Shown: one piece after another, positions 1 through 64,000 of the stretch
Position numbering within the stretch: the stretch's first letter is position 1
How the letters are laid out: each line of letters opens with the position of its first letter
IMG/VR virus record: IMGVR_UViG_3300050821_003907
Span: 1-64,000 of that record
Source: a virus
Reading direction: 5' to 3' (one strand)
Length of the DNA: 64,000 nucleotides
Program-made: the position numbers and the translations under genes
Notes under the pieces: generated by a model
Told to the model about the DNA's origin: nothing
The model's database searches: none
Seen by the model: the letters and a program-made list of their open reading frames with translations, nothing else

Positions 1-50
1 TGACGCAAATCTCTCCCCACGTTTAAAAACCCAAAAATTGAGAACACAAA

Positions 51-66
51 AATGTGATATCACATT
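51..66. promoter_or_regulatory. 16-bp perfect palindrome
   Basis: AATGTGATATCACATT is a perfect 16-bp dyad in the non-coding leader ahead of the first gene. Its form suggests a binding site for a dimeric regulator, but no partner is known. Spacing between half-sites is too short for a CRP site. Confidence 0.45.
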
Positions 67-107
67 CCGAAAACGCTGATTTTACTGGGTTTTACGTTAA
101 AAACTTG

Positions 108-164
108 AAAAAACTGTTCAGACGGTGCAAAATTGTGCGATTTGGAGATTCTGAACAGTTTTTC
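108..164. repeat. 14-bp inverted repeat in leader
   Basis: GAAAAACTGTTCAG (108-121) and CTGAACAGTTTTTC (151-164) are perfect complements around a 29-nt loop. As RNA this is a stable stem whose 3' arm carries five U residues, so it could act as a bidirectional terminator or structured leader ahead of the gene at 250. The rest of bases 1-249 holds no recognisable gene. Confidence 0.5.
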
Positions 165-249
165 GCGCTTTCCGGCAGTTTTAAGGGCTTTTTTCGGCTA
201 GGATTCGCTCCCAGGAAGATTAAAGCGCTTATTGAAGGAGATATTAAGC

Positions 250-870
250 ATGGTGACGGTTGTCGCAGAAGCCACAGATGATGCCCTTGTGCTGTTTGAT
301 TACAGCGTAGAGCCGCTGAAGAAGACGCACCCTCAGTTGGATAGTTGGTTTCATCGCGTGGTAGTGGAACCAAGTCTTCAGCGATACGTGTATAAGTTGG
401 AGCTGTTTGAGCGTGATGGTGAGCCGTGGTTGCGTATTTTCAGGTACGACACTACTGCTGACGGACGCCGTTATCACGCGCGAGTGATGCTTCAGGCTAC
501 TTCCGGCGAAATTATCACCGGTGCAGCTGTTAAGGAACCCGTAGAACTTTCGCTGGAGAACTCCGTCGTAGGACGAAAGCTGGCGCGAGCACTACTGGAC
601 AGGGAGCAGTACGGTGCTGTGGACCTTGCGGCGGTAGCTGATACGGTAGACCCTCCGCTTGTAGGCGCCACTCCTGAAGAGAATGTAGTGGCCCTGAAGA
701 ATTACGTGGACTTCTTGCACGGTATTGAAATGCCGTGGGATGAAGCGGCGCACTACAAGCGTTGCATTAACTCTGCACTTATCTATATCGAGCAGGAGTC
801 AAGGTCACTATCGAGCGAAGCACTTAAGTACTACCTGGACAGGGTTGCAGAGTTCGTGGAGAAGCTCTAA
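250..870 (+). CDS. hypothetical protein
   Basis: A 206-residue soluble protein of unrecognised family. The start is ATG 250 because GAAGGAG at 234-240 sits 9 nt upstream; an in-frame TTG at 232 precedes that ribosome site and is less likely. The C-terminal half is helical and charged, with no membrane segment or signal peptide. The gene converges on the next one and the two stop codons overlap by 4 nt. Function unknown. Confidence 0.75.
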   Translation: MVTVVAEATDDALVLFDYSVEPLKKTHPQLDSWFHRVVVEPSLQRYVYKLELFERDGEPWLRIFRYDTTADGRRYHARVMLQATSGEIITGAAVKEPVELSLENSVVGRKLARALLDREQYGAVDLAAVADTVDPPLVGATPEENVVALKNYVDFLHGIEMPWDEAAHYKRCINSALIYIEQESRSLSSEALKYYLDRVAEFVEKL

Positions 871-1433
871 CGCTCTGAATGAGAATCCGGAGCTTGCCTT
901 GGGTATACCGCGCGAATTTCAATGCGCTCACTGCCCTTAGCTACAGACACTTGGGATATCAAGCGCGCCCACGCAGGCTTGGCGTACAGAGCGTCTAGCA
1001 AGTGACGGAAGTCTTGAGGTGCGCTTACCCACGTGAGCTTCTTGTCGGCATCTTCAACCACTGATTTCATCAGGTCAGCAGGGACTGTGCCTGCTTGCGC
1101 GATTAGGTGCAGTGGAAGCGGCTCGTCTTTAGCTAGCTTGCGGACATGGATTACGTTCAGGACAGAAGCGCTGGGGGTTGTGGTGTTCTGACCCTCGTAG
1201 AAGTGCGCTGTTCCGTTGTTGCTGACGGAGTAATGGTCGCCTTCCACAAGCATGGTGTCCTTGACCGCGACCGAATCGTAGTACCAGTCTCGGCCGTAGA
1301 CCATAGGCTCGCGTGCCTTAAGGGCCTTGGTGAGTTCTGCGCGAATCTCAGCGGCCTGGGCCGCAGGCACTTCAATTTCCGAGTTACGGAAAGACGGACT
1401 GATGGCCTGGTAGGTGACCTCATACGTGTTCAT
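867..1433 (-). CDS. hypothetical protein
   Basis: A 188-residue protein of unknown function on the minus strand. The start is ATG 1433 (first residues MNTYEV), preceded by AGGAGTT at good spacing; the longer reading frame begins 14 codons earlier without a ribosome site. It reads convergently into the gene ending at 870 and is divergent from the gene at 1493, so promoters for both lie in 1434-1492. Confidence 0.72.
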   Translation of the reverse strand: MNTYEVTYQAISPSFRNSEIEVPAAQAAEIRAELTKALKAREPMVYGRDWYYDSVAVKDTMLVEGDHYSVSNNGTAHFYEGQNTTTPSASVLNVIHVRKLAKDEPLPLHLIAQAGTVPADLMKSVVEDADKKLTWVSAPQDFRHLLDALYAKPAWARLISQVSVAKGSERIEIRAVYPRQAPDSHSER

Positions 1434-1458
1434 TTTTAACTCCTGTGCGTTAGTGTGT

Positions 1459-1492
1459 TTGCTCAATCCTATCACAGGGTTAAACTAAGAAT
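1459..1492 (+). promoter_or_regulatory. leaderless promoter for gene at 1493
   Basis: TTGCTC (1459-1464), a 16-nt spacer and TAAACT (1481-1486) are followed by 6 nt and then ATG. This places the transcription start at or next to the start codon. There is no Shine-Dalgarno sequence, consistent with a leaderless mRNA. Confidence 0.6.
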
Positions 1493-1771
1493 ATGAGCGC
1501 TACAGGAACAGTGTCTTGCGACACTACAGCAACCAGTATCCTTACTCCGCTGGACTACCAAGGTGCCCGTTTTAAGAACCTAGGCCCTGCGAACGTGTGG
1601 GTAGGTCCCTCTTCGAGCATCACTGCCGACCAATCCTCAACTAGCGGTTACCCTCTAGCTCCGGGTGAGTCTGTGGAGATTGCGGCTCGAACATCAAACG
1701 ATACCGGTAGTGAGACCTGGTACGGCATTACGGACGAGGGCACCGCTGACGTAGCCTACATTGTCCATTAA
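1493..1771 (+). CDS. small beta-rich protein, possible virion accessory
   Basis: A 92-residue protein rich in Ser, Thr and Gly. The pattern of a short asparagine/valine 'label' region, then YPLAPGESVEI and a C-terminal GTADVAYIV strand, resembles small jelly-roll-like phage structural accessory proteins that share a PLapGes motif. That similarity is from memory and weak. It appears to be translated from a leaderless mRNA and overlaps the next gene by 11 nt. Confidence 0.65.
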   Translation: MSATGTVSCDTTATSILTPLDYQGARFKNLGPANVWVGPSSSITADQSSTSGYPLAPGESVEIAARTSNDTGSETWYGITDEGTADVAYIVH

Positions 1772-2393
1772 AGCTGCTCACTTCTACCACATATGGGCTG
1801 ACGGTGCGTGGCAGACGCCAACTATTGAGCATATTGCGGCTATTACTGAATTTTGCGGTGACGTGTTTCTAGGTGTTGTAGGGTCGCCGGAGAATCGCCA
1901 AGACGCCATCGCCTTGTTCAAGCGAAGTATTAGCGATATTCAGGTTATAGTCGAGGCTGATTCAGGTTTTGAACAAGTTACGCTTGAAGCCATGCACGGA
2001 TGGGCGAAAGAGCAGCCTGCTGGCATGCCTGTGTTCTATGCACACACCAAGGGTGCGGATAACAATAATGTTCGCCATGACTGGTGGCGCAGGTACATGA
2101 CGCATACACTGACCAAGAACGCCACAACTTGTATAGAACTGCTAGAAGACGTTGACGCTGTGGGCTGTCACTGGCAAGCTGACGGTAAGTTCTTTGCTGG
2201 CAACTTTTGGTGGGCTACTTCTGGTTTTCTGGCATCGCTGAACGCGCCTTCTACTAAAACCAGGTTTCACGCTGAAGCTTGGCTAGGGCATGGTAACCCT
2301 GCTATAGCTGACCTTAATCCTCGTGACCCGGAGCCTATTAACTGGGGCGTGCACTGGGATTCGATGACTCGAAAGCTTGTGCAGGAACTCTAA
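1761..2393 (+). CDS. putative glycosyltransferase-like protein (HTKG motif)
   Basis: A 210-residue soluble protein starting at TTG 1761, inside the end of the previous gene; no better start is visible. It contains FYAHTKG near residue 95, a motif seen in phage and bacterial glycosyltransferase-like proteins, and many Trp residues (WW, WWATSG). I infer a carbohydrate-active role, but no DXD catalytic motif is clear. Other hydrolase or binding functions cannot be excluded. Confidence 0.6.
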   Translation: MSIKAAHFYHIWADGAWQTPTIEHIAAITEFCGDVFLGVVGSPENRQDAIALFKRSISDIQVIVEADSGFEQVTLEAMHGWAKEQPAGMPVFYAHTKGADNNNVRHDWWRRYMTHTLTKNATTCIELLEDVDAVGCHWQADGKFFAGNFWWATSGFLASLNAPSTKTRFHAEAWLGHGNPAIADLNPRDPEPINWGVHWDSMTRKLVQEL

Positions 2394-2396
2394 GGT

Positions 2397-2431
2397 TTGC
2401 TCAAACTTACCATAACGGCTAGGCTTGCGGC
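2397..2431 (+). promoter_or_regulatory. leaderless promoter for gene at 2432
   Basis: TTGCTC (2397-2402), 17-nt spacer, TAGGCT (2420-2425), then 6 nt to ATG 2432. The -35 element is identical to that of the gene at 1493, including the flanking TTTGCTCAA. Confidence 0.6.
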
Positions 2432-2752
2432 ATGAGCGACCTAAAATATTTGCTAACAGAAGATGATGTGGCACAGGAGCTGTTCAAGTGGGAAGCACCG
2501 GTTACTCCTGAACGCTGGACGTGGCTTGAAGGACTGGGCATTCCGGACCTCAAGCAGTTCGTGTACCGTATCGACTTCGTGCAGATGTATGGTGAGGCTG
2601 AAGGTAACGCCATGAGATTGCACCGGTATGCCACAAATAACGAGAACAGCAGGTTCATTACCGCATGTCCGCACGGGGAACAGCATGCTGCTAGGATTAG
2701 GCCGTATCTGGTGCCATTGGCTGAACTTCCCCCGGAGGAATATCGTGATTAA
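2432..2752 (+). CDS. hypothetical protein
   Basis: A 106-residue acidic protein (MSDLKYLLTEDD start) of unknown function. A promoter at 2397-2425 ends 6 nt before ATG, so the mRNA is probably leaderless. The end overlaps the next gene by 8 nt, and the next gene's ribosome site GGAGG lies inside this reading frame, so the two are likely translationally coupled. Confidence 0.7.
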   Translation: MSDLKYLLTEDDVAQELFKWEAPVTPERWTWLEGLGIPDLKQFVYRIDFVQMYGEAEGNAMRLHRYATNNENSRFITACPHGEQHAARIRPYLVPLAELPPEEYRD

Positions 2753-3089
2753 GGAACTTGCCTTCCTGTTCGAAGGACGCAATGATGGTCCTAAGGAAGA
2801 GTTTTGCACACAAGGAAATAACCGGATTGAGTTCAGAAAGGTTACTGTGCCCGCGCTAGGCGAGATGTTCTATTGCCTGGTCAAGGAAGAAACAGAGCCG
2901 GGAGTGTGGAAGATTACTCATCACACCTGGGGATGCACCAAGCTTGATGCTTTCATCGCTTACATGAACGAGGTAAGTAATCAGGCAGTAACGCGCATGC
3001 GAGCACAGGACCCGCCATCCATGACAGAAGCTGACCCTGTACGCGCGGAAGATTACCTGCCTCCGGGAGTCAGCCGCCTGATGTTCTAG
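2745..3089 (+). CDS. hypothetical protein
   Basis: A 114-residue protein starting at GTG 2745, chosen because GGAGGAA lies about 6 nt upstream; the frame is open further upstream but only by shadowing the previous gene. No family recognised. It has no membrane segment, and it sits in a run of small co-directional genes. Confidence 0.7.
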   Translation: MIKELAFLFEGRNDGPKEEFCTQGNNRIEFRKVTVPALGEMFYCLVKEETEPGVWKITHHTWGCTKLDAFIAYMNEVSNQAVTRMRAQDPPSMTEADPVRAEDYLPPGVSRLMF

Positions 3090-3099
3090 AATGGTAGGA

Positions 3100-3366
3100 A
3101 TGAGCTTCGATAAACTACTAGGTGGCGCAGCCTACCTAACACAGAACCAGGCTTTTCACGCGCTAGGCAAGCTGGGGCTAGAGTGGGAAATAGCTCAATA
3201 CCTTATTCTGCGGTCAATCGAGATACATAACTCGGATAGTTACGATGCGCGCTTTGTGTCATTCGCTACCAAGAACGGTACTGCGTACTGGCTTAGGTAT
3301 CACGTCAGGCTGAGCATGTGGTCACTGGCCAAGGACACCATACCGCCCGAAAACTTGCTAGCGTAG
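3100..3366 (+). CDS. hypothetical protein
   Basis: An 88-residue protein starting at ATG 3100. A -10-like TAGAAT (3087-3092) ends 7 nt before this ATG, favouring it over the in-frame ATG 3091, which would lie inside the promoter. The sequence has mixed aromatic and basic residues and no recognised domain. Confidence 0.65.
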   Translation: MSFDKLLGGAAYLTQNQAFHALGKLGLEWEIAQYLILRSIEIHNSDSYDARFVSFATKNGTAYWLRYHVRLSMWSLAKDTIPPENLLA

Positions 3367-3370
3367 AAGC

Positions 3371-3679
3371 ATGAGTGAAGAAACTGAGCGCCTGGCAAGT
3401 ACGCACACCGAACTAGGTCCGGCTCCGTTGTGGAAGCGGACTCATCCCGTCGAGCACCTGCCCGACTACGTTGAGAACATTGCCGCTGCACTCCAGCGTA
3501 ACGGCATGGATGAATCTGAAGCCATTGCGACGGCCATCAACAGCGTTAAGCGCTGGCAGCATCCGGGCGAAAAAATAGGCCACGGCCACGTGCACCCGGA
3601 AGTTGTCCAAGCGTCAGGCGAGGCCGTGGCCGAATGGGAGCGGCTAAAGGCGGCTAAGCAGAGTAAGGATGAGAAGTAA
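3371..3679 (+). CDS. conserved actinophage-type small protein
   Basis: A 102-residue protein with the pattern HPVEHLPDYVENIAAAL, then DESEAIATAINSVKRW and VHPEVVQASGEAVAEWE. This resembles a short helical module I recall in many actinophage proteins, alone or fused to head proteins; its function is unknown. TAGCGT ends 6 nt before ATG, so the mRNA may be leaderless. The stop directly abuts the convergent gene ending at 3680. Confidence 0.75.
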   Translation: MSEETERLASTHTELGPAPLWKRTHPVEHLPDYVENIAAALQRNGMDESEAIATAINSVKRWQHPGEKIGHGHVHPEVVQASGEAVAEWERLKAAKQSKDEK

Positions 3680-4159
3680 CTAGCAAACGCCCGGGTCCCA
3701 GCCCGCTTCAAACAGGTTGCTGAACTTCTCTTTCATGTAGTCATGTTGCTGCTGGGCTTGGCTAGCGACGTTTGGGTCAGGCTCTTCAACGCGCCCTGCG
3801 TCAGAAATTATCTTAAGGTCACCGGCTACACCGACAAATTTTCGCAAGATGTCCTGTACGCAGCCGTCTAGAGCTACTTCCATGCCTGCCATGCCGCGTT
3901 GCCCGTTAGCCCAAGAACGGTAGGACATGACGTTAGACTTTAGCAACTTCATCAGTTTCCGGTACGCTGCTGTGTATTCTCGCGGGTCAGGCCAGCGGTC
4001 CTTTTGTGCATGAACCCATTGCCACTCCAGGTCATTTCGCCGTACGCGAGCCATTTGCTCGTTTTCGGTGACGATTACCCGCTTTTCGGGGTTTTCCAGG
4101 AACCACTCGCATACACGGTAAGACTTGCCGTATTGTCGTGGCCAGATGAGCCAGCGCAT
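3680..4159 (-). CDS. P-loop protein, terminase-ATPase-like N-terminus
   Basis: A 159-residue protein on the minus strand. Residues 6-12 read WPRQYGKSYR, a deviant Walker A motif, followed by a strand RVIVTENE. The pattern recalls terminase or helicase ATPase N-termini, but no Walker B is obvious and the length is too short for a full motor. The start ATG 4159 is set by AGGGA upstream; the longer frame begins at 4195. It is divergent from the gene at 4223 across a palindromic promoter. Confidence 0.65.
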   Translation of the reverse strand: MRWLIWPRQYGKSYRVCEWFLENPEKRVIVTENEQMARVRRNDLEWQWVHAQKDRWPDPREYTAAYRKLMKLLKSNVMSYRSWANGQRGMAGMEVALDGCVQDILRKFVGVAGDLKIISDAGRVEEPDPNVASQAQQQHDYMKEKFSNLFEAGWDPGVC

Positions 4160-4187
4160 CTTGCATTCCCTTCTCCAGGAGACTGTG

Positions 4188-4222
4188 TTGACCACGCTAC
4201 CACACGTGGTAGGCTGTTCGGC
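4188..4222 (+). promoter_or_regulatory. leaderless promoter with overlapping operator-like dyad
   Basis: TTGACC (4188-4193), 16-nt spacer and TAGGCT (4210-4215) are followed by 7 nt and ATG 4223. The inverted repeat CTACCAC-AC-GTGGTAG (4197-4212) covers the spacer and the first bases of the -10 element, so a bound protein would block initiation. The region is also the upstream region of the divergent gene starting at 4159. Confidence 0.6.
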
Positions 4223-4564
4223 ATGGGATGGAACGAAGCAGACGTATACGGCCAGCCAGAGAAGTTCGGGCTAAAGACTGTGACCGAGGTAAGCCCGTAC
4301 CTGAGCTACGAGTTCGACATGCTCGTGTTCTGGCAAGACATCGCTACAGGCGAGTTGTACTACGGCAGGGACAGCGGTTGCTCGTGCCCGTCGCCGTTCG
4401 AGACCTTCACGAGCCGGGACGACCTTGACGGTCCAGTTGACAAGAACCGTGCATACGAGCTGTTGGATGAGTTTGCGGCGGGATGGGTTCCAGGTCGCTA
4501 CGAGAAGTTCGAAGAGGTTCCGGTTCAGATTGCTGAGGCTAAGTCCGCGATTGCGGCACTATGA
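4223..4564 (+). CDS. conserved phage protein, DUF7574-like (tentative)
   Basis: A 113-residue protein starting at ATG 4223, fixed by the promoter immediately upstream; a longer frame from 4004 only shadows the opposite-strand gene. The centre reads YYGRDSGCSCPSPFETF. This resembles a small actinophage family with a conserved SGCSCPxPFE signature that I recall as DUF7574, function unknown. Its end overlaps the next gene by ATGA. Confidence 0.75.
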   Translation: MGWNEADVYGQPEKFGLKTVTEVSPYLSYEFDMLVFWQDIATGELYYGRDSGCSCPSPFETFTSRDDLDGPVDKNRAYELLDEFAAGWVPGRYEKFEEVPVQIAEAKSAIAAL

Positions 4565-4713
4565 GCCTCTTTAAGGACCTCATCGGGTTTCTGAACGATA
4601 AGCGGTCTGAGCTAGGGAACGTGCTTGACGGTACTGCACGAGACGTAGACATCCTGGCTAAGCTTGACCTGCTTGACGAGATAGACGCTTTCCTGGAGGA
4701 GTGTTACTTATGA
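4561..4713 (+). CDS. small hypothetical protein
   Basis: A 50-residue, leucine- and aspartate-rich helical protein (MSLFKDLIGFLNDK start). It overlaps the upstream gene by ATGA and the downstream gene by ATGA, the arrangement of a translationally coupled operon. It contains a TTA leucine codon directly before its stop, which is notable because the tRNA array lacks a UUA-reading tRNA. Confidence 0.65.
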   Translation: MSLFKDLIGFLNDKRSELGNVLDGTARDVDILAKLDLLDEIDAFLEECYL

Positions 4714-4922
4714 TTTCTGAGTGTGACGCTATGCAGTACGGCGGTGCACCTTCGATGTTTGACGGGCAGTGTCGTTGCCTGGTGTGTGCTCGTTGTGGGC
4801 ATCACACGGGGAACAGCCATCAGGGGCACTTCTGGTCGATGTGCAAGGCTACGCGCTCCCTACGGGACTTTCACTTCTGCTGCCCGGATACGGAGCACGG
4901 TTGCGAACTAGAAAGCAAGTAA
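4710..4922 (+). CDS. cysteine-rich putative zinc-binding protein
   Basis: A 70-residue protein starting at ATG 4710, with GGAGGAG 8 nt upstream. It has at least seven Cys and several His residues in the order CRCLVCARCGHH, then C, CC, and C, suggesting one or two zinc sites. It overlaps the previous gene by ATGA. Function unknown. Confidence 0.65.
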   Translation: MISECDAMQYGGAPSMFDGQCRCLVCARCGHHTGNSHQGHFWSMCKATRSLRDFHFCCPDTEHGCELESK

Positions 4923-4954
4923 GCACTTACTCATCACCGTTCCTGGTTAACCCG

Positions 4955-5080
4955 ATGTGCATGGATTCCGGTACGCTAGCCTGGTTTTACGCACGTGAGG
5001 CGTTCGTGAGCACCGGAGACCCGGAAGCTTACGATAAGCTGCTGGGGTACGTGACGCTGGACAACCCGCTTCCTGCTTAG
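4955..5080 (+). CDS. small hypothetical protein
   Basis: A 41-residue frame beginning at ATG 4955 (MCMDSGTLAWFY). The frame is open further upstream but only across the previous gene and without good start codons. The ribosome site is weak, so this call rests mainly on tight spacing with neighbours: the next gene's GGAG overlaps its stop codon. Confidence 0.45.
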   Translation: MCMDSGTLAWFYAREAFVSTGDPEAYDKLLGYVTLDNPLPA

Positions 5081-5089
5081 GAGTAGCTT

Positions 5090-5245
5090 GTGTTTATTCA
5101 CTGCATGGACGGCTGGCGCATGGTTTTTTGCTGGCTTGACAACCTTGTCCCGCACAAGGACACCGAAGATGGTGCTATGGTAGGGCGGCTAGGTTTCGGG
5201 TGGGTGTGCCGCTTGCACGATGCCGTAGGGTACTACGGGGAATAG
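5090..5245 (+). CDS. small hypothetical protein
   Basis: A 51-residue protein starting at GTG 5090 with GGAG at 5080-5083. It is rich in Trp, Cys and Gly (MFIHCMDGWRM start, YYGE end). Unknown function. It is followed by about 70 nt of non-coding DNA before rtcB. Confidence 0.5.
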   Translation: MFIHCMDGWRMVFCWLDNLVPHKDTEDGAMVGRLGFGWVCRLHDAVGYYGE

Positions 5246-5314
5246 CCTGCGGCTGCGCTGTGTTGTGAGGGGTGAGGCGACCCTAGACGATAACAGCAAG
5301 AAAAAGAGGTACCC

Positions 5315-6502
5315 ATGCCGCAGCAGTACGGGAAGAACCGGTTGCTCTACTGGGCAACAGACATCGAAGGTGACACGCTTGAGCAGGCTGCTCGCGCGTC
5401 CCGCTTGCCATTCGTGGAGAGTCACGTTGCCCTGATGCCTGACGCTCACGTCGGCATGGGCGCTACCGTTGGCTCGGTCATCCCCACCAAGGGCGCAATC
5501 ATTCCTGCTGCGGTAGGCGTGGACATCGGGTGCGGGATGATTGCCACCGAGACAGGTTACACGGCGCATGACCTGCCGGATGACCTTAGCCCGCTGATGT
5601 CGCTGATTGAGCAGCGAATCCCGGCAGGTGTAGGCGCGGGACACGGCACTAACGACAACGTTGACCTGAACCTGTTTCCTGGATGGGGTCCGCTGGGCCT
5701 CACGTCGGCTCAGGAGCACACGCTTTGCTCTCAGTTCGGGTCGCTAGGCTCGGGAAACCACTTCGTTGAGGTGGGACTTGACCCTAACGGGTTCGTGTGG
5801 ACGGTACTTCACTCCGGAAGTCGTGGCATTGGCAACCAGCTAGCCAGTGGCCACATCAAGAAGGCAAAGGGGCTGATGAAGCAACTTTCAGTTAGCCTCG
5901 AAGACCCTGACCTGGCGTACTTCCTTGAAGGTACACCTGAGTTCCAGGAATATATGCGAGACCTTCTATGGGCACAGAATTACGCTTACGGTAACCGTCA
6001 GGCGATGAACCAAGCCCTGCTGAAGTCCTTGTTCGAAGTTGTAGGCATGCCTGCGGTGTGGGAAACCATTGACGACGGCATCGTTGAAGTCATCAACTGC
6101 CATCACAACTACACTGCGCGGGAAACTCACAACGGCAAGGAACTGTGGATTACCCGCAAGGGCGCAATTCGGGCTGACGTAAATGACCTGGGCGTCGTTC
6201 CTGGCTCCATGGGCACGAGCACGTTCATCACCCGTGGCCTGGGCAACCCGGAGTCTTTCAATAGCAGCTCTCACGGAGCGGGCCGCAAGATGAGCCGTTC
6301 CAGGGCTAAGCGTGAGCTTGACCGCGCTGCGTTCACCGAGCACATGTCTCGCGCGGGAATAACCTGGAATGCTGAACGCGTTGATGCGCTCATAGATGAG
6401 GCTCCTCTGGCGTACAAGGATATTCATAATGTGATGGCCGACCAGGCTGACTTGTGCGAGGTAGTCACAGAGATTAGCCAGGTTTTCAATTACAAGGGGT
6501 AG
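5315..6502 (+). CDS. rtcB: RtcB-family RNA ligase
   Basis: A full-length 395-residue RtcB, the Mn/GTP-dependent ligase that joins 2',3'-cyclic phosphate or 3'-phosphate ends to 5'-OH ends. Visible motifs: MPDAHVG (41-47), GVDIGCG (68-74, Cys73 metal ligand), GSGNHF with His149, LHSGSR with His166, NCHHN with His263/264, TRKGAIRA, and SHGAGR with His320, the residue expected to be guanylylated. Start ATG 5315 has AGAGG upstream. Lying 3 kb before 39 tRNA genes, it probably repairs cleaved tRNAs during infection; this role is an inference from context. Confidence 0.95.
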   Translation: MPQQYGKNRLLYWATDIEGDTLEQAARASRLPFVESHVALMPDAHVGMGATVGSVIPTKGAIIPAAVGVDIGCGMIATETGYTAHDLPDDLSPLMSLIEQRIPAGVGAGHGTNDNVDLNLFPGWGPLGLTSAQEHTLCSQFGSLGSGNHFVEVGLDPNGFVWTVLHSGSRGIGNQLASGHIKKAKGLMKQLSVSLEDPDLAYFLEGTPEFQEYMRDLLWAQNYAYGNRQAMNQALLKSLFEVVGMPAVWETIDDGIVEVINCHHNYTARETHNGKELWITRKGAIRADVNDLGVVPGSMGTSTFITRGLGNPESFNSSSHGAGRKMSRSRAKRELDRAAFTEHMSRAGITWNAERVDALIDEAPLAYKDIHNVMADQADLCEVVTEISQVFNYKG

Positions 6503-6504
6503 TA

Positions 6505-6636
6505 GTGTTCGAGTACACGTCGTACTTTTCCGGGGATTGCACGTGTGGGCATGAACCGGAAGAGCACGGCTGGGGTAGTTGCGGTGCCGATAACGAAGAC
6601 GGTCCTTGTGACTGTGAATCAGGGTGGGAAGAATGA
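6505..6636 (+). CDS. small Cys/His-rich protein
   Basis: A 43-residue acidic protein starting at GTG 6505, just after the rtcB stop. The series CTCGHEPEEHGWGSC followed by CDC has the spacing of a metal-binding knuckle seen in small phage proteins. It overlaps the next gene by ATGA. Function unknown. Confidence 0.6.
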   Translation: MFEYTSYFSGDCTCGHEPEEHGWGSCGADNEDGPCDCESGWEE

Positions 6637-6881
6637 CTGACGTTTACGTAGTGCTAATTCAAGACCGGCATGCTGACCCGGATGTTGAAGTATTCGCGGA
6701 CCCGGTAGACGCTATCGAGTATGCCGAAAAGGAAGTGCGAGACGGAGCTCGCGGTAACATTGACGACATCGAATACTACGAAATTACCGACAGCATGCGA
6801 CGAGACGGCTGCCTGATGTTTGCTACTTACAGCTGTGAAGGTGACAGCGTTCGCGTTACGAAGCACCAGGTGTCCGAATGA
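6633..6881 (+). CDS. hypothetical protein
   Basis: An 82-residue acidic protein beginning MTDVYVVLIQD, with a predicted beta-strand start and a helix DAIEYAEKEVRD. It starts at ATG 6633, overlapping the upstream stop, and overlaps the next gene by ATGA. No family recognised. Confidence 0.65.
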   Translation: MTDVYVVLIQDRHADPDVEVFADPVDAIEYAEKEVRDGARGNIDDIEYYEITDSMRRDGCLMFATYSCEGDSVRVTKHQVSE

Positions 6882-7138
6882 GTTATGTGCTCTGCAATGA
6901 AAAGTCCGATGTTTACTTGCTGGAAGTCATGCATAACACTTCTAAGGTGCTACAGTGCGTTGAGTGCAAGTTCGTTCCTGAAGATGAAAACGGGAACAGG
7001 CTAGAGCCGGACCCTGTCTTTCATTATTGCAAGTTCATCGACCAGCACCTTAAGCTGCACTGCTTTGCGGGCCACAAGGTACCGGCGAGCATGTTCACCA
7101 GTATCCGGCGCAGTAGCAACACGTGGCTTAAGGACTAG
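6878..7138 (+). CDS. hypothetical Cys/His-containing protein
   Basis: An 86-residue protein with CVEC near residue 27 and further Cys and His residues (HYCKF, HCFAGH), compatible with a small zinc site. It overlaps the preceding gene by ATGA and belongs to the same operon. Unknown function. Confidence 0.65.
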   Translation: MSYVLCNEKSDVYLLEVMHNTSKVLQCVECKFVPEDENGNRLEPDPVFHYCKFIDQHLKLHCFAGHKVPASMFTSIRRSSNTWLKD

Positions 7139-7141
7139 CAG

Positions 7142-7399
7142 ATGGCTGACGCGACTTCCCTGATTCAGTTCCTTGAGGGCATTGACCTGGAGGGTGCGCC
7201 TCCATGCGAGATATACGACGAAGAAGGGGTTACCAAGTGCGGTAACCCCTCTATCGCCCGTGTAGTAGTGGACTGTGCTAATTGCAGTAAAACTACCAGA
7301 CCGCGTTTTGTTTGTCACGAGTGCCTGCCGTACTTCCAGGACAAGGCAGTAAACCACATTCCTTGCGGGACGCTTATAACAAATTGGAAGCGCATTTAA
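7142..7399 (+). CDS. putative zinc-ribbon protein
   Basis: An 85-residue protein with cysteine pairs at CG, CANC and CHEC, consistent with a small zinc ribbon. AAGGA lies upstream of ATG 7142. The coding sequence contains a perfect 9-bp hairpin (7226-7234 with 7241-7249). Its stop overlaps that of the convergent GH12 gene. Confidence 0.65.
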   Translation: MADATSLIQFLEGIDLEGAPPCEIYDEEGVTKCGNPSIARVVVDCANCSKTTRPRFVCHECLPYFQDKAVNHIPCGTLITNWKRI

Positions 7400-8166
7400 G
7401 GATTCAGGGTGTACTTCTGGTAGAGGAACGTCAGCGTATGACCTTGCGTGCCGTGTACTTCAGACCCGAATTGCACACCGTAGAGCCGTGCGCTAGGTGG
7501 AACCGTTTCAGACGTGCGATGGTCCTTCTGAAGTGCGTGGAGCAAGTCAGCTACGTGAATAGTTCCCGAAGTACTGTTTTTTGGCAGTACAAGGTCCACG
7601 CGGCGGCAGCCAAGGCAGCCAAACAGGTTCCACTTCTGGCCGTCAACGGTGATGGTTCCCTCGGCAGCGCTACCGGTACTTTGCCCGTGCGTGTACACCC
7701 AGAACATGACTTCATTAGAGCCATTAGCGACTTCACCGTTGATGCCGATGTCGTAGGCTACATTCCACTGCCCGTAATTGCTGGGAACGCTGACGTTGTA
7801 AGTGCTGATAAGGGTTTTGACAGAGCTAACTGCTTCTCCGTTATAGTCCTTTTCCTCGTTAGCGTAAGGCCAGCCACCGTAAGGGTCAGAATTAGCACAA
7901 AAGCCCCACTCACCTTTAGTGGTAGTAGTGAACATGGTGAACTTATCGGAACTGTCAGTGCCCCACTGATTGGCGTTGAGGGCGTACGTGCTTCCGTCAG
8001 TTCCAGTGAACGACCGGGAAGTCCACGAGCCGGTGGACGACCAGTTAGTCCCGTTAGGCGGGCACTTCTGGTTAGGCGCAGTAGAGGCCATTGCCGCAGA
8101 AGCGGGAAGCATGAACAGTCCGGCCGCGAGGACGGCCATTATCGCGAATATCTTGTACAGAATCAT
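7396..8166 (-). CDS. secreted GH12-like glycoside hydrolase (endoglucanase type)
   Basis: A 256-residue protein. Residues 1-27 form a signal peptide (MILYKIF, hydrophobic core, ASAAMAS). The mature part matches glycoside hydrolase family 12: ANQWG, then NEVMFWV with the expected nucleophile Glu152, and near the C-terminus GVQFGSEVHG with acid/base Glu236. GH12 enzymes hydrolyse beta-1,4-glucans. ATG 8166 is chosen because the signal peptide starts there and TAGCCT ends 7 nt upstream. A phage could use it on beta-glucan at the host surface. Substrate not established. Confidence 0.75.
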   Translation of the reverse strand: MILYKIFAIMAVLAAGLFMLPASAAMASTAPNQKCPPNGTNWSSTGSWTSRSFTGTDGSTYALNANQWGTDSSDKFTMFTTTTKGEWGFCANSDPYGGWPYANEEKDYNGEAVSSVKTLISTYNVSVPSNYGQWNVAYDIGINGEVANGSNEVMFWVYTHGQSTGSAAEGTITVDGQKWNLFGCLGCRRVDLVLPKNSTSGTIHVADLLHALQKDHRTSETVPPSARLYGVQFGSEVHGTQGHTLTFLYQKYTLNP

Positions 8167-8217
8167 GTATAAGAGGCTAGCCGGAATAAGCGAACTGCAC
8201 TGGGTGTTAGAGGGGTA

Positions 8218-8787
8218 ATGACGACGTGGAAATTCTGGAAGCGGCCTGACTGGCCTGAGTACTTTCTCGACATGGCTGAGACTGTCAGCGAGAGAGCAGA
8301 CTGCACGCGCCGCAACGTCGGCGCTGTCATCGCCAAGGACAACCGCATTGTCGCGACGGGCTACAACGGAGCGCCCTCCGGTGAAGGTTCTTGCCTTGAG
8401 GGAGACTGCCCGCGCGGAAAGCATTACAAGGTCTCCTACACAAATCACCATGACTTTGATTCAGTAGGGTGCGGTACATGCGGAAACCTAGGCTGGCCAT
8501 GCAATGCTTCGGTGGAACCGGGTTCTAGCTATGACACAGGCGCAGGGTCGTGCATTGCCGTTCATGCTGAACTTAACGCGCTCTTGTATGCCGACCGTGA
8601 TAAGTGCGAAGGTGCATCGATTTACGTTACGGCTGTCGCCGCTGACATTCGTGATGGCAAGAGGTACAACAACCGCCGTGTCAGTGGCGAGCCGTGTGGT
8701 GGCTGCATGAGGGCCATCAAGGGAGCGGGAATAGCTCACGCGGTGTGGACGTTGGACTATGACAAGACCGGCACGTGGGATAGGTAG
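8218..8787 (+). CDS. dCMP/cytidine deaminase-like enzyme
   Basis: A 189-residue zinc deaminase. RNVGAVIAKDNRIVATGYNG is the family start, HAELNALL provides the zinc His and catalytic Glu, and PCGGC the two zinc cysteines. This is the ComEB/dCMP deaminase pattern, supplying dUMP for thymidylate synthesis. An insert of about 45 residues with Cys lies between the substrate loop and the HAE motif. It is divergent from the GH12 gene. Confidence 0.85.
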   Translation: MTTWKFWKRPDWPEYFLDMAETVSERADCTRRNVGAVIAKDNRIVATGYNGAPSGEGSCLEGDCPRGKHYKVSYTNHHDFDSVGCGTCGNLGWPCNASVEPGSSYDTGAGSCIAVHAELNALLYADRDKCEGASIYVTAVAADIRDGKRYNNRRVSGEPCGGCMRAIKGAGIAHAVWTLDYDKTGTWDR

Positions 8788-8792
8788 GGGAC

Positions 8793-9062
8793 ATGGTCGA
8801 AATCGCTCGCAAGTCCACGGTAAGCTTCACTATGTCTGACCAGGACGCTCGCGACCTGTGGATGACGCTAGACGAAGCGCTATGGGCCACAGCTCAGCCG
8901 CTGGCTCAGGACGGTATGCCCTTCAACTGGCGAGGTAACCCCGGACTCCTGGCAGCGCTGCGCGACCAGCTAGGTACGCTGTACGCTCCGCCTGCGACCA
9001 TGATGCCTACTGCACCACTCAACCCCGCCATCATGGCCCCGGCTCCTGTCCCGCAGTACTAA
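8793..9062 (+). CDS. hypothetical protein
   Basis: An 89-residue protein following the deaminase gene by 5 nt, so co-transcribed. The first 60 residues look helical; the C-terminus is Pro/Ala/Met-rich low-complexity sequence. No family recognised. Confidence 0.6.
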   Translation: MVEIARKSTVSFTMSDQDARDLWMTLDEALWATAQPLAQDGMPFNWRGNPGLLAALRDQLGTLYAPPATMMPTAPLNPAIMAPAPVPQY

Positions 9063-9074
9063 TTTAGAAGTTTT

Positions 9075-9120
9075 TGCTCAAGATGGTTTGAGCACTCCGA
9101 AAGCGTGGTAAGGTAGAAGC
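9075..9120 (+). promoter_or_regulatory. promoter with TGCTCAA dyad
   Basis: TGCTCAA-N6-TTGAGCA (9075-9094) is a perfect dyad; its right half supplies a TTGAGC -35 element. TAAGGT (9109-9114) ends 6 nt before ATG 9121. The half-site TTTGCTCAA also occurs in the promoters at 1459 and 2397, so a shared regulator or shared -35 element is possible. Confidence 0.5.
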
Positions 9121-9228
9121 ATGATGACGAAGACCTCCGCACTGAGCGGCACCGGACGAGCCTACTGGCACTGCCAGCGGGTCATCCGCTGTGCCTTCAG
9201 CGCACCGAAGCTGGGCAACCCTGGTTAG
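9121..9228 (+). CDS. small ORF (35 residues), possible leader peptide
   Basis: MMTKTSALSG start, one Trp and two Cys, stop at 9228. It appears to have its own leaderless promoter and is followed within 10 nt by two adjoining hairpins, the second a strong terminator. The arrangement small ORF, hairpins, tRNA operon resembles a transcription attenuator, but no run of diagnostic codons is present. It may also be a simple small protein. Confidence 0.45.
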   Translation: MMTKTSALSGTGRAYWHCQRVIRCAFSAPKLGNPG

Positions 9229-9236
9229 GGGCATAA

Positions 9237-9290
9237 TCTCGGAAAATCGAGAGACCGCCCCGGAATAAACCGGAGGCGGTCTTCGTTGTT
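9237..9290 (+). terminator. tandem hairpins ending in a terminator
   Basis: Hairpin 1 is TCTCG/CGAGA (9237-9252). Hairpin 2 is AGACCGCC-CCGG pairing with CCGG-A-GGCGGTCT (9252-9282), loop AATAAA, followed by TTCGTTGTT. They share one base. Hairpin 2 is strong enough to be an intrinsic terminator ahead of the tRNA array. Confidence 0.65.
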
Positions 9291-9331
9291 AGAGGGTACA
9301 AGCGCAAAACAACTAAATAAGAAAAACGTAT

Positions 9332-9402
9332 AGGTCACTGGTGTACCGGAAGCACACGAGGCTCCAACCCTCTTAGACAGAGTTCGACTCTCTGGTGGCC
9401 TG
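9332..9402 (+). tRNA. tRNA-Trp(CCA)
   Basis: Acceptor AGGTCAC/GTGGCCT, D stem GTGT/ACAC, anticodon loop CTCCAAC, T arm CAGAG-TTCGACT-CTCTG. First tRNA of the array, upstream of the array's main promoter-like sequence. CCA is not encoded. Confidence 0.85.
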
Positions 9403-9434
9403 CACGGACTTCGCTACGGCGAGTGTCCTGTTAT

Positions 9435-9462
9435 TTGACAACTCAACAGTGATAAGCAAGAT
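9435..9462 (+). promoter_or_regulatory. candidate tRNA-array promoter
   Basis: A consensus TTGACA (9435-9440) is followed 16 nt later by CAAGAT. Between them lies one copy of the 20-bp inverted repeat that recurs at 14062-14081, so binding there would affect this promoter. The -10 element is weak. Confidence 0.4.
9440..9459 (+). repeat. left copy of 20-bp inverted repeat flanking the tRNA array
   Basis: AACTCAACAGTGATAAGCAA. Its exact reverse complement is at 14062-14081 on the far side of the array. Confidence 0.85.
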
Positions 9463-9534
9463 GACCTGAGCAGGGACGTGTGCCTAGAATCCCGGCTTCC
9501 GGGAATAGCTAGACATATTTCTTTGTTCAGGTCA
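9462..9534 (+). ncRNA. tRNA-sized structured segment, not a tRNA
   Basis: An 11-bp closing helix (9462-9472 with 9524-9534, one G-U) encloses TCCCGG-CTT-CCGGGA with outer CTAG/CTAG. At 73 nt it is the size of a tRNA but has no T loop. It lies between the array promoter and tRNA-Ala. Confidence 0.45.
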
Positions 9535-9538
9535 CCAT

Positions 9539-9613
9539 GGGCCATTAGCTCCAATTTGGTAGAGCAACACCTTTGCACGGTGAAGGTTGTCGGTTCGAAT
9601 CCGACATGGTCCA
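9539..9613 (+). tRNA. tRNA-Ala(TGC)
   Basis: Acceptor GGGCCAT/ATGGTCC, D arm GCTC/GAGC, anticodon loop TTTGCAC, T arm GTCGG-TTCGAAT-CCGAC. The only alanine tRNA in the window. Confidence 0.92.
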
Positions 9614-9652
9614 CTTGCCAGGAGGCGCAAGTTCGAATCTTGCCTGGGTGAC
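9614..9652 (+). pseudogene. tRNA 3'-half remnant
   Basis: GCAAG-TTCGAAT-CTTGC is a perfect T arm followed by CTGGGTGA, but no matching 5' half or D arm precedes it; tRNA-Ala ends directly upstream. Residual TTGCCA suggests a former Gly(GCC) tRNA. Bases 9653-9798 contain another T-arm-like stretch (GCCG-TTTGAAT-CGGC) without a cloverleaf and a GCCCC/GGGGC hairpin (9749-9762). Confidence 0.4.
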
Positions 9653-9798
9653 GGTGAAGCGTATGAGAGTGCGTGGAGTTGCCCGGTGTTGTATGGAGGG
9701 AGCATACCTGGCCATAGGTCACGGAGGTCGCCGTTTGAATCGGCACTCGCCCCAACAGGGGCAGGATGGTGTAGAACGACTAGCACACCGTGCTTTAT

Positions 9799-9873
9799 CA
9801 GGTTGTAGCTCAGCTTGGACAGAGTGCTCCCCCCGGACGGGAGAAGTCGAAGGTTCGAATCCTTCCAGCCTGA
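9799..9873 (+). tRNA. tRNA-Pro(CGG), C33
   Basis: Acceptor CAGGTTG/CAGCCTG, anticodon stem CTCCC/GGGAG with loop CCCGGAC, T arm GAAGG-TTCGAAT-CCTTC. Position 33 is C instead of the nearly universal U. Confidence 0.88.
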
Positions 9874-9934
9874 CTAGCTCAGTGATGAGCGAATTGTCGT
9901 GATTTCCGAGGCAATCAAAATAAATCGGGCTCCA
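9873..9934 (+). repeat. duplicated tRNA-like unit, copy 1
   Basis: A D-arm-like hairpin GCTC/GAGC (9877-9890) followed by a 42-nt element (9894-9935) that recurs at 10074-10115 with four differences. The element forms a hairpin ATTGTC/GGCAAT. It ends against tRNA-Pro(GGG). Confidence 0.6.
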
Positions 9935-10009
9935 CAGGGTGTAGCGCAGCTTGGTTAGCGTGCCTGCTCGGGATGCAGGAGGTCGTGGGTTCGAATCCCA
10001 CCACTCTGA
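9935..10009 (+). tRNA. tRNA-Pro(GGG), C33
   Basis: Acceptor CAGGGTG/CACTCTG, D stem GCGC/GCGT, anticodon stem CCTGC/GCAGG with loop TCGGGAT, T arm GTGGG-TTCGAAT-CCCAC. The stem register gives anticodon GGG and C at position 33. Confidence 0.87.
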
Positions 10010-10014
10010 CGCAA

Positions 10015-10045
10015 ACAAGAAACCTCGGTTCAATTCCGGGCTTGT
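10015..10045 (+). pseudogene. T-arm/acceptor minihelix remnant
   Basis: ACAAG (10015-10019) pairs with CTTGT (10041-10045), enclosing CTCGG-TTCAATT-CCGGG. This is a T arm and acceptor end without D or anticodon arms, most simply a tRNA with an internal deletion. Confidence 0.4.
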
Positions 10046-10114
10046 AGTTCAGTGGAAGAACGCTTGTGACGTGTTGTTGTGATTTCCGAGACAACCAAAA
10101 TAAATCGGACTCCA
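10046..10114 (+). repeat. duplicated tRNA-like unit, copy 2
   Basis: D-arm-like GTTC/GAAC (10047-10061) followed by the 42-nt element at 10074-10115. Compared with copy 1 the hairpin keeps pairing through compensatory changes, including A-T to G-C at the outer pair. It ends against tRNA-Pro(TGG). Confidence 0.6.
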
Positions 10115-10189
10115 CGGGATATAGCTCAGCTTGGTCAGAGCGCCTGGTTTGGGGCCAGGAAGTCGAGTGTTCGAATCACTCTATCCCGA
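10115..10189 (+). tRNA. tRNA-Pro(TGG)
   Basis: Acceptor CGGGATA/TATCCCG, D stem GCTC/GAGC, anticodon loop TTTGGGG, T arm GAGTG-TTCGAAT-CACTC. Completes the proline set with CGG and GGG. Confidence 0.93.
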
Positions 10190-10202
10190 CGCGGAGAACT
10201 GC

Positions 10203-10270
10203 GTGGTGTACGTTACTAGGACATGGGGGCCTAGGGCGTCAGTAGCTGGCTTTGGCCTGATAAGCACCAC
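10203..10270 (+). ncRNA. tRNA-sized three-way structured segment
   Basis: GTGGTGT pairs with GCACCAC (7 bp, one G-U). Inside are CTAGG/CCTAG and TCAG/CTGA helices. The 3' part reads GGCCTGATAA before the closing strand, as in the segment at 12304-12371. No T loop or anticodon arm. Confidence 0.45.
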
Positions 10271-10277
10271 ACATTAT

Positions 10278-10349
10278 GGCTCTCTAGCTCATACGGTAGA
10301 GCACTCGGTTGAAGCCCGAGATAAAGAGGTTCAAGTCCTCTGGGAGCCA
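10278..10349 (+). tRNA. tRNA-Phe(GAA)
   Basis: Acceptor GGCTCTC/GGGAGCC, D stem GCTC/GAGC, anticodon loop TTGAAGC, T arm AGAGG-TTCAAGT-CCTCT. Confidence 0.93.
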
Positions 10350-10443
10350 CGCGGCCGAAGTACAAGGCTGAAAACGCGGGACAACGGTTCTCTAGTCTTT
10401 CGCCCGCTCGGTAGACCTCATGCCCTACTGATTAGATGACAAT

Positions 10444-10515
10444 GCGAGTGTTGGTTAATGGTTAAACTCCCACTCTTCCAAAGTGGCACTGCGGGTTCGA
10501 ATCCCGTCACTCGCT
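10444..10515 (+). tRNA. tRNA-Gly(TCC)
   Basis: Acceptor GCGAGTG/CACTCGC, anticodon stem CCACT/AGTGG with loop CTTCCAA, T arm GCGGG-TTCGAAT-CCCGT. The 94 nt before it hold no tRNA; TCTAGTC (10391) can pair with GATTAGA (10430). Confidence 0.93.
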
Positions 10516-10519
10516 CTTT

Positions 10520-10591
10520 GCCCCGTTAGCATAACGGTAGTGCAGCTGGCTCTTACCCAGCGTTGTCAGGGTTCGAATCCCTGGCGGGGTA
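10520..10591 (+). tRNA. tRNA-Lys(CTT)
   Basis: Acceptor GCCCCGT/GCGGGGT (G1-U72 wobble), anticodon stem GCTGG/CCAGC with loop CTCTTAC, T arm CAGGG-TTCGAAT-CCCTG. Its 3' half overlaps the region where the -35 of the next gene would lie. Confidence 0.92.
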
Positions 10592-10607
10592 CTGCTAAAC
10601 TGTAGTC

Positions 10608-10808
10608 ATGAAGAAACTCTTTGTAGCCATATTCACGATTGCAGCGATAGCGTTGGGCAGCAGTTCAGCCCTAGCCTCACAGTCTCACCCGGCTCCGAAC
10701 ACTTCCTGTTCGCGACTCGGTACAAGGGCTGTGTATCACAGTTACTGGTTCTTGCGTTGCGAGCGTTACCACAGTCAGACTATCTGGAGGATTGTGGGAC
10801 ACTTTTAA
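10608..10808 (+). CDS. small secreted protein inside the tRNA array
   Basis: A 66-residue protein with a clear signal peptide: MKKLF, hydrophobic core and SALAS cleavage region. The mature part of about 41 residues has two Cys. TAAACT (10596-10601) ends 6 nt before ATG, so the gene has its own leaderless promoter, built against the 3' end of tRNA-Lys. It is the only convincing protein gene between 9332 and 14057. Function unknown. Confidence 0.65.
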   Translation: MKKLFVAIFTIAAIALGSSSALASQSHPAPNTSCSRLGTRAVYHSYWFLRCERYHSQTIWRIVGHF

Positions 10809-10815
10809 AAGGTTT

Positions 10816-10890
10816 GCCCGACTAGGCCAATTGGGTAGAGTCGCCGGTCTCAAAAATCGGATGTTCGGGGTTCGAGTCCCCGGTCGGGCA
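10816..10890 (+). tRNA. tRNA-Leu(CAA), short variable loop
   Basis: Acceptor GCCCGAC/GTCGGGC, anticodon stem CCGGT/ATCGG with loop CTCAAAA, T arm CGGGG-TTCGAGT-CCCCG. The variable region is only about 5 nt, unlike the long arm normal for bacterial leucine tRNAs. Confidence 0.9.
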
Positions 10891-10891
10891 C

Positions 10892-10965
10892 TGCGGGTTG
10901 GAGAAGCTAGGTATCTCGCCAGGCCCATAATCTGGAGAACCCCGGTTCAAATCCGGGACCCGCCC
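10892..10965 (+). tRNA. tRNA-Met(CAT), initiator-like, C33
   Basis: Acceptor TGCGGGT/ACCCGCC leaves a 1-72 mismatch, an initiator hallmark, and the D-arm start GGAGAAGC resembles initiators. However the three G-C pairs at the base of the anticodon stem are absent (CCAGG/TCTGG) and the loop CCCATAA has C33. End positions could shift by one base. Confidence 0.78.
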
Positions 10966-10971
10966 CCACTT

Positions 10972-11042
10972 GCCTGGGTAGTTCAATGGGAGAACACTGG
11001 TCTCATAAGCCAGACACGAGGGTTCGATTCCCTCCCTAGGTA
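10972..11042 (+). tRNA. tRNA-Met(CAT), elongator-like
   Basis: Acceptor GCCTGGG/CCTAGGT, anticodon stem CTGGT/GCCAG with loop CTCATAA, T arm GAGGG-TTCGATT-CCCTC. A lysidine-modified Ile role is unlikely because Ile(TAT) is encoded separately. Confidence 0.9.
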
Positions 11043-11044
11043 CT

Positions 11045-11075
11045 GGTACACTTAGGTGTACCCGCGCGAAAGCGC
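11045..11075 (+). other. two inter-tRNA hairpins
   Basis: GGTACAC-TTAG-GTGTACC (11045-11062) and GCGC-GAAA-GCGC (11064-11075), perfect stems with tetraloops, fill the gap between tRNA-Met and tRNA-Asn. Confidence 0.6.
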
Positions 11076-11078
11076 TAA

Positions 11079-11150
11079 TCCTCAATAACTCAACGGCAGA
11101 GTGTCCGCCTGTTAAGCGGAGAGTTGCTGGTTCGAATCCAGCTTGAGGAG
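11079..11150 (+). tRNA. tRNA-Asn(GTT)
   Basis: Acceptor TCCTCAA/TTGAGGA, anticodon stem TCCGC/GCGGA with loop CTGTTAA, T arm GCTGG-TTCGAAT-CCAGC. Confidence 0.94.
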
Positions 11151-11152
11151 CT

Positions 11153-11166
11153 TCCTCGCAAGAGGA
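11153..11166 (+). other. inter-tRNA GNRA hairpin
   Basis: TCCTC-GCAA-GAGGA between tRNA-Asn and tRNA-Asp. Confidence 0.6.
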
Positions 11167-11169
11167 TAT

Positions 11170-11244
11170 GGCTCTATAGCTCAACTTGGTCAGAGCACCG
11201 TCCTGTCACGACGGAGGTTACGGGTTCAAATCCCGTTAGGGTCG
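11170..11244 (+). tRNA. tRNA-Asp(GTC)
   Basis: Acceptor GGCTCTA/TAGGGTC, anticodon stem CCGTC/GACGG with loop CTGTCAC, T arm ACGGG-TTCAAAT-CCCGT. One base separates it from tRNA-Arg. Confidence 0.93.
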
Positions 11245-11245
11245 C

Positions 11246-11319
11246 GCACCAGTAGCACAACGGAATAATGCACTTGACTACGAATCAAGAGACTGGGGGT
11301 TCGAATCCCTCCTGGTGTA
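11246..11319 (+). tRNA. tRNA-Arg(ACG)
   Basis: Acceptor GCACCAG/CTGGTGT, anticodon stem CTTGA/TCAAG with loop CTACGAA; A34 would be inosine after deamination. T arm GGGGG-TTCGAAT-CCCTC. Confidence 0.92.
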
Positions 11320-11321
11320 CT

Positions 11322-11335
11322 GCGCAGAAATGCGC
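11322..11335 (+). other. inter-tRNA GNRA hairpin
   Basis: GCGCA-GAAA-TGCGC between tRNA-Arg and tRNA-Val. Confidence 0.6.
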
Positions 11336-11338
11336 TAA

Positions 11339-11410
11339 GCCCACTTAGCTCAGCGGAAGAGCGGCTGGCCTACACCCAGCGGGTCGGGAGTTCAAATCTC
11401 TCAGTGGGTA
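11339..11410 (+). tRNA. tRNA-Val(TAC), C33
   Basis: Acceptor GCCCACT/AGTGGGT, anticodon stem GCTGG/CCAGC with loop CCTACAC, T arm GGGAG-TTCAAAT-CTCTC. Position 33 is C. Only valine tRNA in the array. Confidence 0.88.
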
Positions 11411-11412
11411 CG

Positions 11413-11484
11413 GTGACCGTGGTGTAATGGTTAACACGCTAGTTTGTGAAACTAGCCATCTGGGTTCAATTCCCAGCGGTCACA
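11413..11484 (+). tRNA. tRNA-His(GTG)
   Basis: Acceptor GTGACCG/CGGTCAC, loop TTGTGAA, T arm CTGGG-TTCAATT-CCCAG. The preceding base is G (G-1), but position 73 is A where histidine tRNAs normally carry C73. The following bases happen to read CCA. Confidence 0.9.
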
Positions 11485-11488
11485 CCAT

Positions 11489-11566
11489 GCCGGATACCAC
11501 GTGGAGTGGAAGCAGTCTGTAAAACTGTTGCCTTTGGCACCGGGGGTTCGATTCCCTCATCCGGCA
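11489..11566 (+). tRNA. tRNA-Tyr(GTA)
   Basis: Acceptor GCCGGAT/ATCCGGC, anticodon stem CAGT/ACTG with loop CTGTAAA, variable arm TGCC/GGCA, T arm GGGGG-TTCGATT-CCCTC. Confidence 0.9.
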
Positions 11567-11568
11567 CT

Positions 11569-11580
11569 GCGCGAAAGCGC
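11569..11580 (+). other. inter-tRNA GNRA hairpin
   Basis: GCGC-GAAA-GCGC between tRNA-Tyr and tRNA-Gln, identical to the one at 11064-11075. Confidence 0.6.
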
Positions 11581-11583
11581 TAT

Positions 11584-11654
11584 TCCGGGGTCGTCTAACG
11601 GCAGGACGATAGGCTCTGAACCTGTTAATTGGAGTTCGAATCTCTGCCCCGGAG
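11584..11654 (+). tRNA. tRNA-Gln(CTG)
   Basis: Acceptor TCCGGGG/CCCCGGA, anticodon stem ATAGG/CCTGT with loop CTCTGAA, T arm TGGAG-TTCGAAT-CTCTG. Confidence 0.92.
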
Positions 11655-11658
11655 CTTT

Positions 11659-11726
11659 GCCTCATGTACTGGGTACACAGCCCCTTCGTACGGGGATGTC
11701 GCGGAGTTCAATCCTCCGATGAGGCT
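11659..11726 (+). tRNA. tRNA-Thr(CGT), reduced D arm
   Basis: Acceptor GCCTCAT/ATGAGGC, anticodon loop TTCGTAC in stem CCCC/GGGG, T arm CGGAG-TTCAATC-CTCCG. Total length is 68 nt because the D arm is shrunk to about GTAC-TGG-GTAC. Confidence 0.83.
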
Positions 11727-11728
11727 CT

Positions 11729-11742
11729 GTTCCGAAAGGAAC
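11729..11742 (+). other. inter-tRNA GNRA hairpin
   Basis: GTTCC-GAAA-GGAAC between tRNA-Thr and tRNA-Leu. Confidence 0.6.
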
Positions 11743-11745
11743 TAT

Positions 11746-11830
11746 GCGCGGATGGTGAAATGGCAGACACGCTGGAATGAGAGTCCAGTGACTCGGAAGA
11801 GTCGTGAGGGTTCAAGTCCCTCTTCGCGCA
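11746..11830 (+). tRNA. tRNA-Leu(GAG), long variable arm
   Basis: Acceptor GCGCGGA/TTCGCGC, anticodon stem CTGGA/TCCAG with loop ATGAGAG, variable arm GACTC/GAGTC, T arm GAGGG-TTCAAGT-CCCTC. The only one of the four leucine tRNAs with the normal class II arm. Confidence 0.92.
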
Positions 11831-11894
11831 CGAATGCCGGGTAGGGTACGTTCCGACTTAAGCGGTAAGCGTCCGGTGAAGAAAACCCAGAAAT

Positions 11895-11966
11895 GCCTCG
11901 TTAGCTCAGTGGAAGAGCAGTGCCCTTGTAAGGCGAAGGTCGCGGGTTCAAATCCTGCACGAGGCT
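11895..11966 (+). tRNA. tRNA-Thr(TGT)
   Basis: Acceptor GCCTCGT/ACGAGGC, anticodon stem GTGCC/GGCGA with loop CTTGTAA, T arm GCGGG-TTCAAAT-CCTGC. Confidence 0.92.
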
Positions 11967-11979
11967 CGTAGTACATTAA

Positions 11980-12050
11980 TGCGGTATCGTCTAACGGCAG
12001 GACGACGGGTTTTGGTCCCGTCTATCGAGGTTCGAATCCTTGTACCGCAG
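11980..12050 (+). tRNA. tRNA-Gln(TTG)
   Basis: Acceptor TGCGGTA/TACCGCA, anticodon stem ACGGG/CCCGT with loop TTTTGGT, T arm CGAGG-TTCGAAT-CCTTG. The D arm is almost identical to that of Gln(CTG), suggesting duplication. Confidence 0.93.
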
Positions 12051-12060
12051 CGATGGTGGT

Positions 12061-12121
12061 TTCCCGATAGGGAACGTAAGATGGGGAGTGCCTTATTAGG
12101 TGCCACTGAGAAAAGCTCCCC
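12061..12121 (+). other. two inter-tRNA stem-loops
   Basis: TTCCC-GATA-GGGAA (12061-12074) and GGGGAG (12083-12088) pairing with CTCCCC (12116-12121) around a 27-nt interior. They fill the gap between tRNA-Gln and tRNA-Thr(GGT). Confidence 0.5.
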
Positions 12122-12126
12122 GTTAT

Positions 12127-12199
12127 GCCTATATAGCTCCAATGGCAGAGCAGTTCCATGGTAAGGAACAGGTTTCCGGTTCGAGTCCGGATATAGGCT
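12127..12199 (+). tRNA. tRNA-Thr(GGT)
   Basis: Acceptor GCCTATA/TATAGGC, anticodon stem GTTCC/GGAAC with loop ATGGTAA, T arm TCCGG-TTCGAGT-CCGGA. Confidence 0.93.
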
Positions 12200-12201
12200 C
12201 T

Positions 12202-12215
12202 GAGATGAAAGTCTC
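12202..12215 (+). other. inter-tRNA GNRA hairpin
   Basis: GAGAT-GAAA-GTCTC (one G-U) between tRNA-Thr and tRNA-Gly. Confidence 0.55.
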
Positions 12216-12218
12216 TGT

Positions 12219-12290
12219 GTGGATGTGGCGCAACGGTAGCGTATCACCTTGCCAAGGTGATGGTTGCGGGTTCGAATCCCGTCATCCACT
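12219..12290 (+). tRNA. tRNA-Gly(GCC)
   Basis: Acceptor GTGGATG/CATCCAC, anticodon stem TCACC/GGTGA with loop TTGCCAA, T arm GCGGG-TTCGAAT-CCCGT. Confidence 0.94.
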
Positions 12291-12303
12291 CTCGGAGTCC
12301 AGG

Positions 12304-12371
12304 AGAAGGTGCCTAGGTCTGACACTTCAGTCAGGCGGGGCTGGATTAAGCGAAAGCCTGATAACCCTTCT
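12304..12371 (+). ncRNA. tRNA-sized three-way structured segment
   Basis: AGAAGG pairs with CCTTCT; inside are GCCT/AGGC with CTGA-CACT-TCAG, and TCAGGC pairing alternatively with GCCTGA. The 3' part GCCTGATAA before the closing strand matches the 10203-10270 segment. Both span 68 nt. Confidence 0.45.
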
Positions 12372-12374
12372 TAT

Positions 12375-12449
12375 GCCGCTCTAGTCCAATTAGGTAGAGG
12401 CGCTGGCCTCAGAAGCCAGATGTTCGGGGTTCGAATCCCCGGAGCGGCA
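12375..12449 (+). tRNA. tRNA-Leu(CAG), short variable loop
   Basis: Acceptor GCCGCTC/GAGCGGC, anticodon stem CTGGC/GCCAG with loop CTCAGAA, 5-nt variable loop, T arm CGGGG-TTCGAAT-CCCCG. Confidence 0.92.
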
Positions 12450-12452
12450 CGG

Positions 12453-12526
12453 TCTGTGGAAGTCCCGGTTTAGGCGTCCGGGTGGCGATTGCCGTCATAG
12501 GATAAAGCTTTTAAGTCCGTCACAGA
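12453..12526 (+). ncRNA. cloverleaf-like segment, not a tRNA
   Basis: TCTGTGG pairs with TCACAGA (7 bp). Inside are CCCGG/CCGGG with a 9-nt loop, GGC-GATT-GCC, and a weak GGA/TCC helix. At 74 nt it imitates a tRNA in size and closing stem but has no T loop. Confidence 0.45.
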
Positions 12527-12535
12527 AACCCCCTT

Positions 12536-12620
12536 GGAAGATTAACCAGATAGGTTCTGGGCCTCGCTGCTAACGAGTGCGGTGTCGAGAGGCACTGGGA
12601 TTCGAGTTCTCAATCTTCCG
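12536..12620 (+). tRNA. tRNA-Ser(GCT)
   Basis: Acceptor GGAAGAT/ATCTTCC, anticodon stem CTCG/CGAG with loop CTGCTAA, long variable arm, T arm TGGGA-TTCGAGT-TCTCA. Confidence 0.92.
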
Positions 12621-12624
12621 CTTT

Positions 12625-12699
12625 GGCCGCCTAGCCCAATTTGGCAGAGGCGCAGGCTTTAGGTGCCTGAGGTTGTGGGTTCGAGTCCCATGGCGGCTA
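12625..12699 (+). tRNA. tRNA-Leu(TAG), short variable loop
   Basis: Acceptor GGCCGCC/GGCGGCT, anticodon stem CAGGC/GCCTG with loop TTTAGGT, short variable loop, T arm GTGGG-TTCGAGT-CCCAT. Confidence 0.91.
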
Positions 12700-12710
12700 C
12701 GCAGTAACAT

Positions 12711-12794
12711 GGAGAGTGAACCTAGCAGGGCTGGGCACTCGCTGGAAACGAGCTGGGCGTCGTAGACGCTGGGATTCGAGTTCTCCGCTCTCCG
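12711..12794 (+). tRNA. tRNA-Ser(GGA)
   Basis: Acceptor GGAGAGT/GCTCTCC, anticodon stem CTCG/CGAG with loop CTGGAAA, long variable arm with GGCGTC/GACGCT, T arm TGGGA-TTCGAGT-TCTCC. Confidence 0.91.
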
Positions 12795-12806
12795 CTTGGG
12801 TGCACG

Positions 12807-12863
12807 GCTCTCAGCTCCTCTCTGACCCTACCGTGAAGCTCTGTCAGTCCAATAAACGAGAGC
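12807..12863 (+). ncRNA. structured spacer between serine tRNAs
   Basis: GCTCTC (12807-12812) pairs with GAGAGC (12858-12863); CTGAC pairs with GTCAG inside. No T arm. 57 nt. Confidence 0.4.
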
Positions 12864-12867
12864 GCCT

Positions 12868-12951
12868 GGAAGATGAACCCGTAAGGCTACGGGCGCTGCC
12901 TCGAAAACAGATGGGCCTGAAAGGGCTGGGTTTCGAATACTCCGTCTTCCG
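12868..12951 (+). tRNA. tRNA-Ser(CGA)
   Basis: Acceptor GGAAGAT/GTCTTCC, D-side helix CCCGT/ACGGG, anticodon loop CTCGAAA, variable arm GGGCC/GGGCT region, T loop TTCGAAT. The top pair of the anticodon stem is a C-A mismatch. Confidence 0.88.
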
Positions 12952-13017
12952 CGCTGCGATGGTCACTATCGCGTTCAGGGCACCCTGCCGTGCCGTCAGC
13001 TTGGCTGAACAAAAGCG
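12952..13017 (+). ncRNA. structured spacer between serine tRNAs
   Basis: CGCT/AGCG closes GCGAT-GGTCACT-ATCGC and GTTCAG/CTGAAC with an inner CAGC-TTG-GCTG. 66 nt, three-way, no T arm. Confidence 0.4.
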
Positions 13018-13024
13018 ACACCGT

Positions 13025-13105
13025 GGGAGGTTAGCCAGCGGCCTGGCAATCCGGTTTGAACCCGGATGCACCGAAAGGTGCGGGGGTCGGCACCTCAACC
13101 TTCCG
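13025..13105 (+). tRNA. tRNA-Ser(TGA), atypical T arm
   Basis: Acceptor GGGAGGT/ACCTTCC and G73 as in the other serine tRNAs, anticodon stem ATCCGG/CCGGAT with loop TTTGAAC, variable arm GCACC-GAAA-GGTGC. The T loop reads GTCGGCA, lacking the usual TTC, so activity is uncertain. Confidence 0.78.
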
Positions 13106-13109
13106 CTTT

Positions 13110-13183
13110 GGCTCACAGTCCACCTGGTGGGTGGAACTACCCTGATAAGGTAGACGGGCTGGGTTCAATTCCCAGGTGAGCTA
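13110..13183 (+). tRNA. tRNA-Ile(GAT)
   Basis: Acceptor GGCTCAC/GTGAGCT, D stem TCCA/TGGA, anticodon stem CTACC/GGTAG with loop CTGATAA, T arm CTGGG-TTCAATT-CCCAG. Confidence 0.92.
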
Positions 13184-13184
13184 C

Positions 13185-13259
13185 GGGACCGTGGCCAAGT
13201 TGGTGAAGGCTCCTGTCTTATAAACAGGTAATGCGTGGGTTCAAACCCCACCGGTCCTA
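13185..13259 (+). tRNA. tRNA-Ile(TAT)
   Basis: Acceptor GGGACCG/CGGTCCT, anticodon stem CCTGT/ACAGG with loop CTTATAA, T arm GTGGG-TTCAAAC-CCCAC. Reads AUA directly, avoiding the need for a lysidine-modified CAU tRNA. Confidence 0.91.
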
Positions 13260-13263
13260 CCAT

Positions 13264-13339
13264 GCCTCTCTATGTCTCAAAAGAGTAGAGCAACCGACTT
13301 TTAATCGGAGGGTTCAGGGTTCGAGTCCCTGGGGAGGCA
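13264..13339 (+). tRNA. tRNA-Lys(TTT)
   Basis: Acceptor GCCTCTC/GGGAGGC, anticodon stem CCGA/TCGG with loop CTTTTAA, T arm CAGGG-TTCGAGT-CCCTG. Confidence 0.91.
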
Positions 13340-13343
13340 CTGT

Positions 13344-13412
13344 GCGGCAGCTGACGTACTCAGACGGGAATCTTCTAAATTCCTAGGCAGGGTTAGACTC
13401 CCTGGTGCCGCG
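13344..13412 (+). tRNA. tRNA-Arg(TCT), atypical
   Basis: Acceptor GCGGCAG/GTGCCGC, anticodon stem GGAAT/ATTCC with loop CTTCTAA, T stem CAGGG/CCCTG with a non-standard TTAGACT loop, shortened D region. 69 nt. Confidence 0.82.
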
Positions 13413-13428
13413 CCAAATGTAATAGCTA

Positions 13429-13503
13429 GCCCGTATGGACAAATAGGTTAAAGTCGCTGGCCTCTCAAGCCAGAGTTTCGGGGTTCGATTCCCCGTACGG
13501 GCA
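13429..13503 (+). tRNA. tRNA-Glu(CTC)
   Basis: Acceptor GCCCGTA/TACGGGC, D stem GAC/GTC, anticodon stem CTGGC/GCCAG with loop CTCTCAA, T arm CGGGG-TTCGATT-CCCCG. Confidence 0.93.
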
Positions 13504-13512
13504 CGCACCAGA

Positions 13513-13569
13513 GCTTGCGGGAGAGTACTCCGGGAAACCGGAAGCGCAGAAGATGCTCAGTAGACAAGC
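13513..13569 (+). ncRNA. structured spacer between glutamate tRNAs
   Basis: GCTTG/CAAGC closes a segment that can form GGAG-AGTA-CTCC or CCGG-GAAA-CCGG, which share two bases and so exclude each other. Confidence 0.35.
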
Positions 13570-13575
13570 ACCCAT

Positions 13576-13651
13576 GGCCCCATGGACAAATTGGTTAAAG
13601 TCACCTGCCTTTCAAGCAGGAGTTTTCAGGGTTCAAGTCCCTGTGGGGTCA
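13576..13651 (+). tRNA. tRNA-Glu(TTC)
   Basis: Acceptor GGCCCCA/TGGGGTC, D stem GAC/GTC, anticodon stem CCTGC/GCAGG with loop CTTTCAA, T arm CAGGG-TTCAAGT-CCCTG. Confidence 0.93.
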
Positions 13652-13655
13652 CTGT

Positions 13656-13724
13656 GCTTCCGGTAGTGGACCTACCGCATTCCCTCCGAAGGAAAGCTGC
13701 TCGGTTCGATTCCGAGCGGAAGTG
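13656..13724 (+). tRNA. tRNA-Arg(CCG)
   Basis: Acceptor GCTTCCG/CGGAAGT, anticodon stem TTCC/GGAA with loop CTCCGAA, T arm CTCGG-TTCGATT-CCGAG, shortened D arm GGTA/TACC. 69 nt. Confidence 0.86.
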
Positions 13725-13728
13725 CCAT

Positions 13729-13800
13729 GGCAGAATGGGCAAATGGTTAAGTCACGCGGCTGCAACCCGCGAGTTTCGGGTTCGATTCCCGGTTCTGCCT
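13729..13800 (+). tRNA. tRNA-Cys(GCA)
   Basis: Acceptor GGCAGAA/TTCTGCC, D stem GGC/GTC, anticodon stem CGCGG/CCGCG with loop CTGCAAC, T arm TCGGG-TTCGATT-CCCGG. Confidence 0.92.
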
Positions 13801-13803
13801 CTG

Positions 13804-13980
13804 GAGAAGCGTGGAGGCTATAGTCAGGTACTAGGGCAAGTCTCCTAAACGTGCTGGCAGGCGGAAAGCTGGGTGATGCCGAGAAGTAAGGCAGGTAAAA
13901 CTGAACCACTTCTGGCGGAGAACCGCATTCTAGCTATAGCTTAAGAACGAGGCGACGCTACGCGCCTACTCCACCTTCTC
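13804..13980 (+). ncRNA. large multi-helix structured RNA (about 177 nt)
   Basis: GAGAAG-C-GTGGAG (13804-13816) pairs with CTCCAC-CTTCTC (13969-13980), 12 bp with one bulge. GCTATAG (13817-13823) pairs with CTATAGC (13934-13940). Between the two 3' strands lies AGGCG/CGCCT (13950-13967). Inside are TAGG/CCTA, GGCA/TGCC, AGAAGT/ACTTCT (13882/13908) and GCGG-AGAA-CCGC (13915-13926). No reading frame, T loop or similarity to a known RNA is evident. It lies between tRNA-Cys and the last tRNA, so is probably processed from the same transcript. Confidence 0.6.
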
Positions 13981-13988
13981 TTTAAAAT

Positions 13989-14057
13989 GCCCTCGCTGGC
14001 GGATTCAGCGCCGAGCCTCCTAAGCTTGGCTACCCGGTTCGACTCCGGGCGAGGGCA
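13989..14057 (+). tRNA. tRNA-Arg(CCT)
   Basis: Acceptor GCCCTCG/CGAGGGC, D helix GCTG/CAGC, anticodon stem CGAGC/GCTTG with loop CTCCTAA, T arm CCCGG-TTCGACT-CCGGG. Last tRNA of the array; 69 nt with a compact D region. Confidence 0.86.
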
Positions 14058-14061
14058 CTTA

Positions 14062-14081
14062 TTGCTTATCACTGTTGAGTT
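14062..14081 (-). repeat. right copy of 20-bp inverted repeat flanking the tRNA array
   Basis: Exact reverse complement of 9440-9459. Here it overlaps the -35 element (TTGAGT, 14075-14080) of the promoter for the gene at 14164. Confidence 0.85.
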
Positions 14082-14148
14082 CACTTATGCGTGTGTGATA
14101 ATATTTGCGGTGAATGCTCGTTTAAGCCTTCGCAAATCCTCACGCATA
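14075..14148 (+). promoter_or_regulatory. promoter with nested dyads
   Basis: TTGAGT (14075-14080), 18-nt spacer, TAATAT (14099-14104). Two nested inverted repeats cover the region: TATGCGTG/CACGCATA (14086 and 14141) and ATTTGCG/CGCAAAT (14103 and 14131). They may be operators or form a stem in the 5' leader. Confidence 0.5.
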
Positions 14149-14163
14149 GTAAGAGAGAACGTA

Positions 14164-14898
14164 ATGGGTACGCGTCTGAAGACGTACTGGTGGAACGAGC
14201 ACCCTAATTTTGGTGATGCGCTTGCCCCGCTTTTGCTTAAGAGATTCGCGGGTACCGACAGCAAGTGGGACACCATCTGCCGAGCTGACGTTATCGTGAC
14301 TGGCTCCATACTGGAGCACGTGCCGCCGCTTTGGAGTGGTCACGTAATAGGGGTAGGCCAGCTTTATGAAGACTCTCGCCTGCACCTGCACACGAAGACG
14401 GCAAAGGTATGGGCCATCCGAGGTCCCCTGTCGGCTCGTAGTGTTCCCGGAGACTATGCCCTGGGAGACCCCGGCTTGCTGGCTGACGAGCTCGTCTACG
14501 TTCATCACAGGGACGTAGCGCTAGGTGTGGTGCCACACTGGACAGATACCTCCCTCGCGAAGAATCCACTCTGGTACAGCCCGAACTGGCAGACGCTGGT
14601 AATTGACCCCGCTGGCGACCCGCTAGACGTTGTACGTTCGATTGGGCGCTGCCAGAAGATTGTGACAAGCTCCCTTCACGGCATGATTGTCGCAGATGCT
14701 TTTGGCATTCCGCGCCGCTATGAGCTTAATCCGGGTGCCAGTAAGTACGAAGGTGGCTTGTTCAAGTTTCGTGACTACAGTCAGTCAATAGGCGCTTCCT
14801 TTGAGCCGGGGAAGGTAATTGAAGCTTCACGATTCAAGGTGGAAGACCGTAAGCACGAATTGTACGACGCTTTCAAGGCGCTAGGGAGCACACTGTGA
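14164..14898 (+). CDS. polysaccharide pyruvyl transferase family protein
   Basis: A 244-residue protein. NFGDALAPLLL near the N-terminus and SSLHGMIVADAFGIP near residue 180 are signatures of the pyruvyl transferase (CsaB/WcaK) family, which adds ketal pyruvate to sugars of surface polysaccharides. ATG 14164 has AGAGAGAA upstream; an in-frame GTG at 14110, 5 nt after the -10, is an alternative leaderless start. Upstream extension of the frame only runs through the last tRNA. It overlaps the next gene by GTGA. Confidence 0.82.
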   Translation: MGTRLKTYWWNEHPNFGDALAPLLLKRFAGTDSKWDTICRADVIVTGSILEHVPPLWSGHVIGVGQLYEDSRLHLHTKTAKVWAIRGPLSARSVPGDYALGDPGLLADELVYVHHRDVALGVVPHWTDTSLAKNPLWYSPNWQTLVIDPAGDPLDVVRSIGRCQKIVTSSLHGMIVADAFGIPRRYELNPGASKYEGGLFKFRDYSQSIGASFEPGKVIEASRFKVEDRKHELYDAFKALGSTL

Positions 14899-15722
14899 AG
14901 CTAATCCAGCAATTTTTCCGGTGGTTGCTAAGGCAGGTGCCTTTTTTCAGGCGAAAAGGTTATGGGATTAGCCTGCTGATGCCATTCAGGTCAGACGGTG
15001 CAGAACGTGAAGCCGCTTATCAGTGGCTAGTTAAGTACTGGAAAGCGCATTTGCCGTTCGCGCAGTTCATTACAGGTACTGATGACCAGGTTCCCTTTAG
15101 TAAGACTAGCGCTTTTAATGACGCGTTTAGCCGGTCAAAGGGTGACATTCTTGTCCTTATTGACGCTGACTGCTATATCGACGCTCAGATTGTGGTTAAC
15201 TGCGCGGAGGAAATTCGCACGGCGCGCAAGGCAGGCCATAAGCTCTGGCATATTCCGTATCGTCAGTTCTACCGGCTTACTGACCTAGCCACTAGCCATG
15301 TTCTGGCGTCCAACCCCGCACACCCACTCCGGTTTTCAGCTTCTCCCAACCCTCGCGATACAGAAGACACGGGAAGTTCCAGTTTTGGTCACTGGTGGGG
15401 CGCGCTCATCCAGGTGATGCCTCGCGAAGCTTATGAACTTGTTGGTGGCTGTGACCCTCGTTTTCGCGGCTGGGGTGGTGAGGATGTCGCTTTCATGAGG
15501 GCTATTGACACGCTGTACGGTAAGCATAAGACTACTGATAATCAGGTTATTCATCTCTGGCATCCCACAATCAAGACCGTTCACAAGCTTAAGTTGTGGG
15601 ATGGCCAGATTAGCCCACAGGATAATGTGACGCTCACCGGCCGGTACTACGCAGCTTTCGGAGACCCCCGTCGCATGCGACGGCTAGTTAACGAATACCA
15701 AGACGGTGAGCGTCCCAAGTAG
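14895..15722 (+). CDS. family 2/7-type glycosyltransferase
   Basis: A 275-residue protein. N-terminal GISLLMPFRSDG starts the Rossmann-like GT-A fold, LVLIDADC holds the DXD metal motif near residue 92, and GGCDPRFRGWGGEDVAFM matches the galactosyltransferase C-terminal (glyco_transf_7C) motif. It starts at GTG, overlapping the pyruvyl transferase stop, so the two are coupled. The pair likely decorates a surface or virion glycan. Confidence 0.85.
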   Translation: MKLIQQFFRWLLRQVPFFRRKGYGISLLMPFRSDGAEREAAYQWLVKYWKAHLPFAQFITGTDDQVPFSKTSAFNDAFSRSKGDILVLIDADCYIDAQIVVNCAEEIRTARKAGHKLWHIPYRQFYRLTDLATSHVLASNPAHPLRFSASPNPRDTEDTGSSSFGHWWGALIQVMPREAYELVGGCDPRFRGWGGEDVAFMRAIDTLYGKHKTTDNQVIHLWHPTIKTVHKLKLWDGQISPQDNVTLTGRYYAAFGDPRRMRRLVNEYQDGERPK

Positions 15723-15727
15723 GGCTG

Positions 15728-16240
15728 CTAGTACAGGACGCCGCCGACTAGCTTGTGCAGTTGGGTGATGGTGATGTCGAAGCCGTCAAGAGTGTCATAC
15801 GGTGCCTTGCTGTCACCCAGTGCCATGAGCTGCATGGGGAACGAGCCGGGCGCGGAGAATCCTAGCGTCCACTCACCGATGTAGTCGCCATTCTCATTAG
15901 GCGTAGTAGCGATGGTCAGGGGGTCGCAGTCGCCCCAGGCATATCCAGCCGGGTCCTGAACCGGCTCAATGCCCGTACCGGGAGCGATGCGCACGTTGAT
16001 GGTGCCGTGATATGAAGTGAACTGATAAGCAGCGCGAACCAGGTACGTACCCGGAACTACGTGAAGGGTGTAGCCATTCGGGTCCAGGGTTATGTCAGAA
16101 CCGACATTGCCGCCCCAGTTCATGTAAGCGCCAGTGTCCTTGCCAACGGTTAGCCAGGTGCCATTCGGCATGGGAGTGCCGCTGGTGGGCATGAGCCAGC
16201 GTGCGCGGGACTTAGCAACGGGGCCTGTGGGTGTAGTCAT
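15728..16240 (-). CDS. hypothetical beta-rich protein, possible virion component
   Basis: A 170-residue protein, Gly/Pro/Thr-rich with regular alternating strands, resembling jelly-roll (C1q/TNF-like) surface domains, although no specific motif is decisive. ATG 16240 has AAGGA upstream. It is convergent with the glycosyltransferase gene and divergent from the fibre-like gene at 16382. Confidence 0.65.
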   Translation of the reverse strand: MTTPTGPVAKSRARWLMPTSGTPMPNGTWLTVGKDTGAYMNWGGNVGSDITLDPNGYTLHVVPGTYLVRAAYQFTSYHGTINVRIAPGTGIEPVQDPAGYAWGDCDPLTIATTPNENGDYIGEWTLGFSAPGSFPMQLMALGDSKAPYDTLDGFDITITQLHKLVGGVLY

Positions 16241-16381
16241 TGCTCAATTTCCTTACTGCGAGTGTTTGAGATATCACTGTAAGGATACCGTTAATGGCGT
16301 TGTCCGATGCACGGTAAAATACGACTTTCCGCAATTAGTCGCTATACTCGGGAGGGTGAACCCTTAGCGAGAGGCGGCAGA

Positions 16382-18520
16382 ATGACGAACAATATAACTG
16401 TCATCTGTGACCTTCACAACGGCGATGGAAGCTATAACAGCTCAGGTGGTTACCTCTACTTCACGCCTAATGAAGTACTTACGGATTCGTCTAGTCACGC
16501 ACTACTATCGGCAGTCCCTATTGGCGCGCACTTCACTGGCGGCTCTGACCCTAGCGTATCTCTTGCGGCTACAGACAACACTAATATTCTTCCATCAGGC
16601 TGGACTTGGGTAGCAACTTCTAGTGCTAACCTGCAAGGTGCCCCCAGCTCTTTTTCGTTTTACCTGCCCGCAGGACCCGCCTCATTTACGGCACCTATGT
16701 CCACGCCAGCACAATTCGCCTGGACGCCTACTACCGAGCTGACAACATTGCCTAACGGTACAGGTATTCAGCTAACTGGAGGGTCACTACCGGGTGGATT
16801 CAGCGTCGCTACTACTTACTACGTAGTGCAGGCGTGGGGTACAGCATTCGGCCTTTCCACCATCCAGGGTGGTCCGGCTATAATCGCCACAAGTTCTGGT
16901 TCAGGCACACTGACTGTGGTAAGCATGCACATGTCGGCGCTGGCCAAGCTGGCACCTCCTTCCCCCTCCCTGGCTTACTTGCCTACGCTTACAGCTAACA
17001 GCACCGTGACGTCATCGGGTGCCCTTGTTGCTAACGTGCTTACCGAAGCGGACGCCACCAGTGGCGCGCTGACGATGACTTTTCCCGTTACCACGATTAA
17101 CGGAACGCTAGTTAATGTCGAGAAGTATGACAGCAGTGCAAACTCTGTTACTCTTTCAGGCAGTATTCGCGGTCAGGCATCTTCCAGCTACTCGCTAACT
17201 AATCAGTATCAGGCTGTTACGCTGATTTACTTTAACGGTTCCTGGTGGCCGGTTGCCTCAGGCGGCAGTACTAGCGGGTCTAGCGCAGTTTTCGCGCCTA
17301 CAGGACTGACTGGCGCTACTACGGCAAGCAGGTACGTAGGCGCAACCGCTAGCGGTGCGCCCGGTTCAGGCACGTTCGTAAAGGGCGACTTCATTGTTGA
17401 CCAGACGGGCGCTTTCTGGGTATGCACTACAGCAGGCTCACCTGGTACCTGGACAGAAGTAGTGACTCCGGGAGCCGCAGCAGATTATGCTCCTACGGGA
17501 TTGACTGGTGCTACATCGGCCAGCAGGTACGTAGGAGCTACTGCGAGTGGAGCACCCGGCTCGGGTACGTTCGTAACCGGAGACTTCGTTATAGACCAGA
17601 CTGGCGCGTTTTGGATATGCACCACAGGAGGTTCGCCGGGAACGTGGACAGAAGTAGTTACTGGTAAAATTCCTGACATTCAATGGTTCACCACGCCAGG
17701 CACCGCTACCTGGAATAAGCCTACGGGTGCTCAGGTTGTTCAAGTAGTTGTGTGCGGCGGGGGCGGTGCCGGAGGTAGTGGCGCTATAAATACCGCAAGT
17801 ACTCCTAGTGGTGGTAATGGAGGCGCAGGTGGTGGTGTAACTCAGCGCGTATTTACAGCCGCAGACCTCACCTCTATGGTTACAGTAACCGTAGGTGCAG
17901 GCGGGACTGGCGCAGCGGCTATAACCGGAACTAGTTCTACCGTAGGTAATCCGACTGGTTCTTCTTATCCGGCAGGTGTAGGCGGTTCTTCCTCATTTGG
18001 GGCCTATACTATCGCTACGGGTGGCGGTCAAGGACACGGCGGCGGCATATCAAGTGCTAACGGTCTTGCTACGGTAATAGGCGTAGGTACCGTGCCTGGC
18101 GGTGCCGGAGCATTTAGCACTACTTCTGGTGCCGGACTTGATTCTGTTATAGCCGGAGGTCCTACTGGCGGTGGAGGAGGTGGTTACTGTAACGTAGGTA
18201 CCACTACCGCGTTTAACGGTGGTAACGGTCAATACACCGCTATGGGTTCTTCTTCAAATATCGGTACTGCGGGTACTGTAGCGGGTCCTGTATTGCCGGG
18301 TACGGGTTCGTCAACTCCTGCGAAGGGCACGCCAGGCTGCGGTGGAGGTGGCGGCGCAGGTGCTTATGGCGCAGGTGTTACTGCTCAAACCGGAGCCACA
18401 CCTTATTTCGGTGGAGGTGGCGGAGGCGGTGGTGCGGCTGGCGGTTCGGGTACACTTACATCAGGGGCCGGTGGCAGTGGTGGTTCTGGTTTCGTGCTCG
18501 TGATAAGTTACTTCCAGTAA
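16382..18520 (+). CDS. glycine-rich fibre-like protein with tandem repeats
   Basis: A 712-residue protein. Residues 1-300 are strand-rich. Two tandem units of about 65 residues follow (starting FAPTGLTGAT and YAPTGLTGAT), each with SRYVGATASGAPGSGTF. The last 270 residues are extremely Gly-rich with a leading QWFTTPGTATWNKP strand, as in the C-terminal part of the tail protein at 60446. ATG 16382 is chosen because GAGG lies 8 nt upstream. Likely a tail fibre or other receptor-interacting protein. Confidence 0.78.
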   Translation: MTNNITVICDLHNGDGSYNSSGGYLYFTPNEVLTDSSSHALLSAVPIGAHFTGGSDPSVSLAATDNTNILPSGWTWVATSSANLQGAPSSFSFYLPAGPASFTAPMSTPAQFAWTPTTELTTLPNGTGIQLTGGSLPGGFSVATTYYVVQAWGTAFGLSTIQGGPAIIATSSGSGTLTVVSMHMSALAKLAPPSPSLAYLPTLTANSTVTSSGALVANVLTEADATSGALTMTFPVTTINGTLVNVEKYDSSANSVTLSGSIRGQASSSYSLTNQYQAVTLIYFNGSWWPVASGGSTSGSSAVFAPTGLTGATTASRYVGATASGAPGSGTFVKGDFIVDQTGAFWVCTTAGSPGTWTEVVTPGAAADYAPTGLTGATSASRYVGATASGAPGSGTFVTGDFVIDQTGAFWICTTGGSPGTWTEVVTGKIPDIQWFTTPGTATWNKPTGAQVVQVVVCGGGGAGGSGAINTASTPSGGNGGAGGGVTQRVFTAADLTSMVTVTVGAGGTGAAAITGTSSTVGNPTGSSYPAGVGGSSSFGAYTIATGGGQGHGGGISSANGLATVIGVGTVPGGAGAFSTTSGAGLDSVIAGGPTGGGGGGYCNVGTTTAFNGGNGQYTAMGSSSNIGTAGTVAGPVLPGTGSSTPAKGTPGCGGGGGAGAYGAGVTAQTGATPYFGGGGGGGGAAGGSGTLTSGAGGSGGSGFVLVISYFQ

Positions 18521-18539
18521 ACGAACGATAGGAATAGTC

Positions 18540-18995
18540 ATGACTACTCTTCAGGTTAGCCTCGGCCTTAGTGTCGCCGATGTCAGTCCTACAGCTGATG
18601 AAACAGTTACCGTTATTTCATTCGACCCGCAGACCAGCACTCCCGGTGATTCTTCGTCAGTTCCTTGCGTTAGCTTTAACGTTGCCGGAGATTATGCAGC
18701 AGCCGGGTCAGGAACTGCTACTACAGGCACGCTAACAGTGCTGGGTGAAGCTATTGACGTATCTCAGTCCGCTTCAGGACTAGCGTATACTTTCGTCGGT
18801 TCAGGTCACGCATACCTGCACACGGATGGTTACTGGCGAGGTTCCGTAGTATTCACTATCACCTACTCAAGTGGCGTAATCTACACCAAGGTATACCCGA
18901 TAGTAACTAACGCCGCACCGCCGCTGACAGTGACGCTGTATTCCACTAGCTCTTCACCGGTGGTTTCTGGCGCTAACATCACGCGCCTTACGTAA
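18540..18995 (+). CDS. small beta-rich protein, paralogous to pseudogene at 43430
   Basis: A 151-residue Ser/Thr-rich protein (MTTLQVSLGL start, GANITRLT end). It follows the fibre-like gene closely and probably belongs to the same transcript. A frameshifted copy lies on the opposite strand at 43430-43887, sharing TADETVT, HTDGYW and ITRLT blocks. Probably a virion surface accessory protein; inferred from composition and neighbours. Confidence 0.7.
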   Translation: MTTLQVSLGLSVADVSPTADETVTVISFDPQTSTPGDSSSVPCVSFNVAGDYAAAGSGTATTGTLTVLGEAIDVSQSASGLAYTFVGSGHAYLHTDGYWRGSVVFTITYSSGVIYTKVYPIVTNAAPPLTVTLYSTSSSPVVSGANITRLT

Positions 18996-18996
18996 G

Positions 18997-19075
18997 TGGA
19001 GCCGTGGGGAATCGAACCCCAGTCCTGCCTCCGGCCGCGTGCGGATTTAAGAGACAGTCGAACCCTTCCGGCCCC
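18997..19075 (-). ncRNA. tmRNA-like small RNA lacking a message domain
   Basis: Read on the minus strand: acceptor GGGGCCG/CGGCTCC (7 bp), a D-loop-like GGGTTCGAC matching the tmRNA 5' signature, a P2-like helix CTGTCTC/GAGGCAG, a small CCG/CGG hairpin, then T arm TGGGG-TTCGATT-CCCCA. It has no anticodon arm. A full tmRNA has several hundred nt between the two halves; here the total is 79 nt. TAAACT ends 7 nt before the 5' end with TTTACA 15 nt further up, so it may have its own promoter inside the end of the peptidase gene. Confidence 0.6.
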
Positions 19076-19088
19076 GCACCTTAGTTTA

Positions 19089-19655
19089 TCACAACCGGTG
19101 CACTGTAAACGAAGTGGGCGAGTCCTTGACGATGGACGTTCCAGCGAACGGAAACTTATAAAGCTGCTGGAACGTCCCGGATGCGTGGGAGAAGGATGCC
19201 GCCGTGAATCCTGGCAGCGGTTGCCCAAAAGCCTCTGCAATTGCTTCTCCGCTATTCTCATGAGAACCGTACTCCGCATGTACGGTGTCGGTCCAGTGAC
19301 GCGTAAGGTCGAATACCTGGAGAACGTAGTCGTCACCTGTGTGCGCTACGTAGAACTTCATGTGGTCACCGGCTTTTACGGTACCTGGAAGAGCATGAGC
19401 CTCAGCAGGCCACATCTCATACCAAGGACTGCACCCGCCGAAACCATTCAGTTCGCCACACTCAAGGCCGTCTTGCTGGATGCCGGGGTTGCCCTTGCCG
19501 AAGCCAGCCCAGAACGCTACAGCGCCGTTTGGGGGCCGTACAGTAGGCACTGTGAACTCAGCGAAAACCTTGGACGTGCTGACAGGCCAGGAGTAGCCCT
19601 CCCAGCCTGTCGGATTGAACATGCTTGCTGTTAGTGCTAGTCCGGGAATAATCAT
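19089..19655 (-). CDS. peptidase G1 (eqolisin)-like protein
   Basis: A 188-residue protein resembling G1 glutamic peptidases: GWEGYSW, FTVPTV, AFWAGFG, IQQDG with the candidate catalytic Gln, YEMWPAEAH, and GEAIAEAFGQP with the candidate catalytic Glu. Eqolisins are acid-active endopeptidases mostly of fungi and some bacteria. No signal peptide is visible. TATACT ends 6 nt before ATG 19655, and the start overlaps the upstream stop. It could act in the virion or on host surface proteins. Activity unproven. Confidence 0.65.
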   Translation of the reverse strand: MIIPGLALTASMFNPTGWEGYSWPVSTSKVFAEFTVPTVRPPNGAVAFWAGFGKGNPGIQQDGLECGELNGFGGCSPWYEMWPAEAHALPGTVKAGDHMKFYVAHTGDDYVLQVFDLTRHWTDTVHAEYGSHENSGEAIAEAFGQPLPGFTAASFSHASGTFQQLYKFPFAGTSIVKDSPTSFTVHRL

Positions 19656-20083
19656 GTAACCAGTATATGACCTAGCGTAATCAGCTCGGGAAGAACGTAA
19701 TCGCTAAGGCATGAAGTATTCCAGTACTTCATGAAGTCCCCGAACGCCCAAACGGGCAGTCCCAGCGCCTGGTGGCAGGCTATCTCAGATTTAGTGCCCA
19801 TTGAGCGGGGCCAGTCAGGGCCTACAACGCACCCATCGCTGTTAGCGGCAATCCAAGCCCAGTCCAGTCCTAGAGTTCGCCTGCGGTCGAATCCGCGCGC
19901 TATAGCCTCATCCTCGTTACCCGCAAGGCCCTTGGCATCGAAGCCATACTTACGGTCCTCTTCAGCGGGGTTAAACACGTCCGTAACTAGCGGGATGCTG
20001 CGCAACGAAGCTGCGGCGGCGTCAAACCACGGGAAGTTAAACTCCGGAAGCCCTGCCATTTTATTGGCTAGATACATGCGCAT
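19652..20083 (-). CDS. DUF4406-like protein (nucleoside 2-deoxyribosyltransferase fold)
   Basis: A 143-residue protein beginning MRMYLANKMAGLPEFNFPWF, the DUF4406 signature, followed by FNPAEE and the DGCVVGPDW region typical of the Rossmann-like deoxyribosyltransferase superfamily. It overlaps the G1 peptidase gene by ATGA and starts 2 nt after the previous gene's stop. Role unknown; nucleotide or sugar-nucleoside metabolism is plausible. Confidence 0.75.
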   Translation of the reverse strand: MRMYLANKMAGLPEFNFPWFDAAAASLRSIPLVTDVFNPAEEDRKYGFDAKGLAGNEDEAIARGFDRRRTLGLDWAWIAANSDGCVVGPDWPRSMGTKSEIACHQALGLPVWAFGDFMKYWNTSCLSDYVLPELITLGHILVT

Positions 20084-20085
20084 CG

Positions 20086-20508
20086 TTACTTAACCTCAAT
20101 AAGGCCGTTGGGGTGAATGACGAACACGGGGTGCTTCGCTGCCTTCCCGTACCGGATAGTTGTCCAAGTACCAGAACGCATTTGTTCTTGCGGTTGTTCC
20201 GGCGTGGCCACCAGCAGCCACGTAGCCCTGACGATGGCCATGTTCCGCTTCAGGTAAGGCTCAGGCGGACGCACGACACCAGATAGCCGGATGGCTTCCG
20301 CAGATATTAGCTTGTCATCGTCAGGTGGGTACGCTATTACACCTTCAGGCGGAAGGAAGTAGCGTATGGCGATAACGGCTTGCTCGTCAGCGCCAATACA
20401 GGCACCATGATGAAACCTAGCTGGCGCTATAGCCTGAACTATGCGTTGAAAGGTTTGCATCTGGTCTAGAGTCATGCCGTTACGACTGCCGGTGAATCCT
20501 AGGTTCAC
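20086..20508 (-). CDS. SLOG/DprA-like Rossmann protein
   Basis: A 140-residue protein starting at GTG (MNLGFTGSRNGMT). GFTGSRNG, HHGACIGAD and the C-terminal RSGTWTTIRYGKAA are typical of small phage SLOG-like proteins, which bind nucleotides or nucleotide-derived ligands. It overlaps the upstream small gene by GTGA. Function unknown. Confidence 0.72.
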   Translation of the reverse strand: MNLGFTGSRNGMTLDQMQTFQRIVQAIAPARFHHGACIGADEQAVIAIRYFLPPEGVIAYPPDDDKLISAEAIRLSGVVRPPEPYLKRNMAIVRATWLLVATPEQPQEQMRSGTWTTIRYGKAAKHPVFVIHPNGLIEVK

Positions 20509-20684
20509 TTAACCTTCTTAGCCACGTTGAGGATTCTCTGGGCTTCGTGCCGTAGTGTCACGCTAGACGATGTGCGAACTACGAAATCAAGGTGCTCCCT
20601 GGCAGCTTCTCGCTCTACATGAGACCCTGTACGCATTAGTTCTGCTGCGTAACGCAGCTTCTCAAACTCTTCTTTCATTGCCAT
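20505..20684 (-). CDS. small helical protein
   Basis: A 59-residue, highly charged, helical protein (MAMKEEFEKLRYAAEL start). AGGAG lies 6 nt before ATG 20684, in the sequence AGGAGTAGTCATG that also precedes the gene at 21779. It overlaps the next gene by GTGA. Unknown function. Confidence 0.6.
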   Translation of the reverse strand: MAMKEEFEKLRYAAELMRTGSHVEREAAREHLDFVVRTSSSVTLRHEAQRILNVAKKVK

Positions 20685-20686
20685 GA

Positions 20687-21277
20687 CTACTCCTTGCAGT
20701 TACATGCACCTGGCTTGTAGTTGTTCTTGGACGCACAGAAAGCGTCATGACGGGTACGCTCCCAGTGCTCTGTGGCGGGATTGAACCACCAATTGTGCAG
20801 TGAAGGAGCCAGAAGTCCTGTAGCTATGTCTGATTGAGCTGCATAGGCATCCATCATCTTGTTATAGGCTTCCTCTACCGTTTCAGTTTCTGGCAAGGGA
20901 AACTCCTGAGGCGCTTCTTTTTGCTTAGCCTTGATGTTACGCCGCGTCAGGTCAATGGCTATCGCATTCCACATCACGGCAGCGCCATGGTCTTCACCAT
21001 CCTCCACTACCATGAGAAACTTGAAGACGTGACGCAAGAACGCATCCTCATGATGCGCTAGGGATTCCTCGGTAGAAGACTTCTCGTGATTCCTGGCTCC
21101 GTACTTCTCAGCTCCGCGTGCATACAGCGCTGCCAAGCGTGTAATCATTTGTTCCTCATAGGGAACCCCTTTAGGGAACATAAGCGAGAACATCGGCTTG
21201 CCTGTGGTGTCGTCTCGACGCATGCCATCTTCATACTCGCTCATGGAGCCAGAATCGTGAGTTACGTAATCAGGCAT
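20687..21277 (-). CDS. dATP/dGTP diphosphohydrolase-like (DUF5664) protein
   Basis: A 196-residue protein. GKPMFSLMFP, RGAEKYGARN and HHEDAFLRHVFKFL match the phage DUF5664 / dNTP diphosphohydrolase group, helical MazG-like enzymes that hydrolyse purine deoxynucleotides. The C-terminal part, rich in Cys, Trp and His, is less typical. It overlaps the upstream DUF3310 gene by 8 nt. Assigned from motifs only. Confidence 0.7.
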   Translation of the reverse strand: MPDYVTHDSGSMSEYEDGMRRDDTTGKPMFSLMFPKGVPYEEQMITRLAALYARGAEKYGARNHEKSSTEESLAHHEDAFLRHVFKFLMVVEDGEDHGAAVMWNAIAIDLTRRNIKAKQKEAPQEFPLPETETVEEAYNKMMDAYAAQSDIATGLLAPSLHNWWFNPATEHWERTRHDAFCASKNNYKPGACNCKE

Positions 21278-21779
21278 CCTTCACCAGCTTAAGTTCCGCA
21301 CCTTCATCAAGGTAGCCCCACGAATATTTCATGATTGCGTCTGGCGCATAAGGCGTAATGCGCCCTTTATGCAAAAGAAGTAGCGTGTATTTCCCTGATA
21401 GGTTCATTTGCTTAGCAGCACAATCAGCTACTGTTTGTGCTCGGTCACTGCCTGCGATTTGAACTGACGCTAGCTTCTCGGTGAAAATGTCTCCGCCTCC
21501 GGGCTTGTACTGAACATACACTGCGCGAACACCAACATCTTTGAAGCCTGTAGGAAGTTCTTGCTCTTTCTTGCGGTTATCTATCTCACGCTTAAGGTAC
21601 CACGCGGCCTTTTCCAGGTCTTGCAGGACTGCGTCAGGGTCTTTCTTTCCAGCCCTGGAGATGTACTTGACGGTGTTACCAAGGCAGAAGCTCAGCTCCC
21701 ACGCTTCAATTACCTTAATGGCTTCGTACGGATTGTCTTCGCCGCCGTAGTGGGCAGGGTGGTGCACAGATTCTGGCAT
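21270..21779 (-). CDS. DUF3310-domain protein
   Basis: A 169-residue protein. The N-terminal 70 residues carry the DUF3310 pattern: VHHPAHYGG, AIKVIEAWELSFCLGN, VKYISRAGKKD and DLEKAAWYLKREI. DUF3310 proteins are common in phages and often annotated as nucleotide-kinase-like without proof. The remaining 100 residues are unrecognised. GGAGTAGTC precedes ATG 21779. First gene of the minus-strand operon. Confidence 0.8.
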   Translation of the reverse strand: MPESVHHPAHYGGEDNPYEAIKVIEAWELSFCLGNTVKYISRAGKKDPDAVLQDLEKAAWYLKREIDNRKKEQELPTGFKDVGVRAVYVQYKPGGGDIFTEKLASVQIAGSDRAQTVADCAAKQMNLSGKYTLLLLHKGRITPYAPDAIMKYSWGYLDEGAELKLVKDA

Positions 21780-21831
21780 GACTACTCCAACAACTAGAGC
21801 CTGCGGGGTATTCCGAGGGTACCATGAGCTT

Positions 21832-21981
21832 GTGAGTTCCTGGCGCGTGGCACACCCCTACCTCTCATGTGAGAGTTGTGGTGGTAGCATCCATGAGGGT
21901 GCATACCTCACAACGTCACCGAGCGGTGATGGCGTGCTGTGCTCTGACTGTGGAAGTGGAGAAAACTGCGTTGGTAAGTAA
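21832..21981 (+). CDS. small zinc-ribbon-like protein
   Basis: A 49-residue protein with two Cys pairs (CESCGG and CSDCGS), consistent with one zinc site. GTG 21832 is favoured because TACCAT ends 6 nt upstream, a leaderless arrangement used elsewhere in this genome; the frame is open further upstream. Confidence 0.5.
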   Translation: MSSWRVAHPYLSCESCGGSIHEGAYLTTSPSGDGVLCSDCGSGENCVGK

Positions 21982-22156
21982 CGGAAACCCGTTCACCATC
22001 ACCGTGAGCGAGCCTGAGCCGATTTACCCCCCTGTCAAGGTCATCCTGCGGCACCCGCAGAATCACCCCTGGCACCTGACGGAGGCCGATGCCTTCGAGT
22101 TGTACGACCTGCTCGGGAAGATTCTCGCGGAACGCACACGTCCCGCTCACCTGTAA
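21971..22156 (+). CDS. small hypothetical protein
   Basis: A 61-residue protein. The start is uncertain: TTG 21971 has GGAG 9 nt upstream and yields MVSNGNPFTITV; earlier GTG codons are possible. It overlaps the end of the previous gene. A C-terminal helix contains ADAFELYDLLGKILAE. Unknown function. Confidence 0.5.
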   Translation: MVSNGNPFTITVSEPEPIYPPVKVILRHPQNHPWHLTEADAFELYDLLGKILAERTRPAHL

Positions 22157-22194
22157 ACTCGTAGGGACAGTGTCCGCACTTCCCTAGGAGTAGT

Positions 22195-22539
22195 ATGACA
22201 GTCCCTCAGGAATGGCTTTCACGAGGCGTTAGCTACAACGTTAACCGTCCTGCTCAGACTATCTGGGATGACGGAATGGCTATAGGCGTGGTTCCCAGTT
22301 TCGTAGAGTGCTACCTGGAGAACGTGCCTTTCAGTGATTTCGAGAAGACGGTGTTCGAGCAAACAGGGTCAGGCAGGGTGCATGAATTCTTGCCGGACGG
22401 CTGTTACGGTGAATACCGGCTTTACACGCACTGGGGTACCGTGAACCTCGAATGGACGCGGTTGTACTTGACTGGGCACTGGATTGAAGAGTTCCTTACT
22501 GAGATAGGTAACCGGCGTGCCCGTCAAGAAGCTTTCTGA
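22195..22539 (+). CDS. hypothetical protein
   Basis: A 114-residue protein rich in aromatic residues, of unrecognised family. AGGAGTAGT directly precedes ATG, the same ribosome-site motif used by minus-strand genes at 20684 and 21779. It overlaps the following HTH gene by 23 nt. Confidence 0.65.
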   Translation: MTVPQEWLSRGVSYNVNRPAQTIWDDGMAIGVVPSFVECYLENVPFSDFEKTVFEQTGSGRVHEFLPDGCYGEYRLYTHWGTVNLEWTRLYLTGHWIEEFLTEIGNRRARQEAF

Positions 22540-22675
22540 CCTGGATGTGGAGCATATTCGCCTGCTTAAAAGGATTGGCTACAGTCAGGCGTCCATAGCT
22601 CGTGCCTTTAACGTGTCTGAATCCGCTATCAGCCTTATCATTAACGAGAAGGTTCACAAGAAGCGGGTGAAGTAA
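22517..22675 (+). CDS. small helix-turn-helix DNA-binding protein
   Basis: A 52-residue basic protein starting at GTG 22517. GYSQASIARAFNVSESAISL is a clear helix-turn-helix of the resolvase/sigma-4 type, and the tail KKRVK is basic. It is directly followed by TAA-ATG into the next gene. Likely a small regulator or part of a DNA-binding complex such as terminase. Confidence 0.65.
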   Translation: MPVKKLSDLDVEHIRLLKRIGYSQASIARAFNVSESAISLIINEKVHKKRVK

Positions 22676-23098
22676 ATGGGTTCCTGGTTTGAGGCTAAGA
22701 GAGACGGAAATTGCGGTAAGTGCGGTGCGCCTGTAGTTACCGGCGAGCCTATGTACGCTGTGCGCAAAGGCATGTACGTGTGCCAGCAGTGCGGTCAGAT
22801 AGCTGAAGAACTGCCGCCTGACAGTGGTCCGATGGTTACCTCAGTGCTGTCGAACCTGGACGAGTTTCCTCCTGAAGTGCGCGAGGGTTCTCTAGCGCAG
22901 TCGATGCTGTACATGGCTCGGCAGCTAGACATGGGTGAAGTCGCCGCGCGAGACGTTGCTCCCTTCATCAAGGAAATAAGGCAGAGCTACATGCAGTTGA
23001 GGGCTTTGTACCCGCCTGCGGGCGACGAAGACGAGACCGACGTGATGGCGAAGCGCCGAGAGGAACGGTTCAGGTATGACGAAGACCGTGACCGATAG
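22676..23098 (+). CDS. zinc-ribbon protein, candidate small terminase-like
   Basis: A 140-residue protein. Residues 13-41 form a CXXC...CXXC zinc ribbon (CGKCGAP and CQQCGQ). The rest is helical: GSLAQSMLYMARQLD and EIRQSYMQLRALYPP, a pattern reminiscent of small helical terminase-associated proteins of actinophages. TerL lies 3 kb downstream. The terminase assignment is weak. Confidence 0.6.
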   Translation: MGSWFEAKRDGNCGKCGAPVVTGEPMYAVRKGMYVCQQCGQIAEELPPDSGPMVTSVLSNLDEFPPEVREGSLAQSMLYMARQLDMGEVAARDVAPFIKEIRQSYMQLRALYPPAGDEDETDVMAKRREERFRYDEDRDR

Positions 23099-23243
23099 TA
23101 AGCTAGAACCTGAGCCCCTCAAGACGTATTACATACTGAGCATGATTAAAGCCACTTCAATGCTGGAAGCCAGGAACCTGGCTAGCGTTATGCTGCGTGC
23201 AGGGTACGCAGACAAGATTCAGGCAATCCGGGAGGCAAAGTGA
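23076..23243 (+). CDS. small hypothetical protein
   Basis: A 55-residue helical protein (MTKTVTDSKLEPEP start) overlapping both neighbours: its start lies in the preceding gene and its stop shares bases with the next GTG. Composition and tight packing support it as a real gene. Unknown function. Confidence 0.55.
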   Translation: MTKTVTDSKLEPEPLKTYYILSMIKATSMLEARNLASVMLRAGYADKIQAIREAK

Positions 23244-23518
23244 ACACGCCAAGCAACATGATGCAGAAGTACAACGTTAGTGAGGAGTCCTGGAAGCTGG
23301 GCTTGTGGGGTCGTCGCGTCCCTGGCTTCGGTTACTACGGCGCGCTCACTCCCCCGTTCACGGGACTGCACGTAGAGGTCAACTCTGAACTCGCATACCG
23401 GATGGCGGACAACCATCCTCGACCACAGCGCGCACGAGAGCTGATGGCGGACATCGAACGCACCAACATCGGCAAGTTCCCGTGGCAAGAGGTGCGCATC
23501 GCCATGGCAGCTGCCTAG
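23240..23518 (+). CDS. hypothetical protein
   Basis: A 92-residue protein starting GTG 23240 (GTGA overlap). Gly/Tyr-rich first half (GRRVPGFGYYGALTPP) and a helical, charged second half. Not recognised. Confidence 0.62.
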   Translation: MNTPSNMMQKYNVSEESWKLGLWGRRVPGFGYYGALTPPFTGLHVEVNSELAYRMADNHPRPQRARELMADIERTNIGKFPWQEVRIAMAAA

Positions 23519-23552
23519 GAATACCCGGCTCTGAAGGAGTGTTAACCTCTTC

Positions 23553-24356
23553 ATGGACGATGCTCGTAGCCTAGAGCTAACCGCGCTACGCGACAAGCGG
23601 CTAGAAGTGTGGCGCACGCTCAAGGATACGCTGGACAGCTTTCAGACGCGCGTCGGTACCATAGATTCTTACGAGGTAAGTACTTATCAGAACATGCATG
23701 AGTACCTAGGCTATCTGGACAAGCAGATTCTAATGCTGCACAGCATTCCGTCTCACACCATGGGACCTGCTTACACGAATACATACGCTAGTGACCTGGT
23801 AGACACAGACCCCGTGCCTAGCGGAATCAACCCTCCGTTGTGTGCTGACCCTGCCTGGAATGCTATGTATTTCGGAGGCGGTGGTACACGGATAAGCGGA
23901 CCTAACAGGACTGTATGGCAGCCTAAAGCACCGCCTTTTGTGTACACGGGACCTGTTCCTAGTGGTGGCCCTGTAGAAGATGGTCCTCATGTACGCTATC
24001 GCAAGCTTGTAGCAGAACGCGAGCGCATGATTTTTGCGTTTTGCTCAGACATTAAACACGGTCGGCCTGAGCAACCAGGGCTTAGTGACGCCATTACGCA
24101 GGCTGATAAAGAAATTGAACAGCTATGCGAACAACTAGGCTACGAGTACTTGCAATGGACGTGTCAATGGAGTGAGTACGCTGACCCTGAGATTAGGTAT
24201 CAGCCCCCACCACCTAAGCCACGCGAGATTGTCGATAAGCTTTTCACGGAAATAACGGGCCTCAATCCAGAAGACACCTATGATGGCTGGAGAGAGGCAT
24301 TTATGAAAACGGGGCTAGTGTCAGCCCTAGAGCACATGAAGGAGCACGTGCGATGA
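23553..24356 (+). CDS. hypothetical protein with coiled-coil ends
   Basis: A 267-residue protein. Helical, charged N-terminus (SLELTALRDKRLEVW), Pro/Gly-rich centre (residues 85-145), and another helical segment (YRKLVAERERM, ADKEIEQLCEQLG). AAGGAG lies too far upstream for a normal site. It overlaps the next gene by ATGA. Unknown function. Confidence 0.65.
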   Translation: MDDARSLELTALRDKRLEVWRTLKDTLDSFQTRVGTIDSYEVSTYQNMHEYLGYLDKQILMLHSIPSHTMGPAYTNTYASDLVDTDPVPSGINPPLCADPAWNAMYFGGGGTRISGPNRTVWQPKAPPFVYTGPVPSGGPVEDGPHVRYRKLVAERERMIFAFCSDIKHGRPEQPGLSDAITQADKEIEQLCEQLGYEYLQWTCQWSEYADPEIRYQPPPPKPREIVDKLFTEITGLNPEDTYDGWREAFMKTGLVSALEHMKEHVR

Positions 24357-24625
24357 AAATCCCTGGAAAAGCGGGCTGGCGGGGCTGGATAGCAGTGGGG
24401 TTGGTAGTGGCGGCAGCAGAAGCTCTTGACCACACTACTATGAGCGAAGTATTTACTGACTGGTCTCGCACGCCTGTAGGTTGCGTAATAAGTGTGGTCT
24501 CCTGGACCACGCTTACCGCTCACTTGTTCGGGCTTATCCCTGAGCAGTATGACCCTATAGTTTTGTTCGCGGAATATAGCAAGATTCCTCACCGCACTCG
24601 CATTACGATTAAGGCGATTAATTAA
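24353..24625 (+). CDS. small membrane protein (DUF7427-like, tentative)
   Basis: A 90-residue protein with one clear membrane helix near the N-terminus (WIAVGLVVAAAEAL) and a second hydrophobic stretch (PVGCVISVVSWTTLTAHLF), ending LIPEQYDPI. This resembles small actinophage membrane proteins of unknown function that I recall as DUF7427. It overlaps the next gene by TAATG. Confidence 0.62.
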   Translation: MKIPGKAGWRGWIAVGLVVAAAEALDHTTMSEVFTDWSRTPVGCVISVVSWTTLTAHLFGLIPEQYDPIVLFAEYSKIPHRTRITIKAIN

Positions 24626-25152
24626 TGCCCGTAGGTAGACCCTGGACAGACGAAGAAGTCCAGATAATTAAAGACAACCCTAGCGTTGAAACATCTGTCC
24701 TGGCAGATAAACTCGGACGAACTAAAAGTGCTATTGAGGCTAGACGCTGGAAAATTGCCCCGTCTACTAGACGCGGCAAGGGAATGGCCTGGATGCCTGA
24801 CGATATTGCTTTCGTCAGGGAATACAGGGGGGAAAGCACAAAGCTGCTAGCAGAGATGCTAAGTCGTTCACCGCACGCTATTGCGCAGCTAAAGACTAAA
24901 TTCAACAAGGAAGAGAACACCACGCCCGAACTAGCGGATTTGGACTTGCGTCCGACAGGCTGGTACGAAGATACTATTGGCATCTTGCTTCTCAGCTTTC
25001 CTGATGTCATGGCAACATGGAGGCACTTCCACAAGTATGTTAAAGTCGAGTACGTAGAGACCCAGAAGACAGGCTGGGTTACAGTTAAGTGCTACCGTGA
25101 ATCCGATTGTGCTATGACTGAGGAGGAATTCCTTGAGCTACCGTATTCCTGA
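24625..25152 (+). CDS. SANT/Myb-like DNA-binding protein
   Basis: A 175-residue protein with two related repeats: WTDEEVQIIKDNPS...LADKLGRTKSAIEARRWKI and WMPDDIAFVREYRG...LAEMLSRSPHAIAQLKTKF. Each has the three-helix HTH layout of SANT/Myb-like or homing-endonuclease DNA-binding modules. The C-terminal 70 residues are of unknown fold and lack HNH residues. Likely a regulator or DNA-packaging accessory. Confidence 0.65.
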   Translation: MPVGRPWTDEEVQIIKDNPSVETSVLADKLGRTKSAIEARRWKIAPSTRRGKGMAWMPDDIAFVREYRGESTKLLAEMLSRSPHAIAQLKTKFNKEENTTPELADLDLRPTGWYEDTIGILLLSFPDVMATWRHFHKYVKVEYVETQKTGWVTVKCYRESDCAMTEEEFLELPYS

Positions 25153-25429
25153 GGGTAGCCGTAACGGGGAATGGCGAATTAACCATCAGTACAAGGCTAT
25201 CTGGTGGCAGCTTGAAGCCTCTGATGTGGACCCTGAACTCTGGTACTGGAAACTGCTCAAGGGTGACGAGCCAGTTAATGGCGGGATGGCACCCTCAGTA
25301 GACCGGTGCAAGGGAGAAGCTAACTGGGCATTCAATCGCATCATTGAAGGTACTTTCTGCGCCATAGAGCATTTTGACACGGAACTAGGACGTACTGTGA
25401 CGAGGCTTAAGAGGCCCGATGTTCAGTAA
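25133..25429 (+). CDS. hypothetical protein
   Basis: A 98-residue, Trp-rich protein starting at TTG 25133, supported by AGGAGGAA 7 nt upstream and a 20-nt overlap with the preceding gene. No family recognised. Confidence 0.6.
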   Translation: MSYRIPEGSRNGEWRINHQYKAIWWQLEASDVDPELWYWKLLKGDEPVNGGMAPSVDRCKGEANWAFNRIIEGTFCAIEHFDTELGRTVTRLKRPDVQ

Positions 25430-25595
25430 GCCTGACAAGTATGCTCTTAGCGACGAGCAGTGGGAGCTTGTACTGTACTACGCCAAGCTCGGCATAGAAG
25501 GTTGTTCGTATTGTGACCCAGACGCGCATCCTATAGCGCGCGGAGCTGTCAGGAAGTTCGAAGAATGGCTATTGCGTCAACGGTATCGCAAGTAG
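25419..25595 (+). CDS. small hypothetical protein
   Basis: A 58-residue protein overlapping the end of the previous gene by 11 nt. MFSKPDKYALSDEQWELV start, CSYCDPDAH centre with a possible metal pair, basic C-terminus. Unknown function. Confidence 0.55.
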   Translation: MFSKPDKYALSDEQWELVLYYAKLGIEGCSYCDPDAHPIARGAVRKFEEWLLRQRYRK

Positions 25596-25611
25596 TGGTA
25601 AGATTCAGGCT

Positions 25612-25899
25612 ATGGAATTCCCAAAGGCCCTTACCACCGAAGCTTACCGTGTGCCTGCGGCAGGCTTGCTTCCTCATCGCCAGCTAATCCGGTACGTCCG
25701 TGACGGCAAGATTCACGTTGTCCGCGTAATGGCTCGTCCCGAGCAAGTACAGAGCATGGCAAAGGCAGGAACGTACACCCGAATCATGACCGATGCAGGC
25801 TGGACCGACTTTGAATCTGGCGAAATGGTTGGTCAGCTAATAACTGACGAAGGTATCGAAACTCCCTTTAGTACAGACATTCCGCGCAACCTTAAGTAA
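25612..25899 (+). CDS. hypothetical protein
   Basis: A 95-residue protein directly upstream of terminase. TAAGAT ends 7 nt before ATG and no ribosome site is present, pointing to a leaderless mRNA. No family recognised. Confidence 0.65.
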   Translation: MEFPKALTTEAYRVPAAGLLPHRQLIRYVRDGKIHVVRVMARPEQVQSMAKAGTYTRIMTDAGWTDFESGEMVGQLITDEGIETPFSTDIPRNLK

Positions 25900-25908
25900 A
25901 ATGGGGGC

Positions 25909-27594
25909 GTGGCCAGCCCCTATTACGACGAAGAGCTTATCGACCTGCCTGATGGCACAACCATAGGTGTCGATGAGCTTATTGGTGCGCAACGGCCCAG
26001 ACTGTGGACAGTACCTCCGCGTCATCGCGTAAAGCAAGACGGTTGCCGTGCATGTGCTAATCCTAACTACCCTACGCTGGGCTGCGGTGATTATGTTTCC
26101 CGCGATATGCTCGACTGGAGCCGGGGCATTGGATACGAACTTGACGACTGGCAAGAATGGTGCATAACTGAGGCTAACGGTGTTAAGCCTAACGGTAAGT
26201 GGGCTGCCATGGAAGCGTGCGTTATCTGCACGCGACAGAATGGCAAGGGCACCATTCTTGAAGTACGGGAGCTAGCAGGGCTCTTCGTACTTAAAGAAGA
26301 GATGATTATCCACACGGCTCACGAATTCAAGACTTCCCGTGTGCATTTCGAGCGCGTGCGGCGCACGATTGAAGGTAATGCCAGCCTTTCCCGCCGTGTT
26401 AGAGAGGTTCGTACTTCACACGGCGAAGAGGGCATCAAGCTAATACGTCGTCGTACTCTCATCATGGGGTCTGACAAGAAATACGTTTACCGTGACGTTG
26501 CTCCTGAACTGAAGTTCCTGGCGCGTTCTCGTTCAGCCGGTCGTGGTTTTACCTGCAACTGCCTTGTGTACGACGAGGCAATGATTCTCACTGAAGAGCA
26601 AGTAGAAGCCTCTGTGCCTACTATGTCTTCGGTTCCTAACTCGCAGATGTTCTACATGGGGTCTTCCGGCATGAAGGACTCCTACCAGCTAGCTAAGATT
26701 CACCGTCGTATTGAGCACGACGAGAAGTCATTGTTCGGTGCAGACTGGAGTATTGACCCTCACCTTGCAACGTGCCCGCGAGATGAGCAGCGAGGTCGCA
26801 AGGCTAACCACTACATCGTGTGTAACCGTCATGATGACCGCGACGACCCGCGTAACTGGGCTAAGGCTAATCCGGCTTTCGGCAAGCGGCTTAGTTATGA
26901 CTTCACGAACAACGTTGAGTTCAAGGGCATGGCTCCTGTCGGTTTTGACCGAGAACGCCTAGGCGTTGGAGAATGGCCTGTAGCTGAGTCTCCCTGGCTC
27001 GTGATAAGTGAAGACTCCTGGCGTGAGCGTACTTGCACCGAGCCTGGCGGTGCCACCAAGCCTATCGTGTTCGGCCTGGACGTAGAGCCGGACGGTAACG
27101 CCGCCACGATTACTGCTGCTTGGCTCATGAAGGACGGACGCAAGGAAGTCACGGTCATCGAAATGCCCGCTGACTGCTACCGGCAGGGAACTGCGTGGGC
27201 TATTCCGCGTCTTAAGGAGCTAATTAAGGCTCACCGTCCAGCGGCAATCGTAATTCCGTCAACCGGTGCCGCTGCGGACCTCAAGGACGAGGCTATTGCT
27301 AACGGCATAGACGTAATGGTGGCAGGACCTACGCATGAAGCCGCTGCATTTGCTCACTTCCGTAACTCTGTGAAGGAAAAGCAGCTAGCTCACCTAGGAG
27401 AAAACAGCCCAAACGGTTCCGCTATCTGGAAAGCCATGGGCAGTGCTGACACGCGCACGACTGGCGACGGTGGTAAAGCCTGGTCGCGCACTAATAGCAA
27501 TTGTGATATTTCTCCGGTAACTTCCGCAACTTTGGCTGCGTGGGGCTTGCACCAGAAGCGCCGTAGTTATGATGTGATGAAGTCTATTGCGTAA
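25909..27594 (+). CDS. terminase large subunit
   Basis: A 561-residue TerL, the ATP-driven DNA packaging motor and nuclease. A deviant Walker A TRQNGKGT spans 108-115, Walker B LVYDEA spans 219-224 with Glu223, and a coupling-motif MGSSG follows. The C-terminal nuclease begins FGLDVEPDG with its first metal-binding Asp. GTG 25909 follows TAAAAT by exactly 6 nt, so the mRNA is probably leaderless. Confidence 0.93.
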   Translation: MASPYYDEELIDLPDGTTIGVDELIGAQRPRLWTVPPRHRVKQDGCRACANPNYPTLGCGDYVSRDMLDWSRGIGYELDDWQEWCITEANGVKPNGKWAAMEACVICTRQNGKGTILEVRELAGLFVLKEEMIIHTAHEFKTSRVHFERVRRTIEGNASLSRRVREVRTSHGEEGIKLIRRRTLIMGSDKKYVYRDVAPELKFLARSRSAGRGFTCNCLVYDEAMILTEEQVEASVPTMSSVPNSQMFYMGSSGMKDSYQLAKIHRRIEHDEKSLFGADWSIDPHLATCPRDEQRGRKANHYIVCNRHDDRDDPRNWAKANPAFGKRLSYDFTNNVEFKGMAPVGFDRERLGVGEWPVAESPWLVISEDSWRERTCTEPGGATKPIVFGLDVEPDGNAATITAAWLMKDGRKEVTVIEMPADCYRQGTAWAIPRLKELIKAHRPAAIVIPSTGAAADLKDEAIANGIDVMVAGPTHEAAAFAHFRNSVKEKQLAHLGENSPNGSAIWKAMGSADTRTTGDGGKAWSRTNSNCDISPVTSATLAAWGLHQKRRSYDVMKSIA

Positions 27595-27607
27595 ATCTCT
27601 GGTTGAT

Positions 27608-27709
27608 GTGCGAGTAACGAGTAGCAGCACTCGGTTTCACCCGGCATATGTCAAGTATGCAGTCGGGAAGCAGAAGGCACATGGACCGGCTACTGACCAG
27701 AGCATTTAG
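27608..27709 (+). CDS. very small ORF, uncertain
   Basis: A 33-residue basic frame from GTG 27608 in the 147-nt gap after terminase. There is no clear ribosome site. Listed because the gap is otherwise empty; it may be non-coding. Confidence 0.25.
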   Translation: MRVTSSSTRFHPAYVKYAVGKQKAHGPATDQSI

Positions 27710-27741
27710 AATAGCGATAATAGGGAAAGGGCACAAAAAGC

Positions 27742-28020
27742 ATGTCGCAACTATGGATGGACGCCACTCACGATGACAAAGGACCGGCTGAAGGAAATGA
27801 GCACTGGTACCTTCAGCAGCGTACTCACGAAGCAGCATTGTGCTGCGAGCGCGTTGCACAGTCTGAAACGTTGCTAGGTTATGCAGACTCAGCGCAAACT
27901 TACATGGACCTGGCCGCTGAAATCCGGGAAGCCGGAGCCTGGTGGCTAAGCTTGCGCAGTGATGTAGAAAGGTACCACGGAATGTTCGTGCCCGCACCGT
28001 TGAGAGGAGCAGTGGCTTAA
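27742..28020 (+). CDS. hypothetical protein
   Basis: A 92-residue helical protein (MSQLWMDATHDDK start). GAAAGGG lies 9-12 nt upstream of ATG. It overlaps the following membrane protein gene by TAATG. Unknown function. Confidence 0.65.
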   Translation: MSQLWMDATHDDKGPAEGNEHWYLQQRTHEAALCCERVAQSETLLGYADSAQTYMDLAAEIREAGAWWLSLRSDVERYHGMFVPAPLRGAVA

Positions 28021-28355
28021 TGACGACTACAGTAGCCGAAATCCAGGAGAAGGTGGTTCAGGCTAACCCTAAGCGGGTTGCCGCCACAACAGCGCTAGGC
28101 GCGCTATCAGTAATCGGCTGGATAATCGGGGTAATTTCCGTAAGTGCCCTCAAGGCTGTAACAACTGTCGGCTGGTGCGTCGGCATTGTAGCCCGGATTG
28201 CCATTAACTGCTGGACTGCGCTAGCGTACGGATTCTGCAAGGGCGCAGGAATAAAGAGCATCAGGAAAGCAGATTTGCAGGCTCCGGCAGGCCCTCCGCA
28301 CATGATTCCCCCTAATAGTTCACCCGGAACCTTCCCCGGAACCTTTATTCAGTAG
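28020..28355 (+). CDS. small membrane protein
   Basis: A 111-residue protein with two hydrophobic helices (VIGWIIGVISVSALKAV and GWCVGIVARIAINCW) and a Pro-rich C-terminal tail. Placed between terminase and portal; holin-like or membrane anchor roles are possible, without specific evidence. Confidence 0.62.
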   Translation: MTTTVAEIQEKVVQANPKRVAATTALGALSVIGWIIGVISVSALKAVTTVGWCVGIVARIAINCWTALAYGFCKGAGIKSIRKADLQAPAGPPHMIPPNSSPGTFPGTFIQ

Positions 28356-28379
28356 TAAAATGCCTGTACTCTGATATGC

Positions 28380-29927
28380 ATGGGCTATCTAGAAAACCTC
28401 CGGAGCTTCCGGGACGAAGAGCAGCGCGTCATTGGTGGCGTGCCGTGGCGTCCTTGGGATAATCCGTACTGGCGTTTTGACGCTGGTGGCCCAGTTCACC
28501 CTACCCGGCAGTTTTACGGTGTAGACGATGCAATGGGCCTCCCGGCTCTTTACTCTGCTGTTAAGCTGCTGTCTGACAATGCCGCCAGCCTTCCCATTCG
28601 GGTGTACCAGAATTACCGTGACAATAACGGTGACTGGCGGCATTCCCGCTGGATGGGACCGACCCTGTTTGACCATCCCTCTCAAGTAGGCACGCCGTTT
28701 GACTGGATTGCGACTTGCATGGTGTCGTTGCTGCTCCAGGGTAATGCGTGGGGCTTCATCACGAACAGGGACGATTACGAATACCCCACAGGTATTGAGT
28801 GGATACCGCCTGACGACATTTACGTTGAAGACGATGAGCAACAGCCCTGGAATCCTCTTCGCGCTCGCGTTTTCCTGTACGGACGGCAAGTTGACGACTG
28901 GCAGCATGAGCTATTCCACCTTAAGGCTGTCCCTCTTCCCGGTCGTATTGAAGGCATTTCACCTCTGCGTGCATTCGCGGACACTATCTTGACCGGAAAG
29001 ATGACGCAGAAGTACGGCACTGACTGGTTCATGGGTGGCGGTTTTCCTCCTGGCGTGTTCAAGAACTCTGAAATTGAGATTGACAAGGCCCAGGCAGACG
29101 AAGTTCGTGACCAGCTCGTACGTACGCAGCGTCGTCGTGAGCCTCTTGTGGTTGGCCGGGACTGGGATTACAAGCCCATTACCGTTCCGCCTAACGAAGC
29201 TCAGTTCATTGAGGCCATGCAACTTTCGGCTACGCAAATAGCTGCCGTGTACGGCGTTCCTGCGGCACGTGTAGGAGGACTTCCGGCTGGTGGACTGCAC
29301 TACAGTAGCCAGGCACAGGATGCGTTGCAGATTATTGAGTCGCTGCGACCGTGGCTAAAGCGCATGGAATTCTCGTTCTTTGACTGCTTGCCCAAGAAGC
29401 GCTTCACGAAATTCTACACTGACGCATTGCTGGACACTGACCCGAAGACGCGCATGGAAATGTACGTTCAGGAACGTCAGGTTGGCGTGCGTACTGCTGA
29501 CGAGATTCGTGAGCTAATGGACTTGCCGCCACTGCCGAAGAAGATTGGTGAAGAGGCATTGCCGCTTGCCTTGATGCAGGAGATGGCAGCTCGTGCGGGC
29601 GTCATTCCGAAGTCAATCTTGAGTTCCGTGGAATTCGAAATGGACATTGCGGCAGCGCGCCTTGAGCAATATGCCAAGGAGCACCCGAACCTCATGCAGC
29701 CAAAACCACCTCAAGTACAAGATGCGGGCTCGTACTATGCGAGCCTTGTAAGCGCCACCAACCGGGGTAGTGCAGAGGCTGAAGCACAGCTAAGTCGTAT
29801 ATCAGAACGTGCTGTAATACTGGATAAGCACCCTGAATACGTAGGCCCGTGGATTCCGGAGGACCCACTAATAGCGTCACGTAAGCAGAGCAAGGTTAAG
29901 GACCTTGTACTAGACCGTATCGGATAG
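28380..29927 (+). CDS. portal protein (HK97 type)
   Basis: A 515-residue portal, the dodecameric ring for DNA entry. Matches the HK97-type portal layout: PALYSAVKLLSDNAASLPIRVY, DWIATCMVSLLLQGNAW, WIPPDDI, LQGxSPLR-like GISPLRAFADTI, FPPGVFK, and AAVYGVPAARVGG. A C-terminal extension of about 60 residues follows the core. TACTCT ends 7 nt before ATG. Confidence 0.93.
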   Translation: MGYLENLRSFRDEEQRVIGGVPWRPWDNPYWRFDAGGPVHPTRQFYGVDDAMGLPALYSAVKLLSDNAASLPIRVYQNYRDNNGDWRHSRWMGPTLFDHPSQVGTPFDWIATCMVSLLLQGNAWGFITNRDDYEYPTGIEWIPPDDIYVEDDEQQPWNPLRARVFLYGRQVDDWQHELFHLKAVPLPGRIEGISPLRAFADTILTGKMTQKYGTDWFMGGGFPPGVFKNSEIEIDKAQADEVRDQLVRTQRRREPLVVGRDWDYKPITVPPNEAQFIEAMQLSATQIAAVYGVPAARVGGLPAGGLHYSSQAQDALQIIESLRPWLKRMEFSFFDCLPKKRFTKFYTDALLDTDPKTRMEMYVQERQVGVRTADEIRELMDLPPLPKKIGEEALPLALMQEMAARAGVIPKSILSSVEFEMDIAAARLEQYAKEHPNLMQPKPPQVQDAGSYYASLVSATNRGSAEAEAQLSRISERAVILDKHPEYVGPWIPEDPLIASRKQSKVKDLVLDRIG

Positions 29928-29935
29928 CACGTAAA

Positions 29936-30028
29936 ATGAGTATTGTCCAGTTGTCTTGTATAACCTACTATTATGATGAAGAGGGTCAGCAGAACCCTGT
30001 CTGGCAGCCTAAGGAAAGGGTCAGTTAA
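29936..30028 (+). CDS. small ORF before the protease gene
   Basis: A 30-residue frame from ATG 29936 whose stop TAA directly abuts the protease ATG (TAAATG). YYYDEEGQQNPVWQP centre. GAAAGG for the protease start lies inside it, so it would couple translation. Possibly a real small gene or a coupling leader. Confidence 0.4.
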   Translation: MSIVQLSCITYYYDEEGQQNPVWQPKERVS

Positions 30029-31087
30029 ATGGCTGTTCTTGGTACCCAGGAAGAGAACAACCTTCCTGACTCCGCTTTTGCTTTCATTGAGCCAGGCGGT
30101 CGCAAGGATTCAAGTGGTAAGACCACTCCTCGCAGCCTCCGTCATTTCCCTGTACACGATGAAGCACACGCACGTAACGCTCTTTCCCGGGCTCCTCAGT
30201 CCCCGTACGGCAAGAAGGCCATGCCGAAGATTCTTGCGGCATGCCGTAAGTACGGGGTTACGGTTGACGGACACTCACGGGCGATGTTCGGTGACGACAT
30301 CAGCGACTACTCAGGTGCGCCTGAGCGCCGGTTCGTTCAGTTCCCGCCTGAGATTCGTTCTTCGGCTGCATTCGGTGACCCGAACGCGAAGCACATTTAC
30401 GGTTATGCGAGTGTCTTCAACAAGATGTCCCGCAAGCTGGGCGGCTTCCACGAGCAGGTTCGCTCTACTGCTTTCGATGAGTCCAAGGCTAGCGGCTGGC
30501 CGAACGTGGTCTGCCGTTACAACCACAAGGACGACCAGCTTCTGGGCACCACGCATGCGAGGACCCTTGAGCTGCACATTGACGGACAGGGCCTGCTGTA
30601 CGACGTTATCCCGCCGAACTCTCGCGCGGATGTCCTTGAGTATGTTCAGCGTGGAGACGTTCGCCACAGCTCCTTCGCATTCCGGGTTTACCCCGGTGGT
30701 GACGAATGGGGCCTAAGCGAGTACAACTACCCGCTGCGTACCCTGCACTCCGTTGAGCTGGTGGACGTTGCACCGGTTCTTGACCCGGCTTACCCCGACG
30801 CAACAGCTGGTTCTCGCTCCATGATGCAGGAGCGCGCAATGTCTGGTGCTCTTGAGTCCCTGGCTCAGTGGGTACAGGCTGATGCCGAGGAAGTTCGCTA
30901 CTACCTGGATGAGGGACGTGCAATTGAGTTCTTCAAGCGCACTGACCGCATCATGGGACCGAAGATTAGCAAGACGGACGCTGCTAGCGCATCTCGCGCT
31001 TCCAAGCCTCGTCTATCTGGTGCTCAGGCAATGCTTGCAGCCATGGAGAACATGCGCGACCCGTTCGCGGATGAGGACTTCTCCTAA
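30029..31087 (+). CDS. prohead protease (HK97/U35 family)
   Basis: A 352-residue protein. Residues 5-75 form an LPDSAFAFIEPGG...PRSLRHFPVHDEAHARNAL module seen in actinophage head proteases. The U35 serine protease core follows: IYGYASVFN, RYNHKDDQLLGTT with the catalytic His, and DVRHSSFAFRV with the catalytic Ser. It matures the capsid during assembly. A frame from 29973 on the same strand is a shadow. Confidence 0.88.
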   Translation: MAVLGTQEENNLPDSAFAFIEPGGRKDSSGKTTPRSLRHFPVHDEAHARNALSRAPQSPYGKKAMPKILAACRKYGVTVDGHSRAMFGDDISDYSGAPERRFVQFPPEIRSSAAFGDPNAKHIYGYASVFNKMSRKLGGFHEQVRSTAFDESKASGWPNVVCRYNHKDDQLLGTTHARTLELHIDGQGLLYDVIPPNSRADVLEYVQRGDVRHSSFAFRVYPGGDEWGLSEYNYPLRTLHSVELVDVAPVLDPAYPDATAGSRSMMQERAMSGALESLAQWVQADAEEVRYYLDEGRAIEFFKRTDRIMGPKISKTDAASASRASKPRLSGAQAMLAAMENMRDPFADEDFS

Positions 31088-31103
31088 TAACTACTAACCT
31101 CTG

Positions 31104-31139
31104 ATAGGCTAGGTTACGGTAAAACGTAACCTAGCCTAT
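31104..31139 (+). terminator. 15-bp perfect hairpin after protease gene
   Basis: ATAGGCTAGGTTACG (31104-31118), loop GTAAAA, CGTAACCTAGCCTAT (31125-31139). No U tract follows; instead the ribosome site GGAG of the next gene begins at 31140. It could reduce readthrough or stabilise transcript ends between protease and structural genes. Confidence 0.6.
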
Positions 31140-31149
31140 GGAGTTTAAG

Positions 31150-31428
31150 ATGCCTAATGTCGGTCTCGGTATTCAAACAGTAACGCAGACGGCTACTATT
31201 ACGTCTACGTCAATAATCGACCTAGATATTCCGTCTGGCACGGCAGTTATATCATCCGGAATTCAGGTTGCAGGATTTGGGAATGCTCTCATGACAGCAG
31301 ACGGTCCTCACCCTACCGATGACACTAAGTGGCGGTTCCAGGCTTCTGTGGCGGAGCAGAGCGGAGGCAACGGATACAGCGTTAGCGTGACATGCTGGAT
31401 GATTGTCGCTAACGACACAGGGTACTAA
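31150..31428 (+). CDS. small virion-like beta protein
   Basis: A 92-residue, Thr/Ser/Gly-rich strand-forming protein starting at ATG 31150, 6 nt after GGAG; the in-frame ATG 31138 lies within the hairpin. Placed between protease and capsid genes, so possibly a capsid decoration protein. This is inferred from composition and position only. Confidence 0.6.
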   Translation: MPNVGLGIQTVTQTATITSTSIIDLDIPSGTAVISSGIQVAGFGNALMTADGPHPTDDTKWRFQASVAEQSGGNGYSVSVTCWMIVANDTGY

Positions 31429-31439
31429 GTGATTTGCTC

Positions 31440-32075
31440 ATGAGGCCGCTAGTATCAGTCATAACTCCAACCTGGCAGCGTCACGATGTGCTGCTGCATA
31501 AGTGCGTGCCTACAGTTCAGGCGCAACAAGTGCCTCATGAGCACATCATTATTTCAGACGGTCCTGATACTGCACTAAGTCAGTACGGATGGCCTGCTAG
31601 TGTCCGCTACGCAGAATTGCCACGGCATGACTACGAAAAGCACTGGGGGCACCATGCGCGTCCTTATGGCCTAAGTATGGCACGCGGAGATTTCATTGCT
31701 TACCTGGATGACGATGACCTGTGGGAGCCTGACCATCTTCAGGTGCTGCTATCTGCTCTTCTAGAAGATGAGGAAGCGCAATTTGCTTACACACGTGCAG
31801 AAGTGCACATGACTAAAGGTACCGTACGGATAGGCGACGGTTCTCCCGCGCATGGTCGCGTGCAGACATCTATGCTCATGCATCGCCGTGACCTGCTTAA
31901 CGTAGCCTCTTGGGGGCCAGCTCACCCTGCGGAAGACTGGGAACTAGTTCTATCGTGGCTTAAGGCTGACGTTAAGTACCTATCTATCGACGCTCTTACA
32001 GTTCACTATTACCCGTCAGTGCCTATTGACCCGGAAAAGCGCATACCGGTAACACTCCCTCCGCCAGAACTTTAG
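31440..32075 (+). CDS. family 2 glycosyltransferase
   Basis: A 211-residue GT-A enzyme: VSVITPTWQR start, HIIISDGPD, then MARGDFIAYLDDDDLWEPDH with the DXD motif, and AEDWELVL near the end. Such enzymes transfer sugar from nucleotide donors. ATG 31440 is preferred over TTG 31434. Its position between protease and capsid genes suggests glycosylation of virion proteins. Confidence 0.85.
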   Translation: MRPLVSVITPTWQRHDVLLHKCVPTVQAQQVPHEHIIISDGPDTALSQYGWPASVRYAELPRHDYEKHWGHHARPYGLSMARGDFIAYLDDDDLWEPDHLQVLLSALLEDEEAQFAYTRAEVHMTKGTVRIGDGSPAHGRVQTSMLMHRRDLLNVASWGPAHPAEDWELVLSWLKADVKYLSIDALTVHYYPSVPIDPEKRIPVTLPPPEL

Positions 32076-32104
32076 AAAAATCTGTGTAGTTTTTCATTTA
32101 GGGG

Positions 32105-32132
32105 TTGTCAATACCCAGTAGCTAGGTACTAT
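32105..32132 (+). promoter_or_regulatory. promoter for the capsid gene
   Basis: TTGTCA (32105-32110), 16-nt spacer, TACTAT (32127-32132). The best promoter-like sequence in the structural region, giving a leader of about 60 nt before the capsid start. Confidence 0.6.
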
Positions 32133-32202
32133 GGATAGTGAAATGCCGTGGCCGTAAAAGCCGGAGCCGGTGCCAGCAATTAAACCTAGAAAGGTTAAGC
32201 TA

Positions 32203-33480
32203 GTGGCATCTGAAGTCGCAAAGAGGCTTCGTGACCGGCGCTTGAACGTCTGGAACGAGGCCAAGGGCATTGCAGAGAGCGCTGCTGATGAGAACCGCTC
32301 CTTTACCCCGGATGAGCAGGGTAAGTGGGAGGCTCTTCAGGAAGAGCTTGGCAACATTGACACTCGCCTCAAGGCCGTTCTCGACACCGAGAAGCGCGCC
32401 AAGGAAGCTGACGACGCTTACGACGAGCTGAGTGGCCGTAAGGCTGAGCGCAGCGTGCAGCAGGCGGGTGGTCCTCAGTACGTTGAGGAGCTGCGCCGTT
32501 GGGCACGCGGCGAAGAGGGCAGCAAGTCTGTCTTCGAAGTTCGCCGTCAGGCACCGGGACCGGTTAACTACCGTGTTCTGACCACGGCAGGCGCTGGTTC
32601 CGGAACTAACGCTTCCGGTATCATCCCGACTGACTTCTACGACCAGCTCATCGCGTACCTGATTGAAGTTTCCGGCATCATGCAGTGTGGGCCCACGGTC
32701 CTTAACACTGGCGGTGGCGAGACTCTCCAGATTCCGAAGGCCCTGACTCACACCACGGCAACGTCCGCTGGCCAGAACGCAAGCCTTCCGACCGCTGACC
32801 CGACCTTCACGCTCACCACCCTTGGTGCGCAGAAGTTCGGTGTCCTGATTCAGGTCGCTCGCGAACTGATTGACGACACTGCGGTTGACCTGCTCGGCTA
32901 CCTCGCAATGAGTGCTGGCCGTGCGCTGGGTAACTCCTTCGGTACCTCCCTGGTTAACGGCACCAACGGCATCTCCGGTGGCCTTACGTCCCTCGCGGGC
33001 GCAACCCCGGCTGTCACTGGTGGCCTGACCTCTGCTATCTCCGGTAACGGCGTGGCAACCGGTGGCGCAACATACGCCAACCTGGTTGACATGGAGTACT
33101 CGGTTATCGCTCCCTACCGTCAGTCCCGTAGCTGCTACTGGCTCGCTGCTGACAAGACTGTTGGTTCCTTCCGCAAGCTGACCGACAACAACGGTCGCCC
33201 TGTCTGGGAGCCTTCCGCAGTCCTCGGTGCGCCGGACCTGCTTCTGGGCAAGCCGCTAGTTGCAGACCCGTACATGCCTGCAATCGGCACAAGCGCGCTG
33301 TCCATCGCGTTCGGTGACTTCGCTCAGTACTTCATCCGCCTTGTCGGTGGAGTTCGATTCGAGCGTAGCGACGACTTCGCATTCGGGTCTGACCTGGTGA
33401 CCTTCCGTGCACTACTCCGTGGTGACGGTACACTGGTAGACACCAACGCAATCAAGATGTTCAAGGGCGGCGCAAGCTAA
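32203..33480 (+). CDS. major capsid protein (HK97 fold)
   Basis: A 425-residue HK97-type capsid protein. Residues 1-85 form the coiled-coil delta/scaffold region (AKRLRDRRLNVWNEAK, WEALQEELGNIDTRL). The fold proper shows GIIPTDFYDQLIAYL, TLGAQKFGVLIQVARELIDD, and an E-loop/A-domain ending with FGDFAQYFIRLVGG. GTG 32203 has AGAAAGG 8 nt upstream; GTG 32170, which adds 11 residues, has GGAG but too close. Followed by a strong terminator. Confidence 0.92.
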   Translation: MASEVAKRLRDRRLNVWNEAKGIAESAADENRSFTPDEQGKWEALQEELGNIDTRLKAVLDTEKRAKEADDAYDELSGRKAERSVQQAGGPQYVEELRRWARGEEGSKSVFEVRRQAPGPVNYRVLTTAGAGSGTNASGIIPTDFYDQLIAYLIEVSGIMQCGPTVLNTGGGETLQIPKALTHTTATSAGQNASLPTADPTFTLTTLGAQKFGVLIQVARELIDDTAVDLLGYLAMSAGRALGNSFGTSLVNGTNGISGGLTSLAGATPAVTGGLTSAISGNGVATGGATYANLVDMEYSVIAPYRQSRSCYWLAADKTVGSFRKLTDNNGRPVWEPSAVLGAPDLLLGKPLVADPYMPAIGTSALSIAFGDFAQYFIRLVGGVRFERSDDFAFGSDLVTFRALLRGDGTLVDTNAIKMFKGGAS

Positions 33481-33501
33481 CCTGCTGGACCTTGAGAAAA
33501 A

Positions 33502-33534
33502 GGCCGGTAGCCGGTATCGGCTGCCGGTCTTTTT
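33502..33534 (+). terminator. strong bidirectional terminator after capsid gene
   Basis: A 12-bp stem (33502-33513 with 33518-33529, two G-U pairs), loop GTAT, flanked by AAAAA and TTTTT. Confidence 0.9.
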
Positions 33535-33559
33535 CATTCGTCACGAACTAGGAGATAAA

Positions 33560-34054
33560 ATGAGCGACGAACGCTCGGTCTGGATTAAGCTCATCGGCCA
33601 GCGTACTGGCTCTCGTTATGATGGCCGCGACTGGCCTGCGCCGGGAGTTCCGTTTGAGGTCCCGGAATGGGAGGGTACTGCTCTCACTAAAATCAAGGAT
33701 GCTATCTACACTTCTGACGAAGAAGTGGCGGACATTTCTCAGCCGAAGGTTGATTCCGACGTAGTGCCGCTGGAAGAGCCAGTTGAGCGTGAGTATCACG
33801 GTGGCGAGCCTGTTTCTTCTCCGAAGGTAGATGAAGAGGTAGCTCCCGTTGAGGAAAACCTTGAAGTAGCTGAGGAGCCTACTGAGGAAGTTGCGGTTGA
33901 GGAAGACACAGCAGAAGAGGCTCCCAAGCCTCCGGCCCCTTACGCTTCCAAGGCCGACTGGGTGAATTACGCAGTAAATCAGGGACATAACGCAGACGAC
34001 GCGTCATCTTTGACGAAGTCAGACCTACAGAGCCGCTATGGTGGACGCCTTTAA
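33560..34054 (+). CDS. acidic protein, possible head accessory
   Basis: A 164-residue protein. Basic/aromatic N-terminal 50 residues, a Glu/Val/Pro-rich disordered centre (residues 55-125), and a short helical C-terminal module KADWVNYAVNQGHNADDASS resembling HeH/SAP-like modules. AGGAG precedes ATG. Sits directly after the capsid terminator. Structural role inferred. Confidence 0.65.
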   Translation: MSDERSVWIKLIGQRTGSRYDGRDWPAPGVPFEVPEWEGTALTKIKDAIYTSDEEVADISQPKVDSDVVPLEEPVEREYHGGEPVSSPKVDEEVAPVEENLEVAEEPTEEVAVEEDTAEEAPKPPAPYASKADWVNYAVNQGHNADDASSLTKSDLQSRYGGRL

Positions 34055-34101
34055 TGGCTTACACTGAATAAGACGGCACCGTAACGAAAGGTGTAATAAA
34101 A

Positions 34102-34641
34102 ATGGCTGTTAACCCTAAGGAAGGTCAGGCCCTGGCTTCGACCACGGTGCCTGCCCGTGAGCAGATGGTTGGCCGTGCTGGTCGCGCTGGCGGCGAGGAC
34201 GTAACCAACGAGCCGGGTCAGTACCCGGCTGACCTATTCGGCGTGGCCCTGCCTCAGGGTACCGGTGCTCCCGGTACTGCTGGGTCTAGCCCGACCGATG
34301 TAGCAGCAGATGCCACCAACATGCCCGGTCAGCTTGACGAAGACTTCTCAGGTCTTGGTCCGAATGACACGGCTGAAACTGGCTCGCCTGGCACGCAGGG
34401 CGTAGTTAACGCTTCTGGTGGCGACACTGTTACCTACACTCCTCCCGGTTACCTTGATGGCGGACCTTTCCGTGAGGCAACTGCACAGGGTCACGTGGAT
34501 GGCATGGGCGACTGGTCCCAGGCCAATACTGACGGCTATGCGGGTGGACCCACCCTTCCCGGTCTTGAGGGCAACCGCCCGACGAGCACCGGTGCAGGCT
34601 CTGGCCGTACCCTGCGTGGCGGACGTGCGGTAAAGCCGTAA
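34102..34641 (+). CDS. Gly/Pro-rich protein of unknown function
   Basis: A 179-residue low-complexity acidic protein rich in Gly, Thr, Pro and Asn, beginning MAVNPKEGQALAST. TACACT upstream (34058) and AAAGG provide weak expression signals. Possibly an internal head or connector accessory protein; no domain recognised. Confidence 0.6.
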   Translation: MAVNPKEGQALASTTVPAREQMVGRAGRAGGEDVTNEPGQYPADLFGVALPQGTGAPGTAGSSPTDVAADATNMPGQLDEDFSGLGPNDTAETGSPGTQGVVNASGGDTVTYTPPGYLDGGPFREATAQGHVDGMGDWSQANTDGYAGGPTLPGLEGNRPTSTGAGSGRTLRGGRAVKP

Positions 34642-34651
34642 GGCTTAGCCG

Positions 34652-34861
34652 ATGAAGGATTTGTCAAGCGTGCCCTGGGCATCGATGCCGGTTTACGGTA
34701 GCCCGCGTGCCCAGAGCAGCTTGATGAAAGACGACATTCTCGGAGCAGGCACGCCGCCAGAAGACCCGAGCGAGGATGTTGTCCCTGACGGTACCGATGA
34801 TGATGCCGTTCCTGATGACACACCAGGAACTTCTGAACCGGAAAGTGACGAGCAGCCTTAA
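34652..34861 (+). CDS. small acidic disordered protein
   Basis: A 69-residue protein; the second half is almost entirely Asp, Glu, Pro, Thr and Ser. Lies in a run of small acidic genes after the capsid gene. Unknown. Confidence 0.55.
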   Translation: MKDLSSVPWASMPVYGSPRAQSSLMKDDILGAGTPPEDPSEDVVPDGTDDDAVPDDTPGTSEPESDEQP

Positions 34862-34876
34862 AGGAGGCGAACGCAA

Positions 34877-35158
34877 GTGGAAGACCTTAGCCACATGCCC
34901 CTGGCCAAGCACGCGCTTGTCGCTGGAAGCTCAATGGCAGCGGGTAACACCGTTAACACAACTGCGGAGAAGTACGCTATGACTTCACCCGGCAGTGCGC
35001 CTGTAGACCCTTTGCCTGCCAAGGAAGAGCTAGACGACCCGAATATCGAAGACAGTCCTATGGACAAGGACCCGCGCGCAACAGTGATGGAGCGTGCTGG
35101 ACGAGGCAGTGACTACTCCGCGCCTACACTGGAATGGAAGGAATGCGCCAATGGCTAG
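34877..35158 (+). CDS. small acidic protein
   Basis: A 93-residue protein starting at GTG 34877 with an excellent AAAGGAGG site. MEDLSHMPLAKHALVAGSSM start, acidic Pro-rich centre. Overlaps the next gene by 8 nt. Unknown. Confidence 0.6.
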   Translation: MEDLSHMPLAKHALVAGSSMAAGNTVNTTAEKYAMTSPGSAPVDPLPAKEELDDPNIEDSPMDKDPRATVMERAGRGSDYSAPTLEWKECANG

Positions 35159-35396
35159 CAACTGGGGTCCTACCGAGCACCCGGTAGAGCATGACCACGT
35201 AGAAGACGGCCCGGATGTTTACATGGGCACGCCGGACGACGAGCTTAACAAGTACAAGTACGACGAGACTGACGGTCGTGAGACTGGCGGTGCAGGCGTA
35301 TGGAAGAAGGTTGACCACTGCTCAGGTGAGGCTGGCGCTAATGGGACTGCAACTAGCGGATTCCCTGACGGCCCCGGTCCTTGGAAGCAGACCTAG
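35151..35396 (+). CDS. small hypothetical protein
   Basis: An 81-residue acidic protein starting at ATG 35151, with AAGGA 8 nt upstream. MASNWGPTEHPVEHD start and Gly-rich end. Unknown; part of the post-capsid small-gene run. Confidence 0.6.
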   Translation: MASNWGPTEHPVEHDHVEDGPDVYMGTPDDELNKYKYDETDGRETGGAGVWKKVDHCSGEAGANGTATSGFPDGPGPWKQT

Positions 35397-35417
35397 GTCT
35401 AAAGAGCCTGATGCCCC

Positions 35418-35663
35418 GTGAGTATAGAAGCTACAGCGAGGGCACTAGCGCGCATAGAGGGCACGAGCTTTGCGCATCGTTGCCGTAATGGCAGTATGCG
35501 CAATGAAATAGTGACCTTCGCATCCAGTAACGTCGGGTGGGTTCTCCTGCCTCGCACCCAGTATTCAGTGCCGTCAATCGAATGCCCAGGCTGTCACAAC
35601 GTGGCGGTCTGGGTAGACGAAACTAGCGCATGGCGCGTACTGGCGGAGGGATTCCTCCAGTAA
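35418..35663 (+). CDS. small hypothetical protein
   Basis: An 81-residue protein starting at GTG 35418 (MSIEATARALARIEG). Contains CPGCHNVAVW, half of a possible zinc ribbon. No ribosome site. It overlaps the next gene by TAATG, so translation of the membrane protein is probably coupled. Confidence 0.55.
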   Translation: MSIEATARALARIEGTSFAHRCRNGSMRNEIVTFASSNVGWVLLPRTQYSVPSIECPGCHNVAVWVDETSAWRVLAEGFLQ

Positions 35664-36118
35664 TGAGCCGCTTCCAGGACCACTTTCGGCCAACCATATT
35701 TGGCTTGGCTGACGGAATGATGTCCCTCCTGGGAGTAATACTTTACCTGCTAGGACATCAAGACCTCATATTCCTGACTGCTGTATCCGGAGCTATAACT
35801 TCAGCTCTGTCGATGGGCGGCAGTGAATTCTTGTCGGATAGTGATAATGGCCTTAGAGCCTCTGCAATCATGGGCGGTGCCACCGGCATCGGGGCAATAC
35901 TGCCCGCTCTCCCGTTCGCTTTCATGCACGGAACACCCGCGTTTGTGCTAATGATTGCCATTTCATTCGTAATTGCCGTAGGCGTAGGGTGCATACGAGC
36001 TAAGGCTAGGGGCAAGAAGATAACGGTATTTACTGTCGGCAGTACTGTATTGCTGTTTGCCATTATCATAGCTGTAGGAAGCTTGGTCACCGTGTTCCTT
36101 CCTGGAGGCGCTGGTTAA
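35663..36118 (+). CDS. reduced VIT1-like membrane protein
   Basis: A 151-residue protein with five membrane helices. TIFGLADGMMSLLGV and AVSGAITSALSMGGSEFLS match TM1 and TM2 of the VIT1/CCC1 iron-manganese transporter family. The cytosolic metal-binding insert between TM2 and TM3 (about 60-70 residues in full-length members) is absent. ATG 35663 shares bases with the preceding stop. GGAGG-GATT-CCTCC just upstream could hide a ribosome site. Transport activity is not established. Confidence 0.65.
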   Translation: MSRFQDHFRPTIFGLADGMMSLLGVILYLLGHQDLIFLTAVSGAITSALSMGGSEFLSDSDNGLRASAIMGGATGIGAILPALPFAFMHGTPAFVLMIAISFVIAVGVGCIRAKARGKKITVFTVGSTVLLFAIIIAVGSLVTVFLPGGAG

Positions 36119-36119
36119 A

Positions 36120-36317
36120 ATGTCCCCTTGGCGTGCAGGCTACGGGTCCGCATCTAAAGTTCATATCCGGATACGCAAGGAAAGCGCCTACTGGGTGTGG
36201 AGAGTGGTGGTTAACGCAAACGACCACTGCGGGGACATCGGAGCATCGGGTGAACGCCTTACGTGGGCTGAGGCTTTTTCAGCAGCAAGGGAAGAGTGCA
36301 TGTGGTGGGTGCGGTAG
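36120..36317 (+). CDS. small hypothetical protein
   Basis: A 65-residue Trp-rich, basic protein beginning 1 nt after the VIT-like gene. No domain recognised. Precedes the sugar-modification cassette. Confidence 0.5.
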   Translation: MSPWRAGYGSASKVHIRIRKESAYWVWRVVVNANDHCGDIGASGERLTWAEAFSAAREECMWWVR

Positions 36318-36326
36318 ACTGTCCGC

Positions 36327-37382
36327 ATGCGAATACTGGCCATTCATGACAGCTCAGGCTGTGCTTGGTATCGAATCATCCAGCCTCTGCTAGAATTTCG
36401 TAAGCACGGATATGACGTTACCTTCGTTACTGCTCACAACGAGTGCACGCCTTACGACGAGAAACAGGGTTTTGAGCTGACCCGGAACTTCTCAGGCTTT
36501 GACCTGGTAGTAGGGCAGCGAGTCAACAAGTACGACGGTCTTAGCGTGTGGCGCAGGGGACGCACCCCGTTCAGCCGCCTGGTTTACGAGAATGACGACG
36601 ACCTGTTCAACGTGACGCAGGAAAACTGGCAGGCGTTCCAGCACTACCAGCGCACAGACGTGCGTGAAGCTGTTATCGCGGCATGTGAGGTTTCAGACCT
36701 CGTCACAGTGTCTACCGACCGCCTTAAGGCGATTCACGATGAGTTCAACCCGAACACCATCGTGCTGCAAAATCTTATCCCGGCATATGTCCTCAATCAG
36801 GTGCGTACTGAACGCAAGCGTCCCAGGGTTGGCTGGGTAGGTGGTGCCTCGCACGGGCGCGACGTGCATCTTGCGACGCCTTCTGTGAGGCGATTCCTGA
36901 AGCGCTTTCCGGAGTGGGACCTTTACCTCGGTGGCGTGGACTTCCGGCCTAGCTTTAAGGTTGCACGGGACCGCGCGTTCCATGAGCCGTGGATTAAGGT
37001 AACCGACAAGCCCGGCGCGTATTACGAGAGCATCGACTTTGACATCGGCATCTGCCCGCTGATTGACACAGAATTCGCCAAGTCCAAGAGCTACATCAAG
37101 GCACTGGAGTACATGGCACGCGGCATTCCCGTGGTAGCCAGTGACTGCGCCCCCTATAACGAGATAGTGGTACATGGCGAGAATGGCTTCCTGGTAAGGC
37201 GTGACCATGAATGGCTGGAAACCCTTTCCACCTTGGCGGGCGATAGTGACTTGCGGCACAAGATGGGCGAGGCGGGCAAGGCTACTGCTGCTGAGCACAC
37301 TATCGATGAGCACTGGACTCGGTGGGAACAGGCATACAGTAAGCTGTATCCAGCCAACTGGACTTTCGGAAGAAATGTGTAA
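36327..37382 (+). CDS. GT1/GT4-type glycosyltransferase
   Basis: A 351-residue GT-B enzyme. N-terminal Rossmann start MRILAIHDSSGCAWYR; C-terminal donor domain with KSYIKALEYMARGIPVVASD and YNEIVVHGENGFLV, the nucleotide-sugar binding region of GT4 enzymes. TAGACT ends 6 nt before ATG, so the mRNA is probably leaderless. First gene of the sugar cassette. Confidence 0.88.
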   Translation: MRILAIHDSSGCAWYRIIQPLLEFRKHGYDVTFVTAHNECTPYDEKQGFELTRNFSGFDLVVGQRVNKYDGLSVWRRGRTPFSRLVYENDDDLFNVTQENWQAFQHYQRTDVREAVIAACEVSDLVTVSTDRLKAIHDEFNPNTIVLQNLIPAYVLNQVRTERKRPRVGWVGGASHGRDVHLATPSVRRFLKRFPEWDLYLGGVDFRPSFKVARDRAFHEPWIKVTDKPGAYYESIDFDIGICPLIDTEFAKSKSYIKALEYMARGIPVVASDCAPYNEIVVHGENGFLVRRDHEWLETLSTLAGDSDLRHKMGEAGKATAAEHTIDEHWTRWEQAYSKLYPANWTFGRNV

Positions 37383-38115
37383 ACCTGTGAGTGAGAGTAC
37401 GTCACCCCTGTTCTCGTGCTTCCTGCTGTCCCACAATAAGGGACCATATGCCGTTCAAGCTATTCAGAGCGTGCTCAACCAGACGTTTCAGGACTGGGAG
37501 TGCTGGATTATCGAGAACAGCACGGACACTACGACGCGTCCTCTGCTCAAGCAGCGCATGCCTGAAATCCTTACGGACCCTCGTTTTCACTATGAGGAGC
37601 TGACAGTTCCCCAGAACATCCGGGAAACCAAGTACGTGCCTTCATGGCTCCTGAACGTCTACCACCCTGAGGCTAACGGCAAGTGGATTTTCTACCTCAG
37701 TGATGATGACCTGTTCATGGAAGACTGCTTTGAGGTTTGTGCAGAGCACATCCGTGCCGAAAGCAATCAGCACTGGGAAGTGGCCTGGTTTGGCCTCAAG
37801 GGAATTCGTGCCGTTGACCACCGAGTGGTAAAAGGCATGCCTATCTTCATGATTCCTGCTAATGGCCCGCGAGGTAAAGGCTGTGGTAACTGGAATATCG
37901 ACGGTTACATTGATGGTGGTCAGGTCATTTACCGTAAGGGATGCCTTGAGCAGCTTGAGAAGCCGAGGTTCCCGGAGACTTACGCAGGAGACCTCGCACG
38001 CCATTCTGACGGGCTGTTCCTTAATAAGCTTGCTGAGCACTACACGTTCCAGCCCATTTACCGCACACTGGCCATTCATCGCTTCACGCCTGTGTCCACT
38101 TGGAGTAAAGCGTAA
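37375..38115 (+). CDS. family 2 glycosyltransferase
   Basis: A 246-residue GT-A enzyme: FSCFLLSHNKGPYAVQAIQSVLNQTF start, WIIENSTD, and WIFYLSDDDLF with the DXD metal motif. ATG 37375 overlaps the end of the previous gene by 8 nt. It shares a TAATG junction with the acetyltransferase gene. Confidence 0.85.
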   Translation: MCKPVSESTSPLFSCFLLSHNKGPYAVQAIQSVLNQTFQDWECWIIENSTDTTTRPLLKQRMPEILTDPRFHYEELTVPQNIRETKYVPSWLLNVYHPEANGKWIFYLSDDDLFMEDCFEVCAEHIRAESNQHWEVAWFGLKGIRAVDHRVVKGMPIFMIPANGPRGKGCGNWNIDGYIDGGQVIYRKGCLEQLEKPRFPETYAGDLARHSDGLFLNKLAEHYTFQPIYRTLAIHRFTPVSTWSKA

Positions 38116-38582
38116 TGGAAGTACAGCTAGAGAAGTTGCATTACGCGTTGCTTGAAGCTGTTCGCGTGTGGCGCAATAGTAACGCTGAGTTCTTCGGAGA
38201 TACGCAGCCTATCTCTCGTAACATGCAGCAAGAGTGGTTTGACGATTACATCGTTAATCCCTCGGACCACATGTACGCTGTTGTCGTAGATGACATCCTT
38301 CCTGTGGGAACTATAGGCATTCGTTCAGACACGCGTGAAATACAGCGTGTGATGCTAGGGGATAAAGACTACGCTCGTACAGGCGTGATGTCGCAAGCAC
38401 TTAGCTTGCTCATGAAAGCTTACGGGCCTGGTGACTTCTTCTTGTACGTTAAGCAGGACAATGATAAGGCCATTGATTTCTACCGGAAGAATGGCTTTAA
38501 CCGCACGGTATCCGTAAGGCCGCGCCCAGGGATGATTTCCATGCACCGTTACGTGCCCTACACAGAAATGATTGCATCATGA
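38115..38582 (+). CDS. GNAT-type N-acetyltransferase
   Basis: A 155-residue protein. VGTIGIRSDT and MLGDKDYARTGVMSQALSLL form the acetyl-CoA-binding region (a variant R/Q-x-x-G-x-G/A), and DNDKAIDFYRKNGF is the classic GNAT C-terminal motif. In this context it probably acetylates an amino sugar made by the neighbouring aminotransferase. Confidence 0.8.
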   Translation: MEVQLEKLHYALLEAVRVWRNSNAEFFGDTQPISRNMQQEWFDDYIVNPSDHMYAVVVDDILPVGTIGIRSDTREIQRVMLGDKDYARTGVMSQALSLLMKAYGPGDFFLYVKQDNDKAIDFYRKNGFNRTVSVRPRPGMISMHRYVPYTEMIAS

Positions 38583-39739
38583 TACCTTTGTTCCGGCCGT
38601 CAGTAACTGACCGGGAAATTGAAGCGGTAACTCGCGTTCTCAAGTCCGGATGGTGGGCCCTGGGTCCGGAGGTAGAAGCATTCGAGAATGACTTCGCGGA
38701 GTACTTGCGAGTTCAGGCGCACGCTGCTGGAACTAAGCATCAGTTTGCCGCCGCTCCTTACGCTGTCGGAGTTAACTCATGCACTTCCGCACTAGAACTG
38801 GCTGCCCGGTCTCTAGGTGTTGAGAAGGGAACGGTAGTAGTTCCTGCACTGACGTTCGTGTCCACCGGCCAGGCGATGCTGCATGCAGGCAACAACGTGG
38901 TTTTCGCTGACATTGACGAGACTACGATGTGCCTTGACTGGAACGACGCTCTTAACACGCTAGAACGCGCCACAGCACGGCGCAAGGACGCCCCCAAGGC
39001 GATTGTCCCCGTATGGTACGCAGGACGTGTATCGCTGCCTCCGGCCCTCCCAGGGGGCATTACGGTCATCGAGGACTGTGCGCATGCCGCAGGCTCTCGC
39101 CTGGCAGGCACTGTGGGTAATGCCGCTGCCTGGTCGTTCCAAGCTGTCAAGAACCTCGCAGTGGGAGATGGCGGCATGGTCACCACCACAGACCCGCTGG
39201 CTTACGCTAAGCTCAAGCCACTTCGTTGGTGCGGGATTGACCGCTCTACGTGGGAGCGAGACAACAAGAAGGGCTATAACTGGGATTACGACATCCCAGC
39301 TGACGGTGAGAAAGCCCATCTTAATGACATCGCAGCAGCACTGGGGCGCGTCCAGCTATCCCGGCTGAATGAGATGAATGACCAGCGCTTCCAGATTCTC
39401 AAGCAGTACAAGTCTGGCTTTGACGGCCTGAGCTGGCTTAAGATGCGAGAAGACTTCAGCCCGTATGAGTCCAATCACCTGATGACTGTTCGCATCAATG
39501 CCGCTAACCGTGACAGGTTCATTGACCACATGCTGGCGCATGGTATTTCTGCTGGCGTTCACTACAAGCCCATTACTTACTACAAGGGCGTTTTCCCGAA
39601 CGCACGTAACTTGCCTGTTACGGAAAAGGTATGGCGTGAGCTAGTCACCTTGCCGCTTTATCCTGACCTCGTGTGGGATGACGTAGATAAGGTTATCGGT
39701 GTAGTGCGAGCATTCAGCCCGGTACGCGAGGGGGTCTAA
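38579..39739 (+). CDS. DegT/DnrJ/EryC1-type sugar aminotransferase
   Basis: A 386-residue PLP enzyme. Motifs: IPLFRPSVTDREIEAV, GVNSCTSALELA, PALTFVSTGQA, VIEDCAHAAGS (Asp166) and SFQAVKNLAVGDGGM with the PLP lysine Lys191. Family members aminate keto-sugar nucleotides. It overlaps both neighbours (ATGA, TAATG). Confidence 0.93.
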   Translation: MIPLFRPSVTDREIEAVTRVLKSGWWALGPEVEAFENDFAEYLRVQAHAAGTKHQFAAAPYAVGVNSCTSALELAARSLGVEKGTVVVPALTFVSTGQAMLHAGNNVVFADIDETTMCLDWNDALNTLERATARRKDAPKAIVPVWYAGRVSLPPALPGGITVIEDCAHAAGSRLAGTVGNAAAWSFQAVKNLAVGDGGMVTTTDPLAYAKLKPLRWCGIDRSTWERDNKKGYNWDYDIPADGEKAHLNDIAAALGRVQLSRLNEMNDQRFQILKQYKSGFDGLSWLKMREDFSPYESNHLMTVRINAANRDRFIDHMLAHGISAGVHYKPITYYKGVFPNARNLPVTEKVWRELVTLPLYPDLVWDDVDKVIGVVRAFSPVREGV

Positions 39740-40335
39740 TGTATACCGATAAGGACACGCTAAATTACGCTCCTTTGTACAAGGAGCTGTTCACGAAACT
39801 GCCTGAGTCACCTCGTATTCTTGAGGTAGGCGTGTACTGCGGTGACTCCCTTCGCATGTGGAAAGAATGGTTTCCGGAATCGGTTATCTGCGGAGTCGAG
39901 AAATACACAGAATTCAAGCAGCTCTGGCCACATGACATTCCGGTGGTAGTTACTGACCAGTGCGACCAGGCTCTGGCTGCTAGGGTGCTCTTTTACTCTA
40001 ATGACGGCTACGACATGGTGATTGATGACGCTTCTCACTTCGGGATGCTATCGGCTGAGACTTTCCGCCTTTTGTGGCCTGTTGTACGTCCCGGTGGATG
40101 GTACGTACTGGAAGACTGGACTGTAGGCTTGCCTGTTAGCCCTCATTACCCTAACTTCGGTGGAATCAGCATGCTGCAACTAGCTCAGGAGTTCATTACT
40201 AATCTACGGCCTTCTACTTCAATTCACGACATGGGTAAGCACGTTGAAGAGGCAGGAGATGTAGACAGCGTTGTAGAATTGCGTTACATCTACGGAATGG
40301 CGTGTATTAAGAAGCAGGGAATCCATGAATCGTAA
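39739..40335 (+). CDS. SAM-dependent methyltransferase (CmcI/macrocin-type)
   Basis: A 198-residue protein: MYTDKDTLNYAPLYKELF, then ILEVGVYCGDSLRMWKEWFP and DMVIDDASHF, matching class I methyltransferases that methylate sugar hydroxyls in antibiotic pathways. Start overlaps the aminotransferase stop (TAATG). Confidence 0.8.
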   Translation: MYTDKDTLNYAPLYKELFTKLPESPRILEVGVYCGDSLRMWKEWFPESVICGVEKYTEFKQLWPHDIPVVVTDQCDQALAARVLFYSNDGYDMVIDDASHFGMLSAETFRLLWPVVRPGGWYVLEDWTVGLPVSPHYPNFGGISMLQLAQEFITNLRPSTSIHDMGKHVEEAGDVDSVVELRYIYGMACIKKQGIHES

Positions 40336-40912
40336 TCATGAAGTATGGCACGATACTGTTATCAACGCTGAAGTAATAAGCCATCTTGAAGGTAATATCT
40401 ATGAGGCCATTCATCGTCAGCATTTGCGTAATTGGTGCCTGGAAGAGTTTGCCCCTTACAGTTCTGTGCTAGAAGTAGGTTGCGGTCCTGGCTTGGTGGC
40501 CGAAGAATTGATGCCTCATTTCCTGTACACAGGCGTGGATAATTCCAGGTTGATGCTAGATTATGCGCAAGAAAAGAATCCTGACTTCAATTTGGCTTTT
40601 GGTGACGCCTATGATTTGGTGTTTGCCGATAACTTTTTTGACCACGTAATATCTTTTGCGGTACTAGGTCATCTTCCCGCTGATAGCATAAATCAGCCCC
40701 TGGCGGAAATGTGCCGGGTAGCTCGCAATAGTGTGTTGTTCACAGCCTGGGACAGACCGCTGAATGACGGGCACCAAGACGTGGGAAATGCCATTCATAA
40801 CGCGTACTCCGAAGATTACCTCCGCGCACAGTGCCCTTCAGGCACGATACTTTCATTCGTAAAAGACTTCGGGGTCGATACTTTCGGCTACCGGATAGGA
40901 GTAAACTCTTAG
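40325..40912 (+). CDS. class I SAM-dependent methyltransferase
   Basis: A 195-residue protein with VLEVGCGPGLVAEEL (SAM motif I) and a methyltransferase_11-type FDHVISFAVLGHLP. Substrate unknown; a sugar N- or O-methylation is likely from context. Overlaps the previous gene by 11 nt. Confidence 0.85.
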   Translation: MNRNHEVWHDTVINAEVISHLEGNIYEAIHRQHLRNWCLEEFAPYSSVLEVGCGPGLVAEELMPHFLYTGVDNSRLMLDYAQEKNPDFNLAFGDAYDLVFADNFFDHVISFAVLGHLPADSINQPLAEMCRVARNSVLFTAWDRPLNDGHQDVGNAIHNAYSEDYLRAQCPSGTILSFVKDFGVDTFGYRIGVNS

Positions 40913-40914
40913 CC

Positions 40915-41973
40915 ATGAGGTACCTAGTTACGGGTGCAGGCGGTTTTGCTGGTCACCATCTCCTGGAGCATGTGCTAGCTAGCACAGATGCCTACGTGAT
41001 AGCTACGGACAGTTTCCGGCACAAGGGCAAGATGAGTCGCATCACGCAAGTCCTTGACGCACGCCCGGAGTTCACTTCGCGTACTGAAATCATCACGCAT
41101 GACTTGAATAAGCCATTCAGTCGCAAGCACGAACTGTGCATGAAGGACAGCGTTGACTACATCATCGCGTACGCCTCAGAGAGCCACGTAGACAGGTCTA
41201 TCGATGACCCTGTGCCGTTCGTCCAGAACAACGTCAACGTAGCTCTACAGACCATGGAGCTAGCTCGTGCGATTAATCCTAAGGCTGTCGTTTGGGTTAG
41301 CACTGATGAAGTATACGGTCCCGTAACACGGCGTAGCGTGAAGGGGGTAGCCGAATGGGCACCCGCCATTCCGTCTAACCCCTACTCGGCCAGTAAGGCA
41401 GCGCAAGAAGCAATTTGCATCTCTTACTGGCGTACATACGGCGTTCCGCTAATTATTCTTAACTGCATGAACATGATTGGCGAACGCCAGGACGCCGAAA
41501 AGTTCGTGCCCTTCGTTGTGAAGAGCCTGATGGCAGGCGAGGAAGTGCCTATTCACACTACGAACGAGCCTGTAGCAGACCCTACAGGGTCCAGGCATTA
41601 CCTGCACGCCCGTAACCTGGCTCATGCCATTACGTTCCTGCTAGCGCGTGACAAGATAGGCATGTACCCTCACTGGGCGCAAGGTAGCCTCGGCCATGTT
41701 CGCACAGGAAGGCCAGACCGCTATAACGTAGCGACAGAAACGCGGCTTTCTAATTTCAAGATGGCTTCACTGATAGCAGATTATGCTGGGTATGAACTTA
41801 AGTACAGGCTTGTGGATGCCCACACGATTAGGCCAGGACATGACGCGCACTACGGACTGGACGCTTCAAAGCTCCAGAAGCTCGGCTGGGAACCGCCTGT
41901 GCCTTTTGAGGAGAGCCTGAAGCGCACTATTTCATGGACCGTAAATAATCCTGAATGGCTATTGCCTGATTAG
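40915..41973 (+). CDS. NDP-sugar 4,6-dehydratase/epimerase (SDR)
   Basis: A 352-residue extended SDR enzyme. NAD motif GAGGFAG (7-13), STDEVYG (129-135, with the Asp-Glu pair used by 4,6-dehydratases) and YSASK with Tyr157 and Lys161. It most likely makes the 4-keto-6-deoxy sugar used by the aminotransferase. ATG 40915 follows TAAACT by 7 nt; the longer frame from 40831 only overlaps the methyltransferase. Confidence 0.9.
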   Translation: MRYLVTGAGGFAGHHLLEHVLASTDAYVIATDSFRHKGKMSRITQVLDARPEFTSRTEIITHDLNKPFSRKHELCMKDSVDYIIAYASESHVDRSIDDPVPFVQNNVNVALQTMELARAINPKAVVWVSTDEVYGPVTRRSVKGVAEWAPAIPSNPYSASKAAQEAICISYWRTYGVPLIILNCMNMIGERQDAEKFVPFVVKSLMAGEEVPIHTTNEPVADPTGSRHYLHARNLAHAITFLLARDKIGMYPHWAQGSLGHVRTGRPDRYNVATETRLSNFKMASLIADYAGYELKYRLVDAHTIRPGHDAHYGLDASKLQKLGWEPPVPFEESLKRTISWTVNNPEWLLPD

Positions 41974-41997
41974 GACTGTCCCGGTAGGCTCGCAAAC
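41962..41997 (+). promoter_or_regulatory. leaderless promoter for gene at 41998
   Basis: TTGCCT (41962-41967), exactly 17-nt spacer, TAGGCT (41985-41990), then 7 nt to ATG. Among the clearest leaderless promoters in the window. Confidence 0.65.
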
Positions 41998-42153
41998 ATG
42001 TGTGAGAACCCAGATAACAAGAAGAACCCCTTGCGGGGAAAGCCTGAAGTGCGCGGTGGAGAGTCTGAAGAAGACTTCACCGGAGTTGAAGAGGCCCTAC
42101 AGGCTACGCTGCCTTACAGCGATTGCCCCGACGACGTGAATCCGGATGCCTAA
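41998..42153 (+). CDS. small acidic protein
   Basis: A 51-residue acidic protein (MCENPDNKKNPLRGK start). Leaderless promoter directly upstream, and TAATG overlap with the next methyltransferase gene. Unknown function. Confidence 0.6.
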   Translation: MCENPDNKKNPLRGKPEVRGGESEEDFTGVEEALQATLPYSDCPDDVNPDA

Positions 42154-42719
42154 TGCGACTCGTTAATGGTGACCTAGAACAGTCACGCCCGTGGCGCATC
42201 AGGCGTCTCATGCAGCAAGTAGAAGAGATGGAGCCTGAATGGCTGACTCACGGTAATCGTCACGATGACAAGTACCTGCCGTGGATGCCCTTCCAGCCGT
42301 CTAACTTCATCGCGATGGTAGCAGAATGCATCACCTATACCGAGGGTTTTACATTCCTTGACGTAGGTTGCGGCATTGGCACTAAGGTAGCCCTGGCTAG
42401 TGAAGTGTTTGGCCTGGAGGCGGACGGCATTGAAGTTGACGCAGAGATGGCAGTAGAAGCACGCAAGTGGAAAACAGGTGAAATACTTGTGCAAGACGCA
42501 CTAGAATTGCCTGGCTTGTACGAGAACTATGACATCATCTGGTTGTACCGGCCATTCCGCGACATTCCTTCAGAGCGTGCGCTTGAGGAAATGATTCACA
42601 AGAACATGAAGTCCGGTGCCATCCTGGCAGGCGGAGCTTGGGAGCTGCACCCGCCAGGAAACTGGCCTATCGTAATTGATGACTGGGAAATCCGTCGCGG
42701 AGCGTGGATTAAGCCGTAA
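42153..42719 (+). CDS. class I SAM-dependent methyltransferase
   Basis: A 188-residue protein with FLDVGCGIGTKVALASEVFG (SAM motif I), GIEVDAEM (motif II acidic residue) and YDIIWLYRPF. Start ATG 42153 shares a base with the preceding stop. Probably a sugar or protein methyltransferase linked to the cassette. Confidence 0.82.
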   Translation: MRLVNGDLEQSRPWRIRRLMQQVEEMEPEWLTHGNRHDDKYLPWMPFQPSNFIAMVAECITYTEGFTFLDVGCGIGTKVALASEVFGLEADGIEVDAEMAVEARKWKTGEILVQDALELPGLYENYDIIWLYRPFRDIPSERALEEMIHKNMKSGAILAGGAWELHPPGNWPIVIDDWEIRRGAWIKP

Positions 42720-42740
42720 CTCCTGTGCTACACTTACGAT

Positions 42741-43433
42741 ATGAGCAGACACCCCGAAGCCGTACCTGAGTTTATAGGTGAAATACAAATTCTAGCTGTA
42801 GAGCTAGTGTCGGGGCGGCGGCGTGCTGCGCAGCGTATGCTCACTTTGTGTACAGGATGCACTGCTGAACGGTGGACCACTAAACGGCAACTACTTAAAA
42901 GCCTTACTTGTCGTGTTTGCGCTAACGAAAGTAGAGCTCTCCATACCGCACGTCTATCTCCGGGTCAGCAAGTAGGATTTTACACCGTACTTTCCATAAA
43001 ACGACGTGCATATGCTGGGTTTATGTATGAGGTACAAGATAACAGGTGTGGACACGTGAATGAGGTGAACGACGCTGTACGTCATGAGTTCAAGGGTAAG
43101 AAATCTCTATGTGAGTGTCCCCTTCGTTATACGGAGAAATCCGGTTACATTAGATGGCAGTGGCGCATGCCTGACGGACGGCGCGTAATCCTACTTGAAC
43201 ATCGTATGGTCATGGCAGGAATGCTTAAACGAGAACTATATGCGCATGAAAACCCTCATCACAAAAATGGCGTTAAGGATGATAACTGTCCTGAAAACCT
43301 AGAACTGTGGAGCACTTTTCAACCTGCTGGACAACGTATAGAAGATAAAACCGCCTGGGCAATAAAATGGCTTGAGCAATATCTGTCTCCGGAAGAGAAA
43401 AACAGTATTGCTCAAGCCTGGATTAAGTCTTAG
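42741..43433 (+). CDS. HNH homing-type endonuclease
   Basis: A 230-residue protein. Two Cys pairs (CTGC and CRVC) near residues 37-60 form a zinc module; the HNH motif lies at HENPHHKNGVKDDNCPENLELWS. TACACT ends 6 nt before ATG. The gene is more A+T-rich than its neighbours by eye, consistent with a mobile selfish gene inserted between the sugar cassette and the 43935 gene. Confidence 0.85.
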   Translation: MSRHPEAVPEFIGEIQILAVELVSGRRRAAQRMLTLCTGCTAERWTTKRQLLKSLTCRVCANESRALHTARLSPGQQVGFYTVLSIKRRAYAGFMYEVQDNRCGHVNEVNDAVRHEFKGKKSLCECPLRYTEKSGYIRWQWRMPDGRRVILLEHRMVMAGMLKRELYAHENPHHKNGVKDDNCPENLELWSTFQPAGQRIEDKTAWAIKWLEQYLSPEEKNSIAQAWIKS

Positions 43434-43887
43434 GTAAGGCGTGTGATATTAGCGGCCGAGATTGCTGGCCACGAGCTGCTAGTGGAATATAGCTTAGCTG
43501 TTAGCGGCGGTGATACTTCCGAATCGATGAGCACGACCTTGGTAGTACTCGTGCCGCCGCTATCAGTAGTGGTGAATACCACTGAACCCCACCAATAGCC
43601 ATCCGTGTGAAGGTAAGCATTTCCTACAGCGTGGAAGTTAAACGCGAGTCCGGAAGATGCCTGTGATATGTCGATAGAAGCACCTAGAACAGTCAGTGTC
43701 GCTGTAGTGGCTGTACCCCCACCTGCGTATGCGTAGTCACCAAAGATGCTAATGCTTACGTAGGGTACTGAAGACAGGTCTCCGGGTGTACTTGCCTGGG
43801 GTCGAATGAAATAAAGGTTACGGTTTCATCGGCTGTCGGGCTTGTAACGCCTATGCTCAGGCCGCCATACATTTGTCCTGTAGTCAT
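43430..43887 (-). pseudogene. frameshifted paralogue of the 18540 gene
   Basis: From ATG 43887 the frame reads MTTGQMYGGLSIG and TADETVTFISFDP, then shifts at the C-run opposite 43798-43801. In the adjacent frame it continues with QASTPGD, ISQASSGLA, HTDGYWWGSVVF and NITRLT, aligning along the full 151-residue protein at 18540. One inserted C would restore it. Its stop overlaps the HNH gene's stop. It is either a decayed duplicate or expressed only by frameshifting. Confidence 0.75.
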
Positions 43888-43934
43888 ACTTAAAGGCTAG
43901 CACAGCCCTTACTTAATTTAAGTACTCTAGGGGT

Positions 43935-44465
43935 ATGTGCGATAACTATAACTGCGCAGTAGAGCTTGCCCGACTTGCCGAGAAGATAGCTGCTGCTGAC
44001 AGATTTAATGCTCAAGCCCGTGCTGACATGATGCGATTGCTTGATGAACGTCAGGCGTCTAATCAAGAGGCTATGAGTACTGCCTTTGAGGCTGCCGAAA
44101 AAGCCGTCAGTGCTGCTCTTGAGGCGTCAAAACAAGCCACTACTAAGGCAGAAACAGCAGCGGAAAAGCGATTTGAGTCTGTTAACGAGTTCCGTGGCCA
44201 GCTTAGTGACCAAGCCCGAACTTTCTTGCCTCGTGGTGAGTACGATGAAGCACAAAAATATCTTGTGCAGAAGGTAGAAGAGACCTCTAAGCACGTAGCT
44301 GACCTCGAACTCCGGCTTAGCAGTCGCCTGGACGTAACTCAAGGTGGTAATGTCGCAAACGCTGTAACAGGCCGTACTAGGCGCGAGAATCTTCTGCTTA
44401 TAGCGACAATTATTTCCTTCCTGGTGGCTATAGCCAGTATTATCACAGGCGTGATTATCCACTAG
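43935..44465 (+). CDS. coiled-coil protein with C-terminal membrane anchor
   Basis: A 176-residue protein. Residues 10-130 are Ala/Glu/Lys-rich coiled coil; residues 151-176 form one membrane helix (LLLIATIISFLVAIASIITG). TACTCT ends 6 nt before ATG. The layout resembles small phage lysis-accessory or membrane-tethered proteins near lysis genes. Function inferred only loosely. Confidence 0.65.
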   Translation: MCDNYNCAVELARLAEKIAAADRFNAQARADMMRLLDERQASNQEAMSTAFEAAEKAVSAALEASKQATTKAETAAEKRFESVNEFRGQLSDQARTFLPRGEYDEAQKYLVQKVEETSKHVADLELRLSSRLDVTQGGNVANAVTGRTRRENLLLIATIISFLVAIASIITGVIIH

Positions 44466-44490
44466 CTGATTAAGCGCTTACAATGAGTGC
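44455..44490 (+). promoter_or_regulatory. leaderless promoter for gene at 44491
   Basis: TTATCC (44455-44460), 18-nt spacer, TACAAT (44479-44484), then 6 nt to ATG. Confidence 0.5.
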
Positions 44491-45027
44491 ATGACAGCAG
44501 TATTCCCGTCTCCAGGACTTATCGGGCTTACCTCCATATCAGGAGAGGTCGGCGCGGGTATCAGGCTGGGCCAGTTTCTTAACGGAGATGGCTTCAGCAC
44601 GTTCGAGCATGCTTTTGTCTGCCTTGGCGGTGGCCAGATTCTTGAGGCTGAACCGGGTGGTGCAAGGATAGTTCCCTTGCATTACGCGCCTAAGTCCATC
44701 TACTGGTGCAGCAATATATACAAGATGCTCGGAGATGACCCCTGGCACGCAGGCTGGATTACGCGCATTAATAGCCTGGGGAAGAGCTACAAAGGCGTTC
44801 CGTATTCTTTCCTGGATTACGATGCGCTGATAGCTCACCGCCTGCACCTGCCGATTCCTGGGCTAGAGCACTTCATTGCAGACACAGGTCACATGATTTG
44901 CTCGCAAATTGCTGACGATTTCTACCTGAAGCTAGGCGTTGAGATATTCACGGACAAGCGCTGGACGGGCTACGTTACTCCGGGGTCGCTGTGGAAGCGT
45001 GACCTTGAGCTGGCGAAGGTAGTGTAA
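44491..45027 (+). CDS. permuted papain-like (YiiX/NlpC-type) cysteine peptidase
   Basis: A 178-residue protein. FEHAFVCLGGG gives the His-first part of a circularly permuted papain-like fold and MICSQIADDFYL the Cys. Proteins of this type cleave peptidoglycan amide bonds or other amides. Leaderless promoter upstream. A lysis or virion-entry role is plausible. Confidence 0.65.
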   Translation: MTAVFPSPGLIGLTSISGEVGAGIRLGQFLNGDGFSTFEHAFVCLGGGQILEAEPGGARIVPLHYAPKSIYWCSNIYKMLGDDPWHAGWITRINSLGKSYKGVPYSFLDYDALIAHRLHLPIPGLEHFIADTGHMICSQIADDFYLKLGVEIFTDKRWTGYVTPGSLWKRDLELAKVV

Positions 45028-45029
45028 CC

Positions 45030-45221
45030 GTGAGTCCTTCAGAGCGAGTGCCCCTATCTCAGGAAGAGTTGCGCTCTTGGATGGACATCATTGAGCACGA
45101 AACTTTTCCTGACTTCAGGCGTCAGGTCTCAGATGCGCTAGGACGCACCGCCCATCCGCTAGGACTCTACGTTACAGACGCAATTTTGCGCCGATGTGCC
45201 ATGATGTGGCGAGTACACTGA
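45030..45221 (+). CDS. small hypothetical protein
   Basis: A 63-residue helical protein starting at GTG 45030, 2 nt after the previous stop. Unknown function. Confidence 0.5.
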   Translation: MSPSERVPLSQEELRSWMDIIEHETFPDFRRQVSDALGRTAHPLGLYVTDAILRRCAMMWRVH

Positions 45222-45234
45222 TAAGCTGAAATCA

Positions 45235-45357
45235 ATGAAGGCTCCTAGGCGAGGAGGTGGTAGCTGTGAAAAGTAATCACTGCGCCCTAGGAGGTGGTCT
45301 TTAAATCTCGCCACAAGCCCTCCACTCAGGAGATTCCCTCTTGGGTCGAGGGCTTTT
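45235..45357 (+). promoter_or_regulatory. candidate attenuator/leader before head-tail adaptor gene
   Basis: A 13-codon frame (45235-45276, MKAPRRGGGSCEK) overlaps CTCCTAGG (45242-45249). That sequence can pair with the adjacent AGGAG (45252-45256) or with CCTAGGAG (45286-45293). An intrinsic-terminator-like stem AAGCCCTC/GAGGGCTT (45315-45355) with TT follows. Alternative pairings plus a leader frame are the parts of an attenuator. Confidence 0.45.
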
Positions 45358-45395
45358 GGTGTATTCTGAGTAGGGAAAAGCTACTAGGAGGCATC

Positions 45396-46400
45396 GTGAC
45401 AAGTGCAGTTTATTATGACCTGTCCGGGTCAGTGGTGCCTGTCACCATTACGTTTACTGACCCTAGTAACCACCCTGTAGACCCCGGTACCATCCAGTTT
45501 GTGACTACAGACCCTCAGGGCCTGCAAACAAACTACACGTACACAGGCGGCTCAGGGCGCAATGTAATCACCAAGCTCGCCATCGGCGAATACCAGTTCA
45601 ATTTGCAGGCATCTGTACTGTACTCACCTAACCCGGTACCTACGGGCCTGTGGTCAGCCATGTGGATTGGCGTCGGAAATACAGGTGGACCTGGCGGCAC
45701 GACGGTACAGGCAAATACTTTCCGCATCCTGCCTTACAGCAGTGAGCCAGGGACTTCTCAAGTTCAGTGGTACTGCGGCTTGGACGAGCTGAAGTCACGA
45801 CTTAGCATCACAGACACTGCAAGTGACTATGAGATGACTACGGCAATTCAAGCAGCGACGAACTGGATTACTGAGTACTGCGCTCAGCATTTTTTCCAGA
45901 TTACAGAAAGCCGCACGTTTGCGCCTAGTGATATCTGGCTGCTCGATATAGACCCTATAGTCAGCGTGAGTTCTCTTCTCCTGGACTATGACGGCGATGG
46001 TACATTTGAAACTTCCTGGACGCAGAACGTCAACTACCAGCTACGCCGTGGATTTGAGTTGTACAACTCTAACTATCTCGGCGTTCCGCGTCCGTACCGG
46101 CAGGTGCAAGTACTCCTGGGTAGCGAAGGTGCTCCCTCTGGCGGCCAGTTCTTCCCGTTCATCTGGCCCTTCACGCACCTGGACCGGATTAAGATAACCG
46201 GTGTGTGGGGCTGGCCTGTCATCCCTCCAGCAGTATCTCAGGCTTGCCTTATGCTGTCAGCTGAATACTTCAAGCTGAAGGACGCTACCTTTGGCGTGCT
46301 AGGCGTTTCTGACCTGGGAATAGCCAAGGTTGGGTCTAACTCGTGGATTGTAGAACTTTTGCGGCCTTATATCCGGAGTAATCGCAAGGTTGGGATGTAG
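45396..46400 (+). CDS. head-tail adaptor (gp6-like) with N-terminal Ig-like domain
   Basis: A 334-residue protein. GTG 45396 is chosen because AGGAGG lies 6 nt upstream; the longer frame crosses the leader. Residues 1-120 form an Ig-like beta domain (VTITFTDPSNHPV). From residue 125 the sequence matches gp6-like head-tail connectors: LDELKSRLSITDTASDYEM, IQAATNWITEYCAQHFF, and PPAVSQACLMLSAEYFK. Confidence 0.8.
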   Translation: MTSAVYYDLSGSVVPVTITFTDPSNHPVDPGTIQFVTTDPQGLQTNYTYTGGSGRNVITKLAIGEYQFNLQASVLYSPNPVPTGLWSAMWIGVGNTGGPGGTTVQANTFRILPYSSEPGTSQVQWYCGLDELKSRLSITDTASDYEMTTAIQAATNWITEYCAQHFFQITESRTFAPSDIWLLDIDPIVSVSSLLLDYDGDGTFETSWTQNVNYQLRRGFELYNSNYLGVPRPYRQVQVLLGSEGAPSGGQFFPFIWPFTHLDRIKITGVWGWPVIPPAVSQACLMLSAEYFKLKDATFGVLGVSDLGIAKVGSNSWIVELLRPYIRSNRKVGM

Positions 46401-46409
46401 GATTAGGCC

Positions 46410-46658
46410 ATGCATATCGTTCTTGAGATGTTTGGGCGGCGTTTTGAGATGGCTTCCGCATACCGAAAGGTAGAAGAAGCTGAGTTTGAGGAAGGTGGCG
46501 CAGAAGAGCATCTAGCTCACGACCCGCACTCAGTTCCTCACGCTAGCGCTGAACGAGCCTACCCTCCATTTGAGCACGCAGGAGTAAATGAGCTGCCAGC
46601 ACGCCTGCCGTTTGGCTTCGCTAGTCAGGTCATGGAGACCGTGGACCCAGAGGAGTAA
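46410..46658 (+). CDS. small acidic neck-region protein
   Basis: An 82-residue acidic protein (MHIVLEMFGRRFEMASAY start) between adaptor and protease-like genes. Unknown; probably structural by location. Confidence 0.55.
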   Translation: MHIVLEMFGRRFEMASAYRKVEEAEFEEGGAEEHLAHDPHSVPHASAERAYPPFEHAGVNELPARLPFGFASQVMETVDPEE

Positions 46659-46660
46659 CC

Positions 46661-47560
46661 TTGGCAGCTAAAGCCGGTGTTTCCAAGACCCCTTTCGTTG
46701 TACCCAAGAAAACTGCTGCACAGGCAGCGCCTAATGCACTACCGGCTTACACCACTGCGCAAATGAACGCTTACAACCGGGTGGTCAACCGCAAGTTCAT
46801 TCAGCAGCTAGGCCAGCAAGTGGGTAAGACAGCTCCATTCCCTCCGGGTTCAGCTCCTCAGCCAGCTTCTATACAAGGCAATGCCGGTACTCAGGTGGTA
46901 GGCGGTAAGCTGAGTGCTGTTCAGTTCGCGAGTGCGGCAAGGGCGGCAGCCCGTAAGGCCGCAGTCCGTTCCATGGCGATTAACGCCAGTGCAGCTCAGG
47001 CAAAGCGCGGGGGACTCTCAAAGAGCATGCAGAGTCAAACAGGCAGCGCGGCATTTTATGCCCGGACACAGGCCAGCGCAGCAGCGCAGGTAGCAGCCGG
47101 AGCTAATGCCGCCGCAACTATCCCCTCAAGTCCCAAGACTGCGGTAGGCGTAAAGAAGTCAGAAGGTCCGTGGATTACCGCAGGCAATGACGAAAAGTAT
47201 GATTGCTGCATAGCTGTGGCTATAGCTAATCATCTTTGGATTAGCACAGGATTGCGCCTGACAGACGAGCAAGTATGGATGCTTCACGCGGTGGGTGGTG
47301 GCGAAGATGTTGAGCAAACCCTGGAAGCCGCTTCGTCTGGGGAATTGTGGGACAATGTGCATCTTGAGGACTACGCAAAGCTAGAAACAGGCGAACCACT
47401 TGAAGGAGCATTGCTTATCTCGTTCCCTACGGATAATGGGGACCATGTAGCGCTACTGCTACCTGATGGTAAGATGGCTTCCTGGGGTGAGTCTTATCCC
47501 GTACCTGACCACGTAGAGGAAGCTTGGGCATTGAAATGGCAGATGACGACAACGAGCTAA
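46661..47560 (+). CDS. protein with C-terminal papain-like domain
   Basis: A 299-residue protein starting at TTG 46661, fixed by AGAGGAG 5 nt upstream. Residues 1-165 are Ala/Gln-rich low-complexity helix. Residues 170-295 resemble a papain/C39-like cysteine peptidase: KYDCCIAVAIANHLW with the Cys, GDHVALLLPDG with the His. Placed among neck and tail genes. Could be a processing enzyme or structural pseudoenzyme. Confidence 0.65.
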   Translation: MAAKAGVSKTPFVVPKKTAAQAAPNALPAYTTAQMNAYNRVVNRKFIQQLGQQVGKTAPFPPGSAPQPASIQGNAGTQVVGGKLSAVQFASAARAAARKAAVRSMAINASAAQAKRGGLSKSMQSQTGSAAFYARTQASAAAQVAAGANAAATIPSSPKTAVGVKKSEGPWITAGNDEKYDCCIAVAIANHLWISTGLRLTDEQVWMLHAVGGGEDVEQTLEAASSGELWDNVHLEDYAKLETGEPLEGALLISFPTDNGDHVALLLPDGKMASWGESYPVPDHVEEAWALKWQMTTTS

Positions 47561-47769
47561 GCCCTGAAGAAGTTAACCAGATTGCTGAGAACCTGATGGC
47601 CGGAATCATGGGCGAGATGGACCCTCAAGAGTCCACGTGCTTTGCCTTGGCGACGTTCTACAACAAGCTGCAAGATGCGGGCTTCCCGGAATACCGGGCT
47701 TATGACATGGTCAAGTCGTGGTTCCTGGCCATCATGGTGACGGGTAACGACGAGGCAGAGTATGAATAA
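47536..47769 (+). CDS. small hypothetical protein
   Basis: A 77-residue acidic helical protein starting at ATG 47536 inside the end of the previous gene. It ends overlapping the DUF1003 gene by 8 nt. Unknown. Confidence 0.58.
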   Translation: MADDDNELSPEEVNQIAENLMAGIMGEMDPQESTCFALATFYNKLQDAGFPEYRAYDMVKSWFLAIMVTGNDEAEYE

Positions 47770-48328
47770 CAATGGCGGCAAGGGCATTCACACCGGACGG
47801 GGGCTGTGGAGAATGCACCCTCATGTGCGCACTGACAATCAGCTAACCTTCGGTGAGCGCGCTGCTGACATCATGCGTAACGCCTTCGGCTCCTGGATGT
47901 TCGTCGGCAGTTTCCTGGCGTTCATGGCAGTGTGGATGCTACTGAACACGGTAGTGCTTCACGGTGGATTTGACCGCTACCCCTACATCTTGCTGAACTT
48001 GTCACTATCCATGATGGCGGGCCTCCAGGGAGCACTAATTCTTATCGCCGCCAAGCGAGCTGACCGTGTAGCAGCAGAGCAGTCAATAGCGCACTATACG
48101 GAAACTTCCAAGATGGATAAGCTGCTTACCGAAAATAACGACATGACGGCGCAGATTAAAGAAGCCACAGCGCTTCTTGAAGACTTGCAAAGTGACGTTC
48201 ACGCTATCTTGCGCGCACTTAACCTTGAATCGGCAATACGAACTACCCCACCTGCACCTATGACAGCAATACTGGGAAAGGAAATAGAGCGTGGCAACGC
48301 TGACCCAAATCCGCCAAGCGCTAGCTAG
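47762..48328 (+). CDS. DUF1003 membrane protein
   Basis: A 188-residue protein with the DUF1003 pattern: GERAADIMRNAFGSWMFVG, two membrane helices (FLAFMAVWMLLNTV and ILLNLSLSMMAGLQGALILI) and AAKRADRVAAEQSIAHY. A coiled-coil and disordered tail follow. DUF1003 proteins occur in many actinophages; their function is unknown. It overlaps the next gene by 38 nt. Confidence 0.82.
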   Translation: MNNNGGKGIHTGRGLWRMHPHVRTDNQLTFGERAADIMRNAFGSWMFVGSFLAFMAVWMLLNTVVLHGGFDRYPYILLNLSLSMMAGLQGALILIAAKRADRVAAEQSIAHYTETSKMDKLLTENNDMTAQIKEATALLEDLQSDVHAILRALNLESAIRTTPPAPMTAILGKEIERGNADPNPPSAS

Positions 48329-48749
48329 CCAGATACAGACTTACTGCGTTAATCCGCAATTGCGAGCGCAAGCTGAACCGCTGGACCAAGGTGTAGGACC
48401 TGTAGCCCTAATCGTGCCCGGAAGCCCTTACATCAAGTACGGCGACACTTTCGCTGACTCCTTTAACGACCTTGGGCAGATGCAATTTGGCGTTTGCGTA
48501 AACCTTTGCGTGCTAATCCTGGTGTCAGACAGCTCAACAGCTGACCGCGAGCAGCAGCAACTGGACGCGTTCCTTGACCTTGGCACTGCGGCTGACCAGA
48601 TTTCCGTTCCCATGGCTATCCAGATGGACCCCACGCTAGGCGGCATCGTAATGAGCACGATACCAATTCAGGTCGGTCACTATGGTAGGGTTCCCTATGG
48701 TGGACTAGAGTACTTCGGTGCTCGCCTTGAAGTTCAGGTATTGGCGTAA
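48291..48749 (+). CDS. putative tail terminator/completion protein
   Basis: A 152-residue protein starting at GTG 48291 with AAGGAA upstream. Helical start LTQIRQALASQIQ, then alternating strands through a VPIQVGHYGRV region. Size, fold pattern and position between adaptor and tail tube genes fit a neck tail-terminator protein. No direct motif. Confidence 0.55.
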   Translation: MATLTQIRQALASQIQTYCVNPQLRAQAEPLDQGVGPVALIVPGSPYIKYGDTFADSFNDLGQMQFGVCVNLCVLILVSDSSTADREQQQLDAFLDLGTAADQISVPMAIQMDPTLGGIVMSTIPIQVGHYGRVPYGGLEYFGARLEVQVLA

Positions 48750-48765
48750 AGAAAGGTAGCGGATA

Positions 48766-49848
48766 GTGGCACCGCGTATTCTGCTGGTTCATCCTGGACC
48801 AGATTTTTCAGTAGCGGACGTGTTCAATGGCTGGAAGTACGGCCTGGAACGTCAAGGAGCAGTTGTAGCGACCTACAACACTAACGACCGCCTGTCGTTC
48901 TACTCTCAGGCTCAGCTACGTGACTGGGACCACAAGATTAAGTGCCAGGCTTGCGACCAGTACCGGTACAAGACAGCGCTAGACGGCGAGCAGGCAATGC
49001 TGCTCACAATGCAGGGCCTTTCCCACGCAGTATGGACTTTCATGCCTGACGTGATGGTGTTCATATCAGCTTTCTACACAACCGCAGGAATGTTTGAGCT
49101 GATGCGCTTGCGAGGGCGCAAGGTAGTTCTCATCCACACAGAATCGCCTTACCAGGATGGTGAGCAGTACCTTCGGGGCCAGTTCGCTGACCTTAACCTC
49201 ATCAACGACCCCATGAACCTGGACGAATGGGGGACGCTGGAAGCCCCGGCTCACTACATCCCTCACGCATACCACCCTCTTATGCACTACCCGCAGCCCG
49301 CAGGCGAGGTACATGAAGACCCATCCGATTTCGCTTTCGTGGGAACGGCGTTCCCGTCAAGGATTAAGTTCCTGGAGCGAATGGACTTCACAGACGTGGA
49401 AGTCGCGCTAGGCGGAAGCGCCTGGGACACACTGGAGCCTGAGTCACCCTTGAGGAAATACCTGAGCCACGACCCTTCGCACTGCGTTGAGAATGCGGAA
49501 ACAGCTCGTGTCTACCGGGGTTCCCGGGCAGGAATTAACCTTTACCGCCGTGAAGGTGAGCAGCACAACGATTATGAGGGCTGGGCAATGGGTCCCAGGG
49601 AAGTCGAGATGGCTGCCTGCGGACTTCCGTTCTTGCGTGACCCTCGGGCTGAGAGCGACAAGCTCTTCCCGTTCCTGCCTACCTTCACGACCCCTGAAGA
49701 CGCCACGGAAAAGCTTCGCTGGCTGCTGGCTGACGAAGACAGGCGAGTAGGACTCGGTAACCAGGCCCGTGAAGCTATCGCTGACCGCAATTTTGACGTC
49801 CACGGGCAGTGGCTCATGCAGGAGATGGATGACTTGGGTTTCTTTTAA
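48766..49848 (+). CDS. CgeB-like glycosyltransferase
   Basis: A 360-residue GT-B enzyme starting at GTG. RILLVHPGPDFSVADV, HTESPYQDGEQY, and GPREVEMAACGLPFLRDPRA followed by TPEDATEKLRWLL match CgeB/GT-B proteins. Its location between tail terminator and tail tube genes is unusual and suggests it glycosylates tail proteins. It overlaps the next small gene by TAATG. Confidence 0.85.
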   Translation: MAPRILLVHPGPDFSVADVFNGWKYGLERQGAVVATYNTNDRLSFYSQAQLRDWDHKIKCQACDQYRYKTALDGEQAMLLTMQGLSHAVWTFMPDVMVFISAFYTTAGMFELMRLRGRKVVLIHTESPYQDGEQYLRGQFADLNLINDPMNLDEWGTLEAPAHYIPHAYHPLMHYPQPAGEVHEDPSDFAFVGTAFPSRIKFLERMDFTDVEVALGGSAWDTLEPESPLRKYLSHDPSHCVENAETARVYRGSRAGINLYRREGEQHNDYEGWAMGPREVEMAACGLPFLRDPRAESDKLFPFLPTFTTPEDATEKLRWLLADEDRRVGLGNQAREAIADRNFDVHGQWLMQEMDDLGFF

Positions 49849-50009
49849 TGCACAAAGAATGGCTTGAGTGCGTGCATTGCGGCAGCTACTGGCGAGGAAT
49901 CCCCGACGAAGTGAACCTTTGCTCAAAGGCGTGCGCTGAAGCCTGCCTAGAAGACACGCTGAAGATTGCTCAAGATAAAGAAAGTCAAGCTAAGCCGGGT
50001 CGCTTGTAG
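49848..50009 (+). CDS. small zinc-binding-type protein
   Basis: A 53-residue protein starting at the TAATG junction. CVHCGSYW and CSKACAEAC supply at least four cysteines, so a zinc site is likely. Unknown role. Confidence 0.6.
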   Translation: MHKEWLECVHCGSYWRGIPDEVNLCSKACAEACLEDTLKIAQDKESQAKPGRL

Positions 50010-50122
50010 AATTAGGGTAGCGCTACGAGAGTTTTTCCCTTACCCTTAAATCTGAGGGAGCCGTGTCCGCCGGATGCTCACGAGGCCCATCTGAACGTAC
50101 CTAGTTACGAGAGGGTGACCCC
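50010..50122 (+). promoter_or_regulatory. structured leader before tail tube gene
   Basis: Contains the palindrome GTAGCGCTAC, a GGGTA/TACCC stem, a 13-codon frame at 50063-50104 (MSAGCSRGPSERT), and two similar ACGAGAG blocks. The true ribosome site GAGAGGG precedes GTG 50123. Likely a regulated 5' leader for the abundant tail tube protein. Confidence 0.35.
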
Positions 50123-50557
50123 GTGTCGCGTATTCACGGCCGAAATGGGATTGTGTACCTCGGTGTAAACCCCGCCGACAGTGCATCCCCCATGGCATTT
50201 GTGTCCGACTGGACAATTAACTTCACTGTTGCCAAGGTCGATGTGACGGCACTTGGCGACTCCAACCTCATTTGGGTGTCTGGTCTTCCGGACGCTTCCG
50301 GTGACTTCAGCGGCTTCTACGACACCGCAACCGCGCAGACTTACATTGCTGCGAAGGACGGCCAGCCGCGTAACTTCTACCTGTACCCGAGCACCATCGG
50401 TGTTCAGGCCGCTAACCCCGGTCAGTACTTCTTCGGCACCATCCTGCCTGACTTCGCCGTAACTGGCGGCGTGGCAGCAGCTGTGACCATGAAGTCCACC
50501 TGGAATGCTGCATCTATCGTGCAGCGTTACCCTGTATCTGGAATATCGGGAACCTAA
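50123..50557 (+). CDS. major tail (tube) protein
   Basis: A 144-residue beta-rich protein typical of siphophage tail tube subunits: WTINFTVAKVDVTALGDSN, WVSGLPDASGDFSGFYD and NFYLYPST. It precedes the tail chaperones and tape measure gene and is followed by a strong terminator, consistent with high expression. Confidence 0.85.
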   Translation: MSRIHGRNGIVYLGVNPADSASPMAFVSDWTINFTVAKVDVTALGDSNLIWVSGLPDASGDFSGFYDTATAQTYIAAKDGQPRNFYLYPSTIGVQAANPGQYFFGTILPDFAVTGGVAAAVTMKSTWNAASIVQRYPVSGISGT

Positions 50558-50568
50558 TCCTGAGGCAA

Positions 50569-50609
50569 ACAGCCCCAGAGTCGCGCCACACGACTCTGGG
50601 GCTGTATTT
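50569..50609 (+). terminator. 15-bp perfect terminator hairpin
   Basis: ACAGCCCCAGAGTCG (50569-50583), 7-nt loop, CGACTCTGGGGCTGT (50591-50605), then ATTTA. Separates tail tube from chaperone transcription. Confidence 0.9.
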
Positions 50610-50644
50610 AGTCACCCCTGAATGACTTGCAGAATTATTCTCCG

Positions 50645-50690
50645 ATTGTGACACGAACAGCTTACTACCGACTAAGCTGTGACACGTCCA
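50645..50690 (+). repeat. TGTGACACG direct repeat around a small stem
   Basis: TGTGACACG occurs twice about 30 nt apart, flanking CAGCTT/AAGCTG. It lies between the tail tube terminator and the chaperone start, where a promoter is expected, so it may be a regulatory site. Confidence 0.35.
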
Positions 50691-50716
50691 GTACTTCATG
50701 ATTCGGAGAAATTAAA

Positions 50717-51202
50717 GTGGCTTCTACGGAAGAGAACGAGCTCACTCAGATTCAGCTTGCAACAGCCGAAAAGGCAGCGCGAGCTAAGGGCAAGCCTGCG
50801 GCATTTGCCCGTGACGGTTCCAAGTTCGTTGAGTTTGACGGAGTTGAGTACCGGCTTGCCGACGAGATTGGCATCATCCCCCTTATGCGCTGGGCAGCCG
50901 CTGCTGACCTTAGCACGGACGACTCCGGTGCGATGGGTGCCATGTGGGCCATCCTCCAGGACATGATTGACGCCCCTGAATTCCCGGCCTGGGTAAAGCA
51001 CGCAACCCGCCTTAAGTCGGATGCAGAAGAAGTCCTGGACTTCGTGAATGTCTGCATGGAGGCTATCACCGGAAACCCTACCGAGCGGCCAAGTTCTTCC
51101 TCGGATACCTCGCCGTCAACCTCAGGCGAATCGAAGGAGAACTCCTCCGCAAACACGGTAAAGGCATCTCCTCGTTCACGCCGCGCGAAGTCTGCAACAT
51201 AG
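50717..51202 (+). CDS. tail assembly chaperone, short form (G-like)
   Basis: A 161-residue protein starting at GTG with GGAG upstream. Helical body (RLADEIGIIPLMRWAAAA, VLDFVNVCMEAITGNPTERP) and Ser-rich tail SSSSDTSPSTSGES. This composition is typical of the unshifted chaperone of actinophages. Ribosomes that slip at 51073-51079 make the long form instead. Confidence 0.82.
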   Translation: MASTEENELTQIQLATAEKAARAKGKPAAFARDGSKFVEFDGVEYRLADEIGIIPLMRWAAAADLSTDDSGAMGAMWAILQDMIDAPEFPAWVKHATRLKSDAEEVLDFVNVCMEAITGNPTERPSSSSDTSPSTSGESKENSSANTVKASPRSRRAKSAT

Positions 51203-51474
51203 TATTCAGCATTATCCAGGACAACTTCCGTAACGAGTGCGGTCACCTTGTTGAAGGTGACGAGTACATGCTTATGCTTGAAAAGATAGGCATGGAGACC
51301 GACAAGGAAGAAGAAGCCAAGCTGGCACTGGAGCACTGGCAGAAGATTCAGGGTATTGACACGGAAAACGTGGAAATCAGCCCGCAAATGCAGGCTATGA
51401 TGAACAACGCGTGGATGTACTCTGATAGAGACGAAGAAATCCCCGGAAACTTCATGGGGTCTGGACGCGAGTAA
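50717..51474 (+). CDS. tail assembly chaperone, -1 frameshift product (GT-like)
   Basis: The slippery heptamer AAACCCT (51073-51079) is in the correct register (A AAC CCT). After slipping, translation continues with YRAAKFFLGYLAVNLRR, KHGKGISSFTPREV, and ends at TAA 51472-51474, giving about 252 residues. The -1 extension is open over its whole length and has chaperone T-like charge pattern. Frameshifting is inferred from sequence and family precedent. Confidence 0.8.
51073..51079 (+). other. -1 ribosomal frameshift site AAACCCT
   Basis: Canonical X-XXY-YYZ heptamer in the zero frame of the short chaperone. Confidence 0.8.
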
Positions 51475-51549
51475 GGAGAATGTCAATGGCAGATTTCATG
51501 ACGCTAAAGCTGGATGATGTCGCCATTGACATTCTCCTTTCTGAAGCAG
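51473..51549 (+). repeat. 18-bp perfect inverted repeat covering ribosome site and start codons
   Basis: AAGGAGAATGTCAATGGC (51473-51490) pairs perfectly with GCCATTGACATTCTCCTT (51532-51549) across a 41-nt loop. The left arm contains the ribosome site AAGGAG and both candidate ATGs of the following gene, and begins at the last bases of the frameshift product's stop codon. Confidence 0.85.
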
Positions 51550-51845
51550 ACGGGCCTGTAGGGCGTTACATGTACGACCTGAGCCAGAGGATGACAATCA
51601 TCGCCAAGGCTGCCGCGCCTGTGATGAAGGGCCGCAATTACTGGACATCCAGGTCCAATGCGATTCGGCCACCCGGCACCACACGTGCGTCAGTTCACTC
51701 AATCTGGGGATATGACGATGCAGGGCAGCCTTTCGCGGGAGTTAATGCCCTGGCTAATCCTTCCATATTCCTGGAAAGGCCAGCGGTTCAAATGCACAGG
51801 AGATACCCATTCCTGACCCTGGCATTGGACCCTGTGATACTGTAA
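51486..51845 (+). CDS. hypothetical tail-region protein
   Basis: A 119-residue protein between chaperones and tape measure gene. ATG 51486 has AAGGAG 7 nt upstream; ATG 51480 is too close to that site. Both are buried in an 18-bp stem, so translation probably depends on ribosomes finishing the frameshifted chaperone. No family recognised; probably a tail component. Confidence 0.68.
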   Translation: MADFMTLKLDDVAIDILLSEADGPVGRYMYDLSQRMTIIAKAAAPVMKGRNYWTSRSNAIRPPGTTRASVHSIWGYDDAGQPFAGVNALANPSIFLERPAVQMHRRYPFLTLALDPVIL

Positions 51846-51877
51846 ATAGACGTTAAATTCCTGCCCGGAGGTGAATA

Positions 51878-54800
51878 GTGACCCGGATACTCGGTGAAGC
51901 CGGTGTTGCTGTTGTCCCGATTACAGACGCTTTCCGGTCTCAGCTTGACGCGAAGGTTCGCGCGCAGATGGCAGGATTGCGTCCTGAACTTAACATCGGT
52001 GCTAACACTAAGCAAGTAGACGCAGCCGTAGCCAAGATTATGGCTACCGTAAAGGCCGCGAATCCGGCAATGCGCCTCCAGTTTGTTACAACTGAAGCTG
52101 TGGCAGAACTGGCACGCTTTGAAGCTGCTGTAAGGGCGCTAGGCCGTCCTACGGTTAAGTTCAACATGGACATGTCACAGGCTGACCGTCAGGTCGCCGT
52201 GATGCAGGGTTACCTGGACAAGCTCAAGGAAGCCATCATGCGTGGCGCTGAGCTTAACATTGACGATGTCAATGCCCTCAAGAAGCTCGGGACTGTGGGC
52301 GCATTCGTTGCCCGTCTTGACAAGCAGCTCAAGAGCCTTAAGGCTGACGCTGACGTGGCTCCGCTGATGGCTGAACTAGCCAAGGCTCGCGGCATGTTTG
52401 AGGACCTTTCCAAGGATTTGCGTAACCTGCACATAGGTGCAGATGCCACGCAACTTCAGGCTCAGATTGCCAAGGGTATCGCTGAAGCTAACATCCTTAA
52501 GGATGACCTTAAGGACATGGCGATGGACGTGGACGACTCATCGATGATGCGTAAATTCGCGGCCTCCATGACTGAAGTCGGCACGTTGCAAAGGCAGCTT
52601 AAGAACATGCCGATGGACGGGGATGTCACTCCGTTCTTGCTTAAGCTAGCGGCAGCGCGCAAGGAAGCTGACGCTGTCATGGAAACCATGACTCGTCCTG
52701 TGGTCATGAAGCTTGACATGAACCCGCTGTTGCAGGGACTAACTCGCGAGGAAGCGCTTGTTAATGCCCTTCAGCAAAAGCTCAGGCTGCGTACAGACAT
52801 TAACGACCAGGACGTGGAAGACTTCCTGGTTAAGACAGTTTCCCAAACTGAGGCTATGCGTCAGCTATTGCTGAACCTGCGAGCTAATGTCAGCGACTCT
52901 GAAGCCAAGGTCGCCCTGGATGACCTGATGGCGCGTGTTCTCGCTATTCAGGAGCGCATGTCCAACCTGTCTCCGCACGCCAGCCTTAGTAATTTGCTGA
53001 ATGACTTCGCTACTCTTGAGAATGTCGTAGGCAAGGCATCCCATGAATTTGGCACCATGGATGAGGGCACTAAGAGCGTCTTCAGGGACATGACTGGCCT
53101 GTCAGGTGCAGTAGGCCGTTTTGGAGACCGCGTAGTAGGCGCTGGCCGAGACGGTACTAACAGCATTAACATGATGACGGGTGCCGTAGGTGGCTTCCTT
53201 AAGGGCATGGGCCACGTCACCTTGTTCGGCGGGATGTTCAATAACCTGAATAAGTACCTGCTTAGCTTTGTAAGTGGCTGGCATCTGCTAGCTGACGCTA
53301 TTTTTGAAGTGATAGCTGTATGGGTGCCAGCAACTATTGCATTCGCAGCATGGGGTGCGGCAGCCGCTCCTGACGTTAAGAACGTAGTTACTCAGTTCCA
53401 GAACATGGGAACGGCTGTCGCCGCAACAGGCCAGAAGCTAAATAACTTCCAAGGGGCAACCAAGCTGTTTGGTGACTCTATGCAGATGGCTGTCCGCCCT
53501 GCTGTGTGGAACCTTGTCGGTGACGCTATTCAAGTAGTGAATGCTCGTTCTGGTGCATTCGTTGGCTTCCTGAAGCAGATGAACCCGCTAGTAGAGAGCC
53601 TTGGCGCTCGCGCTACTGTTGCACTTAAGAACGGGTTCGGAAACTTCTTGTCCAATGGCGCGAAGATGTTCTACCAGCTGGGAACAGCCATCGGGAACTT
53701 CTTGGGAATCCTGGGTAACCTAGGCAAGGTAGTTCCTCACTACGCTGAAATTCTTCTCGGCTTGGGAACAGCGTTCCTTAAGGTTGTTGAAGACATTACG
53801 GCATCTCCGTTGTTCCAGTCAATTATTGGCTTCGGCCTGAAGATGCACGGTGCTGCGGTTTACATTGGCGTCTTCATCACACTGCTAGCTACCCTGGGCC
53901 GAAGCCTGCTGGGTGGTTTCTTGCAAGGATTTGCCTCAGCTCGCAATAAGATGCAGGACTTCGCGGATTCTGAACGTGCGGCAGCGGAAGCTACTAATAA
54001 CCTGGCAGAGGCTACTAACACGGCGGGCGCAAAGCTAAAGAATGGCGCAGAGGACGCTACCAACTTGTCCGCAAGCATGAGTAACCTAGGACAACACACT
54101 CAGGAAGGTGAAGCTGCCCTTAAGGATGCAGGAGCTGCATCGGAGGATACTCGTGGCAAGTTCCAGAAGCTAGGTTCAGGGCTAGGCGGCCTCGTTGGCA
54201 ACATAAGCAACCTGGGAACCAAGAGCGTAGGCACCTGGAATTCCATGGACAAGGGCGCGTCTACCTTGTCCAGGATGGGCGGCTTCGCCAAGAAAGCAGG
54301 AGTCGGCGCGCTCGGCATGATTTCGTCCTTTACAGGACTAGGCCCGGTTGGCTTGGCGATAGGTGGCGTGGCAGCGGCAATCGGCATCGGACTGTACTTC
54401 GCCTTGAAGAAGTCTACTGACGCTACTCAAAGTTTCGTTAACGCTCAACTTAGCATGGCGGATAACGCCACCATCGGAACTTTCACGCAAGACATGACGC
54501 GTGGAATCAGCCTAATGCAGTTGAAGCTTGTTGCCACCAGTAACCAGATGGTTACCATGGCGCGGTCTTCCAACGTAATGGGTACCGTAGGCAAGCAGGA
54601 CGTGGATGTCTGGTCCGGAGCTTGGGGCAACGCTAAGTGGAAGCTAATAGCAGCTCAGGCCATTCTTACTGAATTCGTCCAGAAGACGAAGGATAACCCC
54701 AATCCCTTTGCGGCATGGAAGACCAGTGCTCCTCAGGCTCAAGCTCAGGCGCTTCTCAGTTCTTACGGTGAGCTGTCAAACGGAATCGCTGCTGCAAAAG

Positions 54801-57800
54801 AGCAGATGAATCAGTTTAACACTCACGTGGGTCAAGCACAGATGGCCATTAAGGGCATGACCGGGGAAAACCTGAATAGTGCTCAGGTAATGGGTGTTGC
54901 CACTAACGCAGGTATCAGCCTGAACTCCATGATTCATGACCAGGGCGGTGCATGGCAGCAGGACCTAGTACAGATTCTCGGTACCGTTCAGGGCTTCCAG
55001 GCAATGGGACCGGCAATTGGCGGAGCCAACACTGCCCTTAATGCTCTTAACATCACGACTTCCTCAACGTACCAGGAAATCCAGAAGGTAACCCAGGCTT
55101 ACCAGCAGTTCATCCAGATTGTAACCGGTTCAGAATCCGCGTATGCCACCTTTGCACAAGGCATGAACTCCCTGGCTACGGCAGTCGGCGCACCTAGTGC
55201 GGCTGCGGGTGGCGGCGCGGGCGGTGCAGGCGGCGGGGCTGCTGGAGGCGGAACTCTTACCTTCGCTAACGGCAAGATTAACTCCAGCGCTCCCGTAACT
55301 GGCAGCAGTGGTGTTATCGGTGGTGTGTCCTCTGGAGGCGTAGCTGCGCTGTCTGCGTACATTCAGCAGATTCAGCAGGCAGAAACCCTTCTTAACTCGC
55401 TCCAGACCCAGGCAGCCGTTTCGGGCAACAGCCCGCTAGCTAACACGGCGACAACCAAGGCAGGAAAGGACCTGGTAGCCCTCCTAGGCTCCGTTCCGGG
55501 CGTAGCCAATAATCCGGCTGCTGTACCGTCTCTGTCCGCTCTCGCGCAGACTGCGGGCTTTACAGGCAACACTGCGAGCTACCAGGACATCGTCAAGTGG
55601 GCGGGCAGCGCAAGCAATGCGCAAAGTGACCTGACTAAGCAGACTAACGCTCTCACGGCAGCTACTTCAGACCTGAACCGTGACGCTGCCGCGCTGAACA
55701 GCACAATGACTACGCAGATGCAGCAGTCTATGGCTTCTGCAATCCTAGGTGCCGAGGGCGCAACCCAGAAGTTCCAGCAGGCTGCACGGGCCGTAATAGC
55801 GTGGCAGAATGCAGGGTCTAACCTTAGCGGTTCTAACTATACTAAGCTGCTGAACAGCCTGCGACCGATGGCAGAGACGCTGCTGCGCACTACGCACAGT
55901 AGTAGCCTGGCTAAGCAGCAGCTTGAAGGCTTCCTGGAGCAGATGGGCATTGCACCGGGAGTAGCCGCCAAGATGGCTAATGCATTGCTGCGCAGCAATG
56001 CTGCTGCTAGTGCTAACGCCGCTGCTAACCGCAGTGTTTCCCTGTCCCTGGCTCAGGTGGCTAAGGCAACGCAAGCTACTATAACTAACGTCACGACTTC
56101 TCGTGCTGCCTGGGTTCACTTCGGTGAGTCCCTGGGAATGAGCGCTCAACAAGCTAACAAGCTGTGGGGCAAGCTAAAGGAGAATGGCCTTCAGAACCTG
56201 CTTCACCAGACCGCTGGCACGGAAACGGCATTTCAGAAGCTGGCACGTCAGTTCGGTATTAGCAAGACTCAGGCTGACGCATTGTGGAACAAGTTCCACG
56301 ATGGTTCCATGGACATGCTGAAGAACAAGGCTAACAGCACCTTCAGTGCGTTCATGAAGCTGGCGCATCAGTTCGGTGTTACGGCTGAAAGTGCCTCCAT
56401 GCTGTGGCAGCGCGCTCACCAGCAGCAGTTCGACATGCTGTCTGGCAAGTCCCGCATAACTGTACAACAGCTTCAGGGACTGGCACACGAGTTTGGCCTT
56501 AGCGGAACTCAGGCACAGACGCTGTGGGCCGTAATGCACAAGCAGTACCTTGATGCACTGGCAGGCAAGGCAGGCATTACTCACAACCAGTTCTCACGCC
56601 TGGCAACTATGCTGGACCTGAACAAGACTGAGGCTAACGCCCTGTGGGCAATGATGCGCCGTCAGTACCTTGACACTCTGACCAGCAAGGCGAATGTCAG
56701 CTACAGTGCATTCCTGCGCCTGGCTAAGGGCTTCGGCATCACTAATACCGCCGCTGCGCAAATGTGGGCGCAGGCACGCCAGCAGCAGTTCGACATGCTG
56801 TCTAACAAGTCGCGGATAACTAATAGCCAGCTTCAGAAACTGGCGCACCAGTTTGGCGTTAGCACTACCTCCGCTAGCCAGCTGTGGTCGATGATGCGCC
56901 AGCAGTACCTGGACGCGCTGACGAGCAAGACAGGCGTAAGCAAGAGCGCATTCGATGCCTGGGCACGTTCCGCGCACATCAGCACTGGTGAAGCTAACAC
57001 CCTGTGGAACATGCTGCACCAGCAGTACTTTGATGAGCTTACTGCAAAGGCTTCACGTAACAGGAGCCAGTTTGACGCTCTTAGCGAAGCATGGCACGTT
57101 AGCGCGGTAAAGGCTGACGCCCTGTGGCGCGTTCTTCAGCAGCAGTACCTTGACCAGATTACGCACAAGGCTACGATGTCTCACCAGGCATTCGACACCT
57201 TGGCCAAGAAGCTGGGTTACAGCAGCACCGAAGCTGACGCCATGTGGAACTCCCTTAAGAGGATGTCCGGAAACTACGGCGTGCACGTTCACACCAACGT
57301 AGATGGTGGCGGTAAGGTTGGCGCTGAGGTTACCGTTAGCGCGGCTATCGCTAACACCATGAAGGCTGCGGGTAACCTGGGCAGCACTGTGCTTAAGTCC
57401 CTTGGACTGGCGCAAGGTGGCTTGGTACCTTCTCACTTTGCAGGCGGCGGCAGTGTCCCCGGCTGGGGAAACCACGACTCCGTGCCTGCAATGCTCATGC
57501 CTGGTGAGCTTGTCATCCCGAAGAACCACGCAGCCGAATTCGCCTCCCAGGCTAAGCGCAAGGGAATCCCCGGTTTTGCCGGGGGTGGTATCGTCGGCGC
57601 TACTACTAGCCCGCTGGCAGGCGTCGGTGGCCTGGTTAACACGCAGACTAGCGGTAACGTGGCAGAAATGCCCGCCGAAGGTAACCAGCTGGCTACTATT
57701 CCCGCTAAGCTCATAGGTGAAGTGGGCAAGCTGGGACCGATGGTTACCCAGGAGCTTGTTGCCAGCATTCAGGCAGTACAGTCTGCCATCATGAATTCAG

Positions 57801-60409
57801 GCAGCAACGCTGCTGTCCCTGGTGGAGTCGTAGCTGGCAATGCCATGGGCAACCTGATGGAAATCGGCAAGTACCTTATGTCACAGGGAGCTTCGGCTGC
57901 TGCGGCTGCTGGTATCGCATCTGTTGTTTACGGTGAGTCTGCGGGTAACCCGGAATCTGTAGGCTCTGGTGGTTACGGCCTTATCGGATGGACTGGAAAC
58001 AGCATCGGCCTTCCCGCTGGCTATCACGGCCCGACAGGCAATGCGTCTAAGGACCTTGCAATCCAGATGGCCGGACTTGTGGGTTACGGTAAGGCAAATG
58101 GCCCATGGGGCTCGCTTATCAAGATGACAGACCCGGTTGCCGCTGGCGACATGTGGTCTAGCGTGTTCGAGCGCCCCGCTGTTCACCTTTCTGACACACG
58201 GCCTAGCCTGGCTACCCAGCTTTACGCTTCCCTCAGGGGATTCAAGGGAATGGGGCCAGTTGCGCCTGGAGCTGCGGGCGTAGGAAGTACCCCGTCTTCT
58301 AGCGCTGGCCGCATCCTGTCCGATGCAGAACGCTACGTCGGCCACCCTTACCGCTTTGGCGGTTCTTCTAACCCGTCCACCGGATGGGACTGCTCCTCAT
58401 TCGCCTCATGGGTACTTGGTCACGACCTGGGCCTGGCACTCCCTGGCGGCTCGTGGGCATCTACCACCAACAGCGGTCAGTCACACGGTGATGTTGCCAG
58501 CATGTTCGCGAACCTGCCCGGCGCACATCCTGTAGGCAGCAACCCTGCCCAGATTATGCCGGGCGACGTTCTAGTGTGGCCTGACCACGTTGGATTTGGC
58601 GTTGGCCCTAATAAGATGTTCTCTGCCTACGGCACGAACTTCGGCACTATTTTCTCTAACGCGCAGGCTTCAGGCGGCCTTACCATCATGCGTTACGGTG
58701 CAGGAGCTCAGTTCGGTGGCGGCTCGGCAATGCCCGGACCCCAGCAGGACACGGGAGCTTTCACCTTTAACTTCGCTGAAGGCGGTACTGTCGGTAACCT
58801 TGGTGCCGGTGGCCTTAAGGGCGCTAAGGCCGCGCTGTCCAGGGGTGCAAAGCCCCTGACGCGTACCGGTCACCCAACGCACAAGCCCAAGCCTAAGCTT
58901 CCTACAGAGGCTCAGGATATCGCTGCCTACAACTCCCTGCTCAAGCAGGTAGTGCACTACTACGACCAGGCAATGGTGCTGGCAGATGCTTCTGAGAAGC
59001 AAGCTGTCACTAAGGCTCCTACGGCTGCGCAGAAGGCTGCGGACATTGCAGCGGCCAGTCACCTTACTTCTGAGGCTGACCAGCGGAGTGCTAAGACTGC
59101 AAAAGACCGTAGCCTGCTCAACAAGGCTAACAAGCTAAGCGCGCAGGCTCACGCATACTCTCACACTGAATCAGAGCGCAGGAACCTGCTGGCCCTGGCT
59201 AATAACGACGCGTTTGCCGCTAATCACGCAAGCATCAAGCCTGCCGCTAAGAAGGCCCTCATGCGTGAGGCAGCACTGCTCACCACTGAGGCTAACCGGC
59301 CTAAGTACGGTAAGGGACAGAAGGACAGGCTACTGCACGAGGCTGCTGTTGACCGCAGCAAGGTGTCCTACTCCCACACGGGAGCACAAAGGAAGACCCT
59401 GCTTGCAGAAGCTGCACGTGACCGGGCTGCGACGCACACCAAGAACGGAAGCCTAGCGCAGGCAGAGCACTACCTGGCACTGGCAGCGGCTGCTGACAAG
59501 AAAATGGCTGCGCTTGACCACAAGGACAATGGCCGTCTAAGCAAGCTAATTGCCCCGTCTAAGCTCAAGACCCTTGTGGCAGACGCACAGGAACTAGCGG
59601 ACCTCGGACTACTAGGCGACGACCCGTTGCTGCGCACCATGCGTTCTTACACAGGCGTGATTAGCAGTCCTAAGCTGAAGAACGCAATGAAGACTGCTAG
59701 TGGCTCTGTGCACTCAGACGTGGTTGCACGGGCGGCGGCAGCTAGCTCAGCCGCTTCTCCTATCAAGGGAGTTAACACGGGGCTAGGCCAGAACGTTACC
59801 CGCTGGGCACCGGACGTAAGCAAGGTACTCGCAATGGAGGGCCTGCCTCAGAGCCTGCTGAACCAGGTCCTGTACCAGATTAGCACTGAAAGCTCTGGTA
59901 ATCCGACTGCCATTAACCTCTGGGACAGCAATGCAAAGGCAGGACATCCTTCTCAGGGTCTTCTCCAGACAATCCCGTCTACATTCAAGGCGTTCCACTG
60001 GCCCGGAACTAGCAATAACATTGACGACCCGATGGCTAACATCGCGGCTGCGGTCAATTACGCTAAGCACACTTACGGCGACCGCTTGATGACTAACGGA
60101 ACAGGTCTTGGGTCAGGTCGTGGATACGCTCTGGGCGGTATTATTCCTGAGCCGGTATTCGGTGTAGGTGCTTCTGGTCGTCGTTATTCTTTCGGAGAGC
60201 GCGGGCCTGAGCGCATCCTGCCAGGCACTACGCCTAATGGCGGCGGCGCGGGCGGACCCGGAATGACAACGTACCAGGCGAACACAATGCTTCAGTTGCT
60301 AGGACAGCTAGTCACCATTAATCGTCAGCAGCCTCAACAACTGGCGCAAGCACAATCACGTGGTTCTGGACATTCTGCCATGTCAGGGTTTACGCAGCTC
60401 GGTCGTTAG
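51878..60409 (+). CDS. tape measure protein with three peptidoglycan-hydrolase-like domains
   Basis: A 2843-residue protein starting at GTG with GGAGG upstream. Helical N-terminal 450 residues, hydrophobic segments around 470-680, and about ten 40-residue repeats (roughly 1408-1797). Then come a phage tail-lysozyme-like domain (VVYGESAGNPESVG, Glu2020), an NlpC/P60 domain (GWDCSSF, Cys about 2172; DHVGFG), an Ala/Lys-rich linker, and a lytic transglycosylase-like SLT domain (ISTESSGNP, SQGLLQTIP). It sets tail length and likely opens the cell wall at infection. Confidence 0.93.
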   Translation: MTRILGEAGVAVVPITDAFRSQLDAKVRAQMAGLRPELNIGANTKQVDAAVAKIMATVKAANPAMRLQFVTTEAVAELARFEAAVRALGRPTVKFNMDMSQADRQVAVMQGYLDKLKEAIMRGAELNIDDVNALKKLGTVGAFVARLDKQLKSLKADADVAPLMAELAKARGMFEDLSKDLRNLHIGADATQLQAQIAKGIAEANILKDDLKDMAMDVDDSSMMRKFAASMTEVGTLQRQLKNMPMDGDVTPFLLKLAAARKEADAVMETMTRPVVMKLDMNPLLQGLTREEALVNALQQKLRLRTDINDQDVEDFLVKTVSQTEAMRQLLLNLRANVSDSEAKVALDDLMARVLAIQERMSNLSPHASLSNLLNDFATLENVVGKASHEFGTMDEGTKSVFRDMTGLSGAVGRFGDRVVGAGRDGTNSINMMTGAVGGFLKGMGHVTLFGGMFNNLNKYLLSFVSGWHLLADAIFEVIAVWVPATIAFAAWGAAAAPDVKNVVTQFQNMGTAVAATGQKLNNFQGATKLFGDSMQMAVRPAVWNLVGDAIQVVNARSGAFVGFLKQMNPLVESLGARATVALKNGFGNFLSNGAKMFYQLGTAIGNFLGILGNLGKVVPHYAEILLGLGTAFLKVVEDITASPLFQSIIGFGLKMHGAAVYIGVFITLLATLGRSLLGGFLQGFASARNKMQDFADSERAAAEATNNLAEATNTAGAKLKNGAEDATNLSASMSNLGQHTQEGEAALKDAGAASEDTRGKFQKLGSGLGGLVGNISNLGTKSVGTWNSMDKGASTLSRMGGFAKKAGVGALGMISSFTGLGPVGLAIGGVAAAIGIGLYFALKKSTDATQSFVNAQLSMADNATIGTFTQDMTRGISLMQLKLVATSNQMVTMARSSNVMGTVGKQDVDVWSGAWGNAKWKLIAAQAILTEFVQKTKDNPNPFAAWKTSAPQAQAQALLSSYGELSNGIAAAKEQMNQFNTHVGQAQMAIKGMTGENLNSAQVMGVATNAGISLNSMIHDQGGAWQQDLVQILGTVQGFQAMGPAIGGANTALNALNITTSSTYQEIQKVTQAYQQFIQIVTGSESAYATFAQGMNSLATAVGAPSAAAGGGAGGAGGGAAGGGTLTFANGKINSSAPVTGSSGVIGGVSSGGVAALSAYIQQIQQAETLLNSLQTQAAVSGNSPLANTATTKAGKDLVALLGSVPGVANNPAAVPSLSALAQTAGFTGNTASYQDIVKWAGSASNAQSDLTKQTNALTAATSDLNRDAAALNSTMTTQMQQSMASAILGAEGATQKFQQAARAVIAWQNAGSNLSGSNYTKLLNSLRPMAETLLRTTHSSSLAKQQLEGFLEQMGIAPGVAAKMANALLRSNAAASANAAANRSVSLSLAQVAKATQATITNVTTSRAAWVHFGESLGMSAQQANKLWGKLKENGLQNLLHQTAGTETAFQKLARQFGISKTQADALWNKFHDGSMDMLKNKANSTFSAFMKLAHQFGVTAESASMLWQRAHQQQFDMLSGKSRITVQQLQGLAHEFGLSGTQAQTLWAVMHKQYLDALAGKAGITHNQFSRLATMLDLNKTEANALWAMMRRQYLDTLTSKANVSYSAFLRLAKGFGITNTAAAQMWAQARQQQFDMLSNKSRITNSQLQKLAHQFGVSTTSASQLWSMMRQQYLDALTSKTGVSKSAFDAWARSAHISTGEANTLWNMLHQQYFDELTAKASRNRSQFDALSEAWHVSAVKADALWRVLQQQYLDQITHKATMSHQAFDTLAKKLGYSSTEADAMWNSLKRMSGNYGVHVHTNVDGGGKVGAEVTVSAAIANTMKAAGNLGSTVLKSLGLAQGGLVPSHFAGGGSVPGWGNHDSVPAMLMPGELVIPKNHAAEFASQAKRKGIPGFAGGGIVGATTSPLAGVGGLVNTQTSGNVAEMPAEGNQLATIPAKLIGEVGKLGPMVTQELVASIQAVQSAIMNSGSNAAVPGGVVAGNAMGNLMEIGKYLMSQGASAAAAAGIASVVYGESAGNPESVGSGGYGLIGWTGNSIGLPAGYHGPTGNASKDLAIQMAGLVGYGKANGPWGSLIKMTDPVAAGDMWSSVFERPAVHLSDTRPSLATQLYASLRGFKGMGPVAPGAAGVGSTPSSSAGRILSDAERYVGHPYRFGGSSNPSTGWDCSSFASWVLGHDLGLALPGGSWASTTNSGQSHGDVASMFANLPGAHPVGSNPAQIMPGDVLVWPDHVGFGVGPNKMFSAYGTNFGTIFSNAQASGGLTIMRYGAGAQFGGGSAMPGPQQDTGAFTFNFAEGGTVGNLGAGGLKGAKAALSRGAKPLTRTGHPTHKPKPKLPTEAQDIAAYNSLLKQVVHYYDQAMVLADASEKQAVTKAPTAAQKAADIAAASHLTSEADQRSAKTAKDRSLLNKANKLSAQAHAYSHTESERRNLLALANNDAFAANHASIKPAAKKALMREAALLTTEANRPKYGKGQKDRLLHEAAVDRSKVSYSHTGAQRKTLLAEAARDRAATHTKNGSLAQAEHYLALAAAADKKMAALDHKDNGRLSKLIAPSKLKTLVADAQELADLGLLGDDPLLRTMRSYTGVISSPKLKNAMKTASGSVHSDVVARAAAASSAASPIKGVNTGLGQNVTRWAPDVSKVLAMEGLPQSLLNQVLYQISTESSGNPTAINLWDSNAKAGHPSQGLLQTIPSTFKAFHWPGTSNNIDDPMANIAAAVNYAKHTYGDRLMTNGTGLGSGRGYALGGIIPEPVFGVGASGRRYSFGERGPERILPGTTPNGGGAGGPGMTTYQANTMLQLLGQLVTINRQQPQQLAQAQSRGSGHSAMSGFTQLGR
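56100..57270 (+). repeat. ten 120-bp coding repeats in the tape measure gene
   Basis: Each 40-residue unit has the consensus F-x-x-LA-x-x-FG, then A-x-x-LW, then QQYLD-x-L and K. The units are divergent at DNA level. Examples begin SAFMKLAHQFG, SQLQKLAHQFG and QAFDTLAKKLG. Confidence 0.85.
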
Positions 60410-60445
60410 ACTAGACTGTGCCATAGGAATTGAGAAGGGACTTTC

Positions 60446-63400
60446 ATGCCTGTATACACCGGTAGCACCAAGTACCCCTATGCGATGACCGTTAATGCGC
60501 AAGCGGGTGCCGCTACCGTCGTATCCGAGAACGTTCAGCCTATTTATGTTGACAGTTTCACCACGTACCAGTTCACGGTAATCTGCAAGACAAGTGCTAC
60601 CTGGTCTTCCGGTGTCACCATTACCGTGAACTACTTCAATTCCTCGAATGTGTCTGTAGGAACTGTTACTGCCACGCAGACTTCCATGGTAGCCAACAAC
60701 CTGTACACCATTTCCACGACAGCCGGGACTGCTCCTGCCGCTACGTCTTATGCCACGCTTACCATTCAGTTCAACGGTTCCCCGGCCCTGACTAACACCC
60801 TGTCCATCGTGCAAGCAGGGCTTTACAATACTAACAACCCCAATCTTGACTATGAGATTAACCAGAATGCCGCGTTTGCAAACGGCACGCAACCTTGGAG
60901 CCAGTCTAACAACAGCGCCCTTATAGGGTGGGACTGGACCCCGCTAGCCGTGGGTGACGGTAACTACGACAGCTTGCTCATCAGCGGTGTTGTTGAGCTT
61001 ATCGGAGGACCCGCAGGAGTTCCTTCTGACATTCCTGAACTTATAGACAGCAACGGCGTAGGGGCTACTTTCCGGCTTCTTGCGCCTCCCTCTACTAACT
61101 CAGTAGCTTTTGGCTTTCAGAACTCTTACGACCTAGGTGCTCCCCAGCCTACTTCAGATGTAGTTGAGTCACTGCTGCTGGACGGTGAGCGTCCCTTTGG
61201 CTACAGGGCTTCTAACCGGACTATCACGCTACCTATCCTTATTGAGGGCACTTCACAGGCAATCGTGCAAGCCGCACGAGAGTACATGATGTACCTAATT
61301 GACCAGCAGTTGTGGAAGCTTACCTGGACTCCCGCAAGCAATGGCCTGCCCCTTGTATTTGACTGCTTCAGGGCGCAGCCAACAGTTCTTTCTTACGGTT
61401 TTGACTACAACCGTGACCCCACGGCTGGAAGCGGCGGTACCGCCTACACCTCCATGACATTGACTTTCCAGGCGATGCCTTACGGTCATAGTGGAATAGA
61501 TGGCACCAAGGACCTGGCGTTTTCCAGCTTCCTCATTAACGGTCAGGCATCAGCCGGTGCGGTCACCATGGATGGCTACATTGGTGCGGGCGGTAACGCT
61601 AACTGGCAATGGGACACTCGCTGGTCAACCCTTAACTACCAGTTTCACGACTTTGAGACCAGCACTAGCGGCACCACGATTTCCACAGGAAACCTGGCAC
61701 CTACCAGCACAGACCCGTACGTCACTGCAAACGCAAGTCCCCACACAGCAGGCACCGGAACGGCAGTTTACTCAAATGCGCATGCTGCGCATGGCTCCTT
61801 GTCTTCTCTTTATAATTCAGGTGCCTCTGCTGGAACTGCCTACGTCGAAATAACTACGACACTTTCAGCGCAAACAGCTTATGCGCGAGCTTCTTATTAC
61901 CTCCCGGCACTCCCGGCTGCGGCAACGCAAGTTAGCCTGATGCAGGTCAATAATGCCGCTAACACGCAAGCTGTTGGAAAAGTATTTCTTAATCCTAGCG
62001 GTACGCTTAACTTTGTTACAGGCGCAGGTAACCAATACGCTATGGCGGTTGCCCTTCCCACAAGTCAGTGGGTGCGCATTGAGCTTAGCGTCAGTCCTAA
62101 CATCGTTAATAGCGCAGCAAACGCTAGTGCGACTGTAACGTGGTACCTAGGGGATAGCACTACACCCCAGGAATCAAAGACTTTTACCGGAATGTCGATA
62201 GGAACCGGTCCCGCTTCAGCCCCCGCTAACTTCTACTTCGGACTACTGTCAGCAACAGGCAATAACAACTACCAGGCTTACGTTGACGATATTGCCTGCG
62301 GGCCTACTCAGATAGGTCCTTACCGTACGCCTTCGGCAACAAATGTCAGCTTGCCTGGCGGTGTAGGTAGTGCTGTTCACTACATGCCTCCGCGCCCTGT
62401 AAAGCAGCCGTACCCTGCCGCTGTATTCGCGCGCTCTAGCTTGGGCTTCAATCTTGTAGGACTTAACTCCTTGCAGTGGTGGTTCGGGCAAGCCTACGAT
62501 TACGATTACGCTTACGACCCCACCTTCAGGTCAACTATCGTGTTCCGCTGGACGCTGACGGACAACGCTAATAATACGCTTAAGTTCAGTAAGACCTTCA
62601 ATGAAGTTAAGTGGAGCAAGAATGCGTCCGCCCCAACCTGGAGCAGGCTTACCGTTCCTATTCCGCAGGGCAATAACGTATTCAATTACGCCAACGTAGC
62701 CAGCTATTCCCTGGCCTTCACCAATCACAGTAGTGGCGGCACTTCTGGTTTCGTGAAAATGCATGCGTGGCTAAGCGGCTTGCAAGCTCTTCCGACCACC
62801 ATCAACAATAACCCTGGAACGCCTCGCGCGAACCTCTTCAACATATTTGGCGCTCCGGGTTCCGCACGTTCACCTATTTCCGTGCAGGCCCAGCTGCCTT
62901 CTCAGACAGGCAACGTAGTTCAGGAGTTTACGCAAGTCGGTTCCTGGACTGTGCCTCAAGGCGTTTACAGTGTTCAGGCTGAATGCTGGGGTGCTGGCGG
63001 GGCAGGCTCATCGTACAACACAGGCACTAACTACGCAGGCGGTGGCGGCGGCGGTGGCGAGTATGCCATGGAACCCGCGCTTACCGTAGTTCCCGGTACT
63101 AAGATTCCGTATTTCGTAGGAGCAGGCGGAGTCAGTGGTGAGCTGACTAATACCGTTCAATCGTGGAACTCATCAGGAATTGGCCACTGGCTGTGCCCGG
63201 CAAATGTAAGTTCCATACAGATTGAAGTGTGGGGCGGCGGTGCTGCTGGTTCCGCAGGCGGTGGCGGCGGCGGTGGCGGTGAATACGCCAAGGAAGCAAC
63301 GCTAGCGGTAACTCCCGGAAAGACTTACCAGTTTCAGGTAGGCCGGGCAGGTGTCCCTAACACGGGAACTAACACTGCCGCAACAGTAGCCCGAGACGGA

Positions 63401-64000
63401 ATCGCCTCATGGTTTATCGGTGACGCTGTAACGGTGCGTGCTAGTGGCGGAAGCTCTCCCGCTACAGGAGGTGCTAGTGGCGGCAGGGGCGGTCACGGCT
63501 CTGCTAACTCCACGCACTACAGTGGCGGCACGGGAGGCGCTTCTCCGGGGTCTGCGGGCGGCGGCGGTGCGGCTGGCGCTGGAAGCTCTAACAACGGTGC
63601 TAATGGCGCTGCGGGCGTGCGAGGAACTAACACCGGTCAAGGTGCTCACCTTACAGGCGGTGTTGGGGCTACAGGCACCAACGGTGGCGGTAATGGCGGG
63701 GCAGGTTCGAGTGTCCCTGGCTTCCCCGGAACAGGCATAACTCCAGGTGGTGGCGGGGGCGGTGGCTACAGCTCCAACGGAAAGAATTACAAGGGCGGCA
63801 CCGGAAGCACCGGTGAAGTAAAGATTACCTACCAGGTAAACCTGGGTTCACCTATTAATGGTGGCAGCACCGCTTTCGGTGCTTCGGGCCTTACCAGCGC
63901 TACAGTAACCGCTCACGGTGGCACATCAGTAGCCAATAACACCGCATCAGGCTCGGCTGGAGGAACTGGTTCTTCTAACTCTACACACTACAACGGCGGG
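60446..64000 (+). CDS. distal/minor tail protein with glycine-rich domains, incomplete at window end
   Basis: Starts at ATG 60446 with AAGGGA upstream and stays open to the window edge (at least 1185 residues). The N-terminal region (MPVYTGSTKYPYAM) and the DYEINQNAAF...LTWTP section fit a distal tail/baseplate hub with lectin-like beta modules. From about residue 825 the protein has repeated Gly-rich modules introduced by WTVPQGVYSVQAECWGAGG and WLCPANVSSIQIEVWGGG, like the fibre-like protein at 16382. Likely adhesion. Confidence 0.75.
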   Translation, partial: MPVYTGSTKYPYAMTVNAQAGAATVVSENVQPIYVDSFTTYQFTVICKTSATWSSGVTITVNYFNSSNVSVGTVTATQTSMVANNLYTISTTAGTAPAATSYATLTIQFNGSPALTNTLSIVQAGLYNTNNPNLDYEINQNAAFANGTQPWSQSNNSALIGWDWTPLAVGDGNYDSLLISGVVELIGGPAGVPSDIPELIDSNGVGATFRLLAPPSTNSVAFGFQNSYDLGAPQPTSDVVESLLLDGERPFGYRASNRTITLPILIEGTSQAIVQAAREYMMYLIDQQLWKLTWTPASNGLPLVFDCFRAQPTVLSYGFDYNRDPTAGSGGTAYTSMTLTFQAMPYGHSGIDGTKDLAFSSFLINGQASAGAVTMDGYIGAGGNANWQWDTRWSTLNYQFHDFETSTSGTTISTGNLAPTSTDPYVTANASPHTAGTGTAVYSNAHAAHGSLSSLYNSGASAGTAYVEITTTLSAQTAYARASYYLPALPAAATQVSLMQVNNAANTQAVGKVFLNPSGTLNFVTGAGNQYAMAVALPTSQWVRIELSVSPNIVNSAANASATVTWYLGDSTTPQESKTFTGMSIGTGPASAPANFYFGLLSATGNNNYQAYVDDIACGPTQIGPYRTPSATNVSLPGGVGSAVHYMPPRPVKQPYPAAVFARSSLGFNLVGLNSLQWWFGQAYDYDYAYDPTFRSTIVFRWTLTDNANNTLKFSKTFNEVKWSKNASAPTWSRLTVPIPQGNNVFNYANVASYSLAFTNHSSGGTSGFVKMHAWLSGLQALPTTINNNPGTPRANLFNIFGAPGSARSPISVQAQLPSQTGNVVQEFTQVGSWTVPQGVYSVQAECWGAGGAGSSYNTGTNYAGGGGGGGEYAMEPALTVVPGTKIPYFVGAGGVSGELTNTVQSWNSSGIGHWLCPANVSSIQIEVWGGGAAGSAGGGGGGGGEYAKEATLAVTPGKTYQFQVGRAGVPNTGTNTAATVARDGIASWFIGDAVTVRASGGSSPATGGASGGRGGHGSANSTHYSGGTGGASPGSAGGGGAAGAGSSNNGANGAAGVRGTNTGQGAHLTGGVGATGTNGGGNGGAGSSVPGFPGTGITPGGGGGGGYSSNGKNYKGGTGSTGEVKITYQVNLGSPINGGSTAFGASGLTSATVTAHGGTSVANNTASGSAGGTGSSNSTHYNGG

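Follow-up and report, generated by a model that had tools for sequence, protein, structure and literature searches.

The window, the 64,000-nucleotide stretch of DNA analysed here, is part of a 181,160-base virus record belonging to a large soil phage. Its tail genes occur in the order tail terminator, major tail protein, G-like tail assembly chaperone with a T-like extension in the -1 frame, a short gene starting at 51486, and tape measure (Table 1). A long hairpin covers the start of the 51486 gene, and it is this structure and its relation to the upstream frameshift that concern us below. The tail terminator gene is adjoined by a gene for a DUF1003 domain protein (47762-48328, Pfam E 3e-19). 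Several genes for sugar-related functions were also observed: glycosyltransferase, acetyltransferase, aminotransferase and nucleotide-sugar epimerase genes lie upstream of the structural genes (36327-42720), and another glycosyltransferase gene (48766-49848) lies between the tail terminator and the major tail protein.

Table 1. Tail genes and RNA features in the window, with coordinates counted from its first base
Feature	Position	Strand	Description
Tail terminator gene	48291		phrog_17840 match
Major tail protein gene	50123..50557	+	phrog_10528, E 1e-4; anchor for collecting relatives
Zero-frame tail assembly chaperone, G-like	50717..51202	+	GTG start; TAG stop 51200-51202
Putative -1 slip site	51073..51079	+	A_AAC_CCT; in register with the 50717 frame; fits X XXY YYZ
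-1 frame extension, T-like	51076..51474	+	open frame; TAA stop 51472-51474
Hairpin, left arm	51473..51490	+	AAGGAGAATGTCAATGGC; contains SD AAGGAG 51473-51478 and start ATG 51486-51488
51486 gene (putatively locked)	51486..51845	+	119 aa; probable tail completion / Neck1 protein (lambda gpZ, HK97 gp10 kind)
Hairpin, right arm	51522..51539	+	GCCATTGACATTCTCCTT; within codons 13-18 (A-I-D-I-L-L) of the 51486 gene
Tape measure gene	51878..60409	+	2843-aa ORF directly downstream of the 51486 gene; N-terminus conserved

Relatives were drawn from IMG/VR. They comprise one near-identical contig, one 163-kb relative (L025) whose 51486 protein is 91% identical to that of the window, and further loci obtained by scanning with the major tail protein, in two sets of up to 80 loci each that together gave 86 distinct loci. 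Start codons in the relatives were assigned by rule. The major tail protein of the window shares 97.9% amino acid identity with that of relative G001. Named phage records returned chance-level similarities only and no DNA or protein match to the 51486 module, and GTDB genomes returned no match to it.

The G-like chaperone, recognized by profile matches in 81 of the 86 relatives, lies between the major tail protein and the tape measure. The slippery AAACCCT named in the original prediction was found in the register of the chaperone frame, and few changes occur near it in the closest relative. In the stretch read in the T frame alone (51203-51468), 22 of 31 differences to the relative fall at third positions of that frame, a bias indicating that the T extension is a real coding sequence under selection at the protein level. 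Nearly all relatives examined have a -1 ORF reaching past the G stop, and nearly all have the core CCT ACN at the aligned place, where the -1 product continues P-Y. The codon preceding this core varies (51071-51082 in the window and its counterparts in relatives): it is CGC in most, and AAC, GTC, CTC and ACC also occur. Most relatives thus lack the canonical X XXY YYZ heptamer. A_AAC_CCT is common to a minority (L025, L065, L075 and L086/L087), and the majority sequence, CGC CCT ACC, would allow re-pairing for the second codon only. Two relatives have a single ORF matching both the G-like and the T-like profiles (L181:4879-5568 and L095:9812-10408) and may make their chaperone without frameshifting. 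By position, -1 ORF and heptamer, the G/T pair of the window qualifies, as far as its sequence can tell, as a programmed -1 frameshift tail assembly chaperone.

Across the family, the start of the 51486 homologue coincides with the end of the FRAMESHIFTED product: it lies between -23 and +20 nt from the stop of the frameshifted product (GT) in 65 of 76 relatives, with overlap in 41. Four relatives have gaps above 70 nt, and in these the gap is spanned by an ORF of 50-60 codons, which begins at the GT stop or close to it and ends close to the next start or overlaps it. In four others (L042, L050, L051 and L066) the gap of 48-54 nt holds a promoter-like stretch, and three of these loci have it as GTAGCAC..GAATAAGCTGTACG; wrong start assignments probably account for the last three relatives outside the range. 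Downstream of the GT stop and ahead of the 51486 homologue, three of the same four loci have the stretch TAAGCTGT, L042 having a similar one, and a variant, CTAAGCTGTG, lies upstream of G in the window (50672-50681); TAAGCTGT/CTAAGCTGTG is a possible phage promoter. A sigma-70-like promoter was not found in 50500-52000, including the interval between the G stop and 51486. As the original prediction had it, the zero-frame chaperone ends 270 nt upstream of the stem and the -1 product ends at the foot of the stem's left arm; both stops were confirmed. In the window it is therefore the GT product, and not the zero-frame product, that ends at the stem. The corresponding upstream stop lies a few nucleotides upstream of the stem in L025, and between an outer and an inner stem in L065.

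An inverted-repeat search over 50400-52800 located the hairpin core at 51473-51490/51522-51539, with 18 of 18 Watson-Crick pairs and a 31-nt loop, within a full inverted repeat of 21 nt at 95% (51470-51490/51522-51542). The first two bases of the left arm are also the end of the GT stop. The original prediction was right about the left arm and the 18 bp, and had put the right arm 10 nt too far downstream, at 51532-51549. It had also described AAGGAG and two candidate ATGs as buried in the stem. Both are, but the ATG at 51480, which stands 1 nt from the SD, is missing in the 91% relative (AGGAGGAATTCAATGG), so that 51486 alone is the likely start. With loops of up to 60 nt allowed, this hairpin is the longest perfect one in the 64 kb, the runners-up having 15 bp, and perfect stems did not exceed 14 bp in 60 first-order Markov resamples of the window. 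A perfect 15-bp hairpin with a 7-nt loop directly follows the major tail protein gene (50569-50605); its arms are unchanged in the 163-kb relative, and it perhaps serves as an attenuator between the genes for the tail tube and those for the chaperone. Further perfect hairpins, with stems of 13-15 bp, occur at 31104-31139, 43369-43418 (at the end of the ORF 42741-43433), 60570-60632 and 109-163.

The cost of opening each start was computed for positions -14 to +6, all energies being model values at 37 C. Opening the SD and start of 51486 costs 29.2 kcal/mol, compared with 3.6-16.8 kcal/mol at 21 other starts in the window; the tape measure start has its own SD, GGAGG, and no lock (z about 0.7). 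Among 76 homologous starts the window ranks first, followed by L025 at 26.2 kcal/mol (91% protein identity to the window), L065 at 20.3 (about 32%) and L178 at 18.7 (51%), the last being the next relative by protein after L025. Synonymous recoding, based for the relatives on each phage's own codon usage, lowers the cost in these loci with z values of 3.2 for the window, 1.3 for L025, 2.1 for L065 and 1.4 for L178. A lock at 51486 homologues throughout the family was rejected, the mean z being 0.13. In a post hoc comparison, opening took a mean of 14.9 kcal/mol at starts located 8-20 nt past the GT stop and 10.1 kcal/mol at starts overlapping it (P 0.007).

Conservation of the stem in related phages, suggested in the original prediction as a check, was borne out in the 163-kb relative and failed in the family at large. 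Between the window and the 163-kb relative, the arms carry 3 + 3 changes over 36 positions, a divergence similar to that of the surrounding DNA, yet all 18 pairs are kept. Two pairs show double compensation (pair 9 from T-A to A-T and pair 10 from G-C to T-A) and two have changed to G-U (pair 7 from A-T and pair 16 from G-C). An equal number of random substitutions keeps all pairs in 0.2% of trials (P about 0.002), and with the actual left arm fixed, a random right arm compensates in 0.06% (P about 0.0006). Since G-U pairs would break a DNA palindrome, the selected object is the RNA stem. The same G-U pairs, together with the lack of a T-run, rule out a DNA palindrome or a terminator. The comparison thus supports a hairpin maintained in evolution as an RNA structure over the SD and start. 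The strong covariation is confined to this one genome pair, and the lock has further support from two more closed relatives. In L065 the homologous codons pair with a left arm of different sequence (GCGGTAATGG), and in L178, too, they have a left arm of another sequence as their partner. Family-wide covariation at the start structures was not seen: most changed pairs have lost their pairing, 23-25% being kept against 19% in a G-gene control. The strict 18-bp lock was found in the window clade alone. As homologous starts are generally unlocked and their changed pairs mostly broken, the lock is not required for the 51486 gene. Positional coupling to the GT stop extends throughout the family and the lock does not, so that the hairpin is an addition to this arrangement and not the general device.

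A separate observation concerns the tape measure gene. Of 64 distinct relatives, 50 have a tape measure start that is more closed than its synonymous recodings (mean z 0.99, with 12 values above 2), for example at L044:6718, L037:6851, L029:6794 and L151:4011. Major tail protein starts (mean -0.13) and G starts (mean -0.25) do not show this. The difference between tape measure and G starts has a P of 5e-9 with relatedness ignored; covariation gives it no backing, and the low family-wide proportion of kept pairs limits this observation as well.

Of 72 homologues of the 51486 protein, five match the tail completion or Neck1 family phrog_5, the best at 3e-6, and one matches phrog_387; the window protein itself matches neither, and it has no Pfam match. 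Its predicted fold (pLDDT 84) consists of a long helix (24-43), a beta-hairpin (71-87), a short helix (90-97) and a C-terminal helix. This order of elements resembles that described for gp51 of 80alpha, a tail completion protein that binds as a monomer to the N-terminal ends of the trimeric tape measure (PMC11661146). A Foldseek comparison of the predicted fold with the PDB gave nothing significant. From the weak profile matches of its homologues and the order of its predicted elements, the product is probably a tail completion protein. If this identity holds, the phage would need about one copy per virion, a dose compatible with gating by a rare event.

We propose, with a probability of about 0.6, that the 51473-51539 hairpin acts in the RNA as a start lock, so that translation of the 51486 gene relies on ribosomes that have finished GT. 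The features of MS2-type coupling occur in the window: the SD and start lie in a stable predicted hairpin, and upstream translation ends at that hairpin. Given a standard footprint, a ribosome whose A site is occupied by the GT stop would cover the mRNA to about 51485 and open about 13 of the 18 pairs, exposing the whole SD. The terminated ribosome or its 30S subunit would then re-initiate at ATG 51486 before the stem refolds, the likeliest route because the stem can refold quickly; direct binding of a 30S subunit to the closed stem would be negligible, and zero-frame ribosomes would leave 270 nt before reaching it. With re-initiation by the terminating ribosome, 51486 output would be at most GT output. 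Assuming frameshifting at the low rate of lambda, it would amount to a few per cent of chaperone translation, and such a low output would suit a protein of which each virion needs about one copy. Opening by the stopped GT ribosome may be incomplete according to the folding model, since folding from 51486 onward still pairs ATGGC (5 bp plus inner pairs), and in L025 about 8 of the 18 pairs would be covered. The original prediction also held that only slipped ribosomes would melt the stem. The GT product does end there, but 'only' is too strong, since ribosomes could also arrive from an internal start in the T frame, for example at ATG 51268.

Other functions can be envisaged for the hairpin. 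It might simply act as a damper that constantly lowers 51486 translation, the gene being read through rare breathing of the stem or from starts internal to T, with no special part for frameshifted ribosomes. In-frame ATGs are indeed present in T (a 68-aa ORF begins at 51268) behind a weak GGTG-like SD, and the extra structure at the tape measure start in many relatives, which does not have the same relation to the frameshift stop, looks like dosage damping. We nevertheless regard a plain damper as unlikely: 29 kcal/mol is far above what breathing would pay, the GT stop falls just at the stem's foot, and start and GT stop are kept together in the family. It is improbable, too, that the hairpin is a regulated operator controlled by temperature or by a protein such as the 51486 product or a tail protein, comparable to the coat protein operator of the MS2 replicase gene. 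A stable start hairpin has the typical shape of an operator and its right arm lies within the gene's own coding region, but the loop is not preserved between the window (31 nt) and L065 (about 23 nt, of different sequence), and 50500-52000 contains no RNA family at gathering score. Searches for a known RNA family over the same interval gave none that came near this score.

RNase III accepts stems of a length close to this perfect 18-bp RNA stem, and an RNase III type processing site could separate the chaperone mRNA from the tape measure mRNA. This is quite improbable here, for cutting both arms would take away the SD and start of 51486, and in the locked relatives the arms fall on the SD and start. 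Finally, that the hairpin is a by-product of coding, Leu-Leu codons (CTCCTN) pairing with AGGAG by chance, agrees with the mean z near zero of homologous starts and with the position of the right arm on or beside conserved LL codons in locked relatives, where seed pairing is built in, but for the window pair it is largely refuted by the 18 perfect pairs, by compensatory changes outside the LL/SD core and by a window stem that exceeds all 100 synonymous recodings.

The proposed frameshift-gated start lock may have a broader counterpart. Little is understood of how tailed phages match proteins needed in one to a few copies per virion to the hundreds of tube subunits. More tentatively, the frameshift could serve in this family of large soil phages as a translational valve for low-copy tail genes, slipped ribosomes alone initiating the tail completion gene and then the tape measure, with lock hairpins at either start; we hold this general form to be possible, though doubtful. 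If GT ribosomes do gate the next gene, the G/GT frameshift would, besides yielding a minority chaperone, also dose downstream assembly proteins.

The closest precedent for the proposed lock is the MS2 lysis gene, whose start hairpin is opened by translation or termination of an overlapping upstream frame. There, Kastelein et al. in 1982 reportedly proposed frameshifted ribosomes as the key, and Berkhout et al. in 1987, to go by their title, are said to have ascribed activation to ordinary termination at the coat gene; PMC5009743 lists both papers among its references. In both systems a start lies in a hairpin that upstream ribosomes would open, and the 1982 model is the one proposed here. If the proposal is true, the window would provide a natural case of frameshift-dependent hairpin coupling, the idea first put forward for MS2 in that year. 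The window differs from MS2 in having a conserved, dedicated predicted frameshift upstream, with a zero-frame stop 270 nt away, and in that it belongs to a DNA phage and concerns a structural gene.

Lambda offers a second comparison. Its slip core is G GGA AAG, unlike the CCT ACN of the window family. The same arrangement recurs in lambda one gene further on, where H begins at 10542, 8 nt ahead of the T end at 10549; the H start has no lock (8.1 kcal/mol, z -0.7). In the window, by contrast, the lock is on a gene that lies between GT and the tape measure and probably encodes a tail completion protein. Because T and H overlap in lambda, the idea can be tested in a model phage. Lambda and many other phages are known to use G/GT frameshifting (PMC5009743), and the window pair resembles lambda in its predicted -1 frameshift and its place between major tail protein and tape measure.

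Translationally coupled gene pairs of bacteria, in which a start lies near the upstream stop (PMC3711429), resemble the junction described here in the proximity or overlap of stop and start and in the SD at the junction; they differ from it in that the upstream product of the window would arise only after programmed frameshifting. In the same study, frameshifting and coupling are different readings of a gene pair, and both occur together in seven clusters. Among open-licence papers, we found no report of a gene behind a start lock reached solely by a frameshifted product, and for this reason, although the parts are known from hairpin coupling of the MS2 type and G/GT frameshifting of the lambda type, we consider that their combination is new.
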